IMG/VR virus record: IMGVR_UViG_3300027747_001100
Span: 1 to 57,235 of that record
Reading direction: 5' to 3' (one strand)
DNA from: a virus
DNA: 57,235 nt
Made by a program: the position numbers and the translations under genes. The notes below the pieces were generated by a model that saw nothing but the letters and a program-made list of their open reading frames with translations, did no database searches and was not told where the DNA came from. Shown piece after piece: positions 1-57,235 of the stretch. Every line of letters begins with the position of its first letter. The stretch's first letter is position 1.

Positions 1-1
1 T

Positions 2-499
2 TATCAGTTAGATGTACCTCGTGCAGTTAGCGTAACCACTGGTGCAGGTGCCCCTACTTCTGTTAATATTACAGTTTCAGGCTATGACTATTATGGCCAA
101 GCCATGAGTGAAGTAATCGCTACAGGCACCGTGGCTTCTACTACAACCGCTGGTGCAAAAGCTTTTTACATCATTACTAGCGTAGCTGCTTCTGGCGGTA
201 GCGTAGTTACTGTATCGGTTGGTACAGCTGATGTATTTGGTTGCCCAGTACGATTCATTGATAAGTCTTATGTTCTTCGTTATGGTTGGAACAATGCTAC
301 TACTGATGACACATCTGGTACTTTAACTGTAGCAGCAACACAAACAGCTACTACAGGCACTGGTGACGTACGTGGCACATTTGCTCCAAGTACAGCTGCT
401 GATGGCATTAAACGTGCGGTTGTCACATTAGCACTTCCTGCAATCGCTGTTGGACCAAATGCTACTCGCGTTGGTGCACTCGGTGTAACCCAAGCCTAA
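2..499 (+). CDS. virion structural protein, C-terminal part (gene continues from the right end)
   Basis: This is the 3' part of a gene whose start lies at 56609. Joining 56609-57235 to base 146 keeps the reading frame and gives a protein of about 326 residues ending at 499. The product is rich in Thr, Ser, Gly, Ala and Val with short beta-strand-like segments, typical of phage decoration, neck or fibre proteins. It follows the major capsid protein gene and a terminator, which suggests an abundant head or neck component. It has no catalytic motif. The exact role is unknown. The first 19 bases here differ from the right-end copy, mostly synonymously. Confidence 0.75.
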   Translation, partial: YQLDVPRAVSVTTGAGAPTSVNITVSGYDYYGQAMSEVIATGTVASTTTAGAKAFYIITSVAASGGSVVTVSVGTADVFGCPVRFIDKSYVLRYGWNNATTDDTSGTLTVAATQTATTGTGDVRGTFAPSTAADGIKRAVVTLALPAIAVGPNATRVGALGVTQA

Positions 500-511
500 T
501 AGGAGAGCAAA

Positions 512-1159
512 ATGGGACAATACAAACCAATGCCAAAAATGAAAACAACCGAGCCATCTGTTGAGCTAAAACTCAGAAAAGGTGGTATGGCTTGTAAGTC
601 TGAAGGTGGCAAGATGGACAAAGCTCAAGACAAAGCTATGATTAAAAAAGCTTTTAAGCAGCATGATAGTCAAGAGCACAAAGGCGGTAAAGGCACTACA
701 TTAAAGCTTCGTATGGGGGGCGGTATGGCACCTAAAGCAGGCCCTAATGTTATGGGTGGATTAGCTGGTGGTATATCAGCTACTCGTCCTGATAGAAAAG
801 GTATGACTGGCAACATTGAACTGTCTAAATACAAGAAGGGCGGTATTGCTGCACAAGGCATGGCTACTGCCAATAAGTACCAAACTAAGATTAACGATGC
901 ATCAAAAGTAAAGTCTGTTAAAGGTGGAACCGGCGGCATTGAAATGTCTAAGTTTAAAAGAGGCGGCACTGTTGAAGCCAAAGGAATGGCCTCAGCTCTC
1001 AAGTATCAAAACAAAATCAATGATGCATCATCGCCTAAGAAAGTTAAGGGCGGTACTGGCGGAATTGAAGGGTCAAAGTACAAAGACGGTGGACACGCAG
1101 CCATGACTTGTAAAGCTGAAGGTGGCTTTGCCATGATGAAGAAAATGCAGAAGTGCTAA
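512..1159 (+). CDS. Lys/Gly-rich repeat protein with KxGG motifs
   Basis: The product has 215 residues and is strongly basic, rich in Lys, Gly and Met, with very little hydrophobic core. The C-terminal half holds about three diverged copies of a 36-40 residue unit built around GGTGGIExSKYK, a K[KRD]GG turn, GMA, KYQxKINDAS. The unit recurs near residues 95-130, 135-175 and 180-200. Pairs of Gly preceded by Lys or Arg occur throughout. An SD-like AGGAG lies just before the start, 12 bases after the previous gene. I recognise no family. The position between capsid and connector genes suggests a virion or DNA-associated protein. Confidence 0.7.
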   Translation: MGQYKPMPKMKTTEPSVELKLRKGGMACKSEGGKMDKAQDKAMIKKAFKQHDSQEHKGGKGTTLKLRMGGGMAPKAGPNVMGGLAGGISATRPDRKGMTGNIELSKYKKGGIAAQGMATANKYQTKINDASKVKSVKGGTGGIEMSKFKRGGTVEAKGMASALKYQNKINDASSPKKVKGGTGGIEGSKYKDGGHAAMTCKAEGGFAMMKKMQKC

Positions 1160-1169
1160 TTAATTGGAT

Positions 1170-1195
1170 GGGTAGGGAAACCTACCCTCCTTTTT
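1170..1195 (+). terminator. intrinsic terminator
   Basis: A GGGTAGG/CCTACCC stem of 7 pairs with a GAAA loop is followed by TCC and five T, ten bases after the 512-1159 gene. It points rightward and would end or attenuate transcripts covering the capsid-side genes before the next structural gene. Confidence 0.8.
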
Positions 1196-1211
1196 AACTT
1201 GGAGAAATACA

Positions 1212-1643
1212 ATGGCTGATGCAGTCGGAAGTCAAACAATTTTTGATGGTGAGCGTACTGCCATCATGAAATTTACCAACACCAGCGATGGTACTGGTGA
1301 AACCAATGTCGTTAAAGTAAACCCTGCTTTGCTTACTCCATCAGCATCTGGTTGTGCATGTACTCGTGTGTCTATTACTAAAATTACAGCATTAACTCAT
1401 GGCATGGAAGTGCAATTAAAGTGGAAAGCATCTACTCCTGTAGTTATTGAAACTGTTCCACAAAACAATGTCTATACTCAAGATTTCACTAACTTTGGTG
1501 GGTTAATAAATAATGCAGGTACTGGTGTGGACGGTGCAATTACTTTCACCACTCTAGATGCTTCAACAGGCGATACTTATTCTGTTGTTTTAGAAATGAT
1601 TAAGTACTATGCAAACCCTTATCAGACTCAAGCTAATCCATAA
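1212..1643 (+). CDS. small structural protein of the head-tail region
   Basis: The product has 143 residues and is beta-rich in appearance, with Thr/Val/Asn-rich strands and a CAC cysteine pair near residue 50. It has no signal peptide or membrane segment. It is preceded by GGAGAAATACA, a clear SD, and follows an intrinsic terminator. Its place between capsid and connector genes fits a conserved virion protein such as a decoration or neck component. The specific role cannot be assigned. Confidence 0.65.
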   Translation: MADAVGSQTIFDGERTAIMKFTNTSDGTGETNVVKVNPALLTPSASGCACTRVSITKITALTHGMEVQLKWKASTPVVIETVPQNNVYTQDFTNFGGLINNAGTGVDGAITFTTLDASTGDTYSVVLEMIKYYANPYQTQANP

Positions 1644-1645
1644 TC

Positions 1646-2245
1646 ATGCCATTGATCAAAAGCAAATCCGACAAAGCATTTAAACAGAATATTGCAACTG
1701 AAATAAAAGCTGGGAAGCCTCAGAAGCAAGCTGTTGCCATTGCATATGCAGAGAAAAATGCTGCATCTAAGAAGTCAGGTGGCAGAGTAGGCTTATGGGC
1801 CAATATACATGCTAAGCAAGAGCGAATTAAGCATGGCTCAGGTGAGCATATGCGTAAACCAGGTAGCAAAGGCGCGCCTACAAACTATGATCTAAAGCAT
1901 TCACAGTCTAAAAAAGACGGCGGTGATGTTCGTCTTTCTGTAAAAAGAGGTGAAAAACTGCCTACAAGTCAAGGTGCAGGACTAACTGCTAAAGGTCGTG
2001 AAAAAGTGAACAATGCAACTGGTTCTCACTTAAAAGCACCTGCGCCACACCCAAAGACAGAAGCTGACAAAGGTAGAAAAGCTTCATTTTGTGCTCGTAT
2101 GTCAGGCGTTGTAAAGAATGCAAAAGGTGATGCACCAAGAGCAAAAGCATCATTAGAGCGTTGGAATTGCAAAGACGGTGGTACAGTTAAGAAAAAGTCA
2201 AAGTCTAGTTATGGCGGAGTAATTAAAAAAATAAGCGGCTGGTAA
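1646..2245 (+). CDS. basic virion-region protein with DUF6496-like and DUF6321-like segments
   Basis: The product has 199 residues and is Lys-rich. Residues 1-40 (SDKAFKQNIATEIKAGKPQK, then an AIAYAEK helix) match what I know as the DUF6496-like segment of phage proteins. Residues about 108-175 (LTAKGREKVNNATGSHL, RKASFCARMSG, then a helix ending LERWNC) resemble the DUF6321 segment. Between and after them are KKSGGRVG, KKDGGDVR and CKDGGTVKK motifs. The start lies two bases after the previous stop. The family is common in phages near connector genes but has no firmly known function. DNA or capsid binding is plausible from its charge. Confidence 0.7.
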   Translation: MPLIKSKSDKAFKQNIATEIKAGKPQKQAVAIAYAEKNAASKKSGGRVGLWANIHAKQERIKHGSGEHMRKPGSKGAPTNYDLKHSQSKKDGGDVRLSVKRGEKLPTSQGAGLTAKGREKVNNATGSHLKAPAPHPKTEADKGRKASFCARMSGVVKNAKGDAPRAKASLERWNCKDGGTVKKKSKSSYGGVIKKISGW

Positions 2246-2248
2246 ACA

Positions 2249-3307
2249 ATGTCAACTTCAGGTACTGTTAGCCAAACTGTAGTTACTGTTCAAAATCTAA
2301 TTGATTCTGGTGCAAGGCGCGCCGGAAAATTAGCGGAGGAGTTAACAGATGAACAAGTTGCGGCTGCTAAGCAATCACTGTATTATTTGCTATCTAGTCT
2401 TGCTAACTGGGGTGTTAACTATTGGTGTATTAATAAAGTTATTGTTGGGTTAAAACCTGATCAAAACTTTTATTATCTGCCTGAAGGCACAGTTGATGTT
2501 CTTAATGCCAATTACCGTACATTAACCAACGTTACTTCAGGTCAATACAGTTCATCTGGTAATACGGCAGCGGCATTTAATGGTGTTGGCAATCAAATTT
2601 GCCAACTAACCACAAATACCGGCTATATAGGCATTAATAATGGGTCTGGAAACCCAGTAATGATCACAACAATAGGTATTTTACCTGCTGTAACCGGTTC
2701 AGTGACTATAACTTTACAATATTCAACAGACAATTCAACTTGGGTAACATTGCAAAGCCCAGGTGCAACAAATTGGGTAGCAGGGACATGGATTTACTAT
2801 GATTTGCCTACTACAGTAACTCAGCCTTATTGGAGAATTAAACAGAGTGCTGGCGTTAACATGGGAATGTACCAAGTTGTATTCGGAACCAATCCGATGT
2901 CAATTAATATGGCCAGAATGAATAGAGATGACTATTCTAGCTTGCCAAACAGGAGTTTTGAAGCTTTACGACCATTGCAGTACTGGTTTAACCGTACCAT
3001 TCCACAACCAAACATGGAATTATGGCCAGTACCTAATTCGATTGGTCCTCAGCTTGAACTCTGGTTAAATCGATACATACAAGATGTAGGAGACTTAAGC
3101 GGAGAGATAGAAATACCTCAGTATATGTATTTAGCCATTCAGTGGGGTCTATCTCACCAAATGGCATCAGAACTACCTCAAGTCGACCCAGCTAGAATTG
3201 CTTATTGTGAGCAGCAGTATGAGAAGCACTTACTTATGGCTCAGAATGAGAATAGAGACAAGTCTCCAGTATACTATGCACCAAATATTAGCTATTACAC
3301 AAAATAA
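2249..3307 (+). CDS. head-tail connector (adaptor) protein with inserted beta domain
   Basis: The product has 352 residues. The N-terminal region (residues 12-60) is the helical pattern of phage head-tail adaptors: NLIDSGARRAGKLAEELTDE followed by QSLYYLLSSLANWGVNYW, then a GTVDVLNANYR segment. Residues about 110-220 form an inserted beta-sandwich-like domain (VTGSVTITLQYSTDNSTW, YYDLPTTVTQPYWRIKQ) like carbohydrate- or discoidin-type domains. The end returns to the adaptor core (MNRDDYSSLPNRSFEALRPL, then QYWFNR). In the known scheme such proteins sit under the portal. The insertion may decorate the neck and touch the outside. Confidence 0.7.
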   Translation: MSTSGTVSQTVVTVQNLIDSGARRAGKLAEELTDEQVAAAKQSLYYLLSSLANWGVNYWCINKVIVGLKPDQNFYYLPEGTVDVLNANYRTLTNVTSGQYSSSGNTAAAFNGVGNQICQLTTNTGYIGINNGSGNPVMITTIGILPAVTGSVTITLQYSTDNSTWVTLQSPGATNWVAGTWIYYDLPTTVTQPYWRIKQSAGVNMGMYQVVFGTNPMSINMARMNRDDYSSLPNRSFEALRPLQYWFNRTIPQPNMELWPVPNSIGPQLELWLNRYIQDVGDLSGEIEIPQYMYLAIQWGLSHQMASELPQVDPARIAYCEQQYEKHLLMAQNENRDKSPVYYAPNISYYTK

Positions 3308-3309
3308 TC

Positions 3310-3681
3310 ATGCCAGTTTGGTTAGATACTTCCGGAAACACTGTTTTATCTATCGCCATATGCGACAGATGCAAAATGAAGCGTGCTTATTCGGATATTA
3401 GACCAGATGGCAATATTCCAGGTATTCGAGTATGCGGTGAAGGTTGTTCAGACCAATTTGACCCATATAGACTACCTGCAAGACAATCTGAAAAAGTTTC
3501 AATTAGATTTCCTCGACCTGATGCTAACGTAGATCAGTATAATGATGCTATAACCACAGACCCTAATGTTGCGAATGAGCCTACACCTTTCGACCTTACA
3601 GGAACACCTGGCGAATTCGGGATTGCTCCTGAGACGGCAGAAGATGATATCGATGGCAACTTGGATAACTTGAGTCCCTAA
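3310..3681 (+). CDS. small putative zinc-binding protein of the connector region
   Basis: The product has 123 residues. Its first half carries CDRCK (near residue 18) and CGEGC (near residue 43), four well-placed cysteines suggesting a zinc ribbon or knuckle, followed by the segment DQFDPYRLPARQ. The second half is acidic and Pro/Asp-rich, probably disordered. It starts two bases after the connector gene and is followed at once by the first fibre gene, so it is co-transcribed with virion genes. It may be a small virion or assembly protein. Confidence 0.65.
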   Translation: MPVWLDTSGNTVLSIAICDRCKMKRAYSDIRPDGNIPGIRVCGEGCSDQFDPYRLPARQSEKVSIRFPRPDANVDQYNDAITTDPNVANEPTPFDLTGTPGEFGIAPETAEDDIDGNLDNLSP

Positions 3682-3682
3682 T

Positions 3683-6205
3683 ATGGCAAATATAAGAATA
3701 TCGCAACTACCTGCTGCCCCAAGTGCTATTACTGGTGCAGAGCTAATTCCAGTTGTTCAAAATGGTCAAACTGTACAGACTACTGTACAAGCGATCACTC
3801 AAAGCCCAACACAGACACAAACATTTTTAACTGTTGGTGCTCAAGCATCACTGCCAAATTCTCGTTACATTGGTGGTGGATTAGGCATTGGTTCATCAGA
3901 CGGTGGTGCACAAGGCCTATACAGTTTATACTTAAATGGTACATCTGGTAGTTTAGAGAATGCATCTAATGGAATTATTGTTAAGACAGGCACAAGTACA
4001 GTTGCATCTAGACTAATTGCAGCAGGTACTTCTGGGTTAAGCATTTCTAATGGTAATGGAATTAGTGGCAACCCTACAATTTCTTTAACAGGCTTAGCTT
4101 TATCTGCTGCTACATTATCAGGCAGTGGCATGGTAAGCATTGTTGGTGGTTCATACTATCAACAAGTTCAGTTGACAGGAACTACAAATCAAATCAATAT
4201 TGCCAACCCTAATGGCGGCAGCAATCCTACATTTAGTATTGCAAATAACCCTATACTTCCTGGTTCTTCAGGCACTCTTCTTCCTTACGGCACTACTGGT
4301 GATCGACCAGCAGCACCAACAAACGGAACACTAAGATATAACACTACAACAGCAACATTTGAAGGTTATGCAAATAGTGTATGGGGTGCAATTACAACTG
4401 GAACAGGTGTTACTTCAATACTAACTGGCACAGGCTTAACAGGCGGCCCAATTACATCTATAGGCACTATCAGTATTGCTAACACAGGCGTAACAGCAGG
4501 TAGTTATACAAATGCTAACATTACAGTTAATGCGCAAGGCCAAATTACTGTTGCATCAAGTGGTTCAGCTGGGGGTGTTACAACATTTAGTGCTGGAACA
4601 ACAGGGTTTACGCCTAGTTCAGCATCAACAGGCGCGATTACTCTAGCTGGCACATTGAATGCTGTAAATGGTGGAACTGGCATAAACAGTTATGCCGTTG
4701 GTGATTTGCTTTATGCGTCTACAACCACAGCTTTATCTAATCTTGCTGACATAGCTACTGGAAATGCTCTTATTTCTGGCGGTGTTGGGGTTGCCCCAAG
4801 CTATGGAAAGATTGGGTTAACTACACATGTAAGCGGCACTTTACCTATAGCTAATGGTGGTACAGGACAAACAACAACGTCAGCAGCATTTAATGCTTTG
4901 TCACCAATCACCTCAACCGGTGATTTAATTGTTGGTAACGGAACTAACAGCGCAACCCGTTTAGCTATTGGTACAAATGGTTACGTGCTTACCTCTAACG
5001 GCACAACAGCAACTTGGCAGGCATCAACCGATGGTGTAACATCATTTAGTGCTGGCACAACAGGATTAACACCAAACACTGCGACAACAGGCGCTGTGGT
5101 ATTAGCAGGCACATTGAACGTTGCTAACGGCGGTACTGGTGTTACAACAAGCACAGGTTCTGGTAGTAACGTACTAAGTACTAGCCCAACATTGGTAACG
5201 CCAATACTGGGAACACCAACATCGGTTACGTTAACAAACGCAACTGGCTTGCCTTTGTCAACCGGCGTAACTGGCACTTTACCTATTGCTAATGGTGGTA
5301 CAGGTCAGACTACCGCATCAGCAGCCTTTAATGCTTTATCACCCATTACTACGACAGGTGATGTAATTATTGGCAATGGGACAAATAGTGCTACTAGACT
5401 AGGAATCGGTTCAAACGGTCAAGTTTTAACCAGTAACGGAACTACTGCTACTTGGACAACCCCAGCTTCAGGTGGCGTAACTACAATTTCTTTTGGTTCT
5501 ACAGGGTTAACACCTGCAACAGCCACATCAGGAGCAGTAGCTGTTGCTGGTACATTAGCCGTAGCCAATGGCGGTACGGGTGTAACGGCTTCAACTGGTG
5601 CAAGTAGCGTTATGTTGCGTGATGCCAACCAAAACACCACAATTAATAATATCGCATTTGGTACGGCAACCACCGCTACTGCTGGCGGTACAACTGTTTT
5701 AACTGTTGCTTCACCAGCCGTACAAAATTTTACTGGTACAAGTGCACAAAATGTTCAATTACCTGATGCTACAACATTAGTGCTTGGTCATCTTTATTAC
5801 ATTAACAATCAAGCTAATAATAATGTAAGTATTAAAAATAATGCTGGCACTACTTTATATACTGTATCTGGTGGTGGTGCAACTCAACTTACTTTAATTA
5901 CCAATAATACGGCAAACGGAACATGGCAACAAAGTGCTTTTATTCCTAATAATGTAAATTGGGGAACAACAGGATTATTTGCAACATCTACTACTGCATC
6001 ATTTTCTAGTTTAACTTTAGGTACTGCTTTATCTGTTGCTAATGGTGGAACTGGTCAAAATTCAGCATTTGTTGCTGGCGGTGCAGTTTATGGCGCTTCT
6101 ACAACAGCACTAGGCGTAACCGCTGCAGGTACAGCAGGGCAAGTTCTTTTAAGTAACGGCGCATCTGCGCCTACTTGGGGTAGCGTAAACGGAGGCACTT
6201 TTTAA
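3683..6205 (+). CDS. tail fibre/spike protein with NGGTG repeats
   Basis: The product has 840 residues, is rich in Thr, Gly, Ser, Asn and Ala, and is made of diverged beta repeats. Three copies of a unit FSAGTTG-LTP-LAGTL-ANGGTG and two copies of LPIANGGTGQTT-AFNALSPIT-GDLI-GNGTNSATRLAIG-SNGTTATW can be seen. They lie mainly between residues 295 and 660. A similar repeat occurs in the next gene. The N-terminus (MANIRISQLPAAPS) matches the short anchor often found on phage fibres. Such repeats form extended trimeric fibres. The receptor is unknown. The repeats could recombine with each other and change fibre length. Confidence 0.75.
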   Translation: MANIRISQLPAAPSAITGAELIPVVQNGQTVQTTVQAITQSPTQTQTFLTVGAQASLPNSRYIGGGLGIGSSDGGAQGLYSLYLNGTSGSLENASNGIIVKTGTSTVASRLIAAGTSGLSISNGNGISGNPTISLTGLALSAATLSGSGMVSIVGGSYYQQVQLTGTTNQINIANPNGGSNPTFSIANNPILPGSSGTLLPYGTTGDRPAAPTNGTLRYNTTTATFEGYANSVWGAITTGTGVTSILTGTGLTGGPITSIGTISIANTGVTAGSYTNANITVNAQGQITVASSGSAGGVTTFSAGTTGFTPSSASTGAITLAGTLNAVNGGTGINSYAVGDLLYASTTTALSNLADIATGNALISGGVGVAPSYGKIGLTTHVSGTLPIANGGTGQTTTSAAFNALSPITSTGDLIVGNGTNSATRLAIGTNGYVLTSNGTTATWQASTDGVTSFSAGTTGLTPNTATTGAVVLAGTLNVANGGTGVTTSTGSGSNVLSTSPTLVTPILGTPTSVTLTNATGLPLSTGVTGTLPIANGGTGQTTASAAFNALSPITTTGDVIIGNGTNSATRLGIGSNGQVLTSNGTTATWTTPASGGVTTISFGSTGLTPATATSGAVAVAGTLAVANGGTGVTASTGASSVMLRDANQNTTINNIAFGTATTATAGGTTVLTVASPAVQNFTGTSAQNVQLPDATTLVLGHLYYINNQANNNVSIKNNAGTTLYTVSGGGATQLTLITNNTANGTWQQSAFIPNNVNWGTTGLFATSTTASFSSLTLGTALSVANGGTGQNSAFVAGGAVYGASTTALGVTAAGTAGQVLLSNGASAPTWGSVNGGTF

Positions 6206-6238
6206 TGTCTAAATATATAATGGCACAAAGGATTTAAT

Positions 6239-6739
6239 ATGGCAGCTACTGGATACACACCGATAATTCTGTTTAATAGCACGACTGCTGCGGCTGTGCC
6301 GACTACCAGCAATCTTGCTGTTGGCGAGCTTGCTCTTAATATCCCTGACGGAAAGCTTTATTACAATAAGTCAGGCACTATTACACTTCTTGCGAATGCA
6401 AATACTGCAGCGCCAGTAACTACGTTCTCAGCAGGTACAACAGGGCTTACGCCTAATACAGCTACTAGCGGTGCTATTACTCTTGCAGGTACATTAGCAA
6501 TTGCTAATGGCGGTACAGGGCAAACAACTGCAAGTGCTGCGTTTAATGCTTTATCACCGATTACAACTACAGGTGATTTAATTCTAGGCAATGGGACAAA
6601 CAGTGCTACTAGACTAGCAATTGGTGCAAGTACGTACATATTAACTTCTAATGGTACAACGGCAACATGGGCTGCTCCAGCAGCATCAGGTGTTTCAACA
6701 GGTAAGGCAATTGCCTTGTCAATGATCTTCGGTTTTTAA
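6239..6739 (+). CDS. short tail fibre-like protein with NGGTG repeat
   Basis: The product has 166 residues. Residues 1-55 form an attachment-type N-terminus (LAVGELALNIPDGKLYYNKSG) seen in phage fibre proteins. Residues 60-155 hold one complete repeat unit closely related to those in the preceding 840-residue gene. The DNA at 6502-6616 is recognisably similar to 5288-5402. The gene therefore looks like an anchor fused to one repeat by duplication. It is preceded by AAAGGATTTAAT and may be a fibre cap, adaptor or minor fibre. Confidence 0.7.
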   Translation: MAATGYTPIILFNSTTAAAVPTTSNLAVGELALNIPDGKLYYNKSGTITLLANANTAAPVTTFSAGTTGLTPNTATSGAITLAGTLAIANGGTGQTTASAAFNALSPITTTGDLILGNGTNSATRLAIGASTYILTSNGTTATWAAPAASGVSTGKAIALSMIFGF

Positions 6740-6750
6740 GGAACAATAAA

Positions 6751-7152
6751 ATGGCAAATCCAAACATAGTAAACGTAACGTCTATCTACGGTAACGTAGC
6801 GTACGTTACCCCTTCCACAACAAGTGTAACAACTAGTTGGACATACAACGGGACAACATCATTGACGGGTTTAACACCCGCCGCTGGTACTGTTAACCGT
6901 GTAACCGGTATTGTTGTCTCAAATACTACAGGCTCTGCAGTTAACGCAACAGTATCAATTGCAAACAATGCTACCTTTGGTAGTGGTACAGCATACCCAA
7001 TTGCTAGTGCAATCTCTGTGCCAGCAAACGCTTCATTAATTGTAACTGACAAAACAACTGATTTTTATGTAACAGAAAACCAATCTGTTGGCGTAATATC
7101 ATCAACAGGCAGTGCGCTGACATTTACAGCAACATTTGAAGCTATAACTTAA
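6751..7152 (+). CDS. small beta-rich virion protein
   Basis: The product has 133 residues, is dominated by Thr, Val, Ser and Asn, and has alternating hydrophobic strands (for example VTGIVVSNTTGSAVNATVSI). This is an immunoglobulin-like or jelly-roll-like composition. It has no cysteines and no membrane segment. It lies 11 bases after the short fibre gene and 10 bases before the next fibre gene, all rightward, so it is probably a fibre-associated or baseplate component. The family is not recognised. Confidence 0.6.
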   Translation: MANPNIVNVTSIYGNVAYVTPSTTSVTTSWTYNGTTSLTGLTPAAGTVNRVTGIVVSNTTGSAVNATVSIANNATFGSGTAYPIASAISVPANASLIVTDKTTDFYVTENQSVGVISSTGSALTFTATFEAIT

Positions 7153-7162
7153 AGGTAGCACC

Positions 7163-8779
7163 ATGAGTATGCGCTACAAAGGCAGTGTCTTATCGGCAAC
7201 TGCCCCCGCAACAACTACATCTTATGGCGTCTGGACGCTTCAGCAACAGATGCAAGCAACTGGAAACGGTGTCTGGCCCACAACTCCTGGCGCACCTACA
7301 AGCGTCAGTGCCACCGCTGGCAGTTCATCCGCTATCGTAACTTTTGTAGCACCATCTAGTGCTGGGTATCCAGCACCAATTACTGGATATCAGGCAACTT
7401 CAACTCCTGGCAGTTTTGTTGCCACCGGATCAGCATCGCCTTTGACTGTAACAGGATTAACCAACGGCACAAGCTACACCATTGCCGTACAAGCCCTTAA
7501 TGCCTCTGGGTACGGTGCCGCTGGCACAAGTAACAGTGTCACACCAATTAACCCATACTTTTTAGGTATTTTGCTGCCCGCATCTGGGGATTACTACTTA
7601 CAATCAAACGCAGCCGTTGCGGCAACATCCACTGGATTTTTTGTTAGTGGCGGTGATACAAGTGGTGGGCGTATTCAAAAAATAAATAATAGTAAAACAA
7701 TTGCATTTCAAAATTTTGTAACAGTTTCTGGTTCTTCAACATATTTTGTAACGGTAACTGTTCCTTCCTCTGGGAATATTTACGTTGGCGGGTATAACGA
7801 CGGAAGTTCTGGCGGTCCTTGGATTACAAAAATGGACAGCGGGGGGTCAGTAACATGGTCAACAGGAACTCCATATTTAGCATACATTTCGGTCGCCATA
7901 ACAACAGACACATCTGAAAATGTTTATTATGTAGGTAATAAAAACACGGGTGATTATGACAGCGCAAATAGAATTGCAATTGCCAGCTTAACTTCTTCGG
8001 GATCAAATAGATGGAACACTCATTTTGGTTCTGGGCAATCATTCCAAGCTGCTGGTGTTAGTACTTACAGCACGTCAGTTTATGTCACTGGAACCGTGTA
8101 TCAAACAGGAATTTACCAGTCTGCTGGTGTTTTAATAAAAGTGGCACAAAGCAATGGTGCGCTTGAGTTTGAAAAGAAATACTCCGATGATACTAATTTC
8201 TGGAGCTTGGCTCAAAGTGCGTCCACTGGTAATTGTTATATTGGAGCAACAAGCAACACTGGCAGAAGTTCAGTAATAAAAACTGATTCTAGTGGAACTA
8301 AGCAATGGAGTGACAATATAAACGTAGGCTATACCAATACTAAAGTGGCTATTGATAGCAGTGAGAATTTATATTCACTTAGACGGGGAAATATTAATAG
8401 CAAAACGCTAGTTATATGCAAACACAATTCATCTGGCACTATTCAATGGCAACGTAATTTAACATTGGCTTATGACATCACTGGAGGTCAAAGTATAGCC
8501 GTAACAGCGGACGGGAAAATTTTTGTTGCAACACAGATGCAACAAACTGGTCCAACTCAATATTATCCGTTTATTGCGTTACTTAACTCAGATGGTTCAG
8601 GCACTGGCACGTATACACTCAATGGTCAGACTTACACTTACACCGCCTCCTCTTACACCACAAGTTCAGATAGCGGCTCATTTGCTGCCAGCACTTATGG
8701 CATAACAAGTCAAGGTAGAAGCGTAAATTCTTTAACAACCTCATCAGCAACAGATAATCTTTCACTGATCACAACATGA
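7163..8779 (+). CDS. fibre/adhesin-like protein: anchor, FN3 domain, beta-propeller-like repeats
   Basis: The product has 538 residues. Residues 1-42 are a short anchor (MSMRYKG, GVWTLQQQM, WPTT) shared with the fibre gene at 9045. Residues about 44-125 form a fibronectin type III domain (PGAPTSVSATAG, SPLTVTGLTNGTSYTIAVQA). Residues about 140-450 contain repeated strands of the type VYVTG, NVYYVGN, NCYIGATS, SSGTKQW, consistent with a beta-propeller built from SBBP-like repeats. Such modules bind surface polymers or proteins, so a host-recognition role is inferred. The last codons overlap the next gene by four bases (ATGA), implying translational coupling. Confidence 0.7.
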   Translation: MSMRYKGSVLSATAPATTTSYGVWTLQQQMQATGNGVWPTTPGAPTSVSATAGSSSAIVTFVAPSSAGYPAPITGYQATSTPGSFVATGSASPLTVTGLTNGTSYTIAVQALNASGYGAAGTSNSVTPINPYFLGILLPASGDYYLQSNAAVAATSTGFFVSGGDTSGGRIQKINNSKTIAFQNFVTVSGSSTYFVTVTVPSSGNIYVGGYNDGSSGGPWITKMDSGGSVTWSTGTPYLAYISVAITTDTSENVYYVGNKNTGDYDSANRIAIASLTSSGSNRWNTHFGSGQSFQAAGVSTYSTSVYVTGTVYQTGIYQSAGVLIKVAQSNGALEFEKKYSDDTNFWSLAQSASTGNCYIGATSNTGRSSVIKTDSSGTKQWSDNINVGYTNTKVAIDSSENLYSLRRGNINSKTLVICKHNSSGTIQWQRNLTLAYDITGGQSIAVTADGKIFVATQMQQTGPTQYYPFIALLNSDGSGTGTYTLNGQTYTYTASSYTTSSDSGSFAASTYGITSQGRSVNSLTTSSATDNLSLITT

Positions 8780-9048
8780 CCATATATATTAAATTATCCA
8801 CGGGCGAGTACCCCCGCCATCAAGGCGATGTGCGACTAGAGTACCCAGACATGGGCGATGTATTTGTGTTGCCAGAAACTTATGCCCACGTACAAAGAAC
8901 ACCAGAACCCGAGGTTACGGATACGCAAAGAGCCGTAGAAACCCCGCCTATTGAAATTGACGGGCAGTGGGTTATGCAGTGGCTAGTACGTGACGCAACG
9001 CAAGAAGAGTTAAATTTTGCCACCGAACAAAACGAGAATAGACAATGA
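8776..9048 (+). CDS. small fibre-associated or fibre-assembly protein
   Basis: The product has 90 residues, begins MTIYIKLSTGEYPRHQGDVR and is acidic in its second half. It overlaps both neighbours by four bases (ATGA at each junction), so it is translated together with the two fibre genes. Small proteins placed directly after a fibre gene are often fibre assembly chaperones or distal tips. That role is inferred from position. No decisive motif is seen. Confidence 0.55.
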   Translation: MTIYIKLSTGEYPRHQGDVRLEYPDMGDVFVLPETYAHVQRTPEPEVTDTQRAVETPPIEIDGQWVMQWLVRDATQEELNFATEQNENRQ

Positions 9049-11045
9049 GTGAACGTTACCCTGGCGGAATAATTTCTAAAAACCCTGTTGTACCAAGTGG
9101 TCCATACCAAACAAGCACAGCATCTGGCACTTGGACACTAGATCAGCAAGCCTATTGGAAAGCACAAAACAACTGGCCCACTACTGGCAATGAACAGCTA
9201 TATGTAGAAGATGTATTTTCTACTTGGTTATATACAGGTAACGGCACTACACAAACTATTACCAATAGCATTGACTTGGCTACTTATGGTGGGTTGGTTT
9301 GGCAAAAAGATAGAGTATCTGCGGGTCAGAGCCATATTTTATGCGACACAGCAAGGGGAGTAAATTCCTTTTTAAGGTCAGATCTTACTTCTGCCGCCGG
9401 AAATAATGGTGGTACAGATGCGGTTTATGCCTTTAACAGCAATGGCTTTTCTACTGGCACAGTAAATGGTACGAGCATAAATTTATCTGGTGATGCTACT
9501 GTTGCTTGGACATTCCGTAAACAACCTAAGTTTTTTGATATAGTTACTTGGTCTGGAAATGACACGGCAGGAAGAACAATTAGCCATTCATTAGGCTCTG
9601 TACCTGGAATGATTATTGTTAAAGCAACTTCAAGAACATCTGGTTGGACTGTATATCATCGCTCTACTGGTGCTACACAATATTTAAATTTAAATACTAC
9701 GGCAGCGGCAGGAACAACTAATATTTATTGGAACGATACAGCGCCAACAAGTACAGTATTTACTGTAGGAAATTCGGCAGCGGTAAATGGTTCAGGTGAA
9801 ACCTATGTAGCCTACCTATTTGCCCATGATGCTGGTGGCTTTGGCACAACAGGAACAGATAATGTAATTAGTTGTAGTGGGTTTACTTCTGATGGTAGTG
9901 GTAATGCTACAGTAAATCTTGGTTATGAACCACAATATGTAATGTATAAAAGGTCAAGTGGAACTTCTGATTGGCTTGTATTCGATGTAATGCGTGGTAT
10001 GAGTTTAACAAGCGGAGCAAAATTAAATCCAAATACTGCAACAGCAGAAGCATCAAATTTATCAATCATTCCAACAGCAACAGGATTTAATCTTGTTAAC
10101 TATTTTGCTAGTTCAGATTACATTTATATGGCAATCCGTAGACCAATGAAAGTGCCTACAGATGCTACTACTGTGTTTAAGCCTGTTGTACAAGGATTTG
10201 ATGGTTTTGTAAATACTGGATTTGTTACGGATTTAATATTTGGAAATCAATATATAGGCAGCAACAATTGGAGATGGGTAGACCGCTTACGTGGTCAAGA
10301 TAGAACATTATTTTCTAATCTTACTAGCTCTGAAGGTATAGAACCTTATTGGAAATTAGATTACAACACAGGTGTTAATTTAACCTATGGTGGAACAATA
10401 CCAAATTGGGTTTGGAGTAATTTCCGCAGAGCACCAGGATTCTTTGATACTGTTTGTTACACAGGAACAGGAAGTGCAACAACACAAGCACATAACCTCG
10501 GAGTAGTTCCTGAGTTAATGATTTTTAAAAAACGAAGTGGCGCTTCAAATTGGTCGGTTTATTCAAAATCATTAAGTGCTACTGACCTTTTATATTTAAG
10601 TTACACAAACGGCGCGAGTACAGACACAAGTGTTTGGAATAGTACAGCACCAACATCTTCTGTTTTTTCTGTTGGAACTAGTGGCGGTGTAAATACTTCT
10701 GGAGGTACTTATGTAGCTTACCTATTTGCCACTTGTGCTGGAGTATCTAAAGTTGGCACTTATACAGGCAACGGAACTACACAAGCTATTTCATGTGGAT
10801 TTACTGGTGGAGCTAGATTTGTATTAATTAAGCGTACTGATGCTGCTGGTGATTGGTATGTTTACAATACCGCTAGAGGAATGACTACACTTACAGACCC
10901 ATATTTATTGTTAAATACTGGAGATGCAGAAGTCGCTACTTTAGGCTCTGTAACAACAACCGCTGGTGGCTTTACTCTTAACGCCGCAATACTTGCCGCA
11001 ATTAATACAAACGGCGCTTCTTACATATTTTTAGCAATAGCTTAA
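9045..11045 (+). CDS. tail fibre protein with two DUF7483-like domains
   Basis: The product has 666 residues. The N-terminus (RYPGGIIS, TASGTWTLDQQ, WPTT) is a short anchor related to that of the 7163 gene. The rest holds two related copies of a beta domain, about residues 60-270 and 450-666. Recurrent elements are YTGNGTTQ, F-RKQPKFFDIVTW versus F-RRAPGFFDTVCY, LGSVPGMIIVK versus LGVVPELMIFK, TAPTSTVFTVG versus TAPTSSVFSVG, and GETYVAYLFA versus GGTYVAYLFA. I associate this pattern with the DUF7483 fibre family. A role in receptor binding is inferred. Confidence 0.7.
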   Translation: MSERYPGGIISKNPVVPSGPYQTSTASGTWTLDQQAYWKAQNNWPTTGNEQLYVEDVFSTWLYTGNGTTQTITNSIDLATYGGLVWQKDRVSAGQSHILCDTARGVNSFLRSDLTSAAGNNGGTDAVYAFNSNGFSTGTVNGTSINLSGDATVAWTFRKQPKFFDIVTWSGNDTAGRTISHSLGSVPGMIIVKATSRTSGWTVYHRSTGATQYLNLNTTAAAGTTNIYWNDTAPTSTVFTVGNSAAVNGSGETYVAYLFAHDAGGFGTTGTDNVISCSGFTSDGSGNATVNLGYEPQYVMYKRSSGTSDWLVFDVMRGMSLTSGAKLNPNTATAEASNLSIIPTATGFNLVNYFASSDYIYMAIRRPMKVPTDATTVFKPVVQGFDGFVNTGFVTDLIFGNQYIGSNNWRWVDRLRGQDRTLFSNLTSSEGIEPYWKLDYNTGVNLTYGGTIPNWVWSNFRRAPGFFDTVCYTGTGSATTQAHNLGVVPELMIFKKRSGASNWSVYSKSLSATDLLYLSYTNGASTDTSVWNSTAPTSSVFSVGTSGGVNTSGGTYVAYLFATCAGVSKVGTYTGNGTTQAISCGFTGGARFVLIKRTDAAGDWYVYNTARGMTTLTDPYLLLNTGDAEVATLGSVTTTAGGFTLNAAILAAINTNGASYIFLAIA

Positions 11046-11055
11046 AGGAAAAATC

Positions 11056-11562
11056 ATGGGATACAGAATTAAATCAACAGGCGAGTATGCGGCAACAGAC
11101 TTTGCGCTTTACTCACTTTTTAAAAACGAGCTGGCAAATAACACGCCTATCACGCCAGACGCTTTGCAAACCCTAGGTATTGACGTTGTCCTCGAGGGAC
11201 CACAAGCCACAGGCGGCACAGTCTACCAGTACAGTATGTTTAACGGTTTAGAGCAAATTGATGGCACTTGGTACACTAAGTACACACTGGGTCCTGTCTT
11301 TACCGACACACCTGCTACAGATGATAGCCCAGCTAAGACAGCAGCCGAAAACGAAGCAGCTTACAAAGCAATCAAAGATGCTGAACGGGCTCAAAACGTG
11401 CGTAACCAACGCAATGAACTGCTTAAAGATTCTGACTGGACACAGATAGCTGATTCCCCTGTTAATAAAGAAGATTGGGCGGCTTATCGTCAATCCTTAC
11501 GCAATTTGCCTAGCGCAGAAGGTTTTCCTTGGACAGTTACTTTTCCTAGCAAACCAGCATGA
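11056..11562 (+). CDS. tail fibre assembly/chaperone-like protein
   Basis: The product has 168 residues. The C-terminal part has the pattern RNQRNELLKDSDWTQIADSP, W-AYRQSLRNLP, GFPWTVTFPSKP, well known in tail fibre assembly proteins and the C-termini of phage tail proteins. The N-terminus is MGYRIKSTGEYAATDFALYS. It directly follows the two-domain fibre gene, as expected for its chaperone or tip. Its stop overlaps the next start by four bases (ATGA). Confidence 0.65.
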   Translation: MGYRIKSTGEYAATDFALYSLFKNELANNTPITPDALQTLGIDVVLEGPQATGGTVYQYSMFNGLEQIDGTWYTKYTLGPVFTDTPATDDSPAKTAAENEAAYKAIKDAERAQNVRNQRNELLKDSDWTQIADSPVNKEDWAAYRQSLRNLPSAEGFPWTVTFPSKPA

Positions 11563-11714
11563 AAAATATTCCACTATCAATAGCACTTATCAACAGCATT
11601 CTTGGTTATTTAGGTAAGCAACCATATGAAGAAACATTTCAGTTGATTGCTGCAATTCAAGAAGAAGCTAAGAACCAGACTAAAGATCAACCAATTGACT
11701 TAGCAAGCGAATGA
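11559..11714 (+). CDS. small conserved-type protein of 51 residues before the lysis genes
   Basis: ATG at 11559 overlaps the preceding stop (ATGA), and its own TGA overlaps the next ATG at 11711. The product starts MKNIPLSIALINSILGYLGK and then contains PYEETFQLIAAIQEEAKNQ, an amphipathic helical pattern without a clear membrane span. Double stop/start coupling and codon use like its neighbours support a real gene. The function is unknown. The position fits a lysis-cassette or tail-accessory protein. Confidence 0.7.
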   Translation: MKNIPLSIALINSILGYLGKQPYEETFQLIAAIQEEAKNQTKDQPIDLASE

Positions 11715-11926
11715 ATATGTCTTTTGAAATTGACCCAGTTAAATACGGACAGCTTTGGGAAAAAGTTGATCAGTTAACCGCCAAAGTAGACAAGCTAGAA
11801 GAAGGCATGGAAGAGCTTTTAGCTTTAGCCAATAAAGGCAGAGGCGGTTTCTGGGCTGGCATGGTTATTGTGTCTGCTTTATCCACAATAGTCGGTTATA
11901 TAAGTCACTACTTTTCATCAAAATGA
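11711..11926 (+). CDS. coiled-coil protein with C-terminal membrane segment (lysis accessory or holin-like)
   Basis: The product has 71 residues; a second possible start is ATG 11717. Residues 10-40 are a heptad-like coiled coil (LWEKVDQLTAKVDKLEEGME). Residues about 47-67 are one membrane segment (FWAGMVIVSALSTIVGYI). This layout resembles XhlA-type hemolysin or holin-accessory proteins. It lies directly before a 3-TM holin and an endolysin, with its stop overlapping the holin ATG by four bases, so it probably acts in lysis at the inner membrane. Confidence 0.65.
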   Translation: MNMSFEIDPVKYGQLWEKVDQLTAKVDKLEEGMEELLALANKGRGGFWAGMVIVSALSTIVGYISHYFSSK

Positions 11927-12291
11927 TCTTAGAAACTATTATCGGTGCTTTAGTACCTGTTGGCATAGACGGAATTAAAAGTCTTATTGGCATGGTGACA
12001 GGCGGCGTTAAGCCTATTTCTGTTGATGAACAAATTAAACTAGACCAAAATGAAGTAAATAAGCTACAAGCTATCGCAGCATTAGACAATCCTTATGGCA
12101 CACCTAGTCAATGGGTTATTGATTTAAGAGCTTCTAGCCGCTACTTAGGCGCTTTATTTGTGATTGTTGTAGGTATTGGTACATTGTTCTTGTCTGTCAC
12201 TCCTGAAATACAAAGAATCGGTGTTGAAGCAGCAAACATTGCTTTTGGGTTTTTATTTGGCACTCGGATTATGGCTAATCTTAAAAAATGA
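11923..12291 (+). CDS. holin, 3-TM family
   Basis: The product has 122 residues. A hydrophobic N-terminus (ILETIIGALVPVGIDGI) is followed by a charged linker, the conserved-looking WVIDLRASSRYLGAL stretch and two further hydrophobic segments (LFVIVVGIGTLFLSV and AANIAFGFLFGTRIM). The pattern fits the phage/GTA 3-TM holin superfamily. The known role is to form holes in the inner membrane at a timed moment. It overlaps its upstream neighbour and the endolysin by four bases each, giving a compact lysis cassette. Confidence 0.75.
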   Translation: MILETIIGALVPVGIDGIKSLIGMVTGGVKPISVDEQIKLDQNEVNKLQAIAALDNPYGTPSQWVIDLRASSRYLGALFVIVVGIGTLFLSVTPEIQRIGVEAANIAFGFLFGTRIMANLKK

Positions 12292-12716
12292 AACTGACTG
12301 ATCACTTTACTCTTGAAGAACTAACTTATACTGACCATCGAGAGTTAAGTAATGAGCCTAATGAATCTGAAACAGCCAATTTAGAAAGACTAGCTCTGTT
12401 TCTCGAGTTAGTAAAAGAGACTCTTGGTGGCAAACCGATCATGGTTAATAGCGCATTTCGGTCCAAAGCAGTAAATGATGCGGTAGGTTCAAAAGATAGT
12501 AGTCAGCATCGCATTGGATGTGCAGCGGATATTCGTGTTCCAGGTGTAACACCAGATGAAGTGGTTAAAACCATCATTGCTAGTAAGATCGGATATGATC
12601 AGATTATTCGTGAGTTTGACCGATGGACACATATCAGTATTCCAAACAAATTAACTGACAACCCACGTCGTCAAGCTCTGATTATTGATAAAGCCGGTAC
12701 ACGGCCCTACGTATAA
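12288..12716 (+). CDS. endolysin, peptidase M15 (VanY/DD-carboxypeptidase-like)
   Basis: The product has 142 residues and is one M15-type catalytic domain. It shows SAFRS (residues 55-59), SxHxxGxAxD (SQHRIGCAAD, His74 and Asp81) and W-x-H (Trp113, His115), which supply the zinc ligands and active-site residues of M15_3 peptidases. The known activity is cleavage of peptide cross-links in peptidoglycan. It has no signal peptide, so it needs the preceding holin to reach the wall. It is the last gene of the lysis cassette. Confidence 0.88.
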   Translation: MKLTDHFTLEELTYTDHRELSNEPNESETANLERLALFLELVKETLGGKPIMVNSAFRSKAVNDAVGSKDSSQHRIGCAADIRVPGVTPDEVVKTIIASKIGYDQIIREFDRWTHISIPNKLTDNPRRQALIIDKAGTRPYV

Positions 12717-12745
12717 TATAAAATGGCAAATAAAAGGGTTACCAA

Positions 12746-13378
12746 ATGACCGTTTCTTTCGTACTTACGTATGACTCGCTGACAACGACTGTGTTGCAGT
12801 ATTTAGAGCGCAACGATCCAGCAACTGTTAATCAGATACCTACTTTCATTACTATGTGCGAGTTTGAAATTGCACAGCAGATCAAGACTTTAGGTCAAAT
12901 GCAAGTTGTTGAAAGTACTATGCTAGCAGGCAATCCGGTTATACAGAAACCTGCTAGATGGCGTAAGACGGTATCATTTAATGTGGTTGTAGATGGGTCA
13001 CGAGAGCCGGTCTATTTACGGAAATATGAATACATTAAAGCCTATGCTCCGAATGCTTCAGTGACCGGGCAGCCCCTTTACTACGGGGATTATGACTATG
13101 AGCATTGGTTAGTTGGGCCAACGCCTGATAAAAATTACAATTTTGAAGTTTTATTTTATGAGCGTATTGCTCCTTTGTCTTCTGAAAACCAAACAAATTG
13201 GCTGACTCAGTATGCTCCAAATGCAATGCTATTTGGTACACTGTTACAAGCTATGCCATTCTTAAAGAATGATCAACGAGTTATATTCCAACAAAAATAT
13301 GATCAAGCTATGGCAATGCTGAAGACAGAAGACGTTACTCGCATTGGCGATCGCCAAGCAATTGCTATTGAAAGCTAA
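12746..13378 (+). CDS. tail or connector protein (head completion/tail adaptor type)
   Basis: The product has 210 residues. Its helical N-terminus (YDSLTTTVLQYLERNDPATV) is followed by a long helix (FITMCEFEIAQQIKTLGQM) and the strand region PARWRKTVSFNVV. The segment FEVLFYERIAPLSSENQTNW leads to a final helical part that includes LLQAMPFLKND. This arrangement recurs in phage connector and tail-adaptor proteins. A TATAAT box at 12712 might give a local promoter, but no good -35 is present. It follows the lysis genes and precedes two tail-region genes. Confidence 0.65.
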   Translation: MTVSFVLTYDSLTTTVLQYLERNDPATVNQIPTFITMCEFEIAQQIKTLGQMQVVESTMLAGNPVIQKPARWRKTVSFNVVVDGSREPVYLRKYEYIKAYAPNASVTGQPLYYGDYDYEHWLVGPTPDKNYNFEVLFYERIAPLSSENQTNWLTQYAPNAMLFGTLLQAMPFLKNDQRVIFQQKYDQAMAMLKTEDVTRIGDRQAIAIES

Positions 13379-13380
13379 TT

Positions 13381-14610
13381 ATGACATCTTATGTAAACCC
13401 ATTCACAGGTCAAACAATTCAACCAAGTCAAGTTGGCTATGAAAAGCTAACAATTAGTACAGACACCATTCTTCAATGGCCTGTTAACGGTAACACAAAT
13501 GATGTAGTTGCTAACATTATTGAAGTTACTGCAACAGTTAATACAAATCTTAAACTAATTATGCCTGCTGCTACTCAAGTATCAGTAGGCCAAAGTGTTT
13601 TAGTTAAGAACATTGGTTCATACTCATTTACAGTCACAAAAAGTGACGGTACTACAATTATTTCAGTGGCTTCAGGTATTGCGCAATACATTTATCTTAC
13701 TGACAATACAACCATACCTGGAACTTGGTCAGTAGTTCAATTTGGTGCTGGAACAAGTTCTGCCAATGCTTCAGCTTTAGCAGGCTACGGATTAAAAGCA
13801 ATTGACACTACTTTAAATCAGTCATATAATCTTGTTGCTTACTATTCCAATACTGCTTTTACTGCCGCAAATAGAGCAGAATTTGCTGTTTGGCAAAGTG
13901 GTGTAGGTACATTTACTCTTCCGTCAGCTACAAGTGTAAGCAATAACTGGTTTATTAATATTCGTAATAATGGAACAGGCATTCTTACTATTGCTCCGGT
14001 AGGTTCTGACACTATTGACGGTGCTAGTAATAAACAGTTACAACTTACAGAGTCTTTAGTTCTTGTATCTGACGGTGCTGGAAAATTTAATTCGTTTGGT
14101 TATGGGCAATCTGCCACATTCTTTTTTACGCAATTAGCATTAGATCTTACAGGTCTTGGCCCTACTGTTACTCTTTCTTCAGCACAATCTGCCAATTTAA
14201 TTCAAGAATACTTTGGAACATTAGTAGCCAATACAACTATTATATTGCCACCTACAGTTCAGTTGTATACTGTTACAAACAATACTACAGGCGCATATAC
14301 TCTAAAGTTTTCAACAGGCACACTTGGCGCATCAACAGTACTTGTTGGACAAAACCAAACTTTAATTATTGTCTGTGATGGTACAAACGTCTATAATGCA
14401 AATAGTTCTGCAATTTCATCATTGCCTAGTTTAACTTTAAATCCAGGTTCTGCAGCTTCACCTTCATTAAATTTTTCAGGCAATACAACTACTGGCATAT
14501 ATCAACCGTCTAGTGGACAAATAGGCTTTTCATTAAACGGCACTAATAAAATGACATTAAGCTCAACCGGATTAGCTGTTATTAACGGCATTTCTGGAGG
14601 ATCATTTTGA
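13381..14610 (+). CDS. virion structural protein (tail/fibre-like, beta-rich)
   Basis: The product has 409 residues, begins MTSYVNPFTGQTIQPSQVGY and is rich in Thr, Asn, Ser and Ile. Three to four similar beta blocks can be seen (for example LKLIMPAATQVSVGQSVLVK, ITIL-PPTVQLYTVTN and FTLPSATSVSNNWFINI). Each has the theme polar strand, NNTxG turn, TLK/TVT strand. The C-terminus ends SLNFSGNTTTGIYQP, IGFSLNGTNKMTLSSTG, a motif common in phage fibres before trimer tips. It overlaps the next gene by four bases. A tail spike or nozzle-associated role is likely. Confidence 0.65.
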   Translation: MTSYVNPFTGQTIQPSQVGYEKLTISTDTILQWPVNGNTNDVVANIIEVTATVNTNLKLIMPAATQVSVGQSVLVKNIGSYSFTVTKSDGTTIISVASGIAQYIYLTDNTTIPGTWSVVQFGAGTSSANASALAGYGLKAIDTTLNQSYNLVAYYSNTAFTAANRAEFAVWQSGVGTFTLPSATSVSNNWFINIRNNGTGILTIAPVGSDTIDGASNKQLQLTESLVLVSDGAGKFNSFGYGQSATFFFTQLALDLTGLGPTVTLSSAQSANLIQEYFGTLVANTTIILPPTVQLYTVTNNTTGAYTLKFSTGTLGASTVLVGQNQTLIIVCDGTNVYNANSSAISSLPSLTLNPGSAASPSLNFSGNTTTGIYQPSSGQIGFSLNGTNKMTLSSTGLAVINGISGGSF

Positions 14611-16442
14611 CAGCTAAGGTTATATCTCTTCAGATTAAGCCAGGCATTCAGCGCGACGGTACATTATTTGATGCGCCAACATATGTTGATGGGCGCTGGG
14701 TAAGATTTCAGCGCGGTCGACCAAGGAAAATGAAAGGATATAGAGGCATTTTTATAAATGCTGCAGGCATTAGCCGTGGCATGTATATGAATTCTCAAAA
14801 TGGTCTAAACTATATCTATTCTGGAACAAATAACAAGTTACAGATGTGGACAACAGACAATAATAATGGTGTTGGTTCTGGGCCTTATGATATTGCTTTT
14901 GGCGGCGGTATACTAACACTAACTGGTAGAGTAGCTGGAACTTCATACACTACAGGAACATACACAGGAGTTAGTCTTACAGGTGGTACAGGCGCTGGTG
15001 CAAAAGCAACGATTGTTGTTTCTTCAGGCGGTGTTTCATCAGTAACACTAACTACAGCCGGCACAGGCTATACAGTAGGCGATGTTTTAAGCGCTACTTC
15101 AGCAACTATTGGTGGAACAGGTTCTGGGTTTAAAATCAATGTTGCAACTGTTATCACTTCTTATACTGCTAATGCTAATAATCTTTGGCAGTTTGACAAT
15201 GGTTTTGATGTGGCAGGCGGTGTGTCATACTTACTTGCACATCCTGGTCAAAATTTAACAGACATTGACAGTACTGTTAATGTTCCTGTACTATATGGTG
15301 ACTTTCCAGGCGGCACAATGGCTGAGTTAACTGATAGTCAAGGTTCAACTCCTTCAGGTGATGTCATTAGCGTGTCAGGTGGTTGTGTTATGCTTCACCC
15401 ATACTTATTTGTCTATGGCAATAATGGGTTTATTAAAAATAGCTCTGCAGGTAACTTCTTTGATTGGAACTCTGCAGATGCTAACGAAACAAACGTAGCC
15501 ACAGGTAAAATTGTTAAAGGGCTACCAGTTCGTGGCGGTACAACAGCACCTTCAGGTTTATTTTGGTCAACAGACTCTTTAGTTCGTGTGTCATATACGC
15601 CTACAACAGTAAGCGGTTCAACATTGTATTGGCGCTATGACATCATTACTAGTCAGTCTTCTATTATGTCTAGTCAATGTGTTATTGAATATGACGGTAT
15701 TTATTTCTGGGTTGGTGTTGATCGATTCTTAATGTACAACGGTGTTGTAACAGAAATACCAAATTCAATGAACTTTAACTATTTCTTTGACAATTTAAAC
15801 TATGCTCAAAGGCAAAAAGTCTGGGCTAGTAAGATTCCTCGTTGGGGTGAAATTTGGTGGTTCTTTCCTAACGGTGATTCTGAAGAATGTAATGATGCGG
15901 TAGTATTTAATGTTCGTGAACAAGTCTGGTATGATGCCGGAACTGCTATTGGTGCTCGTAGATCGGCTGGTGTATTCTCTGAAGTTTTCCGTTTTCCTGT
16001 CTGGGCAGGAACAGAACAAAATTCAACAAATGGTTATACTTTATGGCAGCATGAAACAGGCACTGATGAAATTTATTTAAACAATGTAGATGCAATTCAA
16101 AGCTATTTTGAAACTAACAATATTGGTTGGGTAACAGGCGGCCCAGGCGTTGATGAAGCTTCAGGGCCTAATAAATGGATTCATTTAGAACGTGTTGAGC
16201 CTAACTTTAACCAATCTGAAGACATGAATATGTACATTACAGGCCCAAGTTATGCACAAGGCCCTGATGATCTTAGTGACCCATATGTATTTGCACCTGA
16301 CACACTTAAAATTGATTTACGTGAACAACGACGTGAAATGAGAATTAAGTTTGAAAGCAATACAATTCGTGGCAACTATGAAATGGGTCAGATTTTACTC
16401 TCTGCAGATCTTGGAGACGAGAGAGGCACAGGCAACCCATGA
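14607..16442 (+). CDS. tail/nozzle protein (packaged DNA stabilisation type)
   Basis: The product has 611 residues. The N-terminus has the pattern DGTLFDAPTYVDGRWVRFQR, GRPRKMKGYRG, MYMNSQNGLNYIYSGTNN found in phage proteins that close the portal and form the tail nozzle (P22 gp10-like or tail tubular B-like, beta-propeller). Repeated strands such as SLVRVSYTP, YYDGIYFWVGVDRFLMYNG-type segments and WWFFPNGDSEECNDAVVF support a propeller. A Gly/Thr-rich stretch near residues 105-185 looks like an inserted collagen-like or beta domain. The start overlaps the previous stop (ATGA). Confidence 0.65.
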   Translation: MTAKVISLQIKPGIQRDGTLFDAPTYVDGRWVRFQRGRPRKMKGYRGIFINAAGISRGMYMNSQNGLNYIYSGTNNKLQMWTTDNNNGVGSGPYDIAFGGGILTLTGRVAGTSYTTGTYTGVSLTGGTGAGAKATIVVSSGGVSSVTLTTAGTGYTVGDVLSATSATIGGTGSGFKINVATVITSYTANANNLWQFDNGFDVAGGVSYLLAHPGQNLTDIDSTVNVPVLYGDFPGGTMAELTDSQGSTPSGDVISVSGGCVMLHPYLFVYGNNGFIKNSSAGNFFDWNSADANETNVATGKIVKGLPVRGGTTAPSGLFWSTDSLVRVSYTPTTVSGSTLYWRYDIITSQSSIMSSQCVIEYDGIYFWVGVDRFLMYNGVVTEIPNSMNFNYFFDNLNYAQRQKVWASKIPRWGEIWWFFPNGDSEECNDAVVFNVREQVWYDAGTAIGARRSAGVFSEVFRFPVWAGTEQNSTNGYTLWQHETGTDEIYLNNVDAIQSYFETNNIGWVTGGPGVDEASGPNKWIHLERVEPNFNQSEDMNMYITGPSYAQGPDDLSDPYVFAPDTLKIDLREQRREMRIKFESNTIRGNYEMGQILLSADLGDERGTGNP

Positions 16443-16669
16443 TAAGTTACGACCCTAGATATATGAAATGGGACAACTGGTGTGCTTTAATGGCAGAGCT
16501 ATTTGCGCCTAATCAACTTGGTACATTACCTGAAGACAAATGGGTTGATTGGGCAGCAGGTCTAAACGGTATTGGTTATTTTACAGAAAACGGTGTACCT
16601 GATCCACGTGGTTTTAAAACTTGGCAAGACTGGGCAGCTGCTCTTTGTGGCATAATTAGTATTCGATAA
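16439..16669 (+). CDS. small Trp-rich conserved-type protein
   Basis: The product has 76 residues, with tryptophans and short helices (YMKWDNWCALMAEL, KWVDWAAGLN, FKTWQDWAAALCG). The internal similarity between W-DW-A segments suggests two short related halves. Its start overlaps the nozzle gene stop by four bases and it ends one base before the next gene, so it belongs to the virion transcript. The function is unknown. Confidence 0.65.
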   Translation: MISYDPRYMKWDNWCALMAELFAPNQLGTLPEDKWVDWAAGLNGIGYFTENGVPDPRGFKTWQDWAAALCGIISIR

Positions 16670-16670
16670 C

Positions 16671-19600
16671 ATGGCACTCGAAACTTTAAACTCTACTGAC
16701 CCGATTGCTGGACTATACGATAGTGTGTTTAAGCGTGCGCCTGATGCTGCTGGATTAGAATTTTGGAAAAATGCATATAACACAGGCACTTCACTAGAAC
16801 AAATTAAAAATGCGTTTCAAAATTCACAAGAAGCACAAGCAAACCCTTATGTTAATACACTTGGTGGTACAGGCGCCAATCTTGAGCAAGGTTTTGTAAA
16901 CCCAAATCGAGATAATGCTTTACCTAGTAATGTTCAAGCAACAACACAGCAAACATCACTGCCAACTGGAACAGCAGGCACAACACTTAATGCTACTCAA
17001 ATGGCTTCTACGGTTCCAGATCCAAATGAGGCAGCTATTACAAGTTTGTACGATAGTGTGCTTAAACGAACACCGGATGCTTCTGGTTTAGCATTTTGGA
17101 CACAAGCAGCAAAAAATGGAATGTCTTTAGCTGACATTAAATCGTCTATTGCGGCTTCACAAGAAGGCACAGCAACAACTGCAGTTAATAACCTTTACAC
17201 AAACTATACTGGAACAGCACCAACTGCAACTCAGTTAAATGATGCAAAGACACAGCTTAGTTCTGGCAAGACGGTAGATGATGTAACAAAGAGCTTATTA
17301 GCTACTCCGACTACTAAGACTTCTATTGAAAAATTAATTACTCAGATGTATGATGATCGTCTAGGTCGAGTACCTGATGCAAATGGGTTATCGTTCTGGT
17401 CTTCTAAAGTGCTTAACGGTCAAATGACATTAGCGGATGTTGCTAAACAAATTGGTACCTCATCAGAAGGATCAACAGCCGCTTCAGTTGCTAATATTTT
17501 CCAGCAATATACCGGAAAACTCCCTACGCCACAAGAATTAGCAGATGCTCAAGCTTTGTTAAGATCTGGTAAAACAATAGATGACGTAACAAAAAACTTA
17601 GCAGCTAATGTAGCTAATAAGCCTGCTGTTGAAAAACTAGTTTCTCAGATATATACAGACCGTTTAGGTCATTCGCCTGATGCAAGTGGTTTAGCTTTTT
17701 GGACTTCCAAAATAACCGCTGGAACAATGACATTAGCTGATGTTGCTAAACAGATTGGCGGGTCAACCGAAAGCACAGCATTCCAAAATGATCCTGTTAT
17801 AAAGCTCTATCAGCAATATGTAGGTCGTACACCTTCGTTAGCAGAGTCTGATTTTTGGAGAACACAACTGTCTAAAGGCATACCTCCAGCAGAGATTGCT
17901 AAAGGAATTGCTTTATCTGATGAAGGCATTAAATATTCAACAACTAATTTAAAAGCAATTTTAACAGCACAAATAGGTGCTGATTTTGTTAACAGTTTAA
18001 CTCCATCACAAATTACGCAATATGCTACTTTGCTTGCAGACCCTAGTTTAACTACTCGAGCACCAAAGTTGTCACAAGATCAATTTGACTCTAATTACTA
18101 TTTAGCTCAAAACCCCGATGTTGTTAGAAATGGTTTTGACCCTTATACGCATTACAAACAGTTCGGATATAATGAAGGCCGCGCCGGTAGTGCAACTGAT
18201 AAAATTCAAATAGCCAAAACTAATGACGACAAGATAAGAGATATTTATGGTCAAATGGCAAAAGACCCAGTGCTTGGTGAAAAGATAAAAGCAAGCAGTC
18301 CACTTTTATATGAGGCAGTAACGCCATTAACTGACATTGGTGGTAAGTTGATTAATGGAACGCTTAATTATAACTATGGCTCATACAATGATTTACCTAT
18401 TTTAAATGCAAATGTTGCACTTGCTGCTGTAGGCGATGGCAATGTAATGACTAACTTTTCTCATAAGCGTGGCCATATTACCGATAATCTTGGGTGGCAA
18501 GGAACTGGATATAGTGGGAAAATTTTACGAGGCGCTGACGCTGTTGGTGTAACTGTTAATCTTGATGAAGACGGTAATGTCGGTAGTTATTCCGGGTTAA
18601 ACGAAGCCGCTGATTTGCTTGGAATTGACAAGAATCAATTTAAAGATAAACAAGTTCCACTTTTAACTAAAGATGTAAGAGATAGTGACGGCAATGTAGT
18701 ATCAATAGCTGGCCAACCGGTTTATAAAACAGATGGAAACGGCGACTACCTATATGATGATAAGGGTCAGCTAATACCAAAAATGCGTACAATAACCGCA
18801 GAGTCACAGCTTTACGACGCCGTTGATAAAGCGTCAAAAAGCATTTGGTCTGTAACACTTAACTCACTTGAACCTGGCCAAGCAGTTGAAAAAGGTTCAA
18901 GAAGCTTCCAAACTGCACTATATAGACAAGAAGGCGATAAGTTATTAGCTATTTCTAAGGCTGTGTCACACGGCGGTGTGTATAACATGGATATATACAC
19001 TGGCGGTAGCGGATTTAACTTTGGTCGTGATATAGCACCAGGCCTTGTTTTTGTCGGAACAGCTGCATTAACCATGGCTACACTAGGAGGTTCAGCTCCA
19101 TTAACAGCAATTGGTGCAGGTGTAGGCTTAACTGGCTCAGCAGCCACCATTGCCGGTGGCGTTATTGTTGGTGCAACCATGGGAGGTCTAAATGCATCAG
19201 CATCTGGCCAAGACCCAGGCAAAGGCATATTAACTGGTGCTGCTATCGGCGGCATCACATCTTCGATGCAACCGCTAATGAATACAGGACCTGTAGCCGG
19301 CGTGCTTAAAGATGTTTCAGAAGCATCAGGTGGCTTTTATACTCAACAACAACTTGGAAGTATTGTTGGTACAACTTTAGCAACTACTGTAGGTAGTGCA
19401 GTTAAAGGCGCAAATGGAGATCAGATTTTTGAAGCATTTGCCACGTCTTTAGCGGCTAATGGTATTAGCCAAACTGGTGTAAGCGCCATTACTTCTGCAT
19501 TAAAAGATGTTGTATCTCCAGACACAATGGCTAAGATTGCACGAGCTACACAAATTGCTGGAAGCACTGTAGCAACATCTGCATTAAGCGGTAAGAACCA

Positions 19601-21317
19601 AGAGCAGATTTTTAATAATTTAATTAGTCAGTTTGCTGACCCAACTAAAGCAATTGGCACCATAGGCAGTGTTGTAACAGCAAAAGATACGACAGGTGGC
19701 GGTACAACTACGACAGGTGGCGGTACAACTACGACAGGCGGTGATACAACTACATCTACTGCAAACGACACTAAAATAAATGATATTGCTTCAAATTTTG
19801 GTATATCTGCAAATGATTTAAAGTCAATTTTATCTGATGCCCCAGATGTTGCTGACAAGTTATTTGGCACTGGAACTCAAGTTGCAGATATTTCAGGAAC
19901 AATGCCTTTTGGCAAAAGTAATGTGCCAGGCACTGAAGGCTATGACCCAAAACAGCCTACTATTGATTTACCTAAAGTAGCAACTGACTTAAAAGCTAGT
20001 CTAGATAATGTTCCAGCTACTGATTTGTCGCAAGGATTAAATGTTAATGCAACACACTTTACGCCTACATTAACATTACAAGATTACACAAATGACAAGA
20101 AAACATTACAAGACCAATATGATAAAAAAGAAATAACAGAAGAGCAATTTAAAAAAGATAATGCAGCATTAGACAAAGATTTTAATAATCAAACTCAAAA
20201 CTTAACTCAAGCATTAAATCTTCTTAACACTCTTATTAGTAAGGGTATGGATGCTAATACTGCATTAACAAAGTCTGCAGTTGCAACTAATTTAAACAAA
20301 CTAGACTTAGCCAGCGTAATTACAGGCAAAACAAACACTAATACACAAGTCACAGGAACTGGTACTAACACAACTAGTACTGTTACAACTAGTACTGTTA
20401 CAACAGGTACAGGAACAGGCACTAACCTAACAGGAACAGGCACTAACCTAACAGGAACAGGTACTAACCTAACAGGAACAGGCACTAACCTAACAGGAAC
20501 AGGCACTAACCTAACAGGAACAGGCACTAACCTAACAGGAACAGGCACTAACCTAACAGGAACAGGCACTAACCTAACAGGAACAGGCACTACAACACCG
20601 CCTAAAACTGTTCAACAGACTTCAACTTCATATGCAGTACCGTCTTCTGGATCTACAACAATAGGCGCATTGCCTGGAAATTTACAATCAACTTCATTAG
20701 CAGCAGCACCCGTGACAGGAACACAAATGAACTTAGCTCAATTAAAGCAACTCTATCCTCAACTTTCTAATGTTGACCCGAGAATACTTAATTCTCTTAC
20801 AGGGAAAAAAGCTCAAGCACCTGGCTATTTTACTTATGGCGCAGACTCGGCAGGCGGAACTAACTTGTCTATGCAAGGACAAGGTGGATTACCTAGTCCA
20901 GGTTACCCGACACAAGCTGCTGACACAAAAGGGCTAGAAACTAAGTTCGCTGCTCCACAAAGTGTAAATCCGAACTATAATGCTTTATCGTCGGCAGGAT
21001 TAAACTTGGTCAATACAGGCAATCTTGGGTATAAAGACGGTGGAAATGTACATATTCCTCAGTTTAAGACAGGCACTACAGGGCATTTTGTACAAGGCGC
21101 AGGTGATGGTCAATCAGATGACATTCCTGCCATGCTTGCTGATGGAGAATACGTATTTGATGCAGACACGGTTGCAGCCTTAGGTAACGGATCTTCAAAA
21201 GCAGGTGCATTACAGTTAGACAAAATGAGGAAATCAATCAGAAAGCACAAAAGAGGTGCATCTATTGATAAAATACCACCTAAGGCCAAATCGCCACTAG
21301 AATATTTGAAAGGTTAA
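16671..21317 (+). CDS. giant virion protein with DUF4214 repeats (ejection/internal protein candidate)
   Basis: The product has 1548 residues. Residues about 8-430 hold five DUF4214-type units (IAGLYDSVFKRAPDAAGLEF and its variants LYDSVLKRTPDASGLAFW, MYDDRLGRVPDANGLSFW, IYTDRLGHSPDASGLAFW, LYQQYVGRTPS). A Gly/Ala-rich hydrophobic stretch near residues 780-860 could insert into membrane. Residues about 1245-1305 are eight tandem GTGTNLT heptads. The C-terminus has YKDGGNVHIP, then GDGQSDDIPAMLADGEYVFD and a basic tail (KMRKSIRKHKRGAS), a segment I know from phage tail and internal proteins. DUF4214 is common in adhesins and secreted proteins. An ejection or penetration role is inferred from size and position. 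Confidence 0.65.
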   Translation: MALETLNSTDPIAGLYDSVFKRAPDAAGLEFWKNAYNTGTSLEQIKNAFQNSQEAQANPYVNTLGGTGANLEQGFVNPNRDNALPSNVQATTQQTSLPTGTAGTTLNATQMASTVPDPNEAAITSLYDSVLKRTPDASGLAFWTQAAKNGMSLADIKSSIAASQEGTATTAVNNLYTNYTGTAPTATQLNDAKTQLSSGKTVDDVTKSLLATPTTKTSIEKLITQMYDDRLGRVPDANGLSFWSSKVLNGQMTLADVAKQIGTSSEGSTAASVANIFQQYTGKLPTPQELADAQALLRSGKTIDDVTKNLAANVANKPAVEKLVSQIYTDRLGHSPDASGLAFWTSKITAGTMTLADVAKQIGGSTESTAFQNDPVIKLYQQYVGRTPSLAESDFWRTQLSKGIPPAEIAKGIALSDEGIKYSTTNLKAILTAQIGADFVNSLTPSQITQYATLLADPSLTTRAPKLSQDQFDSNYYLAQNPDVVRNGFDPYTHYKQFGYNEGRAGSATDKIQIAKTNDDKIRDIYGQMAKDPVLGEKIKASSPLLYEAVTPLTDIGGKLINGTLNYNYGSYNDLPILNANVALAAVGDGNVMTNFSHKRGHITDNLGWQGTGYSGKILRGADAVGVTVNLDEDGNVGSYSGLNEAADLLGIDKNQFKDKQVPLLTKDVRDSDGNVVSIAGQPVYKTDGNGDYLYDDKGQLIPKMRTITAESQLYDAVDKASKSIWSVTLNSLEPGQAVEKGSRSFQTALYRQEGDKLLAISKAVSHGGVYNMDIYTGGSGFNFGRDIAPGLVFVGTAALTMATLGGSAPLTAIGAGVGLTGSAATIAGGVIVGATMGGLNASASGQDPGKGILTGAAIGGITSSMQPLMNTGPVAGVLKDVSEASGGFYTQQQLGSIVGTTLATTVGSAVKGANGDQIFEAFATSLAANGISQTGVSAITSALKDVVSPDTMAKIARATQIAGSTVATSALSGKNQEQIFNNLISQFADPTKAIGTIGSVVTAKDTTGGGTTTTGGGTTTTGGDTTTSTANDTKINDIASNFGISANDLKSILSDAPDVADKLFGTGTQVADISGTMPFGKSNVPGTEGYDPKQPTIDLPKVATDLKASLDNVPATDLSQGLNVNATHFTPTLTLQDYTNDKKTLQDQYDKKEITEEQFKKDNAALDKDFNNQTQNLTQALNLLNTLISKGMDANTALTKSAVATNLNKLDLASVITGKTNTNTQVTGTGTNTTSTVTTSTVTTGTGTGTNLTGTGTNLTGTGTNLTGTGTNLTGTGTNLTGTGTNLTGTGTNLTGTGTNLTGTGTTTPPKTVQQTSTSYAVPSSGSTTIGALPGNLQSTSLAAAPVTGTQMNLAQLKQLYPQLSNVDPRILNSLTGKKAQAPGYFTYGADSAGGTNLSMQGQGGLPSPGYPTQAADTKGLETKFAAPQSVNPNYNALSSAGLNLVNTGNLGYKDGGNVHIPQFKTGTTGHFVQGAGDGQSDDIPAMLADGEYVFDADTVAALGNGSSKAGALQLDKMRKSIRKHKRGASIDKIPPKAKSPLEYLKG
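20409..20588 (+). repeat. 21-bp in-frame tandem repeat, eight copies
   Basis: The unit ACAGGAACAGGCACTAACCT plus one A repeats eight times and encodes GTGTNLT in the 1548-residue protein. Copies are almost identical; the third uses GGTACT instead of GGCACT. The period is a multiple of three, so slippage changes length without shifting frame. It probably forms a flexible linker. Confidence 0.9.
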
Positions 21318-21320
21318 GTC

Positions 21321-22376
21321 ATGGCACTTACACAAGGTTCACCATTACCGAATATTACAACCAACCAAACGCAAGCAACAACTGCGCCTAGTTGGTATAC
21401 TGATTATCTAAGCGGCTTAGCAAGCTCAGGAAATAAAGCAGCTGCAGGCGCTCAGTATGTAGGGGCTACACCTCTTCAAGAACAAGCATTTCAACAAACT
21501 GCTCAAAATGTTGGATCTTATCAGCCAAATCTACAAGCAGCTACAAACTTAGCTACTCAAGCTGGCGACTATGATGTTGCACAAGAAGCTGGTAGATTTA
21601 TGCAACCATATACTCAGCAAGTTGTAGGTGCTTTAGGCGATATCGGCAGACGTAATATAGAACAATACTTGGCGCCTAATGCCACAGCAGCTGCTGTAGG
21701 CTCTGGACAATTTGGATCTAAACGAGGAGCTGAAGTACTAGGTCAGTCTATGAACCAAGGCTTACAGAACTTAAACTTAGAACAGTCTAAAGCATTACAA
21801 ACAGGCTATACACAAGCACTACAAGCTGCTCAGAATCAAGAACAAGCAAAATTAGCAGCAAGTCAGAATTTTGGCGCTTTAGCACAGCAAAATCAGTCAC
21901 AAAATCTTGCAGACATTAATGCATTGTCTACCATGGGTGCACAACAGCAGCAAATTGAACAAAACAGATCTTTATTTCCAATGCAAACTGCAACACAACA
22001 AGCAGCATTGTTAAGAGGCTATACAGTACCTACCGCTGTTCAGTCTAGTTATTCAGGACCAATTCCTGGTGCTTATAGTTCTTCTCCATTAGCTCAAATT
22101 GCAGGTATTGGATCATTGCTTGGAGCATTAAATACGCCAACAGGAACAGGCAATAATACAGCTATGCAAAATATTCTTGGAGGCGTTACTACCGGTCTAT
22201 CTGGCATTGGCAGTTACCTTAAAGACTTATTAAAGCCGCAACCAGGGTTGGGAGAAATGGTTGATGCAAGTGGAAATATTGTAAAAGATCCAACATATGC
22301 TGTGTATGAAAATATGTCGCCAGAAGACATTATGAAAAGATGGGAAGATGTTAACCCTTATGAGAATATAATTTAA
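21321..22376 (+). CDS. internal virion/ejection protein candidate
   Basis: The product has 351 residues and is rich in Gln, Ala and Asn. The central helix region reads GALGDIGRRNIEQYLAPNAT, AAAVGSGQFGSKRGAEVLGQ, then NLNLEQSKALQTGYTQALQA, a pattern I know from DNA-transfer or internal virion proteins of short-tailed phages. A hydrophobic Gly-rich part (IAGIGSLLGALNT, GGVTTGLSGIGSYLK) follows. It lies 4 bases after the giant protein gene and before the M23-domain protein, all on one transcript. The ejection role is inferred. Confidence 0.6.
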   Translation: MALTQGSPLPNITTNQTQATTAPSWYTDYLSGLASSGNKAAAGAQYVGATPLQEQAFQQTAQNVGSYQPNLQAATNLATQAGDYDVAQEAGRFMQPYTQQVVGALGDIGRRNIEQYLAPNATAAAVGSGQFGSKRGAEVLGQSMNQGLQNLNLEQSKALQTGYTQALQAAQNQEQAKLAASQNFGALAQQNQSQNLADINALSTMGAQQQQIEQNRSLFPMQTATQQAALLRGYTVPTAVQSSYSGPIPGAYSSSPLAQIAGIGSLLGALNTPTGTGNNTAMQNILGGVTTGLSGIGSYLKDLLKPQPGLGEMVDASGNIVKDPTYAVYENMSPEDIMKRWEDVNPYENII

Positions 22377-22385
22377 GGAATAATT

Positions 22386-24131
22386 ATGGCAACACCGACA
22401 GTAGGTGCACTTCCAGCAGCTCCGACAGGATTAGCAGGCGATGATAATGCTCGACAAGAATATCTTGAAGCACTAAATAAAACACTAGGCGCTCTTGAGC
22501 AGCGTGGTGGCGTTAATATGTGGAATGTGGCTTCACAGTTTCTAAACCCTGGTCGTACAGGCAGTTTTGGTGAAGCTGTAGGCAATGTAGCAGGCTCTGT
22601 AGGTAGAGATGTAGAAAAGCAACAAGAAATGGCATTGCCTATGGCACAAATGCGTGCATCTGTTGCAGGTCAGAAGTTAACTTTAAACAATCAAGCTAAA
22701 GCATTGCAAATGCTAGGCGATAACTTAGGCGTATCACCAGGCCAAGTCACTAGTGCAATGTCTTCTGGAAATCTAAATAAGAACCAACTAGCACAACTGT
22801 CTGATCCAAGATTGTACTTAGCTGTGTCAGAACTATATCCACAACTAGGTGAAAGAATGACCAAGTTAGTAGATATGCAAGAGAAAGTTGCAGGACTAAA
22901 TATTAAACAAAACCAAGCAGATACAGATCTTCGTGGCAAGATTGCTGAGTACGGTCCAGGCTTCTTAAACTTGCCTACAAGTAATGCTGCTGTTTCACAG
23001 ACGAACGGCTTTGGGTTTAACTTACCTACGCCTAATGCAACCATTAGCAGCCCGTTTGGCACACGCCAAGACCCAATGGATAGGTCTAAGACAGCTATGC
23101 ATAACGGTATTGACTTTGCTGCTAAGCAAGGCGAGCCGGTTCAGGCTGTATTGCCAGGGACTATTAAAGCTATTAAGAATGAGCCTGGGTTTGGTAATAA
23201 GATTGAAGTTCAGCATAAAGACGGCTCTATTTCATATTATGCTCATTTGGATAAAGTTGACCCAAGTTTAAAACCAGGTGACACAATTCCAGAAGGCACA
23301 CTAATCGGTACAGTAGGCTCTACAGGTAAGTCTACCGGGCCTCATGTAGAATTTGGTATTCTTGATAAAGACGGCAAGCCTATTGATCCTACAATGCTGT
23401 TTAAAGCCCCACAGCAAGCTGGTACACAAGTTGCTTCATTAGGCAATGAAGGTATGCCATTAAAGTCACAAACTGAAGTTCAGAAGTCTAATGTTACGGA
23501 ACTAACTAAGCCGTTTATTGAGAAAAGAAATACTATTGCCACTAACTACGGTACTGCAACTACTGATAAATATGACAATGATTTAAAAGAGTTGTATAGT
23601 ATTACTAAGCGATCAGGCGACAAGATTTTCGGCATACTAAATAAAGAAGGCACTATTGCAGCACTTAAAGCTGGTGCTCAAGAAGGTATCACCATGGGCC
23701 AATTTGGTAGCATTAGCTTACCTGTTCAGAAGATGGCTGAAAAGTACAATCTTGGTCCTGATGAACAAAATGACTTACGAAGAGCTCAGCAATTAATGGC
23801 AGAAATCTTCTTTAACAATGGTGCTCAATACAAAGGCGTACTAGGTCCACAGATCTCTAACACTGATGCAAACTTAATGCGTGAACCTGGCGTTACAGCA
23901 GCTGATTCTAATAAGCTGATTCAGCACTGGATTAAAAATCAAGCATTGTTTAATGAGCAACGTAAAGCAATTTACGACACTCTTGACACATATGATGCTA
24001 AATACAAGAACGCGTCAACAGACCCAGGCGCATTCTTTAAATCATCTGAGTACAAACAAGTATTTAAAACATACAATGATTACTTTAAGCAACTTCGTGA
24101 AAATAACCCTCTGACAAGAATGAAAGACTAA
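22386..24131 (+). CDS. virion protein with M23 peptidase domain (altered HxH motif)
   Basis: The product has 581 residues. Residues 1-215 are helical. Residues about 225-345 form an M23 (LytM-type) domain with HNGIDFA (His239, Asp243), YYAHLDK (His287) and STGPHVEFGI (His320). In active M23 peptidases the last motif is HxH, and its second His is a zinc ligand; here that residue is Glu322. Glu could still bind zinc, or the domain may only bind peptidoglycan. The C-terminal 230 residues are helical. An ejected wall-opening protein is the likely role, since it sits among the internal proteins. Confidence 0.8.
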   Translation: MATPTVGALPAAPTGLAGDDNARQEYLEALNKTLGALEQRGGVNMWNVASQFLNPGRTGSFGEAVGNVAGSVGRDVEKQQEMALPMAQMRASVAGQKLTLNNQAKALQMLGDNLGVSPGQVTSAMSSGNLNKNQLAQLSDPRLYLAVSELYPQLGERMTKLVDMQEKVAGLNIKQNQADTDLRGKIAEYGPGFLNLPTSNAAVSQTNGFGFNLPTPNATISSPFGTRQDPMDRSKTAMHNGIDFAAKQGEPVQAVLPGTIKAIKNEPGFGNKIEVQHKDGSISYYAHLDKVDPSLKPGDTIPEGTLIGTVGSTGKSTGPHVEFGILDKDGKPIDPTMLFKAPQQAGTQVASLGNEGMPLKSQTEVQKSNVTELTKPFIEKRNTIATNYGTATTDKYDNDLKELYSITKRSGDKIFGILNKEGTIAALKAGAQEGITMGQFGSISLPVQKMAEKYNLGPDEQNDLRRAQQLMAEIFFNNGAQYKGVLGPQISNTDANLMREPGVTAADSNKLIQHWIKNQALFNEQRKAIYDTLDTYDAKYKNASTDPGAFFKSSEYKQVFKTYNDYFKQLRENNPLTRMKD

Positions 24132-24132
24132 G

Positions 24133-24954
24133 ATGGCAGATGAAGTTAAAGAAAACCCTCTATCGGCATTAAACTCATTATTTGATGAGCCTTACGGTCA
24201 AGAAACTGGATCAATGTCTACCAGACAGTCTAGTGTGACTGTTATGAACCCTGATACAGGTAAGCCAATTGTAGCTGACCCTGTGGATGTAGCAGCAGTT
24301 TCAGGCGTAGGCGGTGCATTAGCTGGTCGTCAAATTCAGAAAGTTGCAGAACCGGTTGCTAAAGCTGCTACAGCAGTTAGTCAAGCTGTGCCTACTGTCG
24401 AGCCAAACAAACCTTATACAAATAAATGGGGCGAAAAGACAGGTTATGGGATCGGAGAAGGCTCTACAAGACAGCAATCTGAAGCATATCAAAAGCAATT
24501 TAGAAATATTGGTGAAGGTAAGCATCAAATTAAAGGCGGTCGTCTGTGGAATGTAGATGAGATTATGGCTGAGATTGCTCGTAAAGAGAAACTTGCAGCT
24601 GACGAAGCTGCTCGACTGGCTGAGCAAAAAGGTATATATGGCAAAGCAGTAAGAGCATCTGAGTCATTAGGTAAAAGTCTTGGCGCAGTAGGTAAAGTTA
24701 TGCCTAGAATGTCTACAGGTCTTGGATTAGCCGGTACAGGTTATCAAGGTGCTGATGCATTAAATCGTCTTAAAAGTGGTGATATCCCAGGCGCTGTAAT
24801 TTCAGGAGCAGGCGCATTAGGTTCATTAGCTGCAACGACACTACCTCCAACAAACCCCTATTTTGCAGTAAGCAAAGGTGTTGGGGCAGGCCTTGGCATG
24901 GCCGCTCCGGTTATGCTAGAAGGTTATGACTATTTAAGAGAAAAACTTAGATAA
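24133..24954 (+). CDS. internal virion protein candidate with Gly/Ala hydrophobic segments
   Basis: The product has 273 residues. Two hydrophobic Gly/Ala-rich stretches occur (near residues 55-75, DVAAVSGVGGALAGRQIQK, and 190-260, GLGLAGTGYQGADAL, AVISGAGALGSLAATT, GAGLGMAAPVMLEGY). They are separated by a charged helix (MAEIARKEKLAADEAARLAE). It starts one base after the M23 gene and is the last of the four internal-protein genes. The alternation of membrane-prone and coiled segments fits a protein ejected to form a channel. The function is inferred. Confidence 0.6.
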   Translation: MADEVKENPLSALNSLFDEPYGQETGSMSTRQSSVTVMNPDTGKPIVADPVDVAAVSGVGGALAGRQIQKVAEPVAKAATAVSQAVPTVEPNKPYTNKWGEKTGYGIGEGSTRQQSEAYQKQFRNIGEGKHQIKGGRLWNVDEIMAEIARKEKLAADEAARLAEQKGIYGKAVRASESLGKSLGAVGKVMPRMSTGLGLAGTGYQGADALNRLKSGDIPGAVISGAGALGSLAATTLPPTNPYFAVSKGVGAGLGMAAPVMLEGYDYLREKLR

Positions 24955-25007
24955 GCTGTAACAAATATAAAGTATTGTCTACTTAATTATATTCTTTAAG
25001 GCATGGT

Positions 25008-25973
25008 ATGGCCAAACCTGCGTGTAGTGAGCAAGAGTTTATCGCATTATTTAAAGAACATAGGTCCCCTACGGCCGTAGCCAAAATATTGAATGTTGAT
25101 ACTAGAAGCGTCATAGCCCGTAGAAGAAATTTAGAGAAAAAACACGATATTGTGCTTGAATCAAATAATAATCGCGGTATTCCTCGATTTACCATTCCTG
25201 AAAGCAAGATTCGATGTGAGTATGAACTAATTGACGGTGTGATATTAGTAGGCTCTGATTGTCACTACAACCCAAACTATATCTCTACTGCACACAAAGC
25301 TTTTGTACACTTTGTAAAAAAATTAAAACCAAATATGGTCGTTTTAAATGGCGACTTATTTGATTTTGCACAAATTAGTGCGCATCACAGAATTGGTTAT
25401 CAACAACACCCAACTGTTAAGCAAGAACTAGAAGAAGTGCAAAACAGACTTGGCGATATTGAAAAAGTCAGACCTGCTGGATGTATATTGCATCGCACCA
25501 TTGGTAATCATGATCTTCGTTTTGATGGCAAACTGTCTAATGTTTTGCCTCAGTATGAAGGTGTAAAAGGTATGGCTTTAGCAGATCATTTGCCAGGCTG
25601 GTCATATAGCTGGTCAGTTGTAGTTAATAACAACACAATGATTAAACATCGTTGGCATAACGGTATTCATGCTGTGTACAACAACATACTTAAGGGCGGT
25701 ATGAGTATGGTTACAGGTCACCTACATTCTCTTAAAGTTACGCCATGGTCTAACTACAAAGGCGACATGTATGGTGTTGATACTGGAATGATGGCGGCAG
25801 TTAAAGATGACCAGTTTATGTACCATGAAGATTCTAGTGTTAACTGGAGAGCGGGGTTTGCAGTCCTTACTTATGTAAATGGTCATTTAATGCCGCCTGA
25901 GCTGGTTCAGGTCATTAGTGAAGATGACGGACTTGTGTTTTTTAGAGGTGAACTACATGAGATTAAACTCTGA
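25008..25973 (+). CDS. HTH-metallophosphoesterase fusion
   Basis: The product has 321 residues. Residues about 7-45 look like a helix-turn-helix (EQEFIALFKEHRSPTAVAKI, LNVDTRSVIARRRNLEKK). Residues 78-300 are a calcineurin-like phosphoesterase with VGSDCHYN (Asp84, His86), NGDLFDF (Asp116, Asp119), GNHDLR (His168, Asp169), an internal HRWHNG and TGHLHS, the five metal-binding blocks of the family. The known chemistry is two-metal hydrolysis of phosphate mono- or diesters. The substrate is unknown; the HTH suggests nucleic acid. A poor promoter-like AT-rich gap precedes it. Its 3' end overlaps the SprT-like gene. Confidence 0.8.
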   Translation: MAKPACSEQEFIALFKEHRSPTAVAKILNVDTRSVIARRRNLEKKHDIVLESNNNRGIPRFTIPESKIRCEYELIDGVILVGSDCHYNPNYISTAHKAFVHFVKKLKPNMVVLNGDLFDFAQISAHHRIGYQQHPTVKQELEEVQNRLGDIEKVRPAGCILHRTIGNHDLRFDGKLSNVLPQYEGVKGMALADHLPGWSYSWSVVVNNNTMIKHRWHNGIHAVYNNILKGGMSMVTGHLHSLKVTPWSNYKGDMYGVDTGMMAAVKDDQFMYHEDSSVNWRAGFAVLTYVNGHLMPPELVQVISEDDGLVFFRGELHEIKL

Positions 25974-26310
25974 AGCCATTAGCAATGCATATGCTAGTTT
26001 GTGCTGTATGTACCCGTTTACTAAATGGAAACTTCCTGTCCCTGAAGCAATTGACTTTGTAGTTGTTCATGACCCAGAAACAATGGGGACTTATTACTAT
26101 GATGATGGTGGAGACTATGAGCACACTATTACGATTAGTTCTGCTCGCTGTGGGCATTATTACACTATGCTCACAACTCTTTCACATGAAATGGTACATA
26201 TGAGTTTTTACCGTTGCAAAGGTGATAAATGGTCACAACACGGTAAAGCATTTAGAACTCGATGTAAGTTGATTGCAGATGAACTAGGCTTTGACGGCTT
26301 AGAACTTTAA
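25957..26310 (+). CDS. SprT-like zinc metalloprotease
   Basis: The product has 117 residues when started at ATG 25957, which lies inside the end of the phosphoesterase gene (17-base overlap, with AGAGGTGAACTAC before it). It contains LSHEMVHMSFY (His77, Glu78, His81), the HExxH zinc and catalytic motif, and a downstream His95 in SQHGKAFRTRC as the likely third ligand, the SprT/Spartan arrangement. Family members cut proteins linked to DNA. It has no DNA-binding tail here. Coupling with the HTH-phosphoesterase suggests joint action on DNA ends or adducts. Confidence 0.75.
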   Translation: MRLNSEAISNAYASLCCMYPFTKWKLPVPEAIDFVVVHDPETMGTYYYDDGGDYEHTITISSARCGHYYTMLTTLSHEMVHMSFYRCKGDKWSQHGKAFRTRCKLIADELGFDGLEL

Positions 26311-26423
26311 TTTCTGTGATAGTGGTCTTTTGGGTTATTAATCATTGATTTAATAAGATCATCTATACTAAAGAAGTATTGAATAACTCTTATGCCTTTA
26401 TGCGTGTAAATAGTAAAGCTCAT
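26307..26423 (-). CDS. 38-residue protein, last gene of the leftward region
   Basis: ATG at 26423 overlaps the stop of the upstream 48-residue gene (ATGA). The product begins MSFTIYTHKGIRVIQYFFS and ends DHYHRN. It ends by overlapping the stop codon of the convergent SprT-like gene by a few bases. Support comes only from the coupling and tight fit. The function is unknown. Confidence 0.5.
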   Translation of the reverse strand: MSFTIYTHKGIRVIQYFFSIDDLIKSMINNPKDHYHRN

Positions 26424-26566
26424 TTAGTGGCAATCAGATAAGCCCCATAATTTGCAAAAGCATATCCAGCATACATGCAACCCAGTCCAATATCTCCTTT
26501 AACCAATTGCTCAATACATATATATGCATAGATAAGCCCTGTAACAATAATTAGATTACTGCTCAT
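26420..26566 (-). CDS. 48-residue small membrane protein
   Basis: ATG at 26566 lies within the last codons of the upstream gene, and its TGA overlaps the next ATG. The product begins MSSNLIIVTGLIYAYICIEQ and has a second hydrophobic part (CMYAGYAFANYGAYLIAT), so one or two short membrane segments are likely. Sequence fit and overlaps support it. The function is unknown; small early phage membrane proteins often modify host or exclusion functions. Confidence 0.6.
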   Translation of the reverse strand: MSSNLIIVTGLIYAYICIEQLVKGDIGLGCMYAGYAFANYGAYLIATK

Positions 26567-26804
26567 CTTCTGCAATTAACTTTCTTGCTTTTCTAATCGT
26601 GGCTTTTTGATCTTCTGATAAGGGGAATGGAACAATTTCTTCGGATCCAATTCTATAGTCATTAAGTCCTTGGGTAATAAGACTAATAAGCCCATGTCGG
26701 ACGAGAGTTTCGAGACCTTCTTTATCGAAGTGAATGAGAGCATCAGCCGAACCATCTTTATTTTCCTTAATAATTTGTACAGAAATAGGCACTTTAGTCT
26801 CCAA
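26556..26804 (-). CDS. hypothetical protein of 82 residues
   Basis: The product begins METKVPISVQIIKENKDGSA, has an alpha/beta look and an acidic end (AEDEQ). It overlaps the upstream gene by 11 bases and the downstream 48-residue gene by 11 bases, as in a tightly coupled operon. No family is recognised. It belongs to the last leftward unit, which begins at 29758. Confidence 0.6.
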   Translation of the reverse strand: METKVPISVQIIKENKDGSADALIHFDKEGLETLVRHGLISLITQGLNDYRIGSEEIVPFPLSEDQKATIRKARKLIAEDEQ

Positions 26805-26997
26805 AATGAATAGTAGGTTTTTCTAAGCAATCCAAAGCCCATGATAAGTATTGCTTAACTTCTTCAGGGCTTTCACCGCTCATTGTAGCCGTAGTGTGGC
26901 CTAGCGGCTTTCCAAGTTGATCATAATGAACTTCCCGAATCTCTACGTATGACTCATCCGAGTCACTCATATTAACTAGTCGAAGGTTCCATGTCAT
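26794..26997 (-). CDS. hypothetical protein of 67 residues
   Basis: The product has strands (MTWNLRLVNM, YVEIREVHYDQLGKPLGHTT) followed by a helix (ESPEEVKQYLSWALDCLEKP), a small ferredoxin-like or dsRBD-like beta-alpha layout. It overlaps both neighbours. No known family is recognised. Confidence 0.6.
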   Translation of the reverse strand: MTWNLRLVNMSDSDESYVEIREVHYDQLGKPLGHTTATMSGESPEEVKQYLSWALDCLEKPTIHFGD

Positions 26998-27160
26998 TTT
27001 TTATCTCCTGTTGTACGGTACTAACAGCATCATACACTTGTGAAGTTACAGACAACACATATTTAATGTCATTAGGCGTTAATTGTCCCATCAGTTGTAA
27101 TATTTTAACAACTGCAACATCATTGTCTAATGACATAGGCTTAACTATAGTTTCAATCAT
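26972..27160 (-). CDS. hypothetical helical protein of 62 residues
   Basis: The product is nearly all helical in appearance (DNDVAVVKILQLMGQLTPND, IKYVLSVTSQVYDAVSTVQQ). It overlaps the downstream gene by 26 bases and follows the 83-residue gene by two bases. A role as a small regulatory or inhibitor protein is possible but not supported by any motif. Confidence 0.6.
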   Translation of the reverse strand: MIETIVKPMSLDNDVAVVKILQLMGQLTPNDIKYVLSVTSQVYDAVSTVQQEIKNDMEPSTS

Positions 27161-27162
27161 GA

Positions 27163-27414
27163 TTATATAATTTTCTTTTTGGTTAAAAATTTCTTATAAT
27201 GCATAACAGCTCTGTTTACAATTTGTTTCTGTAAATCGAGTTCTTTTGTTACAACTGCTTGGCTTTTTAGGCGAACTACAACAAGTCGTAAAGACTCTAT
27301 AGTTCGATCTATCCATCGAGGATGCTGCTCAATAAACTCATTAAACAAGTTTGTCCTGTCTTTAATGTTAAGCTTCTTTAGTTTTTCTTCTATGGCTGAC
27401 CAATGCTTAGACAT
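27163..27414 (-). CDS. hypothetical helical protein of 83 residues
   Basis: ATG at 27414 is preceded by AAGGAG at good spacing, so I prefer it to the ATG at 27441. It overlaps the end of the ThyX-like gene by eight bases. The product (MSKHWSAIEEKLKKLNIKDR, WIDRTIESLRLVVVRLK, MHYKKFLTKKKI) is basic and helical. No family is recognised. Confidence 0.65.
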   Translation of the reverse strand: MSKHWSAIEEKLKKLNIKDRTNLFNEFIEQHPRWIDRTIESLRLVVVRLKSQAVVTKELDLQKQIVNRAVMHYKKFLTKKKII

Positions 27415-28336
27415 GAATATGCTCCTTTTTAATTGCATCAATTTGCTCTAATAAGTTCTTTCTAATGGTTTCATATATGTGACCACCTGGAAATTCATCA
27501 CGGCCGATCGGATGGTAAAACTGTTCTTCACACCAGTCAAAGTTGTCATTCTTAGCATTTGGTGGAAATATATTGGTTTTACCTTTGGCAGACTGACGCT
27601 GATAGAATGCATCAGGCTTACGGAAGTCCACAAGGCCTGATAAGAATGGATAGATCTTTAATACTTCTAACCACAACTTCATGGCAATAATATTATCTAC
27701 CGTTGTCTGAATTTGTTCATCACCTCGCATGATGCAGTAGCCAATAAGGTCTTTAATTGTACAGCGTACCATATAAAAGTGTTCAAAATTGCGAGGCATA
27801 ATAGTACGGGCATCAAGGCCGTGAACAAGACCACTATCAAGCATATCAACATACAAATCACGAGCCATTGTGGTAATTTCTCTATATCTGTTAGCAAATT
27901 CTTCATGTACCATAATCCCCGGTTTCATCATTACTCTGTCATCACGCATATCCCTATCACCATGAACTTGGGCCGCAAAACTAAACAGACGATGTCGTAT
28001 TAAATGAGTTGTGTCAATCATATCCATACCATTAACCGACCAAGTGATGTTGATCGTCTCCATGGCAGTAGGTAACAGTTCATACCTAAATAGCTCATCA
28101 ATGGTTTGGTCAATTTGGTCTTTAGGAAAGTCCCATTGAATCTTGTCATTCCATGTGTTTAATAGAAAGACTGATATTGTTTTACGAAACTCTGCAACGG
28201 TAGGTGCATGAACTATTTGTACATCAATGTTTGACAATTGATTTACAAACTCTATTGTCTTAGGTTTTTGCCCAAACTTAAGCTTTGTGTGCATTGGCTG
28301 GAGATTCTTAATCTCTGATTTATGTTTCTTAGGCAT
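27407..28336 (-). CDS. thyX: divergent ThyX-like flavin-dependent thymidylate synthase
   Basis: The product has 309 residues. RHRLFS (Arg114-His115-Arg116, Ser119) matches the RHRxxS signature of ThyX, and DARTIMPRNFEHFY with KDLIGYCIMR (residues about 175-204) matches its C-terminal substrate-binding region. The bases after RHRxxS read FAAQVHGDRD instead of the usual NExSxRY, so the active site departs from the standard form. ThyX makes dTMP from dUMP with FAD, NADPH and methylene-tetrahydrofolate. The changed signature leaves open a related reaction on another pyrimidine. AAAGGAAATT precedes the start. It lies with other nucleotide genes. Confidence 0.78.
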   Translation of the reverse strand: MPKKHKSEIKNLQPMHTKLKFGQKPKTIEFVNQLSNIDVQIVHAPTVAEFRKTISVFLLNTWNDKIQWDFPKDQIDQTIDELFRYELLPTAMETINITWSVNGMDMIDTTHLIRHRLFSFAAQVHGDRDMRDDRVMMKPGIMVHEEFANRYREITTMARDLYVDMLDSGLVHGLDARTIMPRNFEHFYMVRCTIKDLIGYCIMRGDEQIQTTVDNIIAMKLWLEVLKIYPFLSGLVDFRKPDAFYQRQSAKGKTNIFPPNAKNDNFDWCEEQFYHPIGRDEFPGGHIYETIRKNLLEQIDAIKKEHIHV

Positions 28337-28607
28337 TATTAATTTCCTTTAGTCGTAGTTCAACGAGTCTTGCATATCCGGCAATATCGGTCCAGCTATC
28401 GATGTGATCAGGACTTACAGCAAGTCTTGATAACTTCATAACAATCTTAGAGATGTATGTGGCATGAATCGGATGCATAGGCTCACCATGTTGCTTTAGG
28501 TGTCTATCCTTAATAGCTTCAAGTAAGTTAGCCTCAAGCTCAATACCTTCATAGAAATTGCCATATATATTGCCGCGCTCTTCTAGTACTTCATCAGTTG
28601 TAGTCAT
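28329..28607 (-). CDS. DUF6378-like small nucleotide-metabolism protein
   Basis: The product has 92 residues and is helical. It begins with EERGNIYGNFYEGIELEANL and contains SKIVMKLSRLAVSPDHIDSW followed by DIAGYARLVE. I associate this pattern with DUF6378, a family near MazG-type all-alpha pyrophosphohydrolases. The start overlaps the HD phosphohydrolase stop (ATGA). A dNTP-pool role is inferred from motif likeness and neighbours. Confidence 0.65.
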   Translation of the reverse strand: MTTTDEVLEERGNIYGNFYEGIELEANLLEAIKDRHLKQHGEPMHPIHATYISKIVMKLSRLAVSPDHIDSWTDIAGYARLVELRLKEINNA

Positions 28608-29116
28608 TTTGTCACCTTATAAGGTTGCAGTTTCTCTTCCATCTTTTCCATTCTTTTTGTGGTGTTTTTATAAACATCCACCATATAACCAGAATTTCCT
28701 AGACCGATTTCATTAGAAGAATATTGTAGGCATTGAAGTGCATCAGCATAGTGAACTATTAGTGCTTCAGGCGACTCATCATGATACATACGGCAGTAAT
28801 CTTTTACTTGTATAGGAAAGCCTTTATCAATCTCTTTTTCAGCTTCTAATAAAGCAGCTGCTACAGCTGGATAGTTCTTTTTAACCAGATGGTTTACATC
28901 CGAGATCTCCATTTCAGCCAAGTCATGGCATATGGCAATCTTAACCGCTGTATTGACATCAAAAGTATAGTCTTTGGACATCATTAAAACGCCTAGCGCC
29001 ACAAAGAAGCTATGCGTGGCAACAGATTCTTGATGCACAACTGGTTTCATACTGTAACGCTTAGTATGCTCCAATGAATAGCTACGCATAAAGAAATCCA
29101 TGTCTTCATTATTCAT
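28604..29116 (-). CDS. HD-domain 5'-deoxynucleotidase (YfbR-like)
   Basis: The start at 29116 is chosen because AGAGGAG precedes it; a longer reading frame to 29197 has no SD. The product has 170 residues and HD residues: Arg20 region (KRYSMKPVVHQE), His35 (SVATHSFF), His64-Asp65 (ICHDLAEME) and a later Asp in VHYADAL. This is the YfbR pattern. The known reaction removes phosphate from deoxyribonucleoside 5'-monophosphates. With the deoxyribosyltransferase just upstream (eight-base overlap), it would channel dNMPs, perhaps of host DNA, into new nucleosides. Confidence 0.8.
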   Translation of the reverse strand: MNNEDMDFFMRSYSLEHTKRYSMKPVVHQESVATHSFFVALGVLMMSKDYTFDVNTAVKIAICHDLAEMEISDVNHLVKKNYPAVAAALLEAEKEIDKGFPIQVKDYCRMYHDESPEALIVHYADALQCLQYSSNEIGLGNSGYMVDVYKNTTKRMEKMEEKLQPYKVTK

Positions 29117-29567
29117 AGTGCATCTCCTCTGACCCCCAATTACGGCGGTTAAACACACCTGTTTCACGAATCTCATACAAAGCTTTATCAAGTTCATGAT
29201 ATGATCTCACAACTGATCCTGATGCGGCCAATACAAGGTTAAACTTCTGACCAGGCTCTCCGGTTAGCCAAATATACACAATAGGAATACCCATAGCATA
29301 ACACCAGCCGGCCTCAAAGAACGTTCCAGGGTCTTTTCCATCAGTGATACACACCAATAAATTAGTGCAATTAAGAGCTGCAATATTCTCAGTAAGAATA
29401 CCTTCAGGAGTTGTGACACCGGGTTTAAATAAGCATTCATCTTTTGGGCTAAAGTATTTAAGACCGCGGTGTTCTAATATACACTTGGTCTCTTCTATTT
29501 GTTTAAGTTGTTGAGGGTTAAAAAAAGGACCGGCTAAATAAACATACGGATTCTTACCGATCATCAT
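29109..29567 (-). CDS. nucleoside 2-deoxyribosyltransferase
   Basis: The product has 152 residues. It shows YLAGPFF (residues 10-16) at the nucleotide-binding start, DPGTFFEAGWCYAMGIPIV (Asp79 and the likely nucleophile Glu85) and the NLVLAAS substrate-binding loop. The family transfers deoxyribose between bases, or acts as a nucleosidase. It overlaps the coiled-coil AT-hook-like gene by four bases and the HD 5'-deoxynucleotidase by eight, forming one salvage module. Confidence 0.85.
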   Translation of the reverse strand: MMIGKNPYVYLAGPFFNPQQLKQIEETKCILEHRGLKYFSPKDECLFKPGVTTPEGILTENIAALNCTNLLVCITDGKDPGTFFEAGWCYAMGIPIVYIWLTGEPGQKFNLVLAASGSVVRSYHELDKALYEIRETGVFNRRNWGSEEMHYE

Positions 29568-29758
29568 TTTTTCACCACCTTTTTATTCGTTGAGCCTAGT
29601 GGTCTGCCACGTTTCTTGGCTGGCGGCTCTAAATGCTTAAGAATCTTATTTAGTACACTTTCAATAGCGCTAAGCTTAAATGTAAGATCATCAACTGAAT
29701 CGTCTAATGTGTCAAGTCTAAGCTTAATTAAGTCTTTTTCTTCTTTAGTTATAAACAT
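29564..29758 (-). CDS. coiled-coil protein with AT-hook-like tail
   Basis: The product has 64 residues. Residues 3-45 are a heptad coiled coil (DLIKLRLDTLDDSVDDLTFK, AIESVLNKILKHL). The tail PAKKRGRPLGSTNKK contains the AT-hook core RGRP flanked by lysines, which binds the minor groove of AT-rich DNA. A strong AAGGAGAAGG SD precedes it. It is the first gene of the third leftward unit, right behind the paired AAGTAAACA sites, so it could be a small DNA-binding regulator. Confidence 0.65.
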   Translation of the reverse strand: MFITKEEKDLIKLRLDTLDDSVDDLTFKLSAIESVLNKILKHLEPPAKKRGRPLGSTNKKVVKK

Positions 29759-29775
29759 TTCCTTCTCCTTTAGTT

Positions 29776-29807
29776 AAGTAAACAACTACATTATACACAA
29801 GTAAACA
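29776..29807 (-). promoter_or_regulatory. leftward promoter bracketed by two AAGTAAACA sites
   Basis: On the minus strand TGTTTACTT, then TGTGTATAAT (perfect -10 at 29795-29790), then TGTTTACTT precede the AT-hook-like gene. A third, imperfect inverted copy lies at 29811-29819. No consensus -35 is present. The same arrangement occurs at 36349-36391. Confidence 0.6.
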
Positions 29808-29813
29808 TTACAT

Positions 29814-31181
29814 TTACTTATTTGCGTATTCTTTTATTGCTAGCATTAGTGACTGCTGAGTCTTATCTTTGGAATTAATAGCAGCAACAATTGCTTCATC
29901 AATCGTCTTCTTGGCAATGATTTGATGCACAACAATATTATTTCTTTGTCCTTGTCTCCACAATCTTCGAATAAACTGCTCAAAGATTTCTAATGACCAT
30001 GTATTACTAAACCAAATAACAGCATGACCAGCGCCTTGCAAATTAAGACCGTGGCCTGCTGACTGTGGATGAGCTAGTAATACAGGAGTGTATCCCATGT
30101 TCCATCTATTAATAATACCTGTCATCTTGTCACCAGACACACCAGAACCAATCACAGGGGCATCAGGAAAAAGCTTTTGTAGTCTTTCCAAGTCATGCTT
30201 AAAATGATAACCGATGATGCATGGTTGACCTGACAATTCCTCTACAATATCCGCTACTGCGGTTAGCTTTTCATCATGTATTTCTTGTGTGACTCTTTCT
30301 TCACCGTCTAAATAAATAGCGCCATTAGCAATTTGTTGGCATTTACCGACAGCAACTGCTGCATTCATAGCAGTAACTTGACCATTCTCGATGTCTATCA
30401 ATAACTTATCTTCTAAGTCTTTGTAAAACTTCATTGCTTTTTCAGGCAAATGCACATATACACGATTGTAGATTAGTTCTGGGAGATCCAAGTAATCCTG
30501 AGCTGACATCCGAAGAACTTTGTGTGCCAATGCTTCATGAATTTTTTCTTCTGCTCCGGCTTGTATTTGCCATGTATAACCACCGTAACCAGTCGGATAG
30601 AAGTAGTTAGTTCTAAAATGAGTAATGTACTTTCCAAATGTAGCCCCTCTATCAATAACTAATTGCGGCCCAAATATATCCATTAGACTATTTGGTGCAG
30701 GCGATCCTGTTAAGCCGAACCGCCTTTTAAACTGATCAAGCATTGGTGACAATGCTTTAAATCTTTGAGTTCGTGTATTTTTTAAATAACTAATCTCATC
30801 AACAACAAGCATGTCATATGGCATTTTGATGCCTAAACGTCTAAGAGTTGTGGACAACCATTGCAATCCTTCAAAATTAATAACATGAATTAATGAATTG
30901 TCATGCAGCTTTTTATCTTTTGTAGAACCGTGTAATACGCTGATTGTCATATCATTAAAGTTATCCCATTTCTGAATCTCTTCAGGCCAAACAGCATAGC
31001 ATGGTCGTAATGGTGCAAGAATTAATACTTTACTAATGGCATTTGCTGCTTTTAGAATCTTAATGGCTTCTAATGTAATAGAGGTTTTGCCAAGCCCTGG
31101 GTCAAGCCATAACTGACCTGATCCATTCTCAACTAAGAACTTAACCGCGTTTTGCTGATACTGATGCGGATTCCAGAGCAT
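29814..31181 (-). CDS. SNF2/DEAD-type helicase
   Basis: The product has 455 residues. It shows Walker A DPGLGKTS (residues 27-34, Lys32), motif II VVDEISYL (Asp128-Glu129, a DExx variant of DEAH), motif III GLTGSP (157-161), motif V GHGLNLQGA and motif VI QFIRRLWRQGQ (about 402-412). This is a superfamily 2 ATPase close to phage SNF2-like helicases. Likely roles are replication fork remodelling, recombination or strand displacement. AGAGGAA precedes the start, which overlaps the VRR-NUC gene by 41 bases; a nuclease-helicase pair is common in phages. Confidence 0.85.
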   Translation of the reverse strand: MLWNPHQYQQNAVKFLVENGSGQLWLDPGLGKTSITLEAIKILKAANAISKVLILAPLRPCYAVWPEEIQKWDNFNDMTISVLHGSTKDKKLHDNSLIHVINFEGLQWLSTTLRRLGIKMPYDMLVVDEISYLKNTRTQRFKALSPMLDQFKRRFGLTGSPAPNSLMDIFGPQLVIDRGATFGKYITHFRTNYFYPTGYGGYTWQIQAGAEEKIHEALAHKVLRMSAQDYLDLPELIYNRVYVHLPEKAMKFYKDLEDKLLIDIENGQVTAMNAAVAVGKCQQIANGAIYLDGEERVTQEIHDEKLTAVADIVEELSGQPCIIGYHFKHDLERLQKLFPDAPVIGSGVSGDKMTGIINRWNMGYTPVLLAHPQSAGHGLNLQGAGHAVIWFSNTWSLEIFEQFIRRLWRQGQRNNIVVHQIIAKKTIDEAIVAAINSKDKTQQSLMLAIKEYANK

Positions 31182-31449
31182 TCGTAATTTCCTCTTTTGT
31201 TCTTAGTATTAAGACTGTATGATTAAGTGATCTAAGCATTTCATGTATTAGTTTTTGACGTTCAGACACAATGCCTGTTAGCGTCTTAAGTTCCACCCAT
31301 AAAACTTTACCAAGCAAAATAACAACACGGTCAGGCCAACCTGTACTGAAACGCAAATGTAACTTAACTGCATTGAGCTTAAGCCTTTTAGCTTCTTTAC
31401 TAAAGTGCCTTTCAAGATCTCTCTCCAGAACTTTTTTTACCACTTGCAT
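31141..31449 (-). CDS. VRR-NUC domain nuclease
   Basis: ATG at 31449 gives 102 residues; a further ATG at 31488 is possible but would overlap the upstream gene by 52 bases. The pattern GWPDRVVILLGKVLWVELKT, G-SERQKLIHEMLR is the VRR-NUC core of the PD-(D/E)XK fold: Asp in PD, Glu and Lys in VELK, Gln in the following helix. Members cut branched DNA or flaps. It is translationally coupled to the SNF2-type helicase and the Cas4-like nuclease. Confidence 0.8.
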   Translation of the reverse strand: MQVVKKVLERDLERHFSKEAKRLKLNAVKLHLRFSTGWPDRVVILLGKVLWVELKTLTGIVSERQKLIHEMLRSLNHTVLILRTKEEITNALESASVSAKRG

Positions 31450-32078
31450 GGGCCACCGTTTGATTTGCGGTAGTGGCACCATTTGCATAGCATGGAAGGA
31501 TTGGGGGCAAACACTTTATCTTTTTCGATTGTACTAATTCTGTTTTTAAGCTGTATTTGTAAGACAGGTAGCTCTTTTCTGGTAAGTGTTTTATACTTAT
31601 CAGTTTTAGCAAGATCAATGAACTCAATAACATTTTCAACCTCTTCAATTTCAGGCATTGTTGACAAAATTACTGTAGAATAAACTGAAACTTGGTCTGT
31701 ATAGTCACGATGCTTACCTGATTTAAAGTCTAATACAGTGGCTTTGGTAGGCTCATCTTTAATAAATAAGTCGATAATGCCACGAAACATAGCAGATTTG
31801 TCATCAAACGGTACAGGTTCCCATTTATCAGTAACTGCAAATTCCATTTCAGACTGTGCGTTTACTTTAATCCAGTTATCTAGTTTGTCTGATAAGTACT
31901 GAATCTCTTTAGATAAAAGATTTAATCCGCCTTTAAGAACTGTTTCAATCTCTGAATGTAATTGCTTACCACGATTAGCTGCTTCTCCAGATGGCTCAGG
32001 GATTTTATCTATTCGGCCAAGCTTATACTTCAGTGGGCACTGCTCATAAGTCTTTATTGCCGAATAAGAATACGTCAT
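31437..32078 (-). CDS. Cas4/RecB-like PD-(D/E)XK nuclease with Cys cluster
   Basis: The product has 213 residues. It shows an N-terminal Cys (YEQCPLKYKL), RGKQLHSEIE (His of the RecB family), FRGIIDLFI (Asp), VLDFKSGK (Asp, Lys) and DQVSVYS (QxxxY), in order. Its C-terminus has CKWCHYRKSNGGPC. The four cysteines resemble the 4Fe-4S site of Cas4 and AddB. Such proteins are 5'-3' exonucleases. No CRISPR array is present, so it probably acts in phage recombination or DNA degradation. It overlaps the polymerase gene by four bases (ATGA). Confidence 0.85.
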   Translation of the reverse strand: MTYSYSAIKTYEQCPLKYKLGRIDKIPEPSGEAANRGKQLHSEIETVLKGGLNLLSKEIQYLSDKLDNWIKVNAQSEMEFAVTDKWEPVPFDDKSAMFRGIIDLFIKDEPTKATVLDFKSGKHRDYTDQVSVYSTVILSTMPEIEEVENVIEFIDLAKTDKYKTLTRKELPVLQIQLKNRISTIEKDKVFAPNPSMLCKWCHYRKSNGGPCKW

Positions 32079-33901
32079 TTAACCTCCGAAAAATTGTTTC
32101 CGACTTTAGCTTCTGCTATAAGCGGTACATCAAGTGTAAATGCATGAACCATACAATGCTCCAACTTCTTAGCTTCACGTTCTACTACATCTTCTTGAAC
32201 AGTAATGATTAGTTCATCATGTAAAGACAGCAATAATCGACTGTTCTCTGCTATTCTATAATAGTCGATCATAGCCTGCTTAGCCATATCAGCGCCTGAC
32301 CCTTGGATCAGCGTATTTAATGACTTAAAGCCAAATTCCATCATCTTGCCATTAATTAGCTTAGGCGGTTCACCTTTGACTAATCTACCACCAATAGTAG
32401 AAAATGGCGTTCTTAGCTTGTATCGTTTATTTAAGTCATCATTAATCTTTACTAGGCCAGATGCTACCTCAGTCTTATACAAATCAACCAATTGCTTAGC
32501 TTCTGTATATGTGATCTTAAGCATTTCACTAATCTTCTTAGGTCCAGCGCCATACAAAATACCAAATGATAGTGTCTTGGCATAGTCACGAATAACAAGT
32601 CTGCCTGCTTTTTCCGACATCAGATTGGCAGCAAAGGTGTGTAAATCAGCCATTGGGTCTTGTCTGTATTGCTCAGCTAACTTACCGTCCTCAAAGTGTG
32701 CAAATAACCGTAGCTCTTGAGCTTGGAAATCGCATGCTACCATCTTATGGCCTTCATCAGGTAAGATAAATGACCTGACTTTAGGTATAATTAGATCATG
32801 AATTTCAGAGGGCAGAGGAGTCTTTGGGCCTCGTGTAGGCATGGTCTGAAGTGTAGGCTTAGCCGATAGACGGCCTGTTCTAGTACCACCAACTTCACCT
32901 CTAACCGTGTTCCACTCTGTATAGATTCGGCCAGTGCCTTCAGACTGTTCTAACCACGGCTCTACATATGTGCCAGTTAACTTAACAAGCACATCACGAT
33001 GCCTTAAGACAGATGCTAAATCCAGATCAGTTACTAGATCTGCAAGTGTATCTTTATCTGATAGAGCTGTGCCTTTAGCACTAGTTGGCCATTCTTTTGT
33101 CTTATCATAACAACCTTTATCTTTAATGATTTGAACAAGTTGAGCACCAGAATTATAGTTAATATCATTGACATTAAAGTATTTATCCAGCCACTTATGG
33201 CATTGCAAAATATCTGCATTAGCCTTGTCTAGACATGCCTGTAATCCATCCCTATCAACTCGGACACCTAGCATAGAGTTTTCCAATAAAACTGGCATAA
33301 GCTCTATTTCACGAAGGTATGCTTCTGGCATATCCTCACGGACTTCCAATGTATGGTCAAACAGTTTGGCTGTTAAAGTTACGTCAGCTAAGGCGTACTT
33401 ACCTACCAGATCAGCAGGACCACGTGCAATGAAAGCACCTGCAGACTTAGGCTTTTTAGCCACGGCCGGCACATTGGCCACCAGCCATTCAAAGAGTTCA
33501 TCACGTTCTTCTGGTTGTATTCCTAACCACTCAACACATAGTTCTTTCAGGGACAAGCTACGAACATATGGATCATGCAGAAAGGCCAATACAAGAGTAT
33601 CATGTACTCTTTCAGGTTGTGGAAATAGCATACCAAACCGTTCTATAATCACTGCCATATCAAACATGGCATTATGAAAGCATATACTTCTGCCTGATTC
33701 CCATATACGTTGTATCAGTCTGTGTACAGTCTCATATGTACAGTTATTGTTATGGTCATGACCAAATGCCCAATACTTAGTTTCGAACTGGCCTGTTTTA
33801 TCAAGGACCGCCAGTCCAACCGGCTTAGGGGGGTATTCCTTAGGCCGTGGACCAATTGCTTCTGTTTCAAAGTCTAAAAAGATAGGATCTGTCATTACCA
33901 T
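32075..33901 (-). CDS. polA: family A DNA polymerase with 3'-5' exonuclease
   Basis: The product has 608 residues with no 5'-3' exonuclease domain. Exonuclease motifs are DFETE (Asp10, Glu12), HNAMFD (Asn77, Asp81) and YALAD (Tyr169, Asp173). Polymerase motifs are A (CDFQAQELRLF, Asp391), B (RDYAKTLSFGILYG, Arg438, Lys442, Phe446, Tyr450) and C (LHDEL, His561-Asp562-Glu563). All are intact. Phe446 in motif B corresponds to the Phe of E. coli Pol I that disfavours dideoxynucleotides, unlike T7's Tyr. This is the replicative polymerase. An ATG at 33895 is an alternative start, overlapping the lipoprotein stop. Confidence 0.95.
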   Translation of the reverse strand: MVMTDPIFLDFETEAIGPRPKEYPPKPVGLAVLDKTGQFETKYWAFGHDHNNNCTYETVHRLIQRIWESGRSICFHNAMFDMAVIIERFGMLFPQPERVHDTLVLAFLHDPYVRSLSLKELCVEWLGIQPEERDELFEWLVANVPAVAKKPKSAGAFIARGPADLVGKYALADVTLTAKLFDHTLEVREDMPEAYLREIELMPVLLENSMLGVRVDRDGLQACLDKANADILQCHKWLDKYFNVNDINYNSGAQLVQIIKDKGCYDKTKEWPTSAKGTALSDKDTLADLVTDLDLASVLRHRDVLVKLTGTYVEPWLEQSEGTGRIYTEWNTVRGEVGGTRTGRLSAKPTLQTMPTRGPKTPLPSEIHDLIIPKVRSFILPDEGHKMVACDFQAQELRLFAHFEDGKLAEQYRQDPMADLHTFAANLMSEKAGRLVIRDYAKTLSFGILYGAGPKKISEMLKITYTEAKQLVDLYKTEVASGLVKINDDLNKRYKLRTPFSTIGGRLVKGEPPKLINGKMMEFGFKSLNTLIQGSGADMAKQAMIDYYRIAENSRLLLSLHDELIITVQEDVVEREAKKLEHCMVHAFTLDVPLIAEAKVGNNFSEVK

Positions 33902-34170
33902 AACCTGTGTCTAGGAATACATTGAACATCGATAATAATGTCGGACAACATGCCTGACACATTACGCTTGGACATTACCGGAGAAGCTCTCATGCCAGCA
34001 CTTTCACAATCAAGTGTAGCTGATATAACTTCTTGTCGACTCATTTGCTGAACTTGTGCTTCATACCGAAGCTGTACAGCAGGTGCTGTAATGTTCATTG
34101 GAATGTTAGGTGGTGGTGTTGAACTACATGCAGCTAATGCAAGACTACTTAAAATTATTATTTTTTTCAT
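33895..34170 (-). CDS. small predicted lipoprotein
   Basis: The start at 34170 follows AAAGGAAATGGT and yields 91 residues. It begins MKKIIILSSLALAACSSTPP: a basic tip, hydrophobic core and lipobox LAAC with Cys15, a signal peptidase II signal. The mature part (QVQQMSRQEVISATLDCESA) is polar. A lipoprotein placed between the single-strand-binding-like and polymerase genes rather than in the lysis cassette suggests a superinfection-exclusion or envelope-modifying role, which is inferred only. A longer frame to 34293 lacks an SD. Confidence 0.75.
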   Translation of the reverse strand: MKKIIILSSLALAACSSTPPPNIPMNITAPAVQLRYEAQVQQMSRQEVISATLDCESAGMRASPVMSKRNVSGMLSDIIIDVQCIPRHRLW

Positions 34171-34231
34171 ACCATTTCCTTTATGTAGGTGGGGTACTCG
34201 CTCCGTGATGCTTTCCCCCGTCAAACCTATG

Positions 34232-35011
34232 TTAGTATTTTTTTGATGCTTCAACAGTTGGAGCAACATCAGGTATGTCAGTGTCTTCAACACCTGCAGT
34301 AGCTACAGCATTTCCCATTTCCTCTTCACCACGTGCAATTAATGCCTGCACAATAGCTAGATCATCAATAGTTCTTACAAACTTAAATTGCAGTTTAAAC
34401 TGAGTTTTTGGATCAGGAACAATAGAGATATTGGTTACAACCGCTGACAATGGCCGCTTTGTAGCTGATGCTACGGTTTGCAAGTAGGTTGCAAAACCAC
34501 GAACACTGGTGACAGGAGTGCGTAATGCTGCAACTTCTGCCATCTTTACAGCCTCAACCGAACCAATTGAGTCAGCCGTTGTAATTAGTAACCTGCGCTT
34601 TTCAGCACAAGCTTTACCTTTACCACCGTTGGCCGCACTACCCCATTGGTCTTTAGGGCAGTTAGCACACATTTCTGATTGTGGCTCTGGTGATGTAGGA
34701 TTAGGTTTAAGACCTGTCAATGTAGGACCAACTGCATAGCATACAGGAGGAGACGGGTTGGTTGGATCATAGCGTTGTGTATAGTACAAGCGCTCTACAG
34801 GTGATGCAATGATCACAACATCTAATGAATTGCCTGCAATAGGCTCATCACGGTATGTCAATGTTCCACCTTTAGCACTTAAAAATACTGTGCCTGCTGT
34901 ACTACGCTCTGCCAACATACTTTGGCTTGCTAGCTTTTGTAATTGGTCTTCAAATACAGTTAATTCTGCTGCTGGTTTGGCATTCTGTGTTGCCGGACTA
35001 GTTTTGCTCAT
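34232..35011 (-). CDS. possible single-stranded DNA-binding protein
   Basis: The product has 259 residues. Its N-terminal third includes FLSAKGGTLTYRDEPIAGNS, a beta barrel-like stretch. The cysteine cluster CANCPKDQWGSAANGGKGKA-C (around residues 118-140) could bind metal. Later strands (VVTNISIVPDPKTQFKLQFK) are followed by an acidic/Thr tail. It lies upstream of polymerase and next to a small coiled-coil gene, as ssDNA-binding proteins do in phage replication modules. The assignment rests on context, and no OB-fold signature is certain. Confidence 0.5.
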   Translation of the reverse strand: MSKTSPATQNAKPAAELTVFEDQLQKLASQSMLAERSTAGTVFLSAKGGTLTYRDEPIAGNSLDVVIIASPVERLYYTQRYDPTNPSPPVCYAVGPTLTGLKPNPTSPEPQSEMCANCPKDQWGSAANGGKGKACAEKRRLLITTADSIGSVEAVKMAEVAALRTPVTSVRGFATYLQTVASATKRPLSAVVTNISIVPDPKTQFKLQFKFVRTIDDLAIVQALIARGEEEMGNAVATAGVEDTDIPDVAPTVEASKKY

Positions 35012-35026
35012 TTGCGTAATTCCTTC

Positions 35027-35401
35027 TTAGTTGCGTGATGCACGTACAGATAATTCCCAGACTTCTGATGTTGAGGTGCCTGGGATTCCCTCTCCTGAGC
35101 TTAACCGGTCTTTAAAAGCGGTTGAGCTAAGTCTTTTGTGTAGCAAATCAAAGCTTCTTGTTTCTGCTATATACTTATAAAATGCATCCCAATCAGTAAT
35201 AATAGGGTGCGTCTTTTTATTCATTGCAACTGAATGACCGTCTTCTGTAGCTGCTTTGGTAGTACCTACCTCGGACATAGCATGCATAATATCGGCTTCA
35301 AGTCTTGCAGCTTCTTTAGATAAATCACTGTCTTTAGCTGATAGTTCAGTGCGTTGACGTTTAACATCAACAAGTTTATTAATTAGTTCAGTAAGATTCA
35401 T
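35027..35401 (-). CDS. conserved-type coiled-coil protein of the replication module
   Basis: The product has 124 residues. Residues 1-45 are a coiled coil (MNLTELINKLVDVKRQRTEL, DLSKEAARLEADIMHAMSEV). It then has DWDAFYKYIAETRSFDLLHK, RLSSTAFKDRL and a short C-terminal strand. I have seen the WDAFYxYI-FDLLxxRL pattern in phage replication regions, without a known function. It overlaps the deaminase gene by four bases and precedes the ssDNA-binding-like gene. Confidence 0.65.
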   Translation of the reverse strand: MNLTELINKLVDVKRQRTELSAKDSDLSKEAARLEADIMHAMSEVGTTKAATEDGHSVAMNKKTHPIITDWDAFYKYIAETRSFDLLHKRLSSTAFKDRLSSGEGIPGTSTSEVWELSVRASRN

Positions 35402-35847
35402 AGTAAGTCCGTTAAAGAGTAGTAGTTAGTTTTGACTTGTGCTTCTTTAAACATTTCATTGGCTAATTCAAACGACTTTTGCCAACGTTCTGGTTGATAT
35501 GACAATGACACATGGCGCTTAATGCCTGCTTGTATAGCCATGGCTGCACATTCAGAACAGCATTGCATAGGAAACGTATAAAGTGTGCAATCTTTTAATG
35601 ATTGCTTAGCAAATAAAATTGCATTACGCTCAGCATGTAAAGTGATTGCATACTTTAGTTCACGGTTGTTTAAGCGTGACTCTGTATCTGCAACGCCTTT
35701 AGGAAAGCCGTTAAAGCCTACACTAACAATTTCATTGTCTGCATTTACAATCACTGCGCCACATTGAGTTGATGGGTCTTTTGACCATGATGCCACAACC
35801 TTAGCCATGTCAAGATAGCGCTTATTCCATTTAAGTTCGTTATGCAT
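35398..35847 (-). CDS. dCMP deaminase-type zinc enzyme
   Basis: The product has 149 residues. It shows QCGAVIVN (residues 28-35), HAERNAILFA (His71, Glu73) and PMQCCSEC (Cys97, Cys100), the zinc-binding HxE and CxxC of cytidine/deoxycytidylate deaminases. FNGFPKGV is typical of the dCMP deaminase substrate loop. It would make dUMP from dCMP, feeding the ThyX-like enzyme. The start overlaps the upstream gene stop by eight bases. Confidence 0.88.
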   Translation of the reverse strand: MHNELKWNKRYLDMAKVVASWSKDPSTQCGAVIVNADNEIVSVGFNGFPKGVADTESRLNNRELKYAITLHAERNAILFAKQSLKDCTLYTFPMQCCSECAAMAIQAGIKRHVSLSYQPERWQKSFELANEMFKEAQVKTNYYSLTDLL

Positions 35848-36319
35848 TTAGCATCCAATCAGGTGCATAAGCATTATCTCTATTCCATTTCATAGACATA
35901 ATGTTTTTCTTATGGCGATAATATTGACGGTATGCTTGTACAGTATCATCAGCTTTACATTCATCTGGCATGCATTGTGGTGGGTTAGTCCAGCCGCCAA
36001 ATGTAAGCGTATCTGGTGCAGTGCTTAACTCGTTTTTTAGAATAGCTTCGCATGCATGAGTTTTGCCATAGCGCTTTGTGTATTCTTTACATAAAGCAAT
36101 AGCTAGGTCATAAACATAGTTGTAATGCAGCTTAGATGATCGTGTCCAGATAGCAGACGGATGATTTTTATGTGTAGGCTTATATGAAACTGGATGACCG
36201 TGTTCATGATGTGCAGTTGCTAATAACTGTGCTGACTCTATAATCATTTTGACTACATGCTTATCGCAATGGAATATAGCAGCCATTTTGGCATTGGAAT
36301 GTAAGAAGAAGATATTCAT
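35840..36319 (-). CDS. conserved phage protein (pyrimidine-dimer glycosylase-like annotation uncertain)
   Basis: The product has 159 residues. It begins MNIFFLHSNAKMAAIFHCDK and shows HVVKMIIESAQLLATAHHEH, THKNHPSAIWTRSS and WTNPPQCMPDECK. These HxxH and DKHVVKM patterns recur in proteins of large marine and freshwater phages. Some are labelled pyrimidine-dimer DNA glycosylase or simply conserved. I can support only the recurring family pattern. It is the first gene of the second leftward unit, behind the paired AAGTAAACA promoter. Confidence 0.6.
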   Translation of the reverse strand: MNIFFLHSNAKMAAIFHCDKHVVKMIIESAQLLATAHHEHGHPVSYKPTHKNHPSAIWTRSSKLHYNYVYDLAIALCKEYTKRYGKTHACEAILKNELSTAPDTLTFGGWTNPPQCMPDECKADDTVQAYRQYYRHKKNIMSMKWNRDNAYAPDWMLNA

Positions 36320-36348
36320 AAGTTTAGCCTTTTAGTATTTAAGAAGTG

Positions 36349-36391
36349 AAGTAAACATATTTATTATACACATGTTCTGACAAAGTAAACA
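36349..36391 (-). promoter_or_regulatory. leftward promoter bracketed by two AAGTAAACA sites
   Basis: Minus-strand TGTTTACTT at 36391-36383, TGTGTATAAT with the -10 at 36368-36363, and TGTTTACTT at 36357-36349 sit upstream of the 35840-36319 gene. The TGTGTATAAT is identical to that at 29.79 kb. Confidence 0.6.
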
Positions 36392-36832
36392 TTATCTTGT
36401 AGTGTTTAAAAGCAATAAAGCGATGTGGTCTTCAGGGCCTGTCCAGCCTTCTGGCTTCTGAGCATCTTGCTTATGACCTCTACGAGTGGTACCAGGAACC
36501 TTCTGCATGTTCGCCATGTGTACGATTTCAAGGATCTTAGGTAACGGTAATCCCATATGATGAGCACACCCCATGGCCACATAAGATAAGTCTGCTAATG
36601 CATCAGCTGCCGCCACCAGATCACCGTCTTCATGCGCTTTTAATAGCTCGGATAGTTCTTCCATAAGAAACCTGGCATAAAAACTAATGTCCTGAGGTTC
36701 TAAAAGCTGAGACTTGTGGTTTACAGGTAAGTTTAGTTTGGTTCTAAATTCACGAACTTTATCAAACATTGCTTGATCAGTCAATGAGACGCGTTGTGCA
36801 TCTATGCGGTCTTCAGTTGTAAAAGTAGTCAT
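36392..36832 (-). CDS. MazG-like/phosphoribosyl-ATP pyrophosphohydrolase-type NTP pyrophosphatase
   Basis: The product has 146 residues. FLMEELSELLKAHEDGDLVA (EExxE) followed by ADALADLSYVAMG (D-x-x-D) is the metal-binding core of the all-alpha NTP pyrophosphohydrolases. A later helix is HMANMQKVP. It probably hydrolyses dNTPs or modified nucleotides, fitting the dNTP-pool genes around it. It shares an ATGA overlap with the upstream 60-residue gene. Confidence 0.8.
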   Translation of the reverse strand: MTTFTTEDRIDAQRVSLTDQAMFDKVREFRTKLNLPVNHKSQLLEPQDISFYARFLMEELSELLKAHEDGDLVAAADALADLSYVAMGCAHHMGLPLPKILEIVHMANMQKVPGTTRRGHKQDAQKPEGWTGPEDHIALLLLNTTR

Positions 36833-37011
36833 TTCTCTTGTGCCTTTCCAGTTACTAATTCATCAATTAGCCTTAACTCAGTTTTCAACGCCTCTATTTC
36901 AGCTTGTTGCTGGCGTATAAAGTTGGCATAGTGTTGGAACGGCTTAGCTTTTGCACCGTCTTGTAGCCAATGAATAGACTCTAGTTCTTCTGCTATTTCA
37001 TTTGCATTCAT
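36829..37011 (-). CDS. small coiled-coil protein of 60 residues
   Basis: The product reads MNANEIAEELESIHWLQDGA, then a coiled-coil helix (FIRQQQAEIEALKTELRLID) and GKAQEK. It is coupled by ATGA overlaps to the small membrane protein above and the MazG-like gene below. The function is unknown. Confidence 0.65.
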   Translation of the reverse strand: MNANEIAEELESIHWLQDGAKAKPFQHYANFIRQQQAEIEALKTELRLIDELVTGKAQEK

Positions 37012-37127
37012 TTCTTTTCACCTCGCCATATCTGATACATAATGTATGACATAATAAATAATGGCGTTGTAAATACGCCAAGCATAAAGCATAGAAACAA
37101 CACAGTAAGTAAATTAACTTCAAACAT
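37008..37127 (-). CDS. 39-residue single-pass membrane protein
   Basis: ATG at 37127 opens a frame MFEVNLLTVLFLCFMLGVFT, TPLFIMSYIMYQIWRGEKK, one long hydrophobic segment with a basic tail, predicted to put the C-terminus in the cytoplasm. The stop overlaps the next ATG (ATGA). AAAGGCAATAAC precedes the start. Fit and coupling make it a believable gene. Confidence 0.7.
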   Translation of the reverse strand: MFEVNLLTVLFLCFMLGVFTTPLFIMSYIMYQIWRGEKK

Positions 37128-37128
37128 G

Positions 37129-37401
37129 TTATTGCCTTTGACTTGGAATGCGGTTAAGAATCTTTTCGACTAAATCTTTGCAAACATCAAAGTCATCTTT
37201 TAGCCAGTCCGTGTATTCTTCAACCAGTTTAGCACATGCTTCACGCTCCATTAGCACTGCTTGCTTTACTGTGTCAATAGCAAATGCCATAATCTCAGTT
37301 TTAGCTTCTTCAAGAGCATCATCAAACTCTTTTTGCGTAAATAATGTAGCTTGTGTACCTTTAGCAAAGAACTGCTTTTGGAAATCATTCATCTCCGCCA
37401 T
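37129..37401 (-). CDS. helical hypothetical protein of 90 residues
   Basis: GAAGGAGAAGCTAA precedes ATG 37401; ATG 37392 is a possible alternative. The helices FDDALEEAKTEIMAFAIDTV and MEREACAKLVEEYTDWLKDD dominate. The MEREACAKxxE pattern recurs in many short phage proteins of unknown role. It overlaps the upstream gene by 17 bases. Confidence 0.65.
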   Translation of the reverse strand: MAEMNDFQKQFFAKGTQATLFTQKEFDDALEEAKTEIMAFAIDTVKQAVLMEREACAKLVEEYTDWLKDDFDVCKDLVEKILNRIPSQRQ

Positions 37402-37807
37402 TTAGCTTCTCCTTCTTCTTTTTAATAGGCTTTTGTGTCTCAATTACATCAGGCATAGATGTAGATTCTTGTGGGACAGGCACAGGATCTGATGGAGCCA
37501 ATGTAATTATTTCAATAGGCTCAGGTTCAGGGCTTTCAAGATCAGTAGCTTGTACAACATCAAGAGGCGAAATATCACGTGGCTTTACTTGTAATGGCTC
37601 AAAGTCTATATCTTCTGCATCAAGTACGTCTTGTATTTCTTTTAGCAATGATTTGCCAATCGGTACAAAGCATAGTGGTGTAACAGGCAAGCCTGTTGGG
37701 CTAACTACTGACACCAATACAGTATCTTCCGGTATGATGCGACTATGTGCCATTGCTTCAGCTTTACTTGCAAGACCGCCGAATATTACTAGTTCTTTAA
37801 GCTTCAT
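37385..37807 (-). CDS. hypothetical protein with Pro/Glu-rich tail
   Basis: The product has 140 residues. An alpha/beta N-terminal part (MKLKELVIFGGLASKAEAMA, TVLVSVVSPTGLPVT) runs to about residue 65. It is followed by an acidic Pro-rich tail (DLESPEPEPIEIITLAPSDP) and a Lys-rich end (KKKKEKLNG), probably disordered. No family is recognised. It lies two bases after the small membrane gene. Confidence 0.6.
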   Translation of the reverse strand: MKLKELVIFGGLASKAEAMAHSRIIPEDTVLVSVVSPTGLPVTPLCFVPIGKSLLKEIQDVLDAEDIDFEPLQVKPRDISPLDVVQATDLESPEPEPIEIITLAPSDPVPVPQESTSMPDVIETQKPIKKKKEKLNGGDE

Positions 37808-37808
37808 T

Positions 37809-37937
37809 TTATTTTCCTGTTGTGATTTGAACTTGTTTTACTTTAGCAAAAGCAATATCAACTGCTTCAGCTACACCTGTGATGCCATATGTTGTTATGC
37901 AAAAGCCAACAACCATTCCAATTATAAAATTAAACAT
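37809..37937 (-). CDS. 42-residue single-pass membrane protein
   Basis: GGTGGAGAAAAA precedes ATG 37937. The product begins MFNFIIGMVVGFCITTYGIT and continues GVAEAVDIAFAKVKQVQITT, a membrane segment followed by an amphipathic tail. The stop lies one base before the next start. Good SD, tight spacing and the hydrophobic pattern support it. Confidence 0.7.
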   Translation of the reverse strand: MFNFIIGMVVGFCITTYGITGVAEAVDIAFAKVKQVQITTGK

Positions 37938-38088
37938 TTTTTCTCCACCAATGAATTGTTTTACGACGACCATACTTTAAACGAAGCTTAAATGCATGAT
38001 AATAGTTAAAAATCTTAATGACTGTTTTGTGTTGACGACGCATTGATGCCATACGTGTTTTAGCATACCGCGTTCTAATTATTCCCAT
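37930..38088 (-). CDS. 52-residue strongly basic protein
   Basis: ATG at 38088 lies inside the phosphoribosyltransferase gene end (10-base overlap). The product begins MGIIRTRYAKTRMASMRRQH, ends GRRKTIHWWRKNV, and is dominated by Arg, Lys and His with aromatics. Such a composition suggests nucleic acid binding. There is no clear SD, so expression would rely on coupling. Moderate confidence only. Confidence 0.55.
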   Translation of the reverse strand: MGIIRTRYAKTRMASMRRQHKTVIKIFNYYHAFKLRLKYGRRKTIHWWRKNV

Positions 38089-38471
38089 GGAAACACCAAC
38101 CAATTGTCTAAGCGCATTTTCTTACCGTAAAAATCTAATTGATCTAATCCAACATTGTGATACAACACAGCAAACTGAGTCATAGGGTTAACTTGTTTTA
38201 AGTCTTGCATTGTTTTACCGGTGTCATAGATCTCGTCTATAATCAGTGTTTTCTCAGCTAATGAAATAGGCAATATAGCATCTTCTTTAGTGATAGCCAT
38301 CATAGGTAGTTCAAGCCGATGTGATAACATTACAGCAGGAATAAGACCGCCTCTTGTAACACCTGCAATCATTTCAAACTTTTCGCCTGAATCTTTAATT
38401 TGCTTTTGTATAACATCTAAAAGCTCATTAATTTCAGTCCAACTAACAAATGTTTTATTCTTTTTAGTCAT
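38079..38471 (-). CDS. type I phosphoribosyltransferase
   Basis: The product has 130 residues. TLIIDEIYDTGKTM is the PRPP-binding signature of type I phosphoribosyltransferases (here IIDE instead of the usual DD), and AGVTRGGLIPAVMLSHRLEL is the N-terminal PPi-loop region. Closest in appearance are small hypoxanthine/xanthine phosphoribosyltransferases. It would convert free base plus PRPP to a nucleotide, another salvage step. It overlaps the 67-residue gene by four bases. Confidence 0.8.
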   Translation of the reverse strand: MTKKNKTFVSWTEINELLDVIQKQIKDSGEKFEMIAGVTRGGLIPAVMLSHRLELPMMAITKEDAILPISLAEKTLIIDEIYDTGKTMQDLKQVNPMTQFAVLYHNVGLDQLDFYGKKMRLDNWLVFPWE

Positions 38472-38671
38472 AGCAATTCCTTTTTAAGAGCAATTACAGT
38501 TTCTTCTAAATTACCGTGTGGTTGCTTACTTTCAACAATACCAATAGCAACCATTGCTACATGGCGCCAAGCTTCATCCCATACCGCTTTAGGTTCTTGA
38601 AGTAAGTCTTCTGCATTAGCAGTCTTTAAAAGCTTATTCCAATCTTCAAAGTGCTGTTCCCATTTTTGCAT
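38468..38671 (-). CDS. hypothetical helical protein of 67 residues
   Basis: The product reads MQKWEQHFEDWNKLLKTANA, then AVWDEAWRHVAMVAIGIVES and a last helix. It has no membrane segment long enough to span. The four-base overlap with the phosphoribosyltransferase gene shows coupling. The family is not recognised. Confidence 0.6.
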   Translation of the reverse strand: MQKWEQHFEDWNKLLKTANAEDLLQEPKAVWDEAWRHVAMVAIGIVESKQPHGNLEETVIALKKELL

Positions 38672-38672
38672 G

Positions 38673-38954
38673 TTATATAAGCCCCAAGTATTTCATACCT
38701 TTAGTTGTAACAGAACAGTTTTTAACTCTATTATCTTCTGCTTCTTGCGTAACTTTAATGAACCCATTATCTCTAAGCCATTTTAGTTGCGTGTAAATAG
38801 ATGCACTGTTTTGAACGCCTTCTGTTGTGCCTCTAAGCATGACATTAGTAACTGTCATAACACCTTCATCCATGACCATGTCTAAAAGTATTTCAGCAGC
38901 ATAATGCATATCATGCTGTTTTCGTTTACGATGCCAATGTATTGGTGATGTCAT
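38673..38954 (-). CDS. winged-helix protein (MarR/PadR-like), candidate regulator
   Basis: ATG 38954 after AAAGGTTTGT gives 93 residues. The sequence HYAAEILLDMVMDEGVMTVT, NVMLRGTTEGVQNSASIYTQ, LKWLRDNGFIKVTQEAEDNR, VTTKGMKYL has the helix-turn-helix-wing layout of a winged-helix regulator. Early position in the leftward unit suggests it may control phage transcription. It is a candidate reader of the AAGTAAACA sites, which is inferred only. Confidence 0.65.
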   Translation of the reverse strand: MTSPIHWHRKRKQHDMHYAAEILLDMVMDEGVMTVTNVMLRGTTEGVQNSASIYTQLKWLRDNGFIKVTQEAEDNRVKNCSVTTKGMKYLGLI

Positions 38955-38962
38955 ACAAACCT

Positions 38963-39064
38963 TTAAAAAGATAAAAATAAAACTATAAACAAATACACCG
39001 CAACCACACCAAGTGCAGTTGCGGCTATAAACTGAATGCCGGTGAGTTCTTTTACTGGTCCCAT
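38963..39064 (-). CDS. 33-residue single-pass membrane protein
   Basis: AAGGAAGGTTACCAGG precedes ATG 39064, which overlaps the upstream gene end by 13 bases. The product MGPVKELTGIQFIAATALGV, VAVYLFIVLFLSF is a short head followed by one continuous hydrophobic helix. The good SD supports it. Confidence 0.65.
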   Translation of the reverse strand: MGPVKELTGIQFIAATALGVVAVYLFIVLFLSF

Positions 39065-39324
39065 CCTGGTAACCTTCCTTTTTTAGTAAACAATAATTTA
39101 GGCGGCTTATCTTGTGAATATTGTGAATAGCCATATAGCTCAAGTTCATAATGAAGACGAGCTTCATCTTCGTCAGTGCTACTGAAGACTAGTTCATCAT
39201 TTTCAAAAACACCATAGCCTTCTTTGTTTTCTTCTTCGGTGTGCCAGTACCAAGCGTCTTCGTTTAAGTAACGAACTGATAAATTTTCATATGATTCCAA
39301 TACTTTGCCGTCGTGCTTATGCAT
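39052..39324 (-). CDS. acidic hypothetical protein of 90 residues
   Basis: The product is acidic and aromatic-rich (LNEDAWYWHTEEENKEGYGV, SSTDEDEARLHYELELYGYS). It may be a DNA-mimic-type or inhibitor protein, but this is only suggested by charge. The start overlaps the upstream gene by eight bases. Confidence 0.6.
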   Translation of the reverse strand: MHKHDGKVLESYENLSVRYLNEDAWYWHTEEENKEGYGVFENDELVFSSTDEDEARLHYELELYGYSQYSQDKPPKLLFTKKGRLPGWDQ

Positions 39325-39523
39325 GATCTTCCTCTACTGTGATGTTATATGTTTTGCCTTGTAAGTCTTTTATTTTAAATGTTTTCTTAGATGATACAAG
39401 AGAACCATTTGTGTCGGTGTCGTATGTAGTAACACCGATTGCTAGGATCATCTTTTCTTTATCTAACATTGACAAACCCTGTTTTATAACATGAGTTATA
39501 TAGTCGCAATATGCCATTTTCAT
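39317..39523 (-). CDS. hypothetical protein of 68 residues
   Basis: AAGGAGTCTATT precedes ATG 39523, which I prefer to the longer frame to 39583 that has no SD and would overlap the 41-residue gene. The product starts MKMAYCDYITHVIKQGLSML and has strands toward the end (KKTFKIKDLQGKTYNITVEE). No family is recognised. Confidence 0.65.
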   Translation of the reverse strand: MKMAYCDYITHVIKQGLSMLDKEKMILAIGVTTYDTDTNGSLVSSKKTFKIKDLQGKTYNITVEEDHA

Positions 39524-39533
39524 AATAGACTCC

Positions 39534-39659
39534 TTAGAATAAGCAAGAAACAAACCAAACGATTGCGGAATAAATACATACATCAGCTATAAAATAGCAA
39601 GGGAAATACTTTTGGCCAAATACGCGTTTTTGTGTGAGGTTATAAATGATTTTGTTCAT
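39534..39659 (-). CDS. 41-residue small membrane protein, first gene of the leftward block
   Basis: AAAGGACTTAACTATC precedes ATG 39659. The product begins MNKIIYNLTQKRVFGQKYFP and ends CYFIADVCIYSAIVWFVSCL-F, a basic head then a hydrophobic segment. It lies next to the divergent control region, so it is likely the first expressed of the leftward genes. Function unknown. Confidence 0.65.
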   Translation of the reverse strand: MNKIIYNLTQKRVFGQKYFPCYFIADVCIYSAIVWFVSCLF

Positions 39660-39866
39660 GATAGTTAAGTCCTTTAGAAGTTAAGAAAAGCTACTACAAG
39701 AGCATAGTACCATAAGTTTTTAGTATATTTACATTATTTTATAAATTTATAAGATATTTCACTATATGACAAAAGTAAACATTTTGTTCGATAAATGAGA
39801 AAAGTAAACAGTTTCATGATACAGTGCTTCTTATGGCTTCGGCCATATAACTTAAAGGAAACTAAA
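39660..39866. promoter_or_regulatory. divergent control region
   Basis: About 207 bases separate the leftward block (start 39659) from the rightward genes (start 39867). It is very AT-rich, with a TATAAATTTATA palindrome near 39740-39751, two AAGTAAACA sites (39773-39781 and 39802-39810) and a UUCG hairpin (39832-39847). Promoters for both directions should lie here, but no good -35/-10 pair is seen, so exact starts are not assigned. Confidence 0.65.
39832..39847 (+). promoter_or_regulatory. UUCG-tetraloop hairpin in the 5' leader
   Basis: TATGGC, loop TTCG, GCCATA: a perfect six-pair stem with a very stable UUCG loop, seven bases before the AAAGGAA ribosome site of the 39867 gene. In phage T4 such hairpins occur in leaders and operators. 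A role in mRNA stability or translational control is inferred. Confidence 0.7.
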
Positions 39867-40163
39867 ATGCTAAAAACTCAACTTCAAAGCCTTACAGATA
39901 TTACCCTCTATGATCAACTCGGTTTTATTAAAGCCGAAATTGCTCACCTTCAGGACCAAGAAAAAGCTATTAAAGAGCAGATCATCGCTCAAGGCTTCGG
40001 TTCATACAGCGGTCAGATGTTTGATGTAACAGTATCCTCAACAACCCGTGACACATTGGACATGGAAGCAGTTAGAGCTAAGCTCTCACCTCAGTTTATC
40101 AGATCACACACAAAAACAACCACTTACCCAACAGTTCGCGTAACAGCACGGAAAGGCAACTAA
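39867..40163 (+). CDS. conserved-type phage protein of 98 residues, AVRAKLSPQFI pattern
   Basis: ATG 39867 follows AAAGGAAACTAAA; the frame upstream to 39795 lacks an SD. Residues 1-45 form a coiled coil (FIKAEIAHLQDQEKAIKEQI). DTLDMEAVRAKLSPQFIRSH then TYPTVRVTARK is a recurrent phage pattern. It is the first rightward gene from the divergent region. The function is unknown. Confidence 0.75.
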   Translation: MLKTQLQSLTDITLYDQLGFIKAEIAHLQDQEKAIKEQIIAQGFGSYSGQMFDVTVSSTTRDTLDMEAVRAKLSPQFIRSHTKTTTYPTVRVTARKGN

Positions 40164-40165
40164 TC

Positions 40166-41149
40166 ATGGCACACGAAATCGATATGTCAAACGGACAAGC
40201 TAACATGGCATACGTGGGGGAAACCCCATGGCATGGCCTTGGTCAACAACTTAAGGCAGGCGCCACAATCGAGCAATGGCGTAAAGCAGCCGGTATGAAT
40301 TTCTCTATTTATACCAGCCCAGTACAGTTCGAAAGCCCTGAAGCGGTCGGTGACCCAATGACCTTTGACGGTCATAATGTTCTATACCGCTCAGACACCA
40401 AGGTTCCACTTGCAGTGGTTTCTAATAAGTATCAGGTAGTTCAACCTAAAGAAGTACTAGAGTTTTACCGTGACCTTACGGCTGGTGCCGGCTTTAGCTT
40501 AGAAACAGCCGGTGTTCTTAAAGGCGGTAAAAAGTACTGGGCATTGGCATCCATTGGCAAAGAAGCCAAAATTCTTGATGACCAGATCAAAGGCTACCTC
40601 CTGCTAGGCTCAGCATGTGATGGCTCAATGGCTACTACAGCTATGTTTACCTCAATCCGCGTAGTGTGCAACAACACACTTGGCTTTGCAGTGTCCGAGG
40701 CTGATAACGGTACTGCCAAAGCAGTGGTTCGTATTAACCACCGCACCTCATTCGATGAAGCCAAAGTTAAGGCACAACTAGGCCTAGCCGCCAACAGCTG
40801 GGATTCTTTCCTTTACAATGTAAACGTTTGGTCCAAGACCAAGGTCGATCTGGTACAGGCACAGGCCTACTTTGATAAGGTTGCCTCATACACAACCACA
40901 GAAGGCGAGGAAAGAGTATCAGATCGTACATCCAAGTACCTCATGGAACTATTTGCTGGCGGTGGCAAAGGCAGTGATTTAAAATCGGCTAATGGAACAG
41001 CATGGGGCTTAATCAATGCAGTTACTGAGTTTGTTGACCATCACCGTGGTCGTTCTAATGATGTTCGTATCGACCGTGCTTGGTTTGGTGACGGCATTAA
41101 AACGAAAGAGCTCGCAACTGATTTAGCCAATGATCTTTGCTTTGCATGA
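40166..41149 (+). CDS. DUF932 protein (phage/plasmid-like family)
   Basis: The product has 327 residues. MAYVGETPWHGLGQQL at the start, YQVVQPKEVLEFYRDL and TSIRVVCNNTLGFAV mid-protein, and a RINHRTSFDEAKVKAQL helix are the DUF932 pattern (TIGR03299, phage/plasmid-like protein). Function is unknown; it lies between early genes and the helicase-primase. The coding DNA has more C and G than neighbours, with codons such as GCC and ACC. Confidence 0.85.
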   Translation: MAHEIDMSNGQANMAYVGETPWHGLGQQLKAGATIEQWRKAAGMNFSIYTSPVQFESPEAVGDPMTFDGHNVLYRSDTKVPLAVVSNKYQVVQPKEVLEFYRDLTAGAGFSLETAGVLKGGKKYWALASIGKEAKILDDQIKGYLLLGSACDGSMATTAMFTSIRVVCNNTLGFAVSEADNGTAKAVVRINHRTSFDEAKVKAQLGLAANSWDSFLYNVNVWSKTKVDLVQAQAYFDKVASYTTTEGEERVSDRTSKYLMELFAGGGKGSDLKSANGTAWGLINAVTEFVDHHRGRSNDVRIDRAWFGDGIKTKELATDLANDLCFA

Positions 41150-41163
41150 TATGATGTTCTTCC

Positions 41164-41188
41164 TGCCGTCACTTATGTAGTGGCGGCA
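41164..41188 (+). other. imperfect hairpin after the DUF932 gene
   Basis: TGCCGTCACT, loop TATGT, AGTGGCGGCA: a ten-pair stem including one G-T pair, 14 bases after the DUF932 stop. It is not followed by T-rich sequence, so it is not a clear terminator. It could protect the 3' end of the transcript. Confidence 0.6.
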
Positions 41189-41193
41189 CTAAA

Positions 41194-41224
41194 TAAAAAA
41201 ATCCCCGAACGTTAGTTCGGGGAT
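41194..41224 (-). terminator. intrinsic terminator oriented leftward
   Basis: A ten-pair stem ATCCCCGAAC/GTTCGGGGAT with loop GTTA spans 41201-41224. On the minus strand it is followed by a run of seven T and then ATTT, the textbook form. On the plus strand no T-run follows. No leftward gene lies to its right, so it may block antisense transcription. Confidence 0.75.
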
Positions 41225-41253
41225 TCAAGGTGTTTCACGTAAAGGAAATGGAA

Positions 41254-43323
41254 ATGTCATCAGGGTTTGCATCCCATACAACACAACCAGAACAATTATA
41301 CTACAATGATCTTAAAAACAGAAAAATCACTGATGAAGATGCAAAAATCTTAGGCTTAGAGTTACTGAATCCAGAGCAAACACAAGCTCTGATCGGACAC
41401 ACTAAAGACTGGGCAATCAAGATACCGTATTTTGATTTGCAAGGGCAAGCTACTGGCTTTACTCGTATTCGGCTTTTAATGCCAAAAACTAAGATGAAGT
41501 ATAGCCAGCGTAGGTCTAGTGGCGCTCACATCTATTTTCCGCCAACCATCAATTGGCAGTCATACATTAAAGATGTTAGATTACCGCTGATTATTACAGA
41601 AGGTGAGTTTAAAAGCTGGGCTATCGTAAAAGCAGTGTCTAATGAAGGCCTGAACCATGCTGTGATTGGCTTAGCAGGCGTTACTAGTTGGGGTGATAAG
41701 GCCAATGAAACGCCATTGCATAAAGACCTGATGGAGATCATGTGGAAAAAGACTACCGGTTACGAAACAGTTAACCGCCAAGTCTACGTTCTATTTGACT
41801 ATGACGGTAAAGAAGATAATGGCGAGCCTAATGAACAAGTTGCTATAGCAGAAGCACAATTAGCCAAGACACTGAGAGGACTAGGCGCTGATGTGCATCT
41901 ATGCCGCATCGGTAAATATGCTAATGCTCAATACGATAAATACGCTATTGATGACCACCTGAATGACGGCAAAACATTAGGTGAAGTGTTACTAAATGCT
42001 GAGCAATTAAGTGTCATGGGAATAGCCGATCTTAAAACGCTACTCTACGAATTTAGAACACAATATGCATTCTTTAATGGTGATGTGATTCGCTTACATG
42101 ATGGCCATGGGTTTGCATACAGTAAAGCTAAGATCGATGCCGGCCATTTGCGCTATCAATTTACCAATGCACAAGGTCAAGTTAAGAATACAGACTTGTT
42201 GGATGAGTATAAAGCTTGGCCAAAGAAGCTAAACCTAAAAGCTATTGATGTATACCCTGAGTACCAAGGTTATACCATCACACCAGATGGTGCATACAAT
42301 CTACTTAAAGATTGGCGCTATGCACCTATGGACGGTGATGTGCAGGCTTACTTAGACTTTTGTAAGTACTTTTTTCGCGACCTACCAGAGTTTGAGGATT
42401 TCTTTCACAACTGGGTAGCACAGATAGTTCAACAACCTTGGAAAAAGAACTTTACATCCATTATCTTTGCATCTAGTTTAGAAGGTGTAGGTAAATCAGC
42501 TTTGGCTGAGTTTATAGCTACTATGATGGGCATCGGCCTTAACTGGCCTGCAGGCATTTGTGGCCCTGATGAAATCTTTAAAGAAAAGAATGATGTATTA
42601 AGTGGCAAACTACTGGTAGTGGTTAACGAACCTAGCAGTGACCGTGACGACCACCAGAAGACACTCAAACACCTAGTCACATCCGACTTTATTAACATTG
42701 ATAAAAAGTACGGCCTGAAGTACACGACTAGGAATTACATTAATCTAATTCTGACCACCAATGCTTCATATGTAACCAAAATGAGCAAAAATAGCCGTCG
42801 CGATGCTATTTACATGCCTAAAACGCTGACACGCGAAGAAGGATCTATGCGATACAAAACTCTAGAACACTGGGCTAAGCATGAACACGGTTATTCTAAA
42901 GTTCTAAACTGGTACATGTGTAGAAATCTAGAAGACTATAGTCCAACAGCAGCCGCACCAACATCGGCACACAAGGACGAAGCAGTTAAGATGAGCCAAA
43001 CCAGTATTGAAGACTTTGCTGATGAGCTATATGAGATTATCGAGCATGAAATGCAAGGCATTGCAGCATTTCGGCCTAACCAGATAGAGATATTAGCAGA
43101 AGCTCTAAGCGGTCTAAAGAACGTAAAAGCCAAAGCTTTGGTCTATGCATTTAGCAAAATAGGTGAGGTTGACATGTCAGCAGTAGTTAAGATAGACGGT
43201 GTTGCTACTAGATTTCATGTGTATGTAACAAAGAGTGGAAGTTACAAAAGTAAAGTTACAAAATTGCATGATGTGATTTTAGCGACCAAAGACATGGTGA
43301 ATAAGAGGCTCAGCCTTGGATAA
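41254..43323 (+). CDS. primase-like/D5-family helicase (DUF3854 + DUF5906 type)
   Basis: ATG 41254 follows AAAGGAAATGG; an in-frame GTG at 41230 is less likely. The product has 689 residues. Residues about 105-240 resemble a TOPRIM/DUF3854 domain (IITEGEFKSW with Glu116 and Glu118, VLFDYDGKED). Residues about 360-540 are a D5/DUF5906-type superfamily 3 ATPase: Walker A SSLEGVGKSAL (Lys414), Walker B LLVVVNEP, sensor LILTTNASYV, and an Arg-containing SRRD. The DnaB-like helicase is absent, so this is likely the replicative primase-helicase. Confidence 0.85.
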   Translation: MSSGFASHTTQPEQLYYNDLKNRKITDEDAKILGLELLNPEQTQALIGHTKDWAIKIPYFDLQGQATGFTRIRLLMPKTKMKYSQRRSSGAHIYFPPTINWQSYIKDVRLPLIITEGEFKSWAIVKAVSNEGLNHAVIGLAGVTSWGDKANETPLHKDLMEIMWKKTTGYETVNRQVYVLFDYDGKEDNGEPNEQVAIAEAQLAKTLRGLGADVHLCRIGKYANAQYDKYAIDDHLNDGKTLGEVLLNAEQLSVMGIADLKTLLYEFRTQYAFFNGDVIRLHDGHGFAYSKAKIDAGHLRYQFTNAQGQVKNTDLLDEYKAWPKKLNLKAIDVYPEYQGYTITPDGAYNLLKDWRYAPMDGDVQAYLDFCKYFFRDLPEFEDFFHNWVAQIVQQPWKKNFTSIIFASSLEGVGKSALAEFIATMMGIGLNWPAGICGPDEIFKEKNDVLSGKLLVVVNEPSSDRDDHQKTLKHLVTSDFINIDKKYGLKYTTRNYINLILTTNASYVTKMSKNSRRDAIYMPKTLTREEGSMRYKTLEHWAKHEHGYSKVLNWYMCRNLEDYSPTAAAPTSAHKDEAVKMSQTSIEDFADELYEIIEHEMQGIAAFRPNQIEILAEALSGLKNVKAKALVYAFSKIGEVDMSAVVKIDGVATRFHVYVTKSGSYKSKVTKLHDVILATKDMVNKRLSLG

Positions 43324-43506
43324 AGTGGTTGTTTTTGTAACTTGTAACCGTATTTGTAACCTATTTGTAACGGGGTTGCGGAGTATACTGAGCTTAGCTA
43401 CGAAGTATCTGAGTTACAAAGGTTACATTATTCTATTTAAAATTAAAATATGTATATGTATATCGTATAAAAGAGTCTGCAGCATTTTGTAACCGTTTTT
43501 GTAACC
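43241..43506 (+). repeat. TTGTAAC iteron-like cluster
   Basis: About ten copies of TTGTAAC or its reverse GTTACAA. Direct copies begin at about 43335, 43342, 43354, 43365, 43487 and 43499. Inverted copies lie at 43241, 43255, 43413 and 43421. Spacing of the direct copies is 7, 12, 11 and 12 bases. The first copies are inside the end of the helicase gene. A long AT-rich stretch (43429-43470) lies between the groups. Confidence 0.85.
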
Positions 43507-43536
43507 GAGAGATCAGAAAGTGTGTAGAATTGCATC
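43324..43536. other. candidate replication origin or pac site between helicase and small terminase
   Basis: This 213-base gap contains eight of the TTGTAAC iterons arranged around an AT-rich segment that could melt (43429-43470, with TATATGTATAT). Iterons plus an AT-rich element next to the primase-helicase gene is the layout of a replication origin. The cluster also abuts the small terminase gene, where pac sites bound by that protein are known. TATAAA at about 43466 may serve as a promoter -10 for the terminase. Confidence 0.6.
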
Positions 43537-43980
43537 ATGACAGCAGAAAAGAAAATTGGTAGACCTACGAAATATGATCCAGCGTACTGTGAGATCGCGA
43601 TAGAGCTCGGACGGCAGGGCAAGAGCCGTGAGTCGATTGCGGCAAACTTAAACGTAAGCTGGAATACACTCAACATATGGGCTGAAACTCATCCAGAATT
43701 TTTAGAGGCCTTGAGCAATGCCAAGACCTTAGAGCAGGATTACTGGGAAGATCTAGGCTTACGCTACATCGTAGAGGCTCCTGGAGGATCCAAACTTAAT
43801 TCGGCGGTCTGGGGCAGATCAATGGCTGCTCGGTTTCCACAAAAGTGGCGCGATAATTCTAAGATGGAAGTTGTTGGCAAGGACAATGGCGCAATACAGG
43901 TCGATGTGGTTCATGACTTTTCACAAGGCTTATTGAATGATTTGCTAGCTACTAGACAAGACGATGCCGATAAAGAGTGA
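43537..43980 (+). CDS. terS: terminase small subunit
   Basis: The product has 147 residues. Residues 7-60 read GRPTKYDPAYCEIAIELGRQ, GKSRESIAANLNVSWNTLNI, W-HPEFLEALSNAK, the helix-turn-helix typical of phage small terminases. The rest is helical with an acidic end. It recognises the packaging site and recruits the large subunit. The start lies 30 bases after the last TTGTAAC copy. It overlaps the large subunit gene by 17 bases. Confidence 0.85.
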   Translation: MTAEKKIGRPTKYDPAYCEIAIELGRQGKSRESIAANLNVSWNTLNIWAETHPEFLEALSNAKTLEQDYWEDLGLRYIVEAPGGSKLNSAVWGRSMAARFPQKWRDNSKMEVVGKDNGAIQVDVVHDFSQGLLNDLLATRQDDADKE

Positions 43981-45400
43981 CACAGCACTAGAATTCGCTG
44001 AAAAGCTAAAAAATAATAAGCAAATCAACCACTTACCGCCGGAATACCAAGCGGCGTTTAAAGCACGTGCCATCTGGCTACACATAGCCAACAATCATCA
44101 GCTACCGCCAAGTGGCGACTGGTGGGACATATGGCTTCTGTTGGCAGGCCGTGGTGCCGGTAAGACACGTTGTGCCGCTGAATGGGCTTGGTGGGAAGCA
44201 TGGAACTCTAAGACACCGATTCGTCTACTCGTCTCAGCGCCGACATTCGGTGACTTACGAGACGTTTGCTTTGAAGGTGACTCGGGGCTGCTTAACGTGA
44301 TGCCAACTAGTCTCATCAAGAACTATTCTAAGTCCGTGACTGAGCTGGAGCTAATCAACGGATCTCTAATCAAAGGCATTGCAGCGTCTGAACCAGAACG
44401 TTTTCGTGGTCCTCAGTTTCACGGCGGCTGGCTTGACGAGCTTGCCGCTTGGATGTACCTTGACGAGGCATGGGACATGATTCAGTTCGGCATGCGTCTT
44501 GGTCAACACCCTCGGCTGATCTGTACGTCGACGCCAAAGCCAAAGCCACGAGTCTTAGAGCTGATTGGCCGAGATGGCGATGACGTGGCTTATACAACGG
44601 CCACTACGTATGACAACATCATGAACTTGGCGCCTACGTTCCAGAAACAGATTCTTCAGTATGAAGGCACATCCATCGGCCGCCAAGAGATTTACGCCGA
44701 GATCATTGACCCTGAAGAGTCTGGCATCATTAAGCGAAACTGGTTTAGGCTTTGGAACAACGACAAACCGTTGCCACAGTTCCAGTACGTGGTGCAATCG
44801 TATGACTGTGCTACGTCCGACAAGACAATCAACGATCCAACCGCATGCTCTGTTTGGGGTGTCTTTAAGCCAAGCGATGACAAGCCAATGTCCGTGATGC
44901 TGATCGACTGCTGGACTGAGCACATGCAATACCCAGAGCTACGACCAAGAGTCGTGGAAGAGTATGCCTCGATCTATGGCGATGAGGACGAATGGGGCCA
45001 TGGTAAGAAGGTCGATCTGGTGCTGATCGAGGACAAGTCGGCCGGTATTTCCCTGATTCAAGACCTACAGCGTGCTGGCTTGCCTGTCCGTGCTTACAAT
45101 CCTGGAATGGCCGACAAGACGCAACGGCTTAACATCGTTAGTCCTATCATAGCCAAGGGCTTGGTCTACATACCTGAGTCTACGGTCAAAAAAGGTGCAC
45201 CAAGAGACTGGGTTGAACCGCTTCTAAATCAGATATGCGCGTTCCCTGAGGTTCGGCATGACGACTTGGTTGACACAACCAGCCAAGCACTACGTATTCT
45301 TCGTGACATGGGCTTCCTAACTGTGGACTACATACCGAATGACAATGACATGTATGTCGATGAGACTAAGCCAAAATATGTAAACCCGTATGCCGTTTGA
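43964..45400 (+). CDS. terL: terminase large subunit
   Basis: The product has 478 residues. ATPase: Walker A LLAGRGAGKTR (Lys67), Walker B GGWLDELAAW (Asp158-Glu159), coupling motif CTSTPKP (residues 187-193). Nuclease (RNase H-like): SYDCATSDK (Asp281), LIEDKSAG (Glu356, Asp357) and RHDDLVD (Asp433, Asp434). All are intact. The known role is to drive DNA into the prohead and cut concatemers. The circular map is compatible with headful packaging. Base composition looks less AT-rich than the fibre genes. Confidence 0.95.
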   Translation: MPIKSDTALEFAEKLKNNKQINHLPPEYQAAFKARAIWLHIANNHQLPPSGDWWDIWLLLAGRGAGKTRCAAEWAWWEAWNSKTPIRLLVSAPTFGDLRDVCFEGDSGLLNVMPTSLIKNYSKSVTELELINGSLIKGIAASEPERFRGPQFHGGWLDELAAWMYLDEAWDMIQFGMRLGQHPRLICTSTPKPKPRVLELIGRDGDDVAYTTATTYDNIMNLAPTFQKQILQYEGTSIGRQEIYAEIIDPEESGIIKRNWFRLWNNDKPLPQFQYVVQSYDCATSDKTINDPTACSVWGVFKPSDDKPMSVMLIDCWTEHMQYPELRPRVVEEYASIYGDEDEWGHGKKVDLVLIEDKSAGISLIQDLQRAGLPVRAYNPGMADKTQRLNIVSPIIAKGLVYIPESTVKKGAPRDWVEPLLNQICAFPEVRHDDLVDTTSQALRILRDMGFLTVDYIPNDNDMYVDETKPKYVNPYAV

Positions 45401-45403
45401 CAG

Positions 45404-45409
45404 TATAAT
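45404..45409 (+). promoter_or_regulatory. possible -10 element before the 1478-residue gene
   Basis: A perfect TATAAT lies 26 bases before the start, in the short gap after the large terminase. TTGACA is present at 45397 but only one base away, and no -35 is found at normal spacing. It may be an extended or activator-dependent promoter. CGGAGAG serves as ribosome site. Confidence 0.3.
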
Positions 45410-45434
45410 CGCTTAAAGAACGGAGAGCCCTTCC

Positions 45435-48400
45435 ATGCCCTATGATGAGCTAGGCAATTACATTCCTGCTGATACTTTGACCTTGGACGAAATGCGCTAT
45501 GCATTGGCTCATTCAGGACAAAAAGCACCGCCATCTGGCTACGAATACGCTAAAGCCGGAAGCATGCCTTTAAGACCTGGCGGCTCTGATGTGCCGATGC
45601 TACCTGAGGAAGTGTTAAAAACTTTAGTACGTACTCCTCCTCCTGAGCCTAAACCGCCTGTCAGCACGGCAACCAACTTACCTCAAGCAGTAGCCGACCG
45701 TCTTGGTATGAGCGCTATTCCTCAAGCAGCTTTACAGATCGCAACCGCATTCCCAGCTGAACTTGCCAAAGGTATGGGTCAACCTGAAGCTTCAAGGGCA
45801 ATTGCCAATTTTGGTCGACCAACATCGTCTTATGCCAATGCGATCAATGAAGCTTTGGCCGTGGCGCCACAGGTAATTACCGGTTCGCACATGGGCTTTG
45901 GCCCTATGCCTGAGACCTGGATCTCTGGATTAGGCAACATGTCGGCTAACGATGCTCGAGTACTTGCCAAGCAGAACATAGAGCGTGCTCGTGAAATTAG
46001 AGCTATTCCTGAAGATTTCCGGAATGCACGAGCTGGACTTCAAAGAGAGTCAGCACTTGGTGGCAACACATATGGTGGCAATCTACAAAGAGCAGCCGAC
46101 GACATTGGTGATGTCATGTCAAGGAACCAAGCACGTAGATCCGAGTATGCAAGCCCTATGTCTGGGTCGGTCGAAGTCTTTGGTAACATGATGCCTGATA
46201 CAGCGATGTACGCGGTTCGGCCTAACAAGTCCGGTAGTCAAGTTATTCGTGAAGTACCAACGCCTTTGAACCCAGCATATGCAATCACAGGCGATGCAAG
46301 ATTATCGGAAGACTTGGTTGACATTGTTGACCAACAAGGGCCTCGAACAGAGGATCAAAAATCATATCAGCATCTTGATCAATATACGAACTACATTCCA
46401 GGTGACTTTAATAAGTCAGCTAAGGACATGTTCCGTGAATTTATTCGACCTATCATAGCTCAAGAATTCCCTACCACTGAGATGTCGGACTATAGCCGTG
46501 CAATTCATGCAAAGTATGGCAATAAAGCAAATGACTGGTACAAAAAGCACCTTGAAGCGTTTGCTCAGCTTCCTGAAGCTAAGATACACAATGAAAAAGC
46601 TTTCCACATGGCAATGTCTGACCCAGATATTCCGAACCCATTTGAGTTCCTTCGCGATGTGTTAATCATTCCGCCTAGTGCTGAGTTCAAAGGCAAGAAA
46701 GCCGCTGATGATTGGGTAATGAACAACCTACAAAACTACTTGGTTGAACATCTTGGTACACCTAATGACCCAGCACTAAAGGTTGTTGCCGAGACAGGGC
46801 GAACAGGATTAGATGAAGAAAAGCTAAACCAAATTGTGGGCAATCAACGATTGGCTGATGAAGCCAGAGACTTACGTGCAAGAGCAGGTATGCCAACAGA
46901 AGGCACCTATGAGCGTGAGATTGACCAAACAAGAAACTTGCTAGGTGAAAACAATACGGTTATTCAGATTCTCCAAGACAGAGAGAATGAGCTTATAGAA
47001 GCAAACCCAGGTGTTCGGCCACAAGACATCCCAGGTTGGAAAGAAGCTCGTAAGGAAGTCACACAAGCTACTAAGCGTAAAGATGAGACAACCAAGAAAC
47101 TTGACAACTTAACTAAAGCACAAGCTCTTGAAAACTATAATGACACGCAAATCAAAATAGCTAACGAGGCAGACTTTGCCACAAACATGGAACCGTACTT
47201 TAAAGAGCGGTTTCCAATGCTTCCTACGAACAAGGATATTGCATTCCAAATGCGTGTTCCTGCTCAGTTCCGAGAGCTTGCTAAAGACACTCAAAATCGT
47301 CTTGCCGTTTCCGGAGCACCCGGCATTAAGAACATAGTTAAGGCCGAAGACATTGCTAGTTATTCCGTGCCTAAGGCAGTACAAATCCGCGCTGAGATGA
47401 TGATGCAACGCGAAAAGATGACTGCAAAAGCAGCTAAAGCTAATGAACAAAAGCTGATGGCTCACACCAAGAATCGCATGGATTCTATGCCACAAGATGG
47501 CACATTCGGCCCTGCAACCGTGGGTCGTATCGGCGTCGGACTTGGGTCTGATCAAGTTAAGGCCGACTTATCCGACATTACGTATTGGATGGACCATTGT
47601 ATTGGTCGTGGTGGCAGCCCTTCTAGCAAGACATTGTCGCCATTTGCGCTAATGCTTGGCGCTGATAACGCGCCTTCACGTGGCAAGTATCGCCAATACC
47701 AACCTTTAGTACTAAGTCATTTAGGCAATAGAGTGCCGCCTGGTTCATCAGGTGCAATGACAAGCTACATAAACGACGTTATGAGTGGCTCATCACAGAT
47801 CATAGACTTCCGTGATACAGCTACTGGCATTCCATATGCAACGCTAAACTTAAAGCCGTCTAATAACGATAAAACTAAGTTCCGAATTGGTGAGTTCTAC
47901 GGTTATCAAGACGGCAAAGTGCAAGGCCCTATGGTTCCAGGCCGTGGTCGTGAGTACACCGCTGAAGAAATTCAACCGTATCGCCAAGCAGTTGCTGATT
48001 GGGCAAATAGCCAAGCCGATTCTTTAGTACCTACATCAGGTGACTACTTAATTGACCATGCAGACGTCTACGATTTAGAGTATTCTGACCATAGAAACAG
48101 TTTGGCTAGGCAGCTTGGCGTTAATGTTAAAGAAGCCAAAGAAATGGCATTCACTATGGGCAAGCGCTTTGTCACAGGCGATGAAGCTAAGCAGCTTTGG
48201 AAAGCCAGCAAAGAAGTGACTAAGGAATCAGTTGAAAGCTTAAGAGCTGCTCGTGATGAGTTATCTGACCAGATTAGAGAAGGTGAAGACCCAGATAGCA
48301 GCTACGGTGAAGAAGCACTAGATGATCTTCGTAACCAACTTGCCGATCTTGATAGTCGTATTGCTGCCATGGAAAATCGTCCGCCTATTGGTGCAAGAGC

Positions 48401-49871
48401 AGTCACACAAACAGTCCAATTGATGCCTGACTGGAATCGTATGGTCAACGACATTCGTGAAGACACTCGTACTCAGCTAGACACAAATGATGCAGCAGCA
48501 ATGGCTAATGCAATTGTGGAAACACAGAATCTATTTACATTTAGTCAGCAGCCGCATGAGTTTGTAGCCGAGCTTGAACGACGTGCAGATCAATTTGAGA
48601 ATAACAATGAGAACCGCGAAGAAGTTGCTAGAGCAATTCGTAACGTAGCTATGGGCTATGACAGTCAGATCATTAATGACCCTGTACCTGTCATAGCTCA
48701 AGCACCTGCACCACAAATTGAGGACTTAGACACACAGTTGTTTGGTATAACTAATATTATTCGTGAAAACTATGGCAATACTGTTGCCAACGTAGTAGAC
48801 TTTACTGTTGCTAGTGTAACTGACCAAGCAGGTAGTATTAATGACAACCCACGTCGATGGATTGACACATTGCGTCAAGACTCATTGAACTATCGAAATG
48901 AGACTCGTCAAGCATTAGATGAATTAGCAAATGAACTAGAAGCAGCATACACTGTACAAGAGCCTGATGAACAAGTTCTGCCGCTTACTGACATACAGAT
49001 CTCAGATATAGCATCAGACTATGTTAACAGTCTTGATGATCAGCACCCTAATGCAATTCGTCAAGAAGCTCAAGACATGAGAAACGGTATGACCGATCTT
49101 CCTGAGCTTCTTGGCTTACATGATGAGCAAGAACTTGATGCTCGAAATCAAATAGCTAATGCAATGGAAGCATATGCTGACATGATGGAAGACATGGAGC
49201 CACCGGCTCAACTAACAGATCAACAGCAATTTGAGCAACGAATTATAGATGAAGCTTTGCATTTTCCAAGGCATTGGTATCAACGCTACCCAGATATTCC
49301 GCATGGTGTAGTAACAGGGATTATGCAAAGACTTCGTGCTGCAGATCGTGATTTTGTAGGTATGAGAGAAGCTGCTCAAGATAGAGAACAAGGCACAATC
49401 TTTGCAGGAATTGGTCAACATGCTCGTGACCAAGCTGTTGCAATGATCAATGATATTGGAAATCGTTATCAGAATGAAATACAACGTTTAGATAATCAGC
49501 CACAACTACCGCCACCTGAAGGCCATAAGCGCGGTGGGTATATTAAGAAAAACACTGGTGGTAAAATAGAGCCCATGTCTCCTTCGCCAAGCGTTAATGA
49601 CCAAAGCAAACCAGTTATACCAGTAAAGAAGATACATAACCCAGATGCTCCGGAATTTAAAGACATACTGAACCGTGAAAGAGATGCACTAAAGCAAATA
49701 CTTAGCGACTCACAAATCGGCGACAAAATTAGAGGCAGTGCTATTCGTCCAAGTGGCGGCGGTGGCGGGGCTGATATTAAGCAGATGATGAACCCAAGAA
49801 ATATTACATATCGAAAAGGTGGCGATGTCAATCTTGACACCATGCGCTACGAACTATTAAGGAAACACTGA
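45435..49871 (+). CDS. giant virion-region protein of 1478 residues (polyvalent-type)
   Basis: Unrecognised as a whole. Residues 14-22 read TLTLDEMRYAL and the last 12 read VNLDTMRYELLRKH, so a LDxMRYxL motif occurs at both ends. Near residues 710-810 a segment WMDHCIGRGG, then VMSGSSQIIDFRDTATGIPY, ATLNL, is like the HCxG-SLRD-G-PxxTL pattern of PcfJ-like domains in large phage proteins. Long charged helices and coiled coils fill the rest (DRENELIEANPGVRPQ, LDDLRNQLADLDSRIAAM). The C-terminus has KRGGYIKK, RKGGDVNLD. The place between terminase and portal and the motif shared with other virion proteins suggest a packaged or ejected protein. Confidence 0.65.
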   Translation: MPYDELGNYIPADTLTLDEMRYALAHSGQKAPPSGYEYAKAGSMPLRPGGSDVPMLPEEVLKTLVRTPPPEPKPPVSTATNLPQAVADRLGMSAIPQAALQIATAFPAELAKGMGQPEASRAIANFGRPTSSYANAINEALAVAPQVITGSHMGFGPMPETWISGLGNMSANDARVLAKQNIERAREIRAIPEDFRNARAGLQRESALGGNTYGGNLQRAADDIGDVMSRNQARRSEYASPMSGSVEVFGNMMPDTAMYAVRPNKSGSQVIREVPTPLNPAYAITGDARLSEDLVDIVDQQGPRTEDQKSYQHLDQYTNYIPGDFNKSAKDMFREFIRPIIAQEFPTTEMSDYSRAIHAKYGNKANDWYKKHLEAFAQLPEAKIHNEKAFHMAMSDPDIPNPFEFLRDVLIIPPSAEFKGKKAADDWVMNNLQNYLVEHLGTPNDPALKVVAETGRTGLDEEKLNQIVGNQRLADEARDLRARAGMPTEGTYEREIDQTRNLLGENNTVIQILQDRENELIEANPGVRPQDIPGWKEARKEVTQATKRKDETTKKLDNLTKAQALENYNDTQIKIANEADFATNMEPYFKERFPMLPTNKDIAFQMRVPAQFRELAKDTQNRLAVSGAPGIKNIVKAEDIASYSVPKAVQIRAEMMMQREKMTAKAAKANEQKLMAHTKNRMDSMPQDGTFGPATVGRIGVGLGSDQVKADLSDITYWMDHCIGRGGSPSSKTLSPFALMLGADNAPSRGKYRQYQPLVLSHLGNRVPPGSSGAMTSYINDVMSGSSQIIDFRDTATGIPYATLNLKPSNNDKTKFRIGEFYGYQDGKVQGPMVPGRGREYTAEEIQPYRQAVADWANSQADSLVPTSGDYLIDHADVYDLEYSDHRNSLARQLGVNVKEAKEMAFTMGKRFVTGDEAKQLWKASKEVTKESVESLRAARDELSDQIREGEDPDSSYGEEALDDLRNQLADLDSRIAAMENRPPIGARAVTQTVQLMPDWNRMVNDIREDTRTQLDTNDAAAMANAIVETQNLFTFSQQPHEFVAELERRADQFENNNENREEVARAIRNVAMGYDSQIINDPVPVIAQAPAPQIEDLDTQLFGITNIIRENYGNTVANVVDFTVASVTDQAGSINDNPRRWIDTLRQDSLNYRNETRQALDELANELEAAYTVQEPDEQVLPLTDIQISDIASDYVNSLDDQHPNAIRQEAQDMRNGMTDLPELLGLHDEQELDARNQIANAMEAYADMMEDMEPPAQLTDQQQFEQRIIDEALHFPRHWYQRYPDIPHGVVTGIMQRLRAADRDFVGMREAAQDREQGTIFAGIGQHARDQAVAMINDIGNRYQNEIQRLDNQPQLPPPEGHKRGGYIKKNTGGKIEPMSPSPSVNDQSKPVIPVKKIHNPDAPEFKDILNRERDALKQILSDSQIGDKIRGSAIRPSGGGGGADIKQMMNPRNITYRKGGDVNLDTMRYELLRKH

Positions 49872-52435
49872 TGCCTGAAATGCCAATTGAACAAGACTAT
49901 GGTCGTTATATAGAAGGTCAAGAGTCAGTCAACAATGAGAACAACCTTGAAGGTGAAGAGTCTATTTATGAGATCTTCGATCAGCCTTCTGATGTAGAAG
50001 AGCTTGAAGATGGCTCTGCAATTGTTAAGCTTAGTGATCTAAAAGGCCCTGAAGAGAACCCTGACTTCTACGAAAACTTAGCTGAGTCGATTCCATCTTA
50101 TGAGCTAGACAAAATTGCTCTTAAGTTTCTAGATCTAATTGATAAAGATAAACAAGCTCGTGAAGAGCGTGACAAGCAATATGAAGAAGGATTACGTCGC
50201 ACAGGACTAGGCCATGATGCCCCTGGCGGTGCTCAGTTCCAAGGAGCTTCCAAGGTAGTCCATCCAATTATGGCAGAAGCATGTGTGGACTTTGCTGCGA
50301 AAGCAGTTAAGGAATTGTTCCCACCTGACGGACCTGTTAAAACCAAGATCATTGGTGAAACTACAGAAGCTAAAGTTGAAAAAGCCGAGCGTAAGCGCGA
50401 CTACATGAACTGGCAGCTAACAGAGCAAATTGAAGAGTATCGAGACGAGCAAGAGCAGATGCTAACGCAATTGCCACTTGGCGGTTCTCAGTTTATGAAG
50501 CTCTGGTATGATGACCAAAAGAAACGGCCTTGTGCCGAGTTTGTGCCAATTGATAACATCTACTTGCCATTTTCTGCAGGTAACTTTTATACAGCAGCTC
50601 GTGTTACTGAAGTCCAAGATATTACCGAAGAAGAGTTTGAGATTCGTATATCTTCAAATCTTTACACTGACATTAACGTGTTTAGAACAACTGAACTGCC
50701 TGAAGAGTCTAAGCCTGAAAAAGCAAACAATAAGATCGAAGGACGTTCATCAAAGTCTGACAACATAGACGGTATACGTCGTGTGTACCACATCACCACA
50801 TGGCTTGAGTTAGAAGATGACAAGTTTTCTAATGCAGAAAGAGCACCGTACATTCTTATGATTGATGAGAATGAGCGGTGTGTTGTAGGCCTTTATAGGA
50901 ACTGGGAAGATGGAGACGACACATATACTAAGTTGGATTGGATCATTGAGTTTAAATTCATTCCTTGGCGTGGGGCTTATGCTATCGGTTTGCCTCATCT
51001 CATTGGTGGTCTTTCTGCTGCTCTTACTGGCGCATTGCGTGCTTTATTGGATTCTGCACACATTAATACTGCTCCTACCATGCTCAAACTCAAAGGAGCC
51101 AAGATCAGTGGACAAAGCCAAACAATCGAGCCAACACAAGTAGCCGAAATAGAAGGTGCGCCAGGAGTAGATGATGTTCGTAAAATCGCCATGCCAGTTC
51201 CATTTAACCAGCCAAGCCCAGTGCTATTCTCTTTACTCGGATGGCTTAACGATGCAGCGAAAGGCGTGGTTACAACATCAGAAGAGAAGATCGCCGATGC
51301 AGGCAACAACATGCCTGTTGGTACAGCCCAAGCTCTCATCGAGCAAGGCGCATCGGTTTACTCTTCAATCCATGCAAGACTGCATGATTCGCAAAAACGA
51401 GTCTTTAAGATTCTGGCACGACTCAATCGCTGGTATTTGGATGAGCAACGTAAAGTTGATATGCCTGAAGGCTTGGAAGTTAGCCCTGAAGACTTTACTG
51501 TTAATACCGATATTGTTCCTGTGTCTGATCCTCATATCTTTGCAGAAAGTCAACGCTATGCTCAGATTCAGACTCTTGCAGCAAGAGCACAAGCAAACCC
51601 CGACTTATACAATCGTCTTGCAGTGGAAAAACGTATCCTCAAACAGATCAAACTACCTGATGTAAATGAAGTATTGCCTGACCCACAAGATGTAAAAGAT
51701 ATGAATGCCGCATTGGAAAACGTAGCAATGACACTAGGCAAACCTGCTGGTGCATTCCCAATGCAAGACCATTTAGCACATTTACAAGTGCACTTAGACT
51801 ATCTAAAAGATCCAATGTATGGAGCAAACCCAATCATTGCACCGGCATTTATACCACAATGCTTAGAGCATATTAAGCAGCATTTAACATTGTGGTACTT
51901 AAACCAAATGGACGGATATACTTCAGCGGCATTGGATAGACCGTTTAATGTGCTTAAAGTAGAGCCTATCATGAGAGAAGCTCAGCAATTGTTAGCAGCT
52001 GCTGGACAACACGTTCATCAAGATGTGCAGCAACAATTGGCAGGCATACAACCAATGGTTCAAGCAGCATTACAAATGTTGCAACAAACTAAGCAACAGC
52101 AACCACAAGACCCAAGTGTTCAAGCAATTGTTCAGACTCAGATGGCTGAAACGCAGCGTAAAGCTCAAGCGGATCAAGCAAGAGCACAGATTGACAATAA
52201 GAAGATCGATGCTGATATGAAGAAAGCAACTGATCGTCTAATTGCTGATGAGCAGATGAAAGCAGCTGAGTTAACGCATGACATCAACACATTAACAATT
52301 GAGCGGAAATACGAACTTCAACAAGCTCAACAAGATCAAATGGCAGCAATGCAGCAAGCCGAGCAGCAAAAACAGTCTGAAGCTCAAGCAGCAATGCCAG
52401 CACCTCAGACTGCTCAACAACCAGTCCAACCTTAG
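49871..52435 (+). CDS. portal protein
   Basis: The product has 854 residues. GASKVVHPIMAEACVDFAAK followed by AVKELFPPDGPVKTKI, then a helical body with GALRALLDSAHINTAPTMLK, and FNQPSPVLFSLLGWLNDAAK-type segments, is the pattern of large portals of podovirus-like phages. The C-terminus is long and Gln-rich, with coiled coils (ADQARAQIDNKKIDADMKKA). The N-terminal EELEDGSAIVKL, EENPDF is similar to the scaffold N-terminus. It forms the DNA gate at one capsid vertex. The start overlaps the previous stop by one base. Confidence 0.9.
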   Translation: MPEMPIEQDYGRYIEGQESVNNENNLEGEESIYEIFDQPSDVEELEDGSAIVKLSDLKGPEENPDFYENLAESIPSYELDKIALKFLDLIDKDKQAREERDKQYEEGLRRTGLGHDAPGGAQFQGASKVVHPIMAEACVDFAAKAVKELFPPDGPVKTKIIGETTEAKVEKAERKRDYMNWQLTEQIEEYRDEQEQMLTQLPLGGSQFMKLWYDDQKKRPCAEFVPIDNIYLPFSAGNFYTAARVTEVQDITEEEFEIRISSNLYTDINVFRTTELPEESKPEKANNKIEGRSSKSDNIDGIRRVYHITTWLELEDDKFSNAERAPYILMIDENERCVVGLYRNWEDGDDTYTKLDWIIEFKFIPWRGAYAIGLPHLIGGLSAALTGALRALLDSAHINTAPTMLKLKGAKISGQSQTIEPTQVAEIEGAPGVDDVRKIAMPVPFNQPSPVLFSLLGWLNDAAKGVVTTSEEKIADAGNNMPVGTAQALIEQGASVYSSIHARLHDSQKRVFKILARLNRWYLDEQRKVDMPEGLEVSPEDFTVNTDIVPVSDPHIFAESQRYAQIQTLAARAQANPDLYNRLAVEKRILKQIKLPDVNEVLPDPQDVKDMNAALENVAMTLGKPAGAFPMQDHLAHLQVHLDYLKDPMYGANPIIAPAFIPQCLEHIKQHLTLWYLNQMDGYTSAALDRPFNVLKVEPIMREAQQLLAAAGQHVHQDVQQQLAGIQPMVQAALQMLQQTKQQQPQDPSVQAIVQTQMAETQRKAQADQARAQIDNKKIDADMKKATDRLIADEQMKAAELTHDINTLTIERKYELQQAQQDQMAAMQQAEQQKQSEAQAAMPAPQTAQQPVQP

Positions 52436-52444
52436 GAGATAGAC

Positions 52445-52726
52445 ATGACTGAAGCAATTAACGCCCATAAAAAGATGGCTATGGGTATTACAGAGGGCAA
52501 TGTGATGAAGAAGGGCGGAGCCGTTAAGCGTTATGCCAGCGGTGGCGCAGTTTCTGAATCAAAAGCAGCAAACCTTCCAGCAATGGGTGACAAACGCAAT
52601 GCGGGTGTTGACTTTAATGCAGGTAAGGCTAAAGTAGCAACCATGAAAAAAGGTGGAATGACTAAAAAGCCTTCGATCATGATCGCAGTGGCGATCCCTA
52701 AAAAGAGCGCTGGCCGAGGCCGTTAA
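52445..52726 (+). CDS. small basic Lys/Gly protein with KxGG motifs
   Basis: The product has 93 residues. It contains NVMKKGGAVKRYASGGAVSE, ATMKKGGMTKKPSI and a basic end (IPKKSAGRGR). It has the Lys-x-Gly-Gly motif also seen in the 512, 1646, 16671 and 45435 genes. It lies between portal and GroES-like genes and overlaps the next gene by one base. It could be a small head protein or bind DNA. The family is not recognised. Confidence 0.65.
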   Translation: MTEAINAHKKMAMGITEGNVMKKGGAVKRYASGGAVSESKAANLPAMGDKRNAGVDFNAGKAKVATMKKGGMTKKPSIMIAVAIPKKSAGRGR

Positions 52727-52914
52727 TGCAATTTATTAATGTCTTCATTGGGAGGATTAACGAGAAAAAGCAAGAAATTGCTGAAGCAATGGTAAACGGT
52801 AATTGTGTAAACTTTGAAAGTTACCAGAGACTCGTTGGTCAAAGCATAGGCCTGCAAGAGGCCTTGAATGTTTTAAATGACTTATTAGAAGAGGACAAAA
52901 AAGATGTCGAATGA
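52726..52914 (+). CDS. small helical protein of 62 residues
   Basis: The product is helical (FIGRINEKKQEIAEAMVNGN, YQRLVGQSIGLQEALNVLND), with an acidic end. It is tightly packed: a one-base overlap before and an 11-base overlap after. Small helical proteins of this kind occur beside portal genes in related phages, with unknown role. Confidence 0.65.
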   Translation: MQFINVFIGRINEKKQEIAEAMVNGNCVNFESYQRLVGQSIGLQEALNVLNDLLEEDKKDVE

Positions 52915-53326
52915 CATGGAACAAACGCTTGAAGAAGCGTTTCCAATAGTAGACCCACTCATGGCACCTTACGGTGCAAGAGTCCTTGTTCAGTTAAGGG
53001 CTGTAAAAGAGAAGGTTACTAGCGCTGGGATTTATATTCCAGAAGAAGTAAAAGAAACAGAGAAGTGGAACACGATGATCGGTAAAGTAATTGCCATCGG
53101 ACCTTTAGCATTTTGTATGCGTGAAAGTGCAGAACCTTGGCCTGAAGGAGCATGGGCTAAAGTTGGTGACTTTGTACGTGTACCAAAATGGGGTGGGGAT
53201 CGTTGGGAAATTGACTTTAAAGATGAGCAAGGCGCTAAAGGTAAAGCATTATTTACATTCTTTAACGACCATGAACTTATTGGCAAAGTAACCGGTGACC
53301 CTCGTGATATTAAAGCATTCATTTAA
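52904..53326 (+). CDS. GroES/Cpn10-like co-chaperonin
   Basis: The product has 140 residues. PYGARVLVQLRAVKEKVTSA, GIYIPEEVKE, IGKVIAIGPLAF, WAKVGDFVRVPKWGGDRW and FFNDHELIGKV match the GroES beta-barrel order (GDRVLV, GGIxxP, GxVxAxGxG, GDxVLFxxY, lxExdIl). A mobile-loop-like segment near residues 33-50 (KEKVTSAGIYIPEEV) would bind GroEL. Phage co-chaperonins such as T4 gp31 are known to fold the capsid protein. The gene lies between portal and scaffold genes, fitting that role. No GroEL is encoded. Confidence 0.8.
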   Translation: MSNDMEQTLEEAFPIVDPLMAPYGARVLVQLRAVKEKVTSAGIYIPEEVKETEKWNTMIGKVIAIGPLAFCMRESAEPWPEGAWAKVGDFVRVPKWGGDRWEIDFKDEQGAKGKALFTFFNDHELIGKVTGDPRDIKAFI

Positions 53327-53347
53327 AGTTTTGAAAGGACAAACTGT

Positions 53348-54319
53348 ATGAATCCGACTGAAAAGATGGAAATGCAAGTGGAAGAATCACAAGATGGTAG
53401 TGCAATTGTTGCATTGCCTGAAGGAGAAGAAAATCCGCAAGTAGTAGCAAACAGTAATGATCAAGATGATTTTGATGATGACAATGATGATGCATTAGAT
53501 CATCAAGATGCAAAGAGCGATGACTCTGATCAAAATAGCATGACGATCGAAGAACTTCGCAATACAAGACGTGAAGAGCGACGTTTACGCCGTAAGATTC
53601 ATAAACAAAAGAATAATCATTTAGTTGATGCACTAAAGAAGCAGAATGCTGATCTATCTAACCGACTGGCAGCAGTTGAGAAGAAGACATCAGGTGCTGA
53701 ATTAGCTCGTGTGGACAAGGCAATTGAAGATGCTGGTGTTCAGGTCGAGTACGCCAAGATGAAAATGAAAGAAGCAGTGTCCATCAGTGACGGTGAAGGA
53801 CTAGCTAAAGCACAAGAGCTATGGTACGAATCAAAGAGAAAGATGGAATCTCTTGAGACACTAAAGCAAAATGCCACAAAGCACATGTCTCAAACTAATC
53901 AGAACATTCAAGCGCCGGACCCAATGGTTCAGAGATTGGCCGCTGATTGGATGGAAGACAACCCATGGTATGACCCAAACGGTCGAAATGAAGAGTCACA
54001 GATTGCTCAGATGATTGATAAGCGATTGACAGAAGAAGGGTTTGACCCCACTTCTGAAGATTATTGGGATGAACTTGATTCTAGAATGAGAAGATATATG
54101 CCTAGACAGCAAAGCAACCAAAAAGCTGCAAGGCCTAGATCTGTTATGACTAGTTCAGGCAGAGACTCAACTGCAACAACTAAATCTAATGAGTTTAGAC
54201 TCAGTCCAGATCGTGTTGCGGCAATCAAAGAAGCAGGATTGTGGGATAACCCACAAACTCGTCAAAATGCCATTCGGAAGTATGCCGAGTGGGACCGTAA
54301 CAATAAGAATAGAGGTTAA
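53348..54319 (+). CDS. scaffolding protein
   Basis: The product has 323 residues. The acidic N-terminus (EESQDGSAIVALPEGEENPQ, then an Asp-rich run) is followed by coiled coils (EELRNTRREERRLRRKIHKQ, SNRLAAVEKK, ARVDKAIEDAGVQVEYAKMK) and a C-terminal part (WMEDNPWYDPNGRNEESQIA, AAIKEAGLWDNPQTRQNAIR). This is the usual composition and place of a scaffold: before the decoration and capsid genes, after portal. It would guide capsid assembly and then leave. Confidence 0.8.
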   Translation: MNPTEKMEMQVEESQDGSAIVALPEGEENPQVVANSNDQDDFDDDNDDALDHQDAKSDDSDQNSMTIEELRNTRREERRLRRKIHKQKNNHLVDALKKQNADLSNRLAAVEKKTSGAELARVDKAIEDAGVQVEYAKMKMKEAVSISDGEGLAKAQELWYESKRKMESLETLKQNATKHMSQTNQNIQAPDPMVQRLAADWMEDNPWYDPNGRNEESQIAQMIDKRLTEEGFDPTSEDYWDELDSRMRRYMPRQQSNQKAARPRSVMTSSGRDSTATTKSNEFRLSPDRVAAIKEAGLWDNPQTRQNAIRKYAEWDRNNKNRG

Positions 54320-54321
54320 TC

Positions 54322-54855
54322 ATGGAACAACGTATTAAGAAAAATCTACATGCAGGCCGTGAAAGCCGTGGTGCAGAAGACAGAGCAAGAACTGAACCTG
54401 CAGAGAAGTTTGTCTCCAATGAAGAGAAACGTAGAATGTTCAGAAATGAGTGGGTTCAAGAAGCTTTGCCTACTCCTCCGGAAATTCCTGGTTTTCATCT
54501 TTGCTGGCTTGCAACCAATAATCAGTATGACCCAATTCATAAGCGTATGCGTATGGGCTATACACCAGTTCGTGCTGATGAGATGCCAGGATTCGAGAAC
54601 TATCGAGTCAAGGCTGGTGAACAAGAAGGCTTTATTGCATGTAATGAAATGATGCTTTATAAACTTCCTGAAGAAGTTTATCAAGACATTATGGCAGAAA
54701 TGCATCACCATGCACCAATGGATGAGCAAGAAAAGATCAAAGTGCAACAAGATCAACTTCTAAATGCCAAGGACAGTAACGGTAAGCGTCTTGGTTCTAT
54801 AGAAGGCGACGGTATGGAATTTGACTTAAGCCGTAAAACTCCGAAATTTGATTAA
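54322..54855 (+). CDS. conserved-type head-region protein
   Basis: The product has 177 residues. The centre reads IPGFHLCWLATNNQYDPIHK followed by RMRMGYTPVRADEMPGF, a pattern I recall from phage genes next to capsid genes. The ends are charged. It lies two bases after the scaffold gene, before a hairpin-rich gap. Possible role: head completion or minor capsid protein. Confidence 0.65.
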   Translation: MEQRIKKNLHAGRESRGAEDRARTEPAEKFVSNEEKRRMFRNEWVQEALPTPPEIPGFHLCWLATNNQYDPIHKRMRMGYTPVRADEMPGFENYRVKAGEQEGFIACNEMMLYKLPEEVYQDIMAEMHHHAPMDEQEKIKVQQDQLLNAKDSNGKRLGSIEGDGMEFDLSRKTPKFD

Positions 54856-54865
54856 AAATAGTTGT

Positions 54866-54985
54866 GAACACCGTGTTCTTTTCTCAGAGCACGGTGTTAA
54901 AATGCTCTCATATATTTAAGCGGAGTAGTTATTCGCTTAGTCAAGTCCAACGACTTAAAATTGCGGTAATAGCAATTTTGCCATT
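54866..54985. other. leader of the decoration/capsid genes with two hairpins
   Basis: The 187-base gap 54856-55042 has two stems. AACACCGTG/CACGGTGTT (nine pairs, large loop) lies near 54870-54900; AAAATTGC/GCAATTTT (eight pairs, loop GGTAATA) near 54957-54979. The first is not followed by a T-run. The second ends in TTTT but is followed by GCC. They may be processing signals or weak terminators, as often found before highly expressed capsid genes. AAGGAG then precedes the start at 55043. Confidence 0.55.
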
Positions 54986-55042
54986 CAGCTTTGTAGAAAG
55001 CAGAAAACTTAATTTTTATTGACCCATTTTAAGGAGCAACTT

Positions 55043-55609
55043 ATGTCTGCAACATCTGCACCATTTGGCATGCGCCCTGTGTACCATCCGACTGGTTTGG
55101 ATCGTGCTTTTGTGCTAGCAAATGGTATTACTTCGGGCTATGCCCAAAACTTATTAAAAGGTCAACCTGTCTATCTGTCTGGTGGTGTTATCGTCCGTTC
55201 TGACGGTACTGACACAATCCAAGGCGCATTTGACGGTGTTGAATGGACCGACACAACTGGTCGTCGTCGTGTAAGTAACTATTGGCCTGCTAGTACTTCT
55301 GGCACATCAATCGTTGCTTATTTCTACCAAGATCAGCAAATCGTATACGAGATTCAATCTGATGCAACTTTGGCACAAACCTCTATTGGTAGCCAATTTG
55401 ACATTAGCTCTCCATACGCCGGTTCAACAACTACTGGTCTTTCAGCCTGCACATTGAGTGCAAGTTCTGGTACAACCAGCGGTAACAATCTCCTTCGCGT
55501 GATTGACATTGCTCCGTATCCGGACAACAACTGGGGCGATGCATATGTCATCGTACGTGTTCAAATCTCGCAACAGCAGTTTACTGCTAACGTTGCAGCC
55601 ATTAGTTAA
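55043..55609 (+). CDS. capsid decoration protein candidate
   Basis: ATG 55043 has AAGGAG at good spacing; the frame upstream to 55019 is not needed. The product has 188 residues and begins MSATSAPFGMRPVYHPTGLD. It contains YAQNLLKGQPVYLSGG and DTIQGAFDGVEWTDTTGRR, the order known from head decoration proteins that precede the capsid gene in many phages. It would sit on the capsid surface. It directly precedes the major capsid gene by 12 bases. Confidence 0.7.
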   Translation: MSATSAPFGMRPVYHPTGLDRAFVLANGITSGYAQNLLKGQPVYLSGGVIVRSDGTDTIQGAFDGVEWTDTTGRRRVSNYWPASTSGTSIVAYFYQDQQIVYEIQSDATLAQTSIGSQFDISSPYAGSTTTGLSACTLSASSGTTSGNNLLRVIDIAPYPDNNWGDAYVIVRVQISQQQFTANVAAIS

Positions 55610-55621
55610 GGAGAGTAGAAC

Positions 55622-56536
55622 ATGGCAGCTCCGATGAGAAGTACGGATTTCCGTTCAATTGTAGAACCAATCCTAAATGAAGCTTTTGATGGTGTATATG
55701 ACCAACGTGCAGACGAATGGTCTACTGTATTCCGTGAACAAGCTGGTATCCCACGCAACTACCACGAAGAACCAGTGTTGTACGGTTTTGGTGCCGCTCC
55801 TCAGTTACCTGATGGCAGCCCAGTAACCTATCAACAAGGTGGCGTGTTGTTCTTGCAGCGTTATGTTTACCAAGTATTCGGCTTGGCATTTGCTTTAACC
55901 AAAGTATTGGTTGAAGACGGTGACCACATCCGTATTGGTCAAGTATACGCTAAGCACTTAGCTCAATCATTGGTGGAAACCAAAGAATTGCTTTGTGCTA
56001 ACATCTTGAACCGCGCGTTTAACTCAGCTTACACTGGTGGCGATGGCGTTCAGTTATCCTCGAATGCTCACCCAATCGTGTCAGGCACTGCAAGCAACTT
56101 GTTAAGCACAGCCGCTAACTTGTCACAAACATCTCTAGAGCAGATGTTGATTCAAGTTCGTCAAGCTGCAGATAACAACGGTAAGAAAATCCGTTTGCAA
56201 CCACTAAAACTGGTTGTTGCACCGGGTAACGTCTTCCAAGCTGAAGTGTTATTGAAGTCAGTTTTACGTACTGGTACCGCTAACAATGACATCAACCCGA
56301 TCAAATCGATTGGTTTGTTGCCTGAAGGCGCAACAGTAATTAGCCGTTTGACATCAGCCACAAACTGGTGGGTACAAACAGATGCCCCAGAAGGTATGAA
56401 ACTCTTGATGCGTCGTGCATTGGAAAAGACCATGGAAGGCGATTTCGAAACCGACTCCATGCGTTATAAAGCCACTGAGCGTTACATCCCGGGTTGGACC
56501 GACTGGCGTTCCATGTACGGAACTCCTGGCGTTTAA
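55622..56536 (+). CDS. major capsid protein
   Basis: The product has 304 residues. It starts MAAPMRSTDFRSIVEPILNE, with GVLFLQRYVYQVFGLAFALT, a middle helix (HLAQSLVETKELLCANILNR) and a C-terminal strand region (ISRLTSATNWWVQTDAPEGM, LLMRRALEKTMEGDFETDSM). This fits a HK97-fold capsid protein of the Mu gpT-like kind. Strong SD (AAGGAGAGTAGAAC), use of common codons and a strong terminator just after are consistent with high expression. Confidence 0.85.
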   Translation: MAAPMRSTDFRSIVEPILNEAFDGVYDQRADEWSTVFREQAGIPRNYHEEPVLYGFGAAPQLPDGSPVTYQQGGVLFLQRYVYQVFGLAFALTKVLVEDGDHIRIGQVYAKHLAQSLVETKELLCANILNRAFNSAYTGGDGVQLSSNAHPIVSGTASNLLSTAANLSQTSLEQMLIQVRQAADNNGKKIRLQPLKLVVAPGNVFQAEVLLKSVLRTGTANNDINPIKSIGLLPEGATVISRLTSATNWWVQTDAPEGMKLLMRRALEKTMEGDFETDSMRYKATERYIPGWTDWRSMYGTPGV

Positions 56537-56544
56537 TGCAGCTT

Positions 56545-56575
56545 GGGGCTAGGTCAAAAGCTTAGCCCCTTTTTT
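56545..56575 (+). terminator. intrinsic terminator after the capsid gene
   Basis: GGGGCTA/TAGCCCC stem with an 11-base loop followed by six T. It lies eight bases after the capsid stop and would reduce transcription into the next gene. Confidence 0.85.
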
Positions 56576-56608
56576 AATATTGTCTAAGCTTTTCAAGGAG
56601 AAAGACGC

Positions 56609-57235
56609 ATGCCACAATTTTCAGATGACTTATTTCTAGGTCCAGCAACAACTTACATGGGTACAGGTATTCGCCCATACACAACAACTTTCACAGGTAC
56701 GATTTCAACAACAACATTAAACGTTACTGCTTTACTGCAAGGCGCGCCATTAGTTTTAGGCATGTATGTTGACGGTACAAGCGTAACTGATGGTTCATAT
56801 ATTACAGCATTCGGTACAGGTACTGGCGGTACAGGTACTTATACATTAAGTGCTTCTTCTACAGTTTCTAGTGCTGCAACATTAACAGCTCATACAAACA
56901 TTCCTTTTGATAACCCTGCTCCAATGAGCATAGGTGTTGGCCCACTAGGTCGCGTTTATGTTTGGGATATCGTTCCACAAGCTAAAGGTAATGCTAACCT
57001 TGTTGCTGCTGCAATTACAACAGCTGCAAACTTAACATTAGTTGCAGGAACTTCTGTTAAACTAGTAACATTGCCTAATGGCACAACTGGTTACCAACTA
57101 GATTGCCCACGTGCAGTTAGCGTAACCACTGGTGCAGGTGCCCCTACTTCTGTTAATATTACAGTTTCAGGCTATGACTATTATGGCCAAGCCATGAGTG
57201 AAGTAATCGCTACAGGCACCGTGGCTTCTACTACA
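56609..57235 (+). CDS. virion structural protein, N-terminal part (continues at the left end)
   Basis: ATG 56609 follows AAGGAGAAAGACGC. The 209 codons present run into the window end and continue in frame at base 146. The N-terminus [20 protein letters not shown] is followed by a beta repeat of the kind [39 protein letters not shown], seen in many phage fibre and neck proteins. It lies right after the capsid gene and its terminator. A head or neck fibre role is inferred. Confidence 0.75.

Follow-up and report, generated by a model that had tools for sequence, protein, structure and literature searches.

Paired promoter boxes in a lineage of uncultured freshwater phages and a candidate winged-helix protein that may read them

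A 9-base word, AAGTAAACA, recurs ahead of several transcription units in the window (the whole 57,235-base stretch of viral DNA analysed here), which raises the questions of whether it is a regulatory site, which protein would read it and with what effect. Exact searching of both strands found six copies, all on the plus strand and all intergenic, and no seventh. The sequence-only reading had listed these six positions and described every copy as intergenic; both statements were confirmed by the genome-wide count, with no copy inside a gene. Intergenic DNA made up 2,256 of the 57,235 bases, and the word was its top 9-mer (6 of 6 copies intergenic; runner-up: 3). The chance level in dinucleotide shuffles was 1.16 copies, and none of 100 shuffles contained at least six. 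When one mismatch was tolerated, the count was uninformative, being at chance level (28 copies vs. 29 expected), so it is the exact word that matters. A search for regulatory RNA in the window gave no Rfam match and no tRNA.

Read along the promoter strand, the box is TGTTTACTT. At site 1, on the minus strand, two copies flank the -10 element TATAAT (29790–29795), assigned from sequence. The upstream copy (29799–29807) occupies a middle slot in direct orientation, beginning 12 bases ahead of the start of the -10, and the downstream copy (29776–29784) begins 11 bases past that point, over the predicted transcription start. The nucleotide-metabolism unit behind this site (26420–29758, minus strand) encodes an AT-hook-like protein, a nucleoside 2-deoxyribosyltransferase, an HD/YfbR-like protein, a DUF6378 protein, ThyX and small genes. 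Site 2 precedes the replication unit on the same strand (29814–36319), with genes for a phrog_624 protein, dCMP deaminase, a DUF7307 protein, DNA polymerase, a PD-(D/E)XK nuclease and an SNF2-type helicase. Its -10 element, again TATAAT (36363–36368), has an upstream box that starts 23 bases before it and spans the -35 place (36383–36391), and a downstream box at +11 (36349–36357). An identical minus-strand element had been claimed within these two pairs and was found there: TGTGTATAAT has two copies, at 29790–29799 and 36363–36372, the first of which overlaps a box by one base, 29799. The promoters had also been said to lack a -35. This holds for site 1, where the -35 slot contains no box and resembles TTGACA in at most 2 of 6 letters, but not for site 2, where the box itself holds TTTACT, a 4-of-6 match to TTGACA, separated from the -10 by a 15-base spacer.

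The third pair had been assigned to a third leftward unit, an assignment that we revised. Its boxes (39773–39781 and 39802–39810, both minus strand) lie near the AT-rich palindrome that had been noted, TTATAAATTTATAA at 39739–39752. The probable -10 of the leftward early operon, TACTAT preceded by TGG (39704–39709, minus strand), is 63 bases from the closest of these boxes; this promoter, which leads to a winged-helix gene, has no box at promoter distance. On the plus strand, a probable -10, TACAGT (39820–39825), identified by its homology to the boxed rightward promoters in four related loci (L010, L022, L032 and L038), lies 9 bases past the second box. The distal box starts 47 bases before it, and the AGTAAACA of the nearer one (39803) 17 bases before it. 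The rightward unit (39867–43323) encodes a small protein, a DUF932 protein and a primase/helicase, and in the third region of the relatives the box belongs to the rightward promoter. Site 3 is therefore better assigned to the rightward primase promoter, in which case the regulon does not consist of three leftward units.

The arrangement around the -10 recurred in the relatives. Of 43 non-redundant promoters, 35 had the core word TGTTTACT starting between -26 and -22 from the -10, and 23 had it at +11 exactly; these sets include loci fetched with the pattern itself and a few rows on the wrong strand of the true promoter. Among loci fetched only through their polymerase, an upstream copy (≤1 mismatch) was present in all 16 promoters carrying the downstream box, vs. 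a mean of 0.53 and a maximum of 8 for 332 permuted motifs. At least two half-sites at ≤1 mismatch were found in 26 of 27 site 1 regions and 19 of 23 site 2 regions of these loci (raw counts). In L027, L028, L034 and the L038 group an extra gene separates the promoter from the start, and the boxed promoter lies further upstream. After near-duplicate loci had been removed by hand, 26 loci contained 67 intergenic copies of TGTTTACT, the highest count of 336 permutations (median 1), and 64 of 75 copies of the 9-mer, counted on a set pruned likewise, were at promoter distance from a -10-like word; the other 11 were not. Inverted partner copies create near-palindromes both upstream and downstream, and in one promoter class the palindrome occupies the spacer between -35 and -10. 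Half-site spacing varied, with 1 to 5 bases within palindromes and 12, 23 or 34 between starts. A TGn before the -10 was absent in 24 of 43 promoters.

The two-box pattern was confined to one phage lineage. It matched 57 stretches in 2.9 million viral contigs (53 contigs by hand count, four of which gave two each), and all 57 belonged to the lineage of the window; the reversed-motif control matched one. On the shuffles, the intergenic word count, the permuted words and this control, a chance origin of the boxes was rejected. In another set of 30 stretches, 25 fell within the lineage and five outside (L102, L118, L119, L120 and L126), of which L119 had one helicase-type match at 23%. The nearest terminases among named phages were those of MW202545 (62%) and Caulobacter phage RW (45%), the best match of the window's DNA polymerase in the phage collection was at 32%, and no homologue of the winged-helix protein was found among named phages. 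Given the box geometry and the 57 lineage matches against one control match, the boxes are therefore almost certainly a real, lineage-specific operator system. The idea of a dedicated regulon is likewise strongly supported by the fixed geometry in relatives and the lineage-only pattern.

Two window proteins had been named as candidate readers. Outside the window, the AT-hook-like protein (29564–29758) was found only in L007, the closest relative, whereas the boxes are lineage-wide; it is therefore not the general reader, and we rejected it. The other, a 93-residue MarR-like winged-helix protein (38673–38954, minus strand), gained support from its conservation and predicted fold. Its gene occurred in all nine non-redundant early-region loci, a distribution shared by a single other window protein, MazG. 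All five near-full-length relatives also had it; none of four fragments of the lineage did, and none of eight records that do not belong to the lineage. The AF2 model (pLDDT 91.1) matched MarR folds (Foldseek E down to 2.4e-5; VIA Z up to 12.2, rmsd 3.8, 88 aligned), with MepR and AbfR, including solved DNA complexes, among the best matches. At the sequence level, a Pfam scan of the protein gave no MarR model at E 0.1 and placed PadR (PF03551) below the cut-off (19.9 bits vs. 27), and a PDB search gave weak MarR-type chains (best E 0.0011). MarR proteins dimerise through extra N- and C-terminal helices. The model appears to lack these, and its last element is a short helix (residues 84–89). 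Also against this candidate, identity to the window's copy outside L007 was 26–43%, while the box barely changes; conservation in the putative recognition helix (residues 50–62; 0.58) was little above that of the whole protein (0.51) and below that of the first helix (0.64). The reader is likely encoded by the phage, and on its distribution and modelled fold the 93-residue protein is probably that reader.

Readers of other kinds were weighed against the winged helix. Another phage protein, such as the phrog_624 protein (35840–36319) or a late-region protein, is quite unlikely to read the boxes. The phrog_624 protein is labelled 'DNA binding protein', is encoded by the first gene behind site 2 and is conserved across the lineage, occurring in 8 of the 9 early-region loci (the ninth, L077, is a fragment in which no site 2 unit gene was found); its model, however, was poor (pLDDT 71.0) and gave no fold match at E ≤0.001 and no DNA-binding fold. 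Nor did Pfam or PHROGs scans of 45 distinct window proteins, from a total of about 73 genes of which the other 28 or so are mainly structural, reveal another clear helix-turn-helix regulator; the probable small terminase (43537–43980) had sub-threshold helix-turn-helix hits. Phages often use host factors, and the sequence-only reading had left the choice between a dedicated regulator and a host factor whose site the phages adopted. The former alternative gained ground, and the latter is improbable because the two-box pattern occurred in no other phage lineage among the 2.9 million contigs. In 84,980 genomes it gave five matches, about the number expected by chance on a hand estimate and none in a genome encoding a window homologue, for a pattern so strict that a regulon of single degenerate sites in the host would escape it. 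A scan of MW202545 covering 50,000 of its 57,457 bases gave one TGTTTACT, located within a gene.

We propose that the boxes would be operator half-sites, with the core TGTTTACT, for a phage-encoded regulator, built into promoters of the host sigma-70 type, in which the -10 is good and the -35 is poor or overlapped by a box. The regulator would most likely be the winged helix, supplied by the leftward early operon from a promoter that itself has no box. It may bind pairs of half-sites, mostly inside the RNA-polymerase footprint (about -37 to +8), and so occupy the -35 region or the spacer, plus the start site. Once enough had been made, the site 2 replication unit, the site 1 nucleotide unit and the rightward primase promoter at site 3 would be turned down. 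Both boxes lie within the polymerase footprint, and repression is therefore the favoured net effect, with a modest lead in probability. The lack of a -35-slot box at site 1 also favours repression, for which T7 Gp5.7 provides a precedent. The full explanation, in which binding, repression and timing are inferred, is tentative and falls a little short of probable: the variable half-site spacing is odd for one rigid dimer, more than half of the promoters lack a TGn, and for a protein made early, activating replication genes would be a more natural role than repressing them.

Such an activator is the main rival to repression, if on balance rather unlikely. The early winged helix would act as MotA does: bound to the upstream box, it would stand in for the -35 and bring host polymerase to middle promoters. 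The downstream box would be secondary or autoregulatory. In the usual -10 numbering, the centre of the upstream box falls at about -31, close to that of the T4 MotA box (-30); with a box starting at -26 to -22 from the -10, 35 of 43 promoters agree with the MotA-type layout of a box near -30, a -10 and no -35, as does window site 2 but not site 1; and no good -35 exists elsewhere at the window sites. The winged-helix gene lies in a box-free early operon, its targets would include replication genes, and a MotA activation domain ranked 50th (E 0.019) in a list of weak matches to viral folds, a match that a generic winged helix might produce anyway. Activation alone, however, accounts poorly for the downstream box at exactly +11, a feature absent from the excerpted account of MotA promoters, for the missing upstream slot of site 1, for upstream distances spread over five positions, and for the class with a palindrome between -35 and -10. 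In a combined scheme, which we consider very unlikely, the 93-residue MarR-core protein would read single half-sites in either orientation at slots -25, -13 and +11 (about 12 bases or a multiple apart), with activation through the upstream slot while the protein is scarce and a block at the start-site slot once it is abundant; replication and nucleotide genes would then be expressed as one timed pulse. It is extremely improbable that the boxes serve merely as promoter parts, combining a -35 peculiar to the lineage with a preferred start region, and are read by no regulator. The TTTACT within the box and the proportion of downstream-boxed promoters within two mismatches of TTGACA at a spacer of 15–19 (18 of 23 in a partly pattern-fetched set, vs. 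24% of random positions) agree with such parts, but the 9-base word at +11, the inverted partners and the spacer boxes would be left unexplained, and the early promoters of these phages lack a box.

These results make a control code readable for a whole lineage of uncultured freshwater phages, comprising operator word, promoter geometry, target units and a single small candidate protein. No RNA polymerase or sigma factor of its own was seen in this lineage, and the boxes bear on the timing of its replication genes. In metagenomes, the two-box pattern also marks the DNA of this lineage with high specificity.

Within open-licence papers, we found no account of this box system. The winged-helix core is shared with the MarR family (MepR, AbfR), but the 93-residue protein appears too short to include the terminal helices through which MarR proteins usually dimerise. 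Lambda-type repressors use multiple operator sites overlapping the promoter core. The window system similarly has several sites on the core, whereas its operator spacing varies within the lineage; neither an integrase nor a CI-type repressor turned up among the window proteins scanned. The T4 MotA box differs in its word from TGTTTACT, and a Pfam scan of the 93-residue protein gave no MotA match at E 0.1. T4 MotA/AsiA is comparable in combining an early phage protein, host polymerase and a box near -30 of middle promoters that replaces the -35 (PMC6024815, in excerpt), and the window promoters differ in adding a second box over the start site. A Caulobacter phage regulator was set aside as a model, being, in the excerpted description, an XRE protein acting on host genes (PMC10688885). 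T7 Gp5.7 binds DNA weakly and contacts RNA polymerase as well, and the excerpted account describes no paired, dedicated operator word for it, unlike in the window system (PMC5569994). The two proteins are alike in being small, phage-encoded, MarR-like winged helices, a likeness of fold and, if the window protein reads the boxes, of promoter type, and Gp5.7 represses host-polymerase promoters on the phage genome at the -35 region (PMC5569994, same excerpt).

The 9-base word AAGTAAACA (TGTTTACTT on the promoter strand), a candidate operator half-site referred to here as the box, occurred exactly six times in the window. An exact search confirmed the sequence-only reading, which had placed these copies in pairs near 29776-29807, 36349-36391 and 39773-39810 (sites 1, 2 and 3), all in intergenic DNA. 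The word ranked first among the intergenic 9-mers of the window, and six copies were reached in 0 of 100 shuffles. Since the count fell to chance level once a mismatch was allowed, the window alone is only suggestive of a box system, and it is the relatives that decide.

The window spans the whole of a virus record, 57,235 bases in length. Its ends (1-145 and 57091-57235) overlap at 95.2% identity over 145 bases, and because of this agreement it is probably a whole, complete genome. Its genes include those for a large terminase, a capsid protein, a GroES-like protein, a DNA polymerase, an SNF2-type helicase, a primase, ThyX, MazG and further nucleotide enzymes. Neither an RNA polymerase nor a sigma factor nor an integrase turned up among the 45 distinct proteins scanned out of about 73 genes, the other 28 or so coding mainly for structural proteins. 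By terminase identity, the closest named phages were MW202545 (Manatee Spring; 62%) and Caulobacter phage RW (45%). The GroES-like chaperonin gene (52904-53326, within the structural region) is common to the window and both phages.

In 41 IMG/VR loci fetched by their DNA polymerase (69–98% identity), TGTTTACTT was found again ahead of the same genes, typically as TGTTTACTT, 14 bases, TATAAT, 5 bases, TGTTTACTT. Measured from the first base of the -10, the upstream box started 22–26 bases ahead of it in 35 of 43 non-redundant promoters, and the downstream box exactly 11 bases after it in 23 of the 43. All 16 non-redundant downstream-box promoters of the polymerase-fetched loci had an upstream copy within one mismatch (332 permuted words: mean 0.53, maximum 8). 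An alternative class carried an inverted partner in the spacer, giving TGTTTACT-N2..5-AGTAAACA, and some downstream boxes were followed, after one or two bases, by an inverted partner. Across 26 non-redundant loci including the window, 67 of 103 box copies were intergenic, the highest intergenic count among the 336 permutations of the word.

Site 2, ahead of the replication unit, is canonical, with boxes at -23 and +11 around TATAAT. Site 1 leads the nucleotide-metabolism unit and has boxes at +11 and -12, its -35 place being empty. At site 3, the leftward -10 (TACTAT, 39704-39709) lies 63 bases from the nearer box, and the rightward -10 (TACAGT, 39820-39825) lies 9 bases from the other. In four relatives (L010, L022, L032 and L038), a box preceded the rightward -10 of this region by 22–23 bases, and no box stood at promoter distance from the leftward early promoter. 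Because the boxes of these relatives precede the rightward -10, site 3 is taken, by homology, to belong to the rightward unit of DUF932 and primase genes; the window's own site 3 boxes point the opposite way from those of the relatives' rightward promoters. The proposed three-unit leftward regulon thus keeps two leftward units (sites 1 and 2), its third unit being rightward, and the early leftward operon carrying the winged-helix gene lies outside it.

Other repeats were observed as well. In the rightward site 3 promoters of the same four relatives, and in locus L139, the palindrome TGTGGNAACACA downstream of the -10 replaces the second box and is possibly another operator. L022 and L032 share the block GTGTACAATGCAACTGTGCTCAGGCACA at and after the -10 of the unboxed leftward early promoter. 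An array of TTTGTAACC / GTTACAAA units, spaced partly by 11 bases, lies between the primase and small-terminase genes (43230-43510) and may represent iterons of an origin or binding sites for another regulator; many TGTAAC/GTTACA copies also occur in the related locus L137 (positions 2618-2990). TGTTTACTTTAGGTAC occurs in intergenic DNA of loci L134, L137 and L141 next to CTGCAGAG repeats, with no TAYAAT behind it.

Among 2.9 million viral contigs, the two-box promoter pattern matched 57 stretches, which by hand count lie in 53 contigs; each stretch either encoded four or more relatives of window proteins or had already been fetched by polymerase. The reversed word in the same pattern gave one match. 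A scan of 84,980 genomes of bacteria and archaea gave five matches, none encoding window homologues, against about seven expected by chance (hand estimate at 40% G+C). The scanned part of MW202545 held one box copy, inside a gene, and that of Caulobacter phage RW held none. From these scans and the terminase-related phages, the system appears to travel with the replication module of this lineage. The operator system is real and spans the lineage, and one protein can be named as its candidate reader.

That candidate is the 93-residue winged-helix protein encoded on the minus strand at 38673-38954. In Pfam, the only matches were to PadR, below threshold, and more weakly to other winged-helix models. 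An AlphaFold2 model, for which 14 relatives (some of them near-duplicates) were aligned, reached a pLDDT of 91.1; its best solved matches were MarR-family proteins, several with DNA bound (Foldseek E 2.4e-5; Z 12.2, rmsd 3.8, 88 aligned). The gene was present in 9/9 non-redundant loci covering the early region, a distribution shared among window proteins solely by MazG, and in 5/5 near-full-length relatives. It was found in 0/4 lineage fragments of 17–35 kb and in 0/8 records from outside the lineage, of which two were terminase relatives and six were other contigs. Its conservation with the early region and its MarR-like predicted fold retain it as regulator candidate. The AT-hook-like protein (29564-29758, 64 residues, with a KKRGRPLGS stretch), also put forward earlier, was confined to the window and L007 among early-region loci and was dropped. 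The winged-helix protein diverges faster than the box, and its putative recognition helix is only slightly more conserved than the remainder. A possible alternative reader is the phrog_624 protein (35840-36319), whose family is labelled DNA-binding and whose conservation resembles that of the replication genes; its structure model was of poor quality (pLDDT 71.0) and had no match at E 0.001 or better.

The half-sites of the common classes span about -37 to +8 (usual numbering), within the RNA polymerase footprint; the position of the start-site box is exact to the base, and the upstream slot is dispensable, as site 1 shows. For these reasons a repressor fits the box reader, both binding and sign being predicted. 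It would occupy pairs of half-sites and, once accumulated, would switch off the replication and nucleotide genes. The main competing reading is activation through the upstream box, whose position resembles that of the T4 MotA box at -30 (PMC6024815); the early position of the winged-helix gene favours this reading. A weak point of the proposed reader is that the distance between half-sites is more variable than expected of a rigid dimer. For repression, a working precedent is T7 Gp5.7, described in PMC5569994 as a small MarR-like phage protein repressing host-polymerase promoters on the phage genome. Control of host-type promoters by a small winged-helix protein that the phage itself encodes is a known arrangement, and the box system would be a directly testable variant of it.
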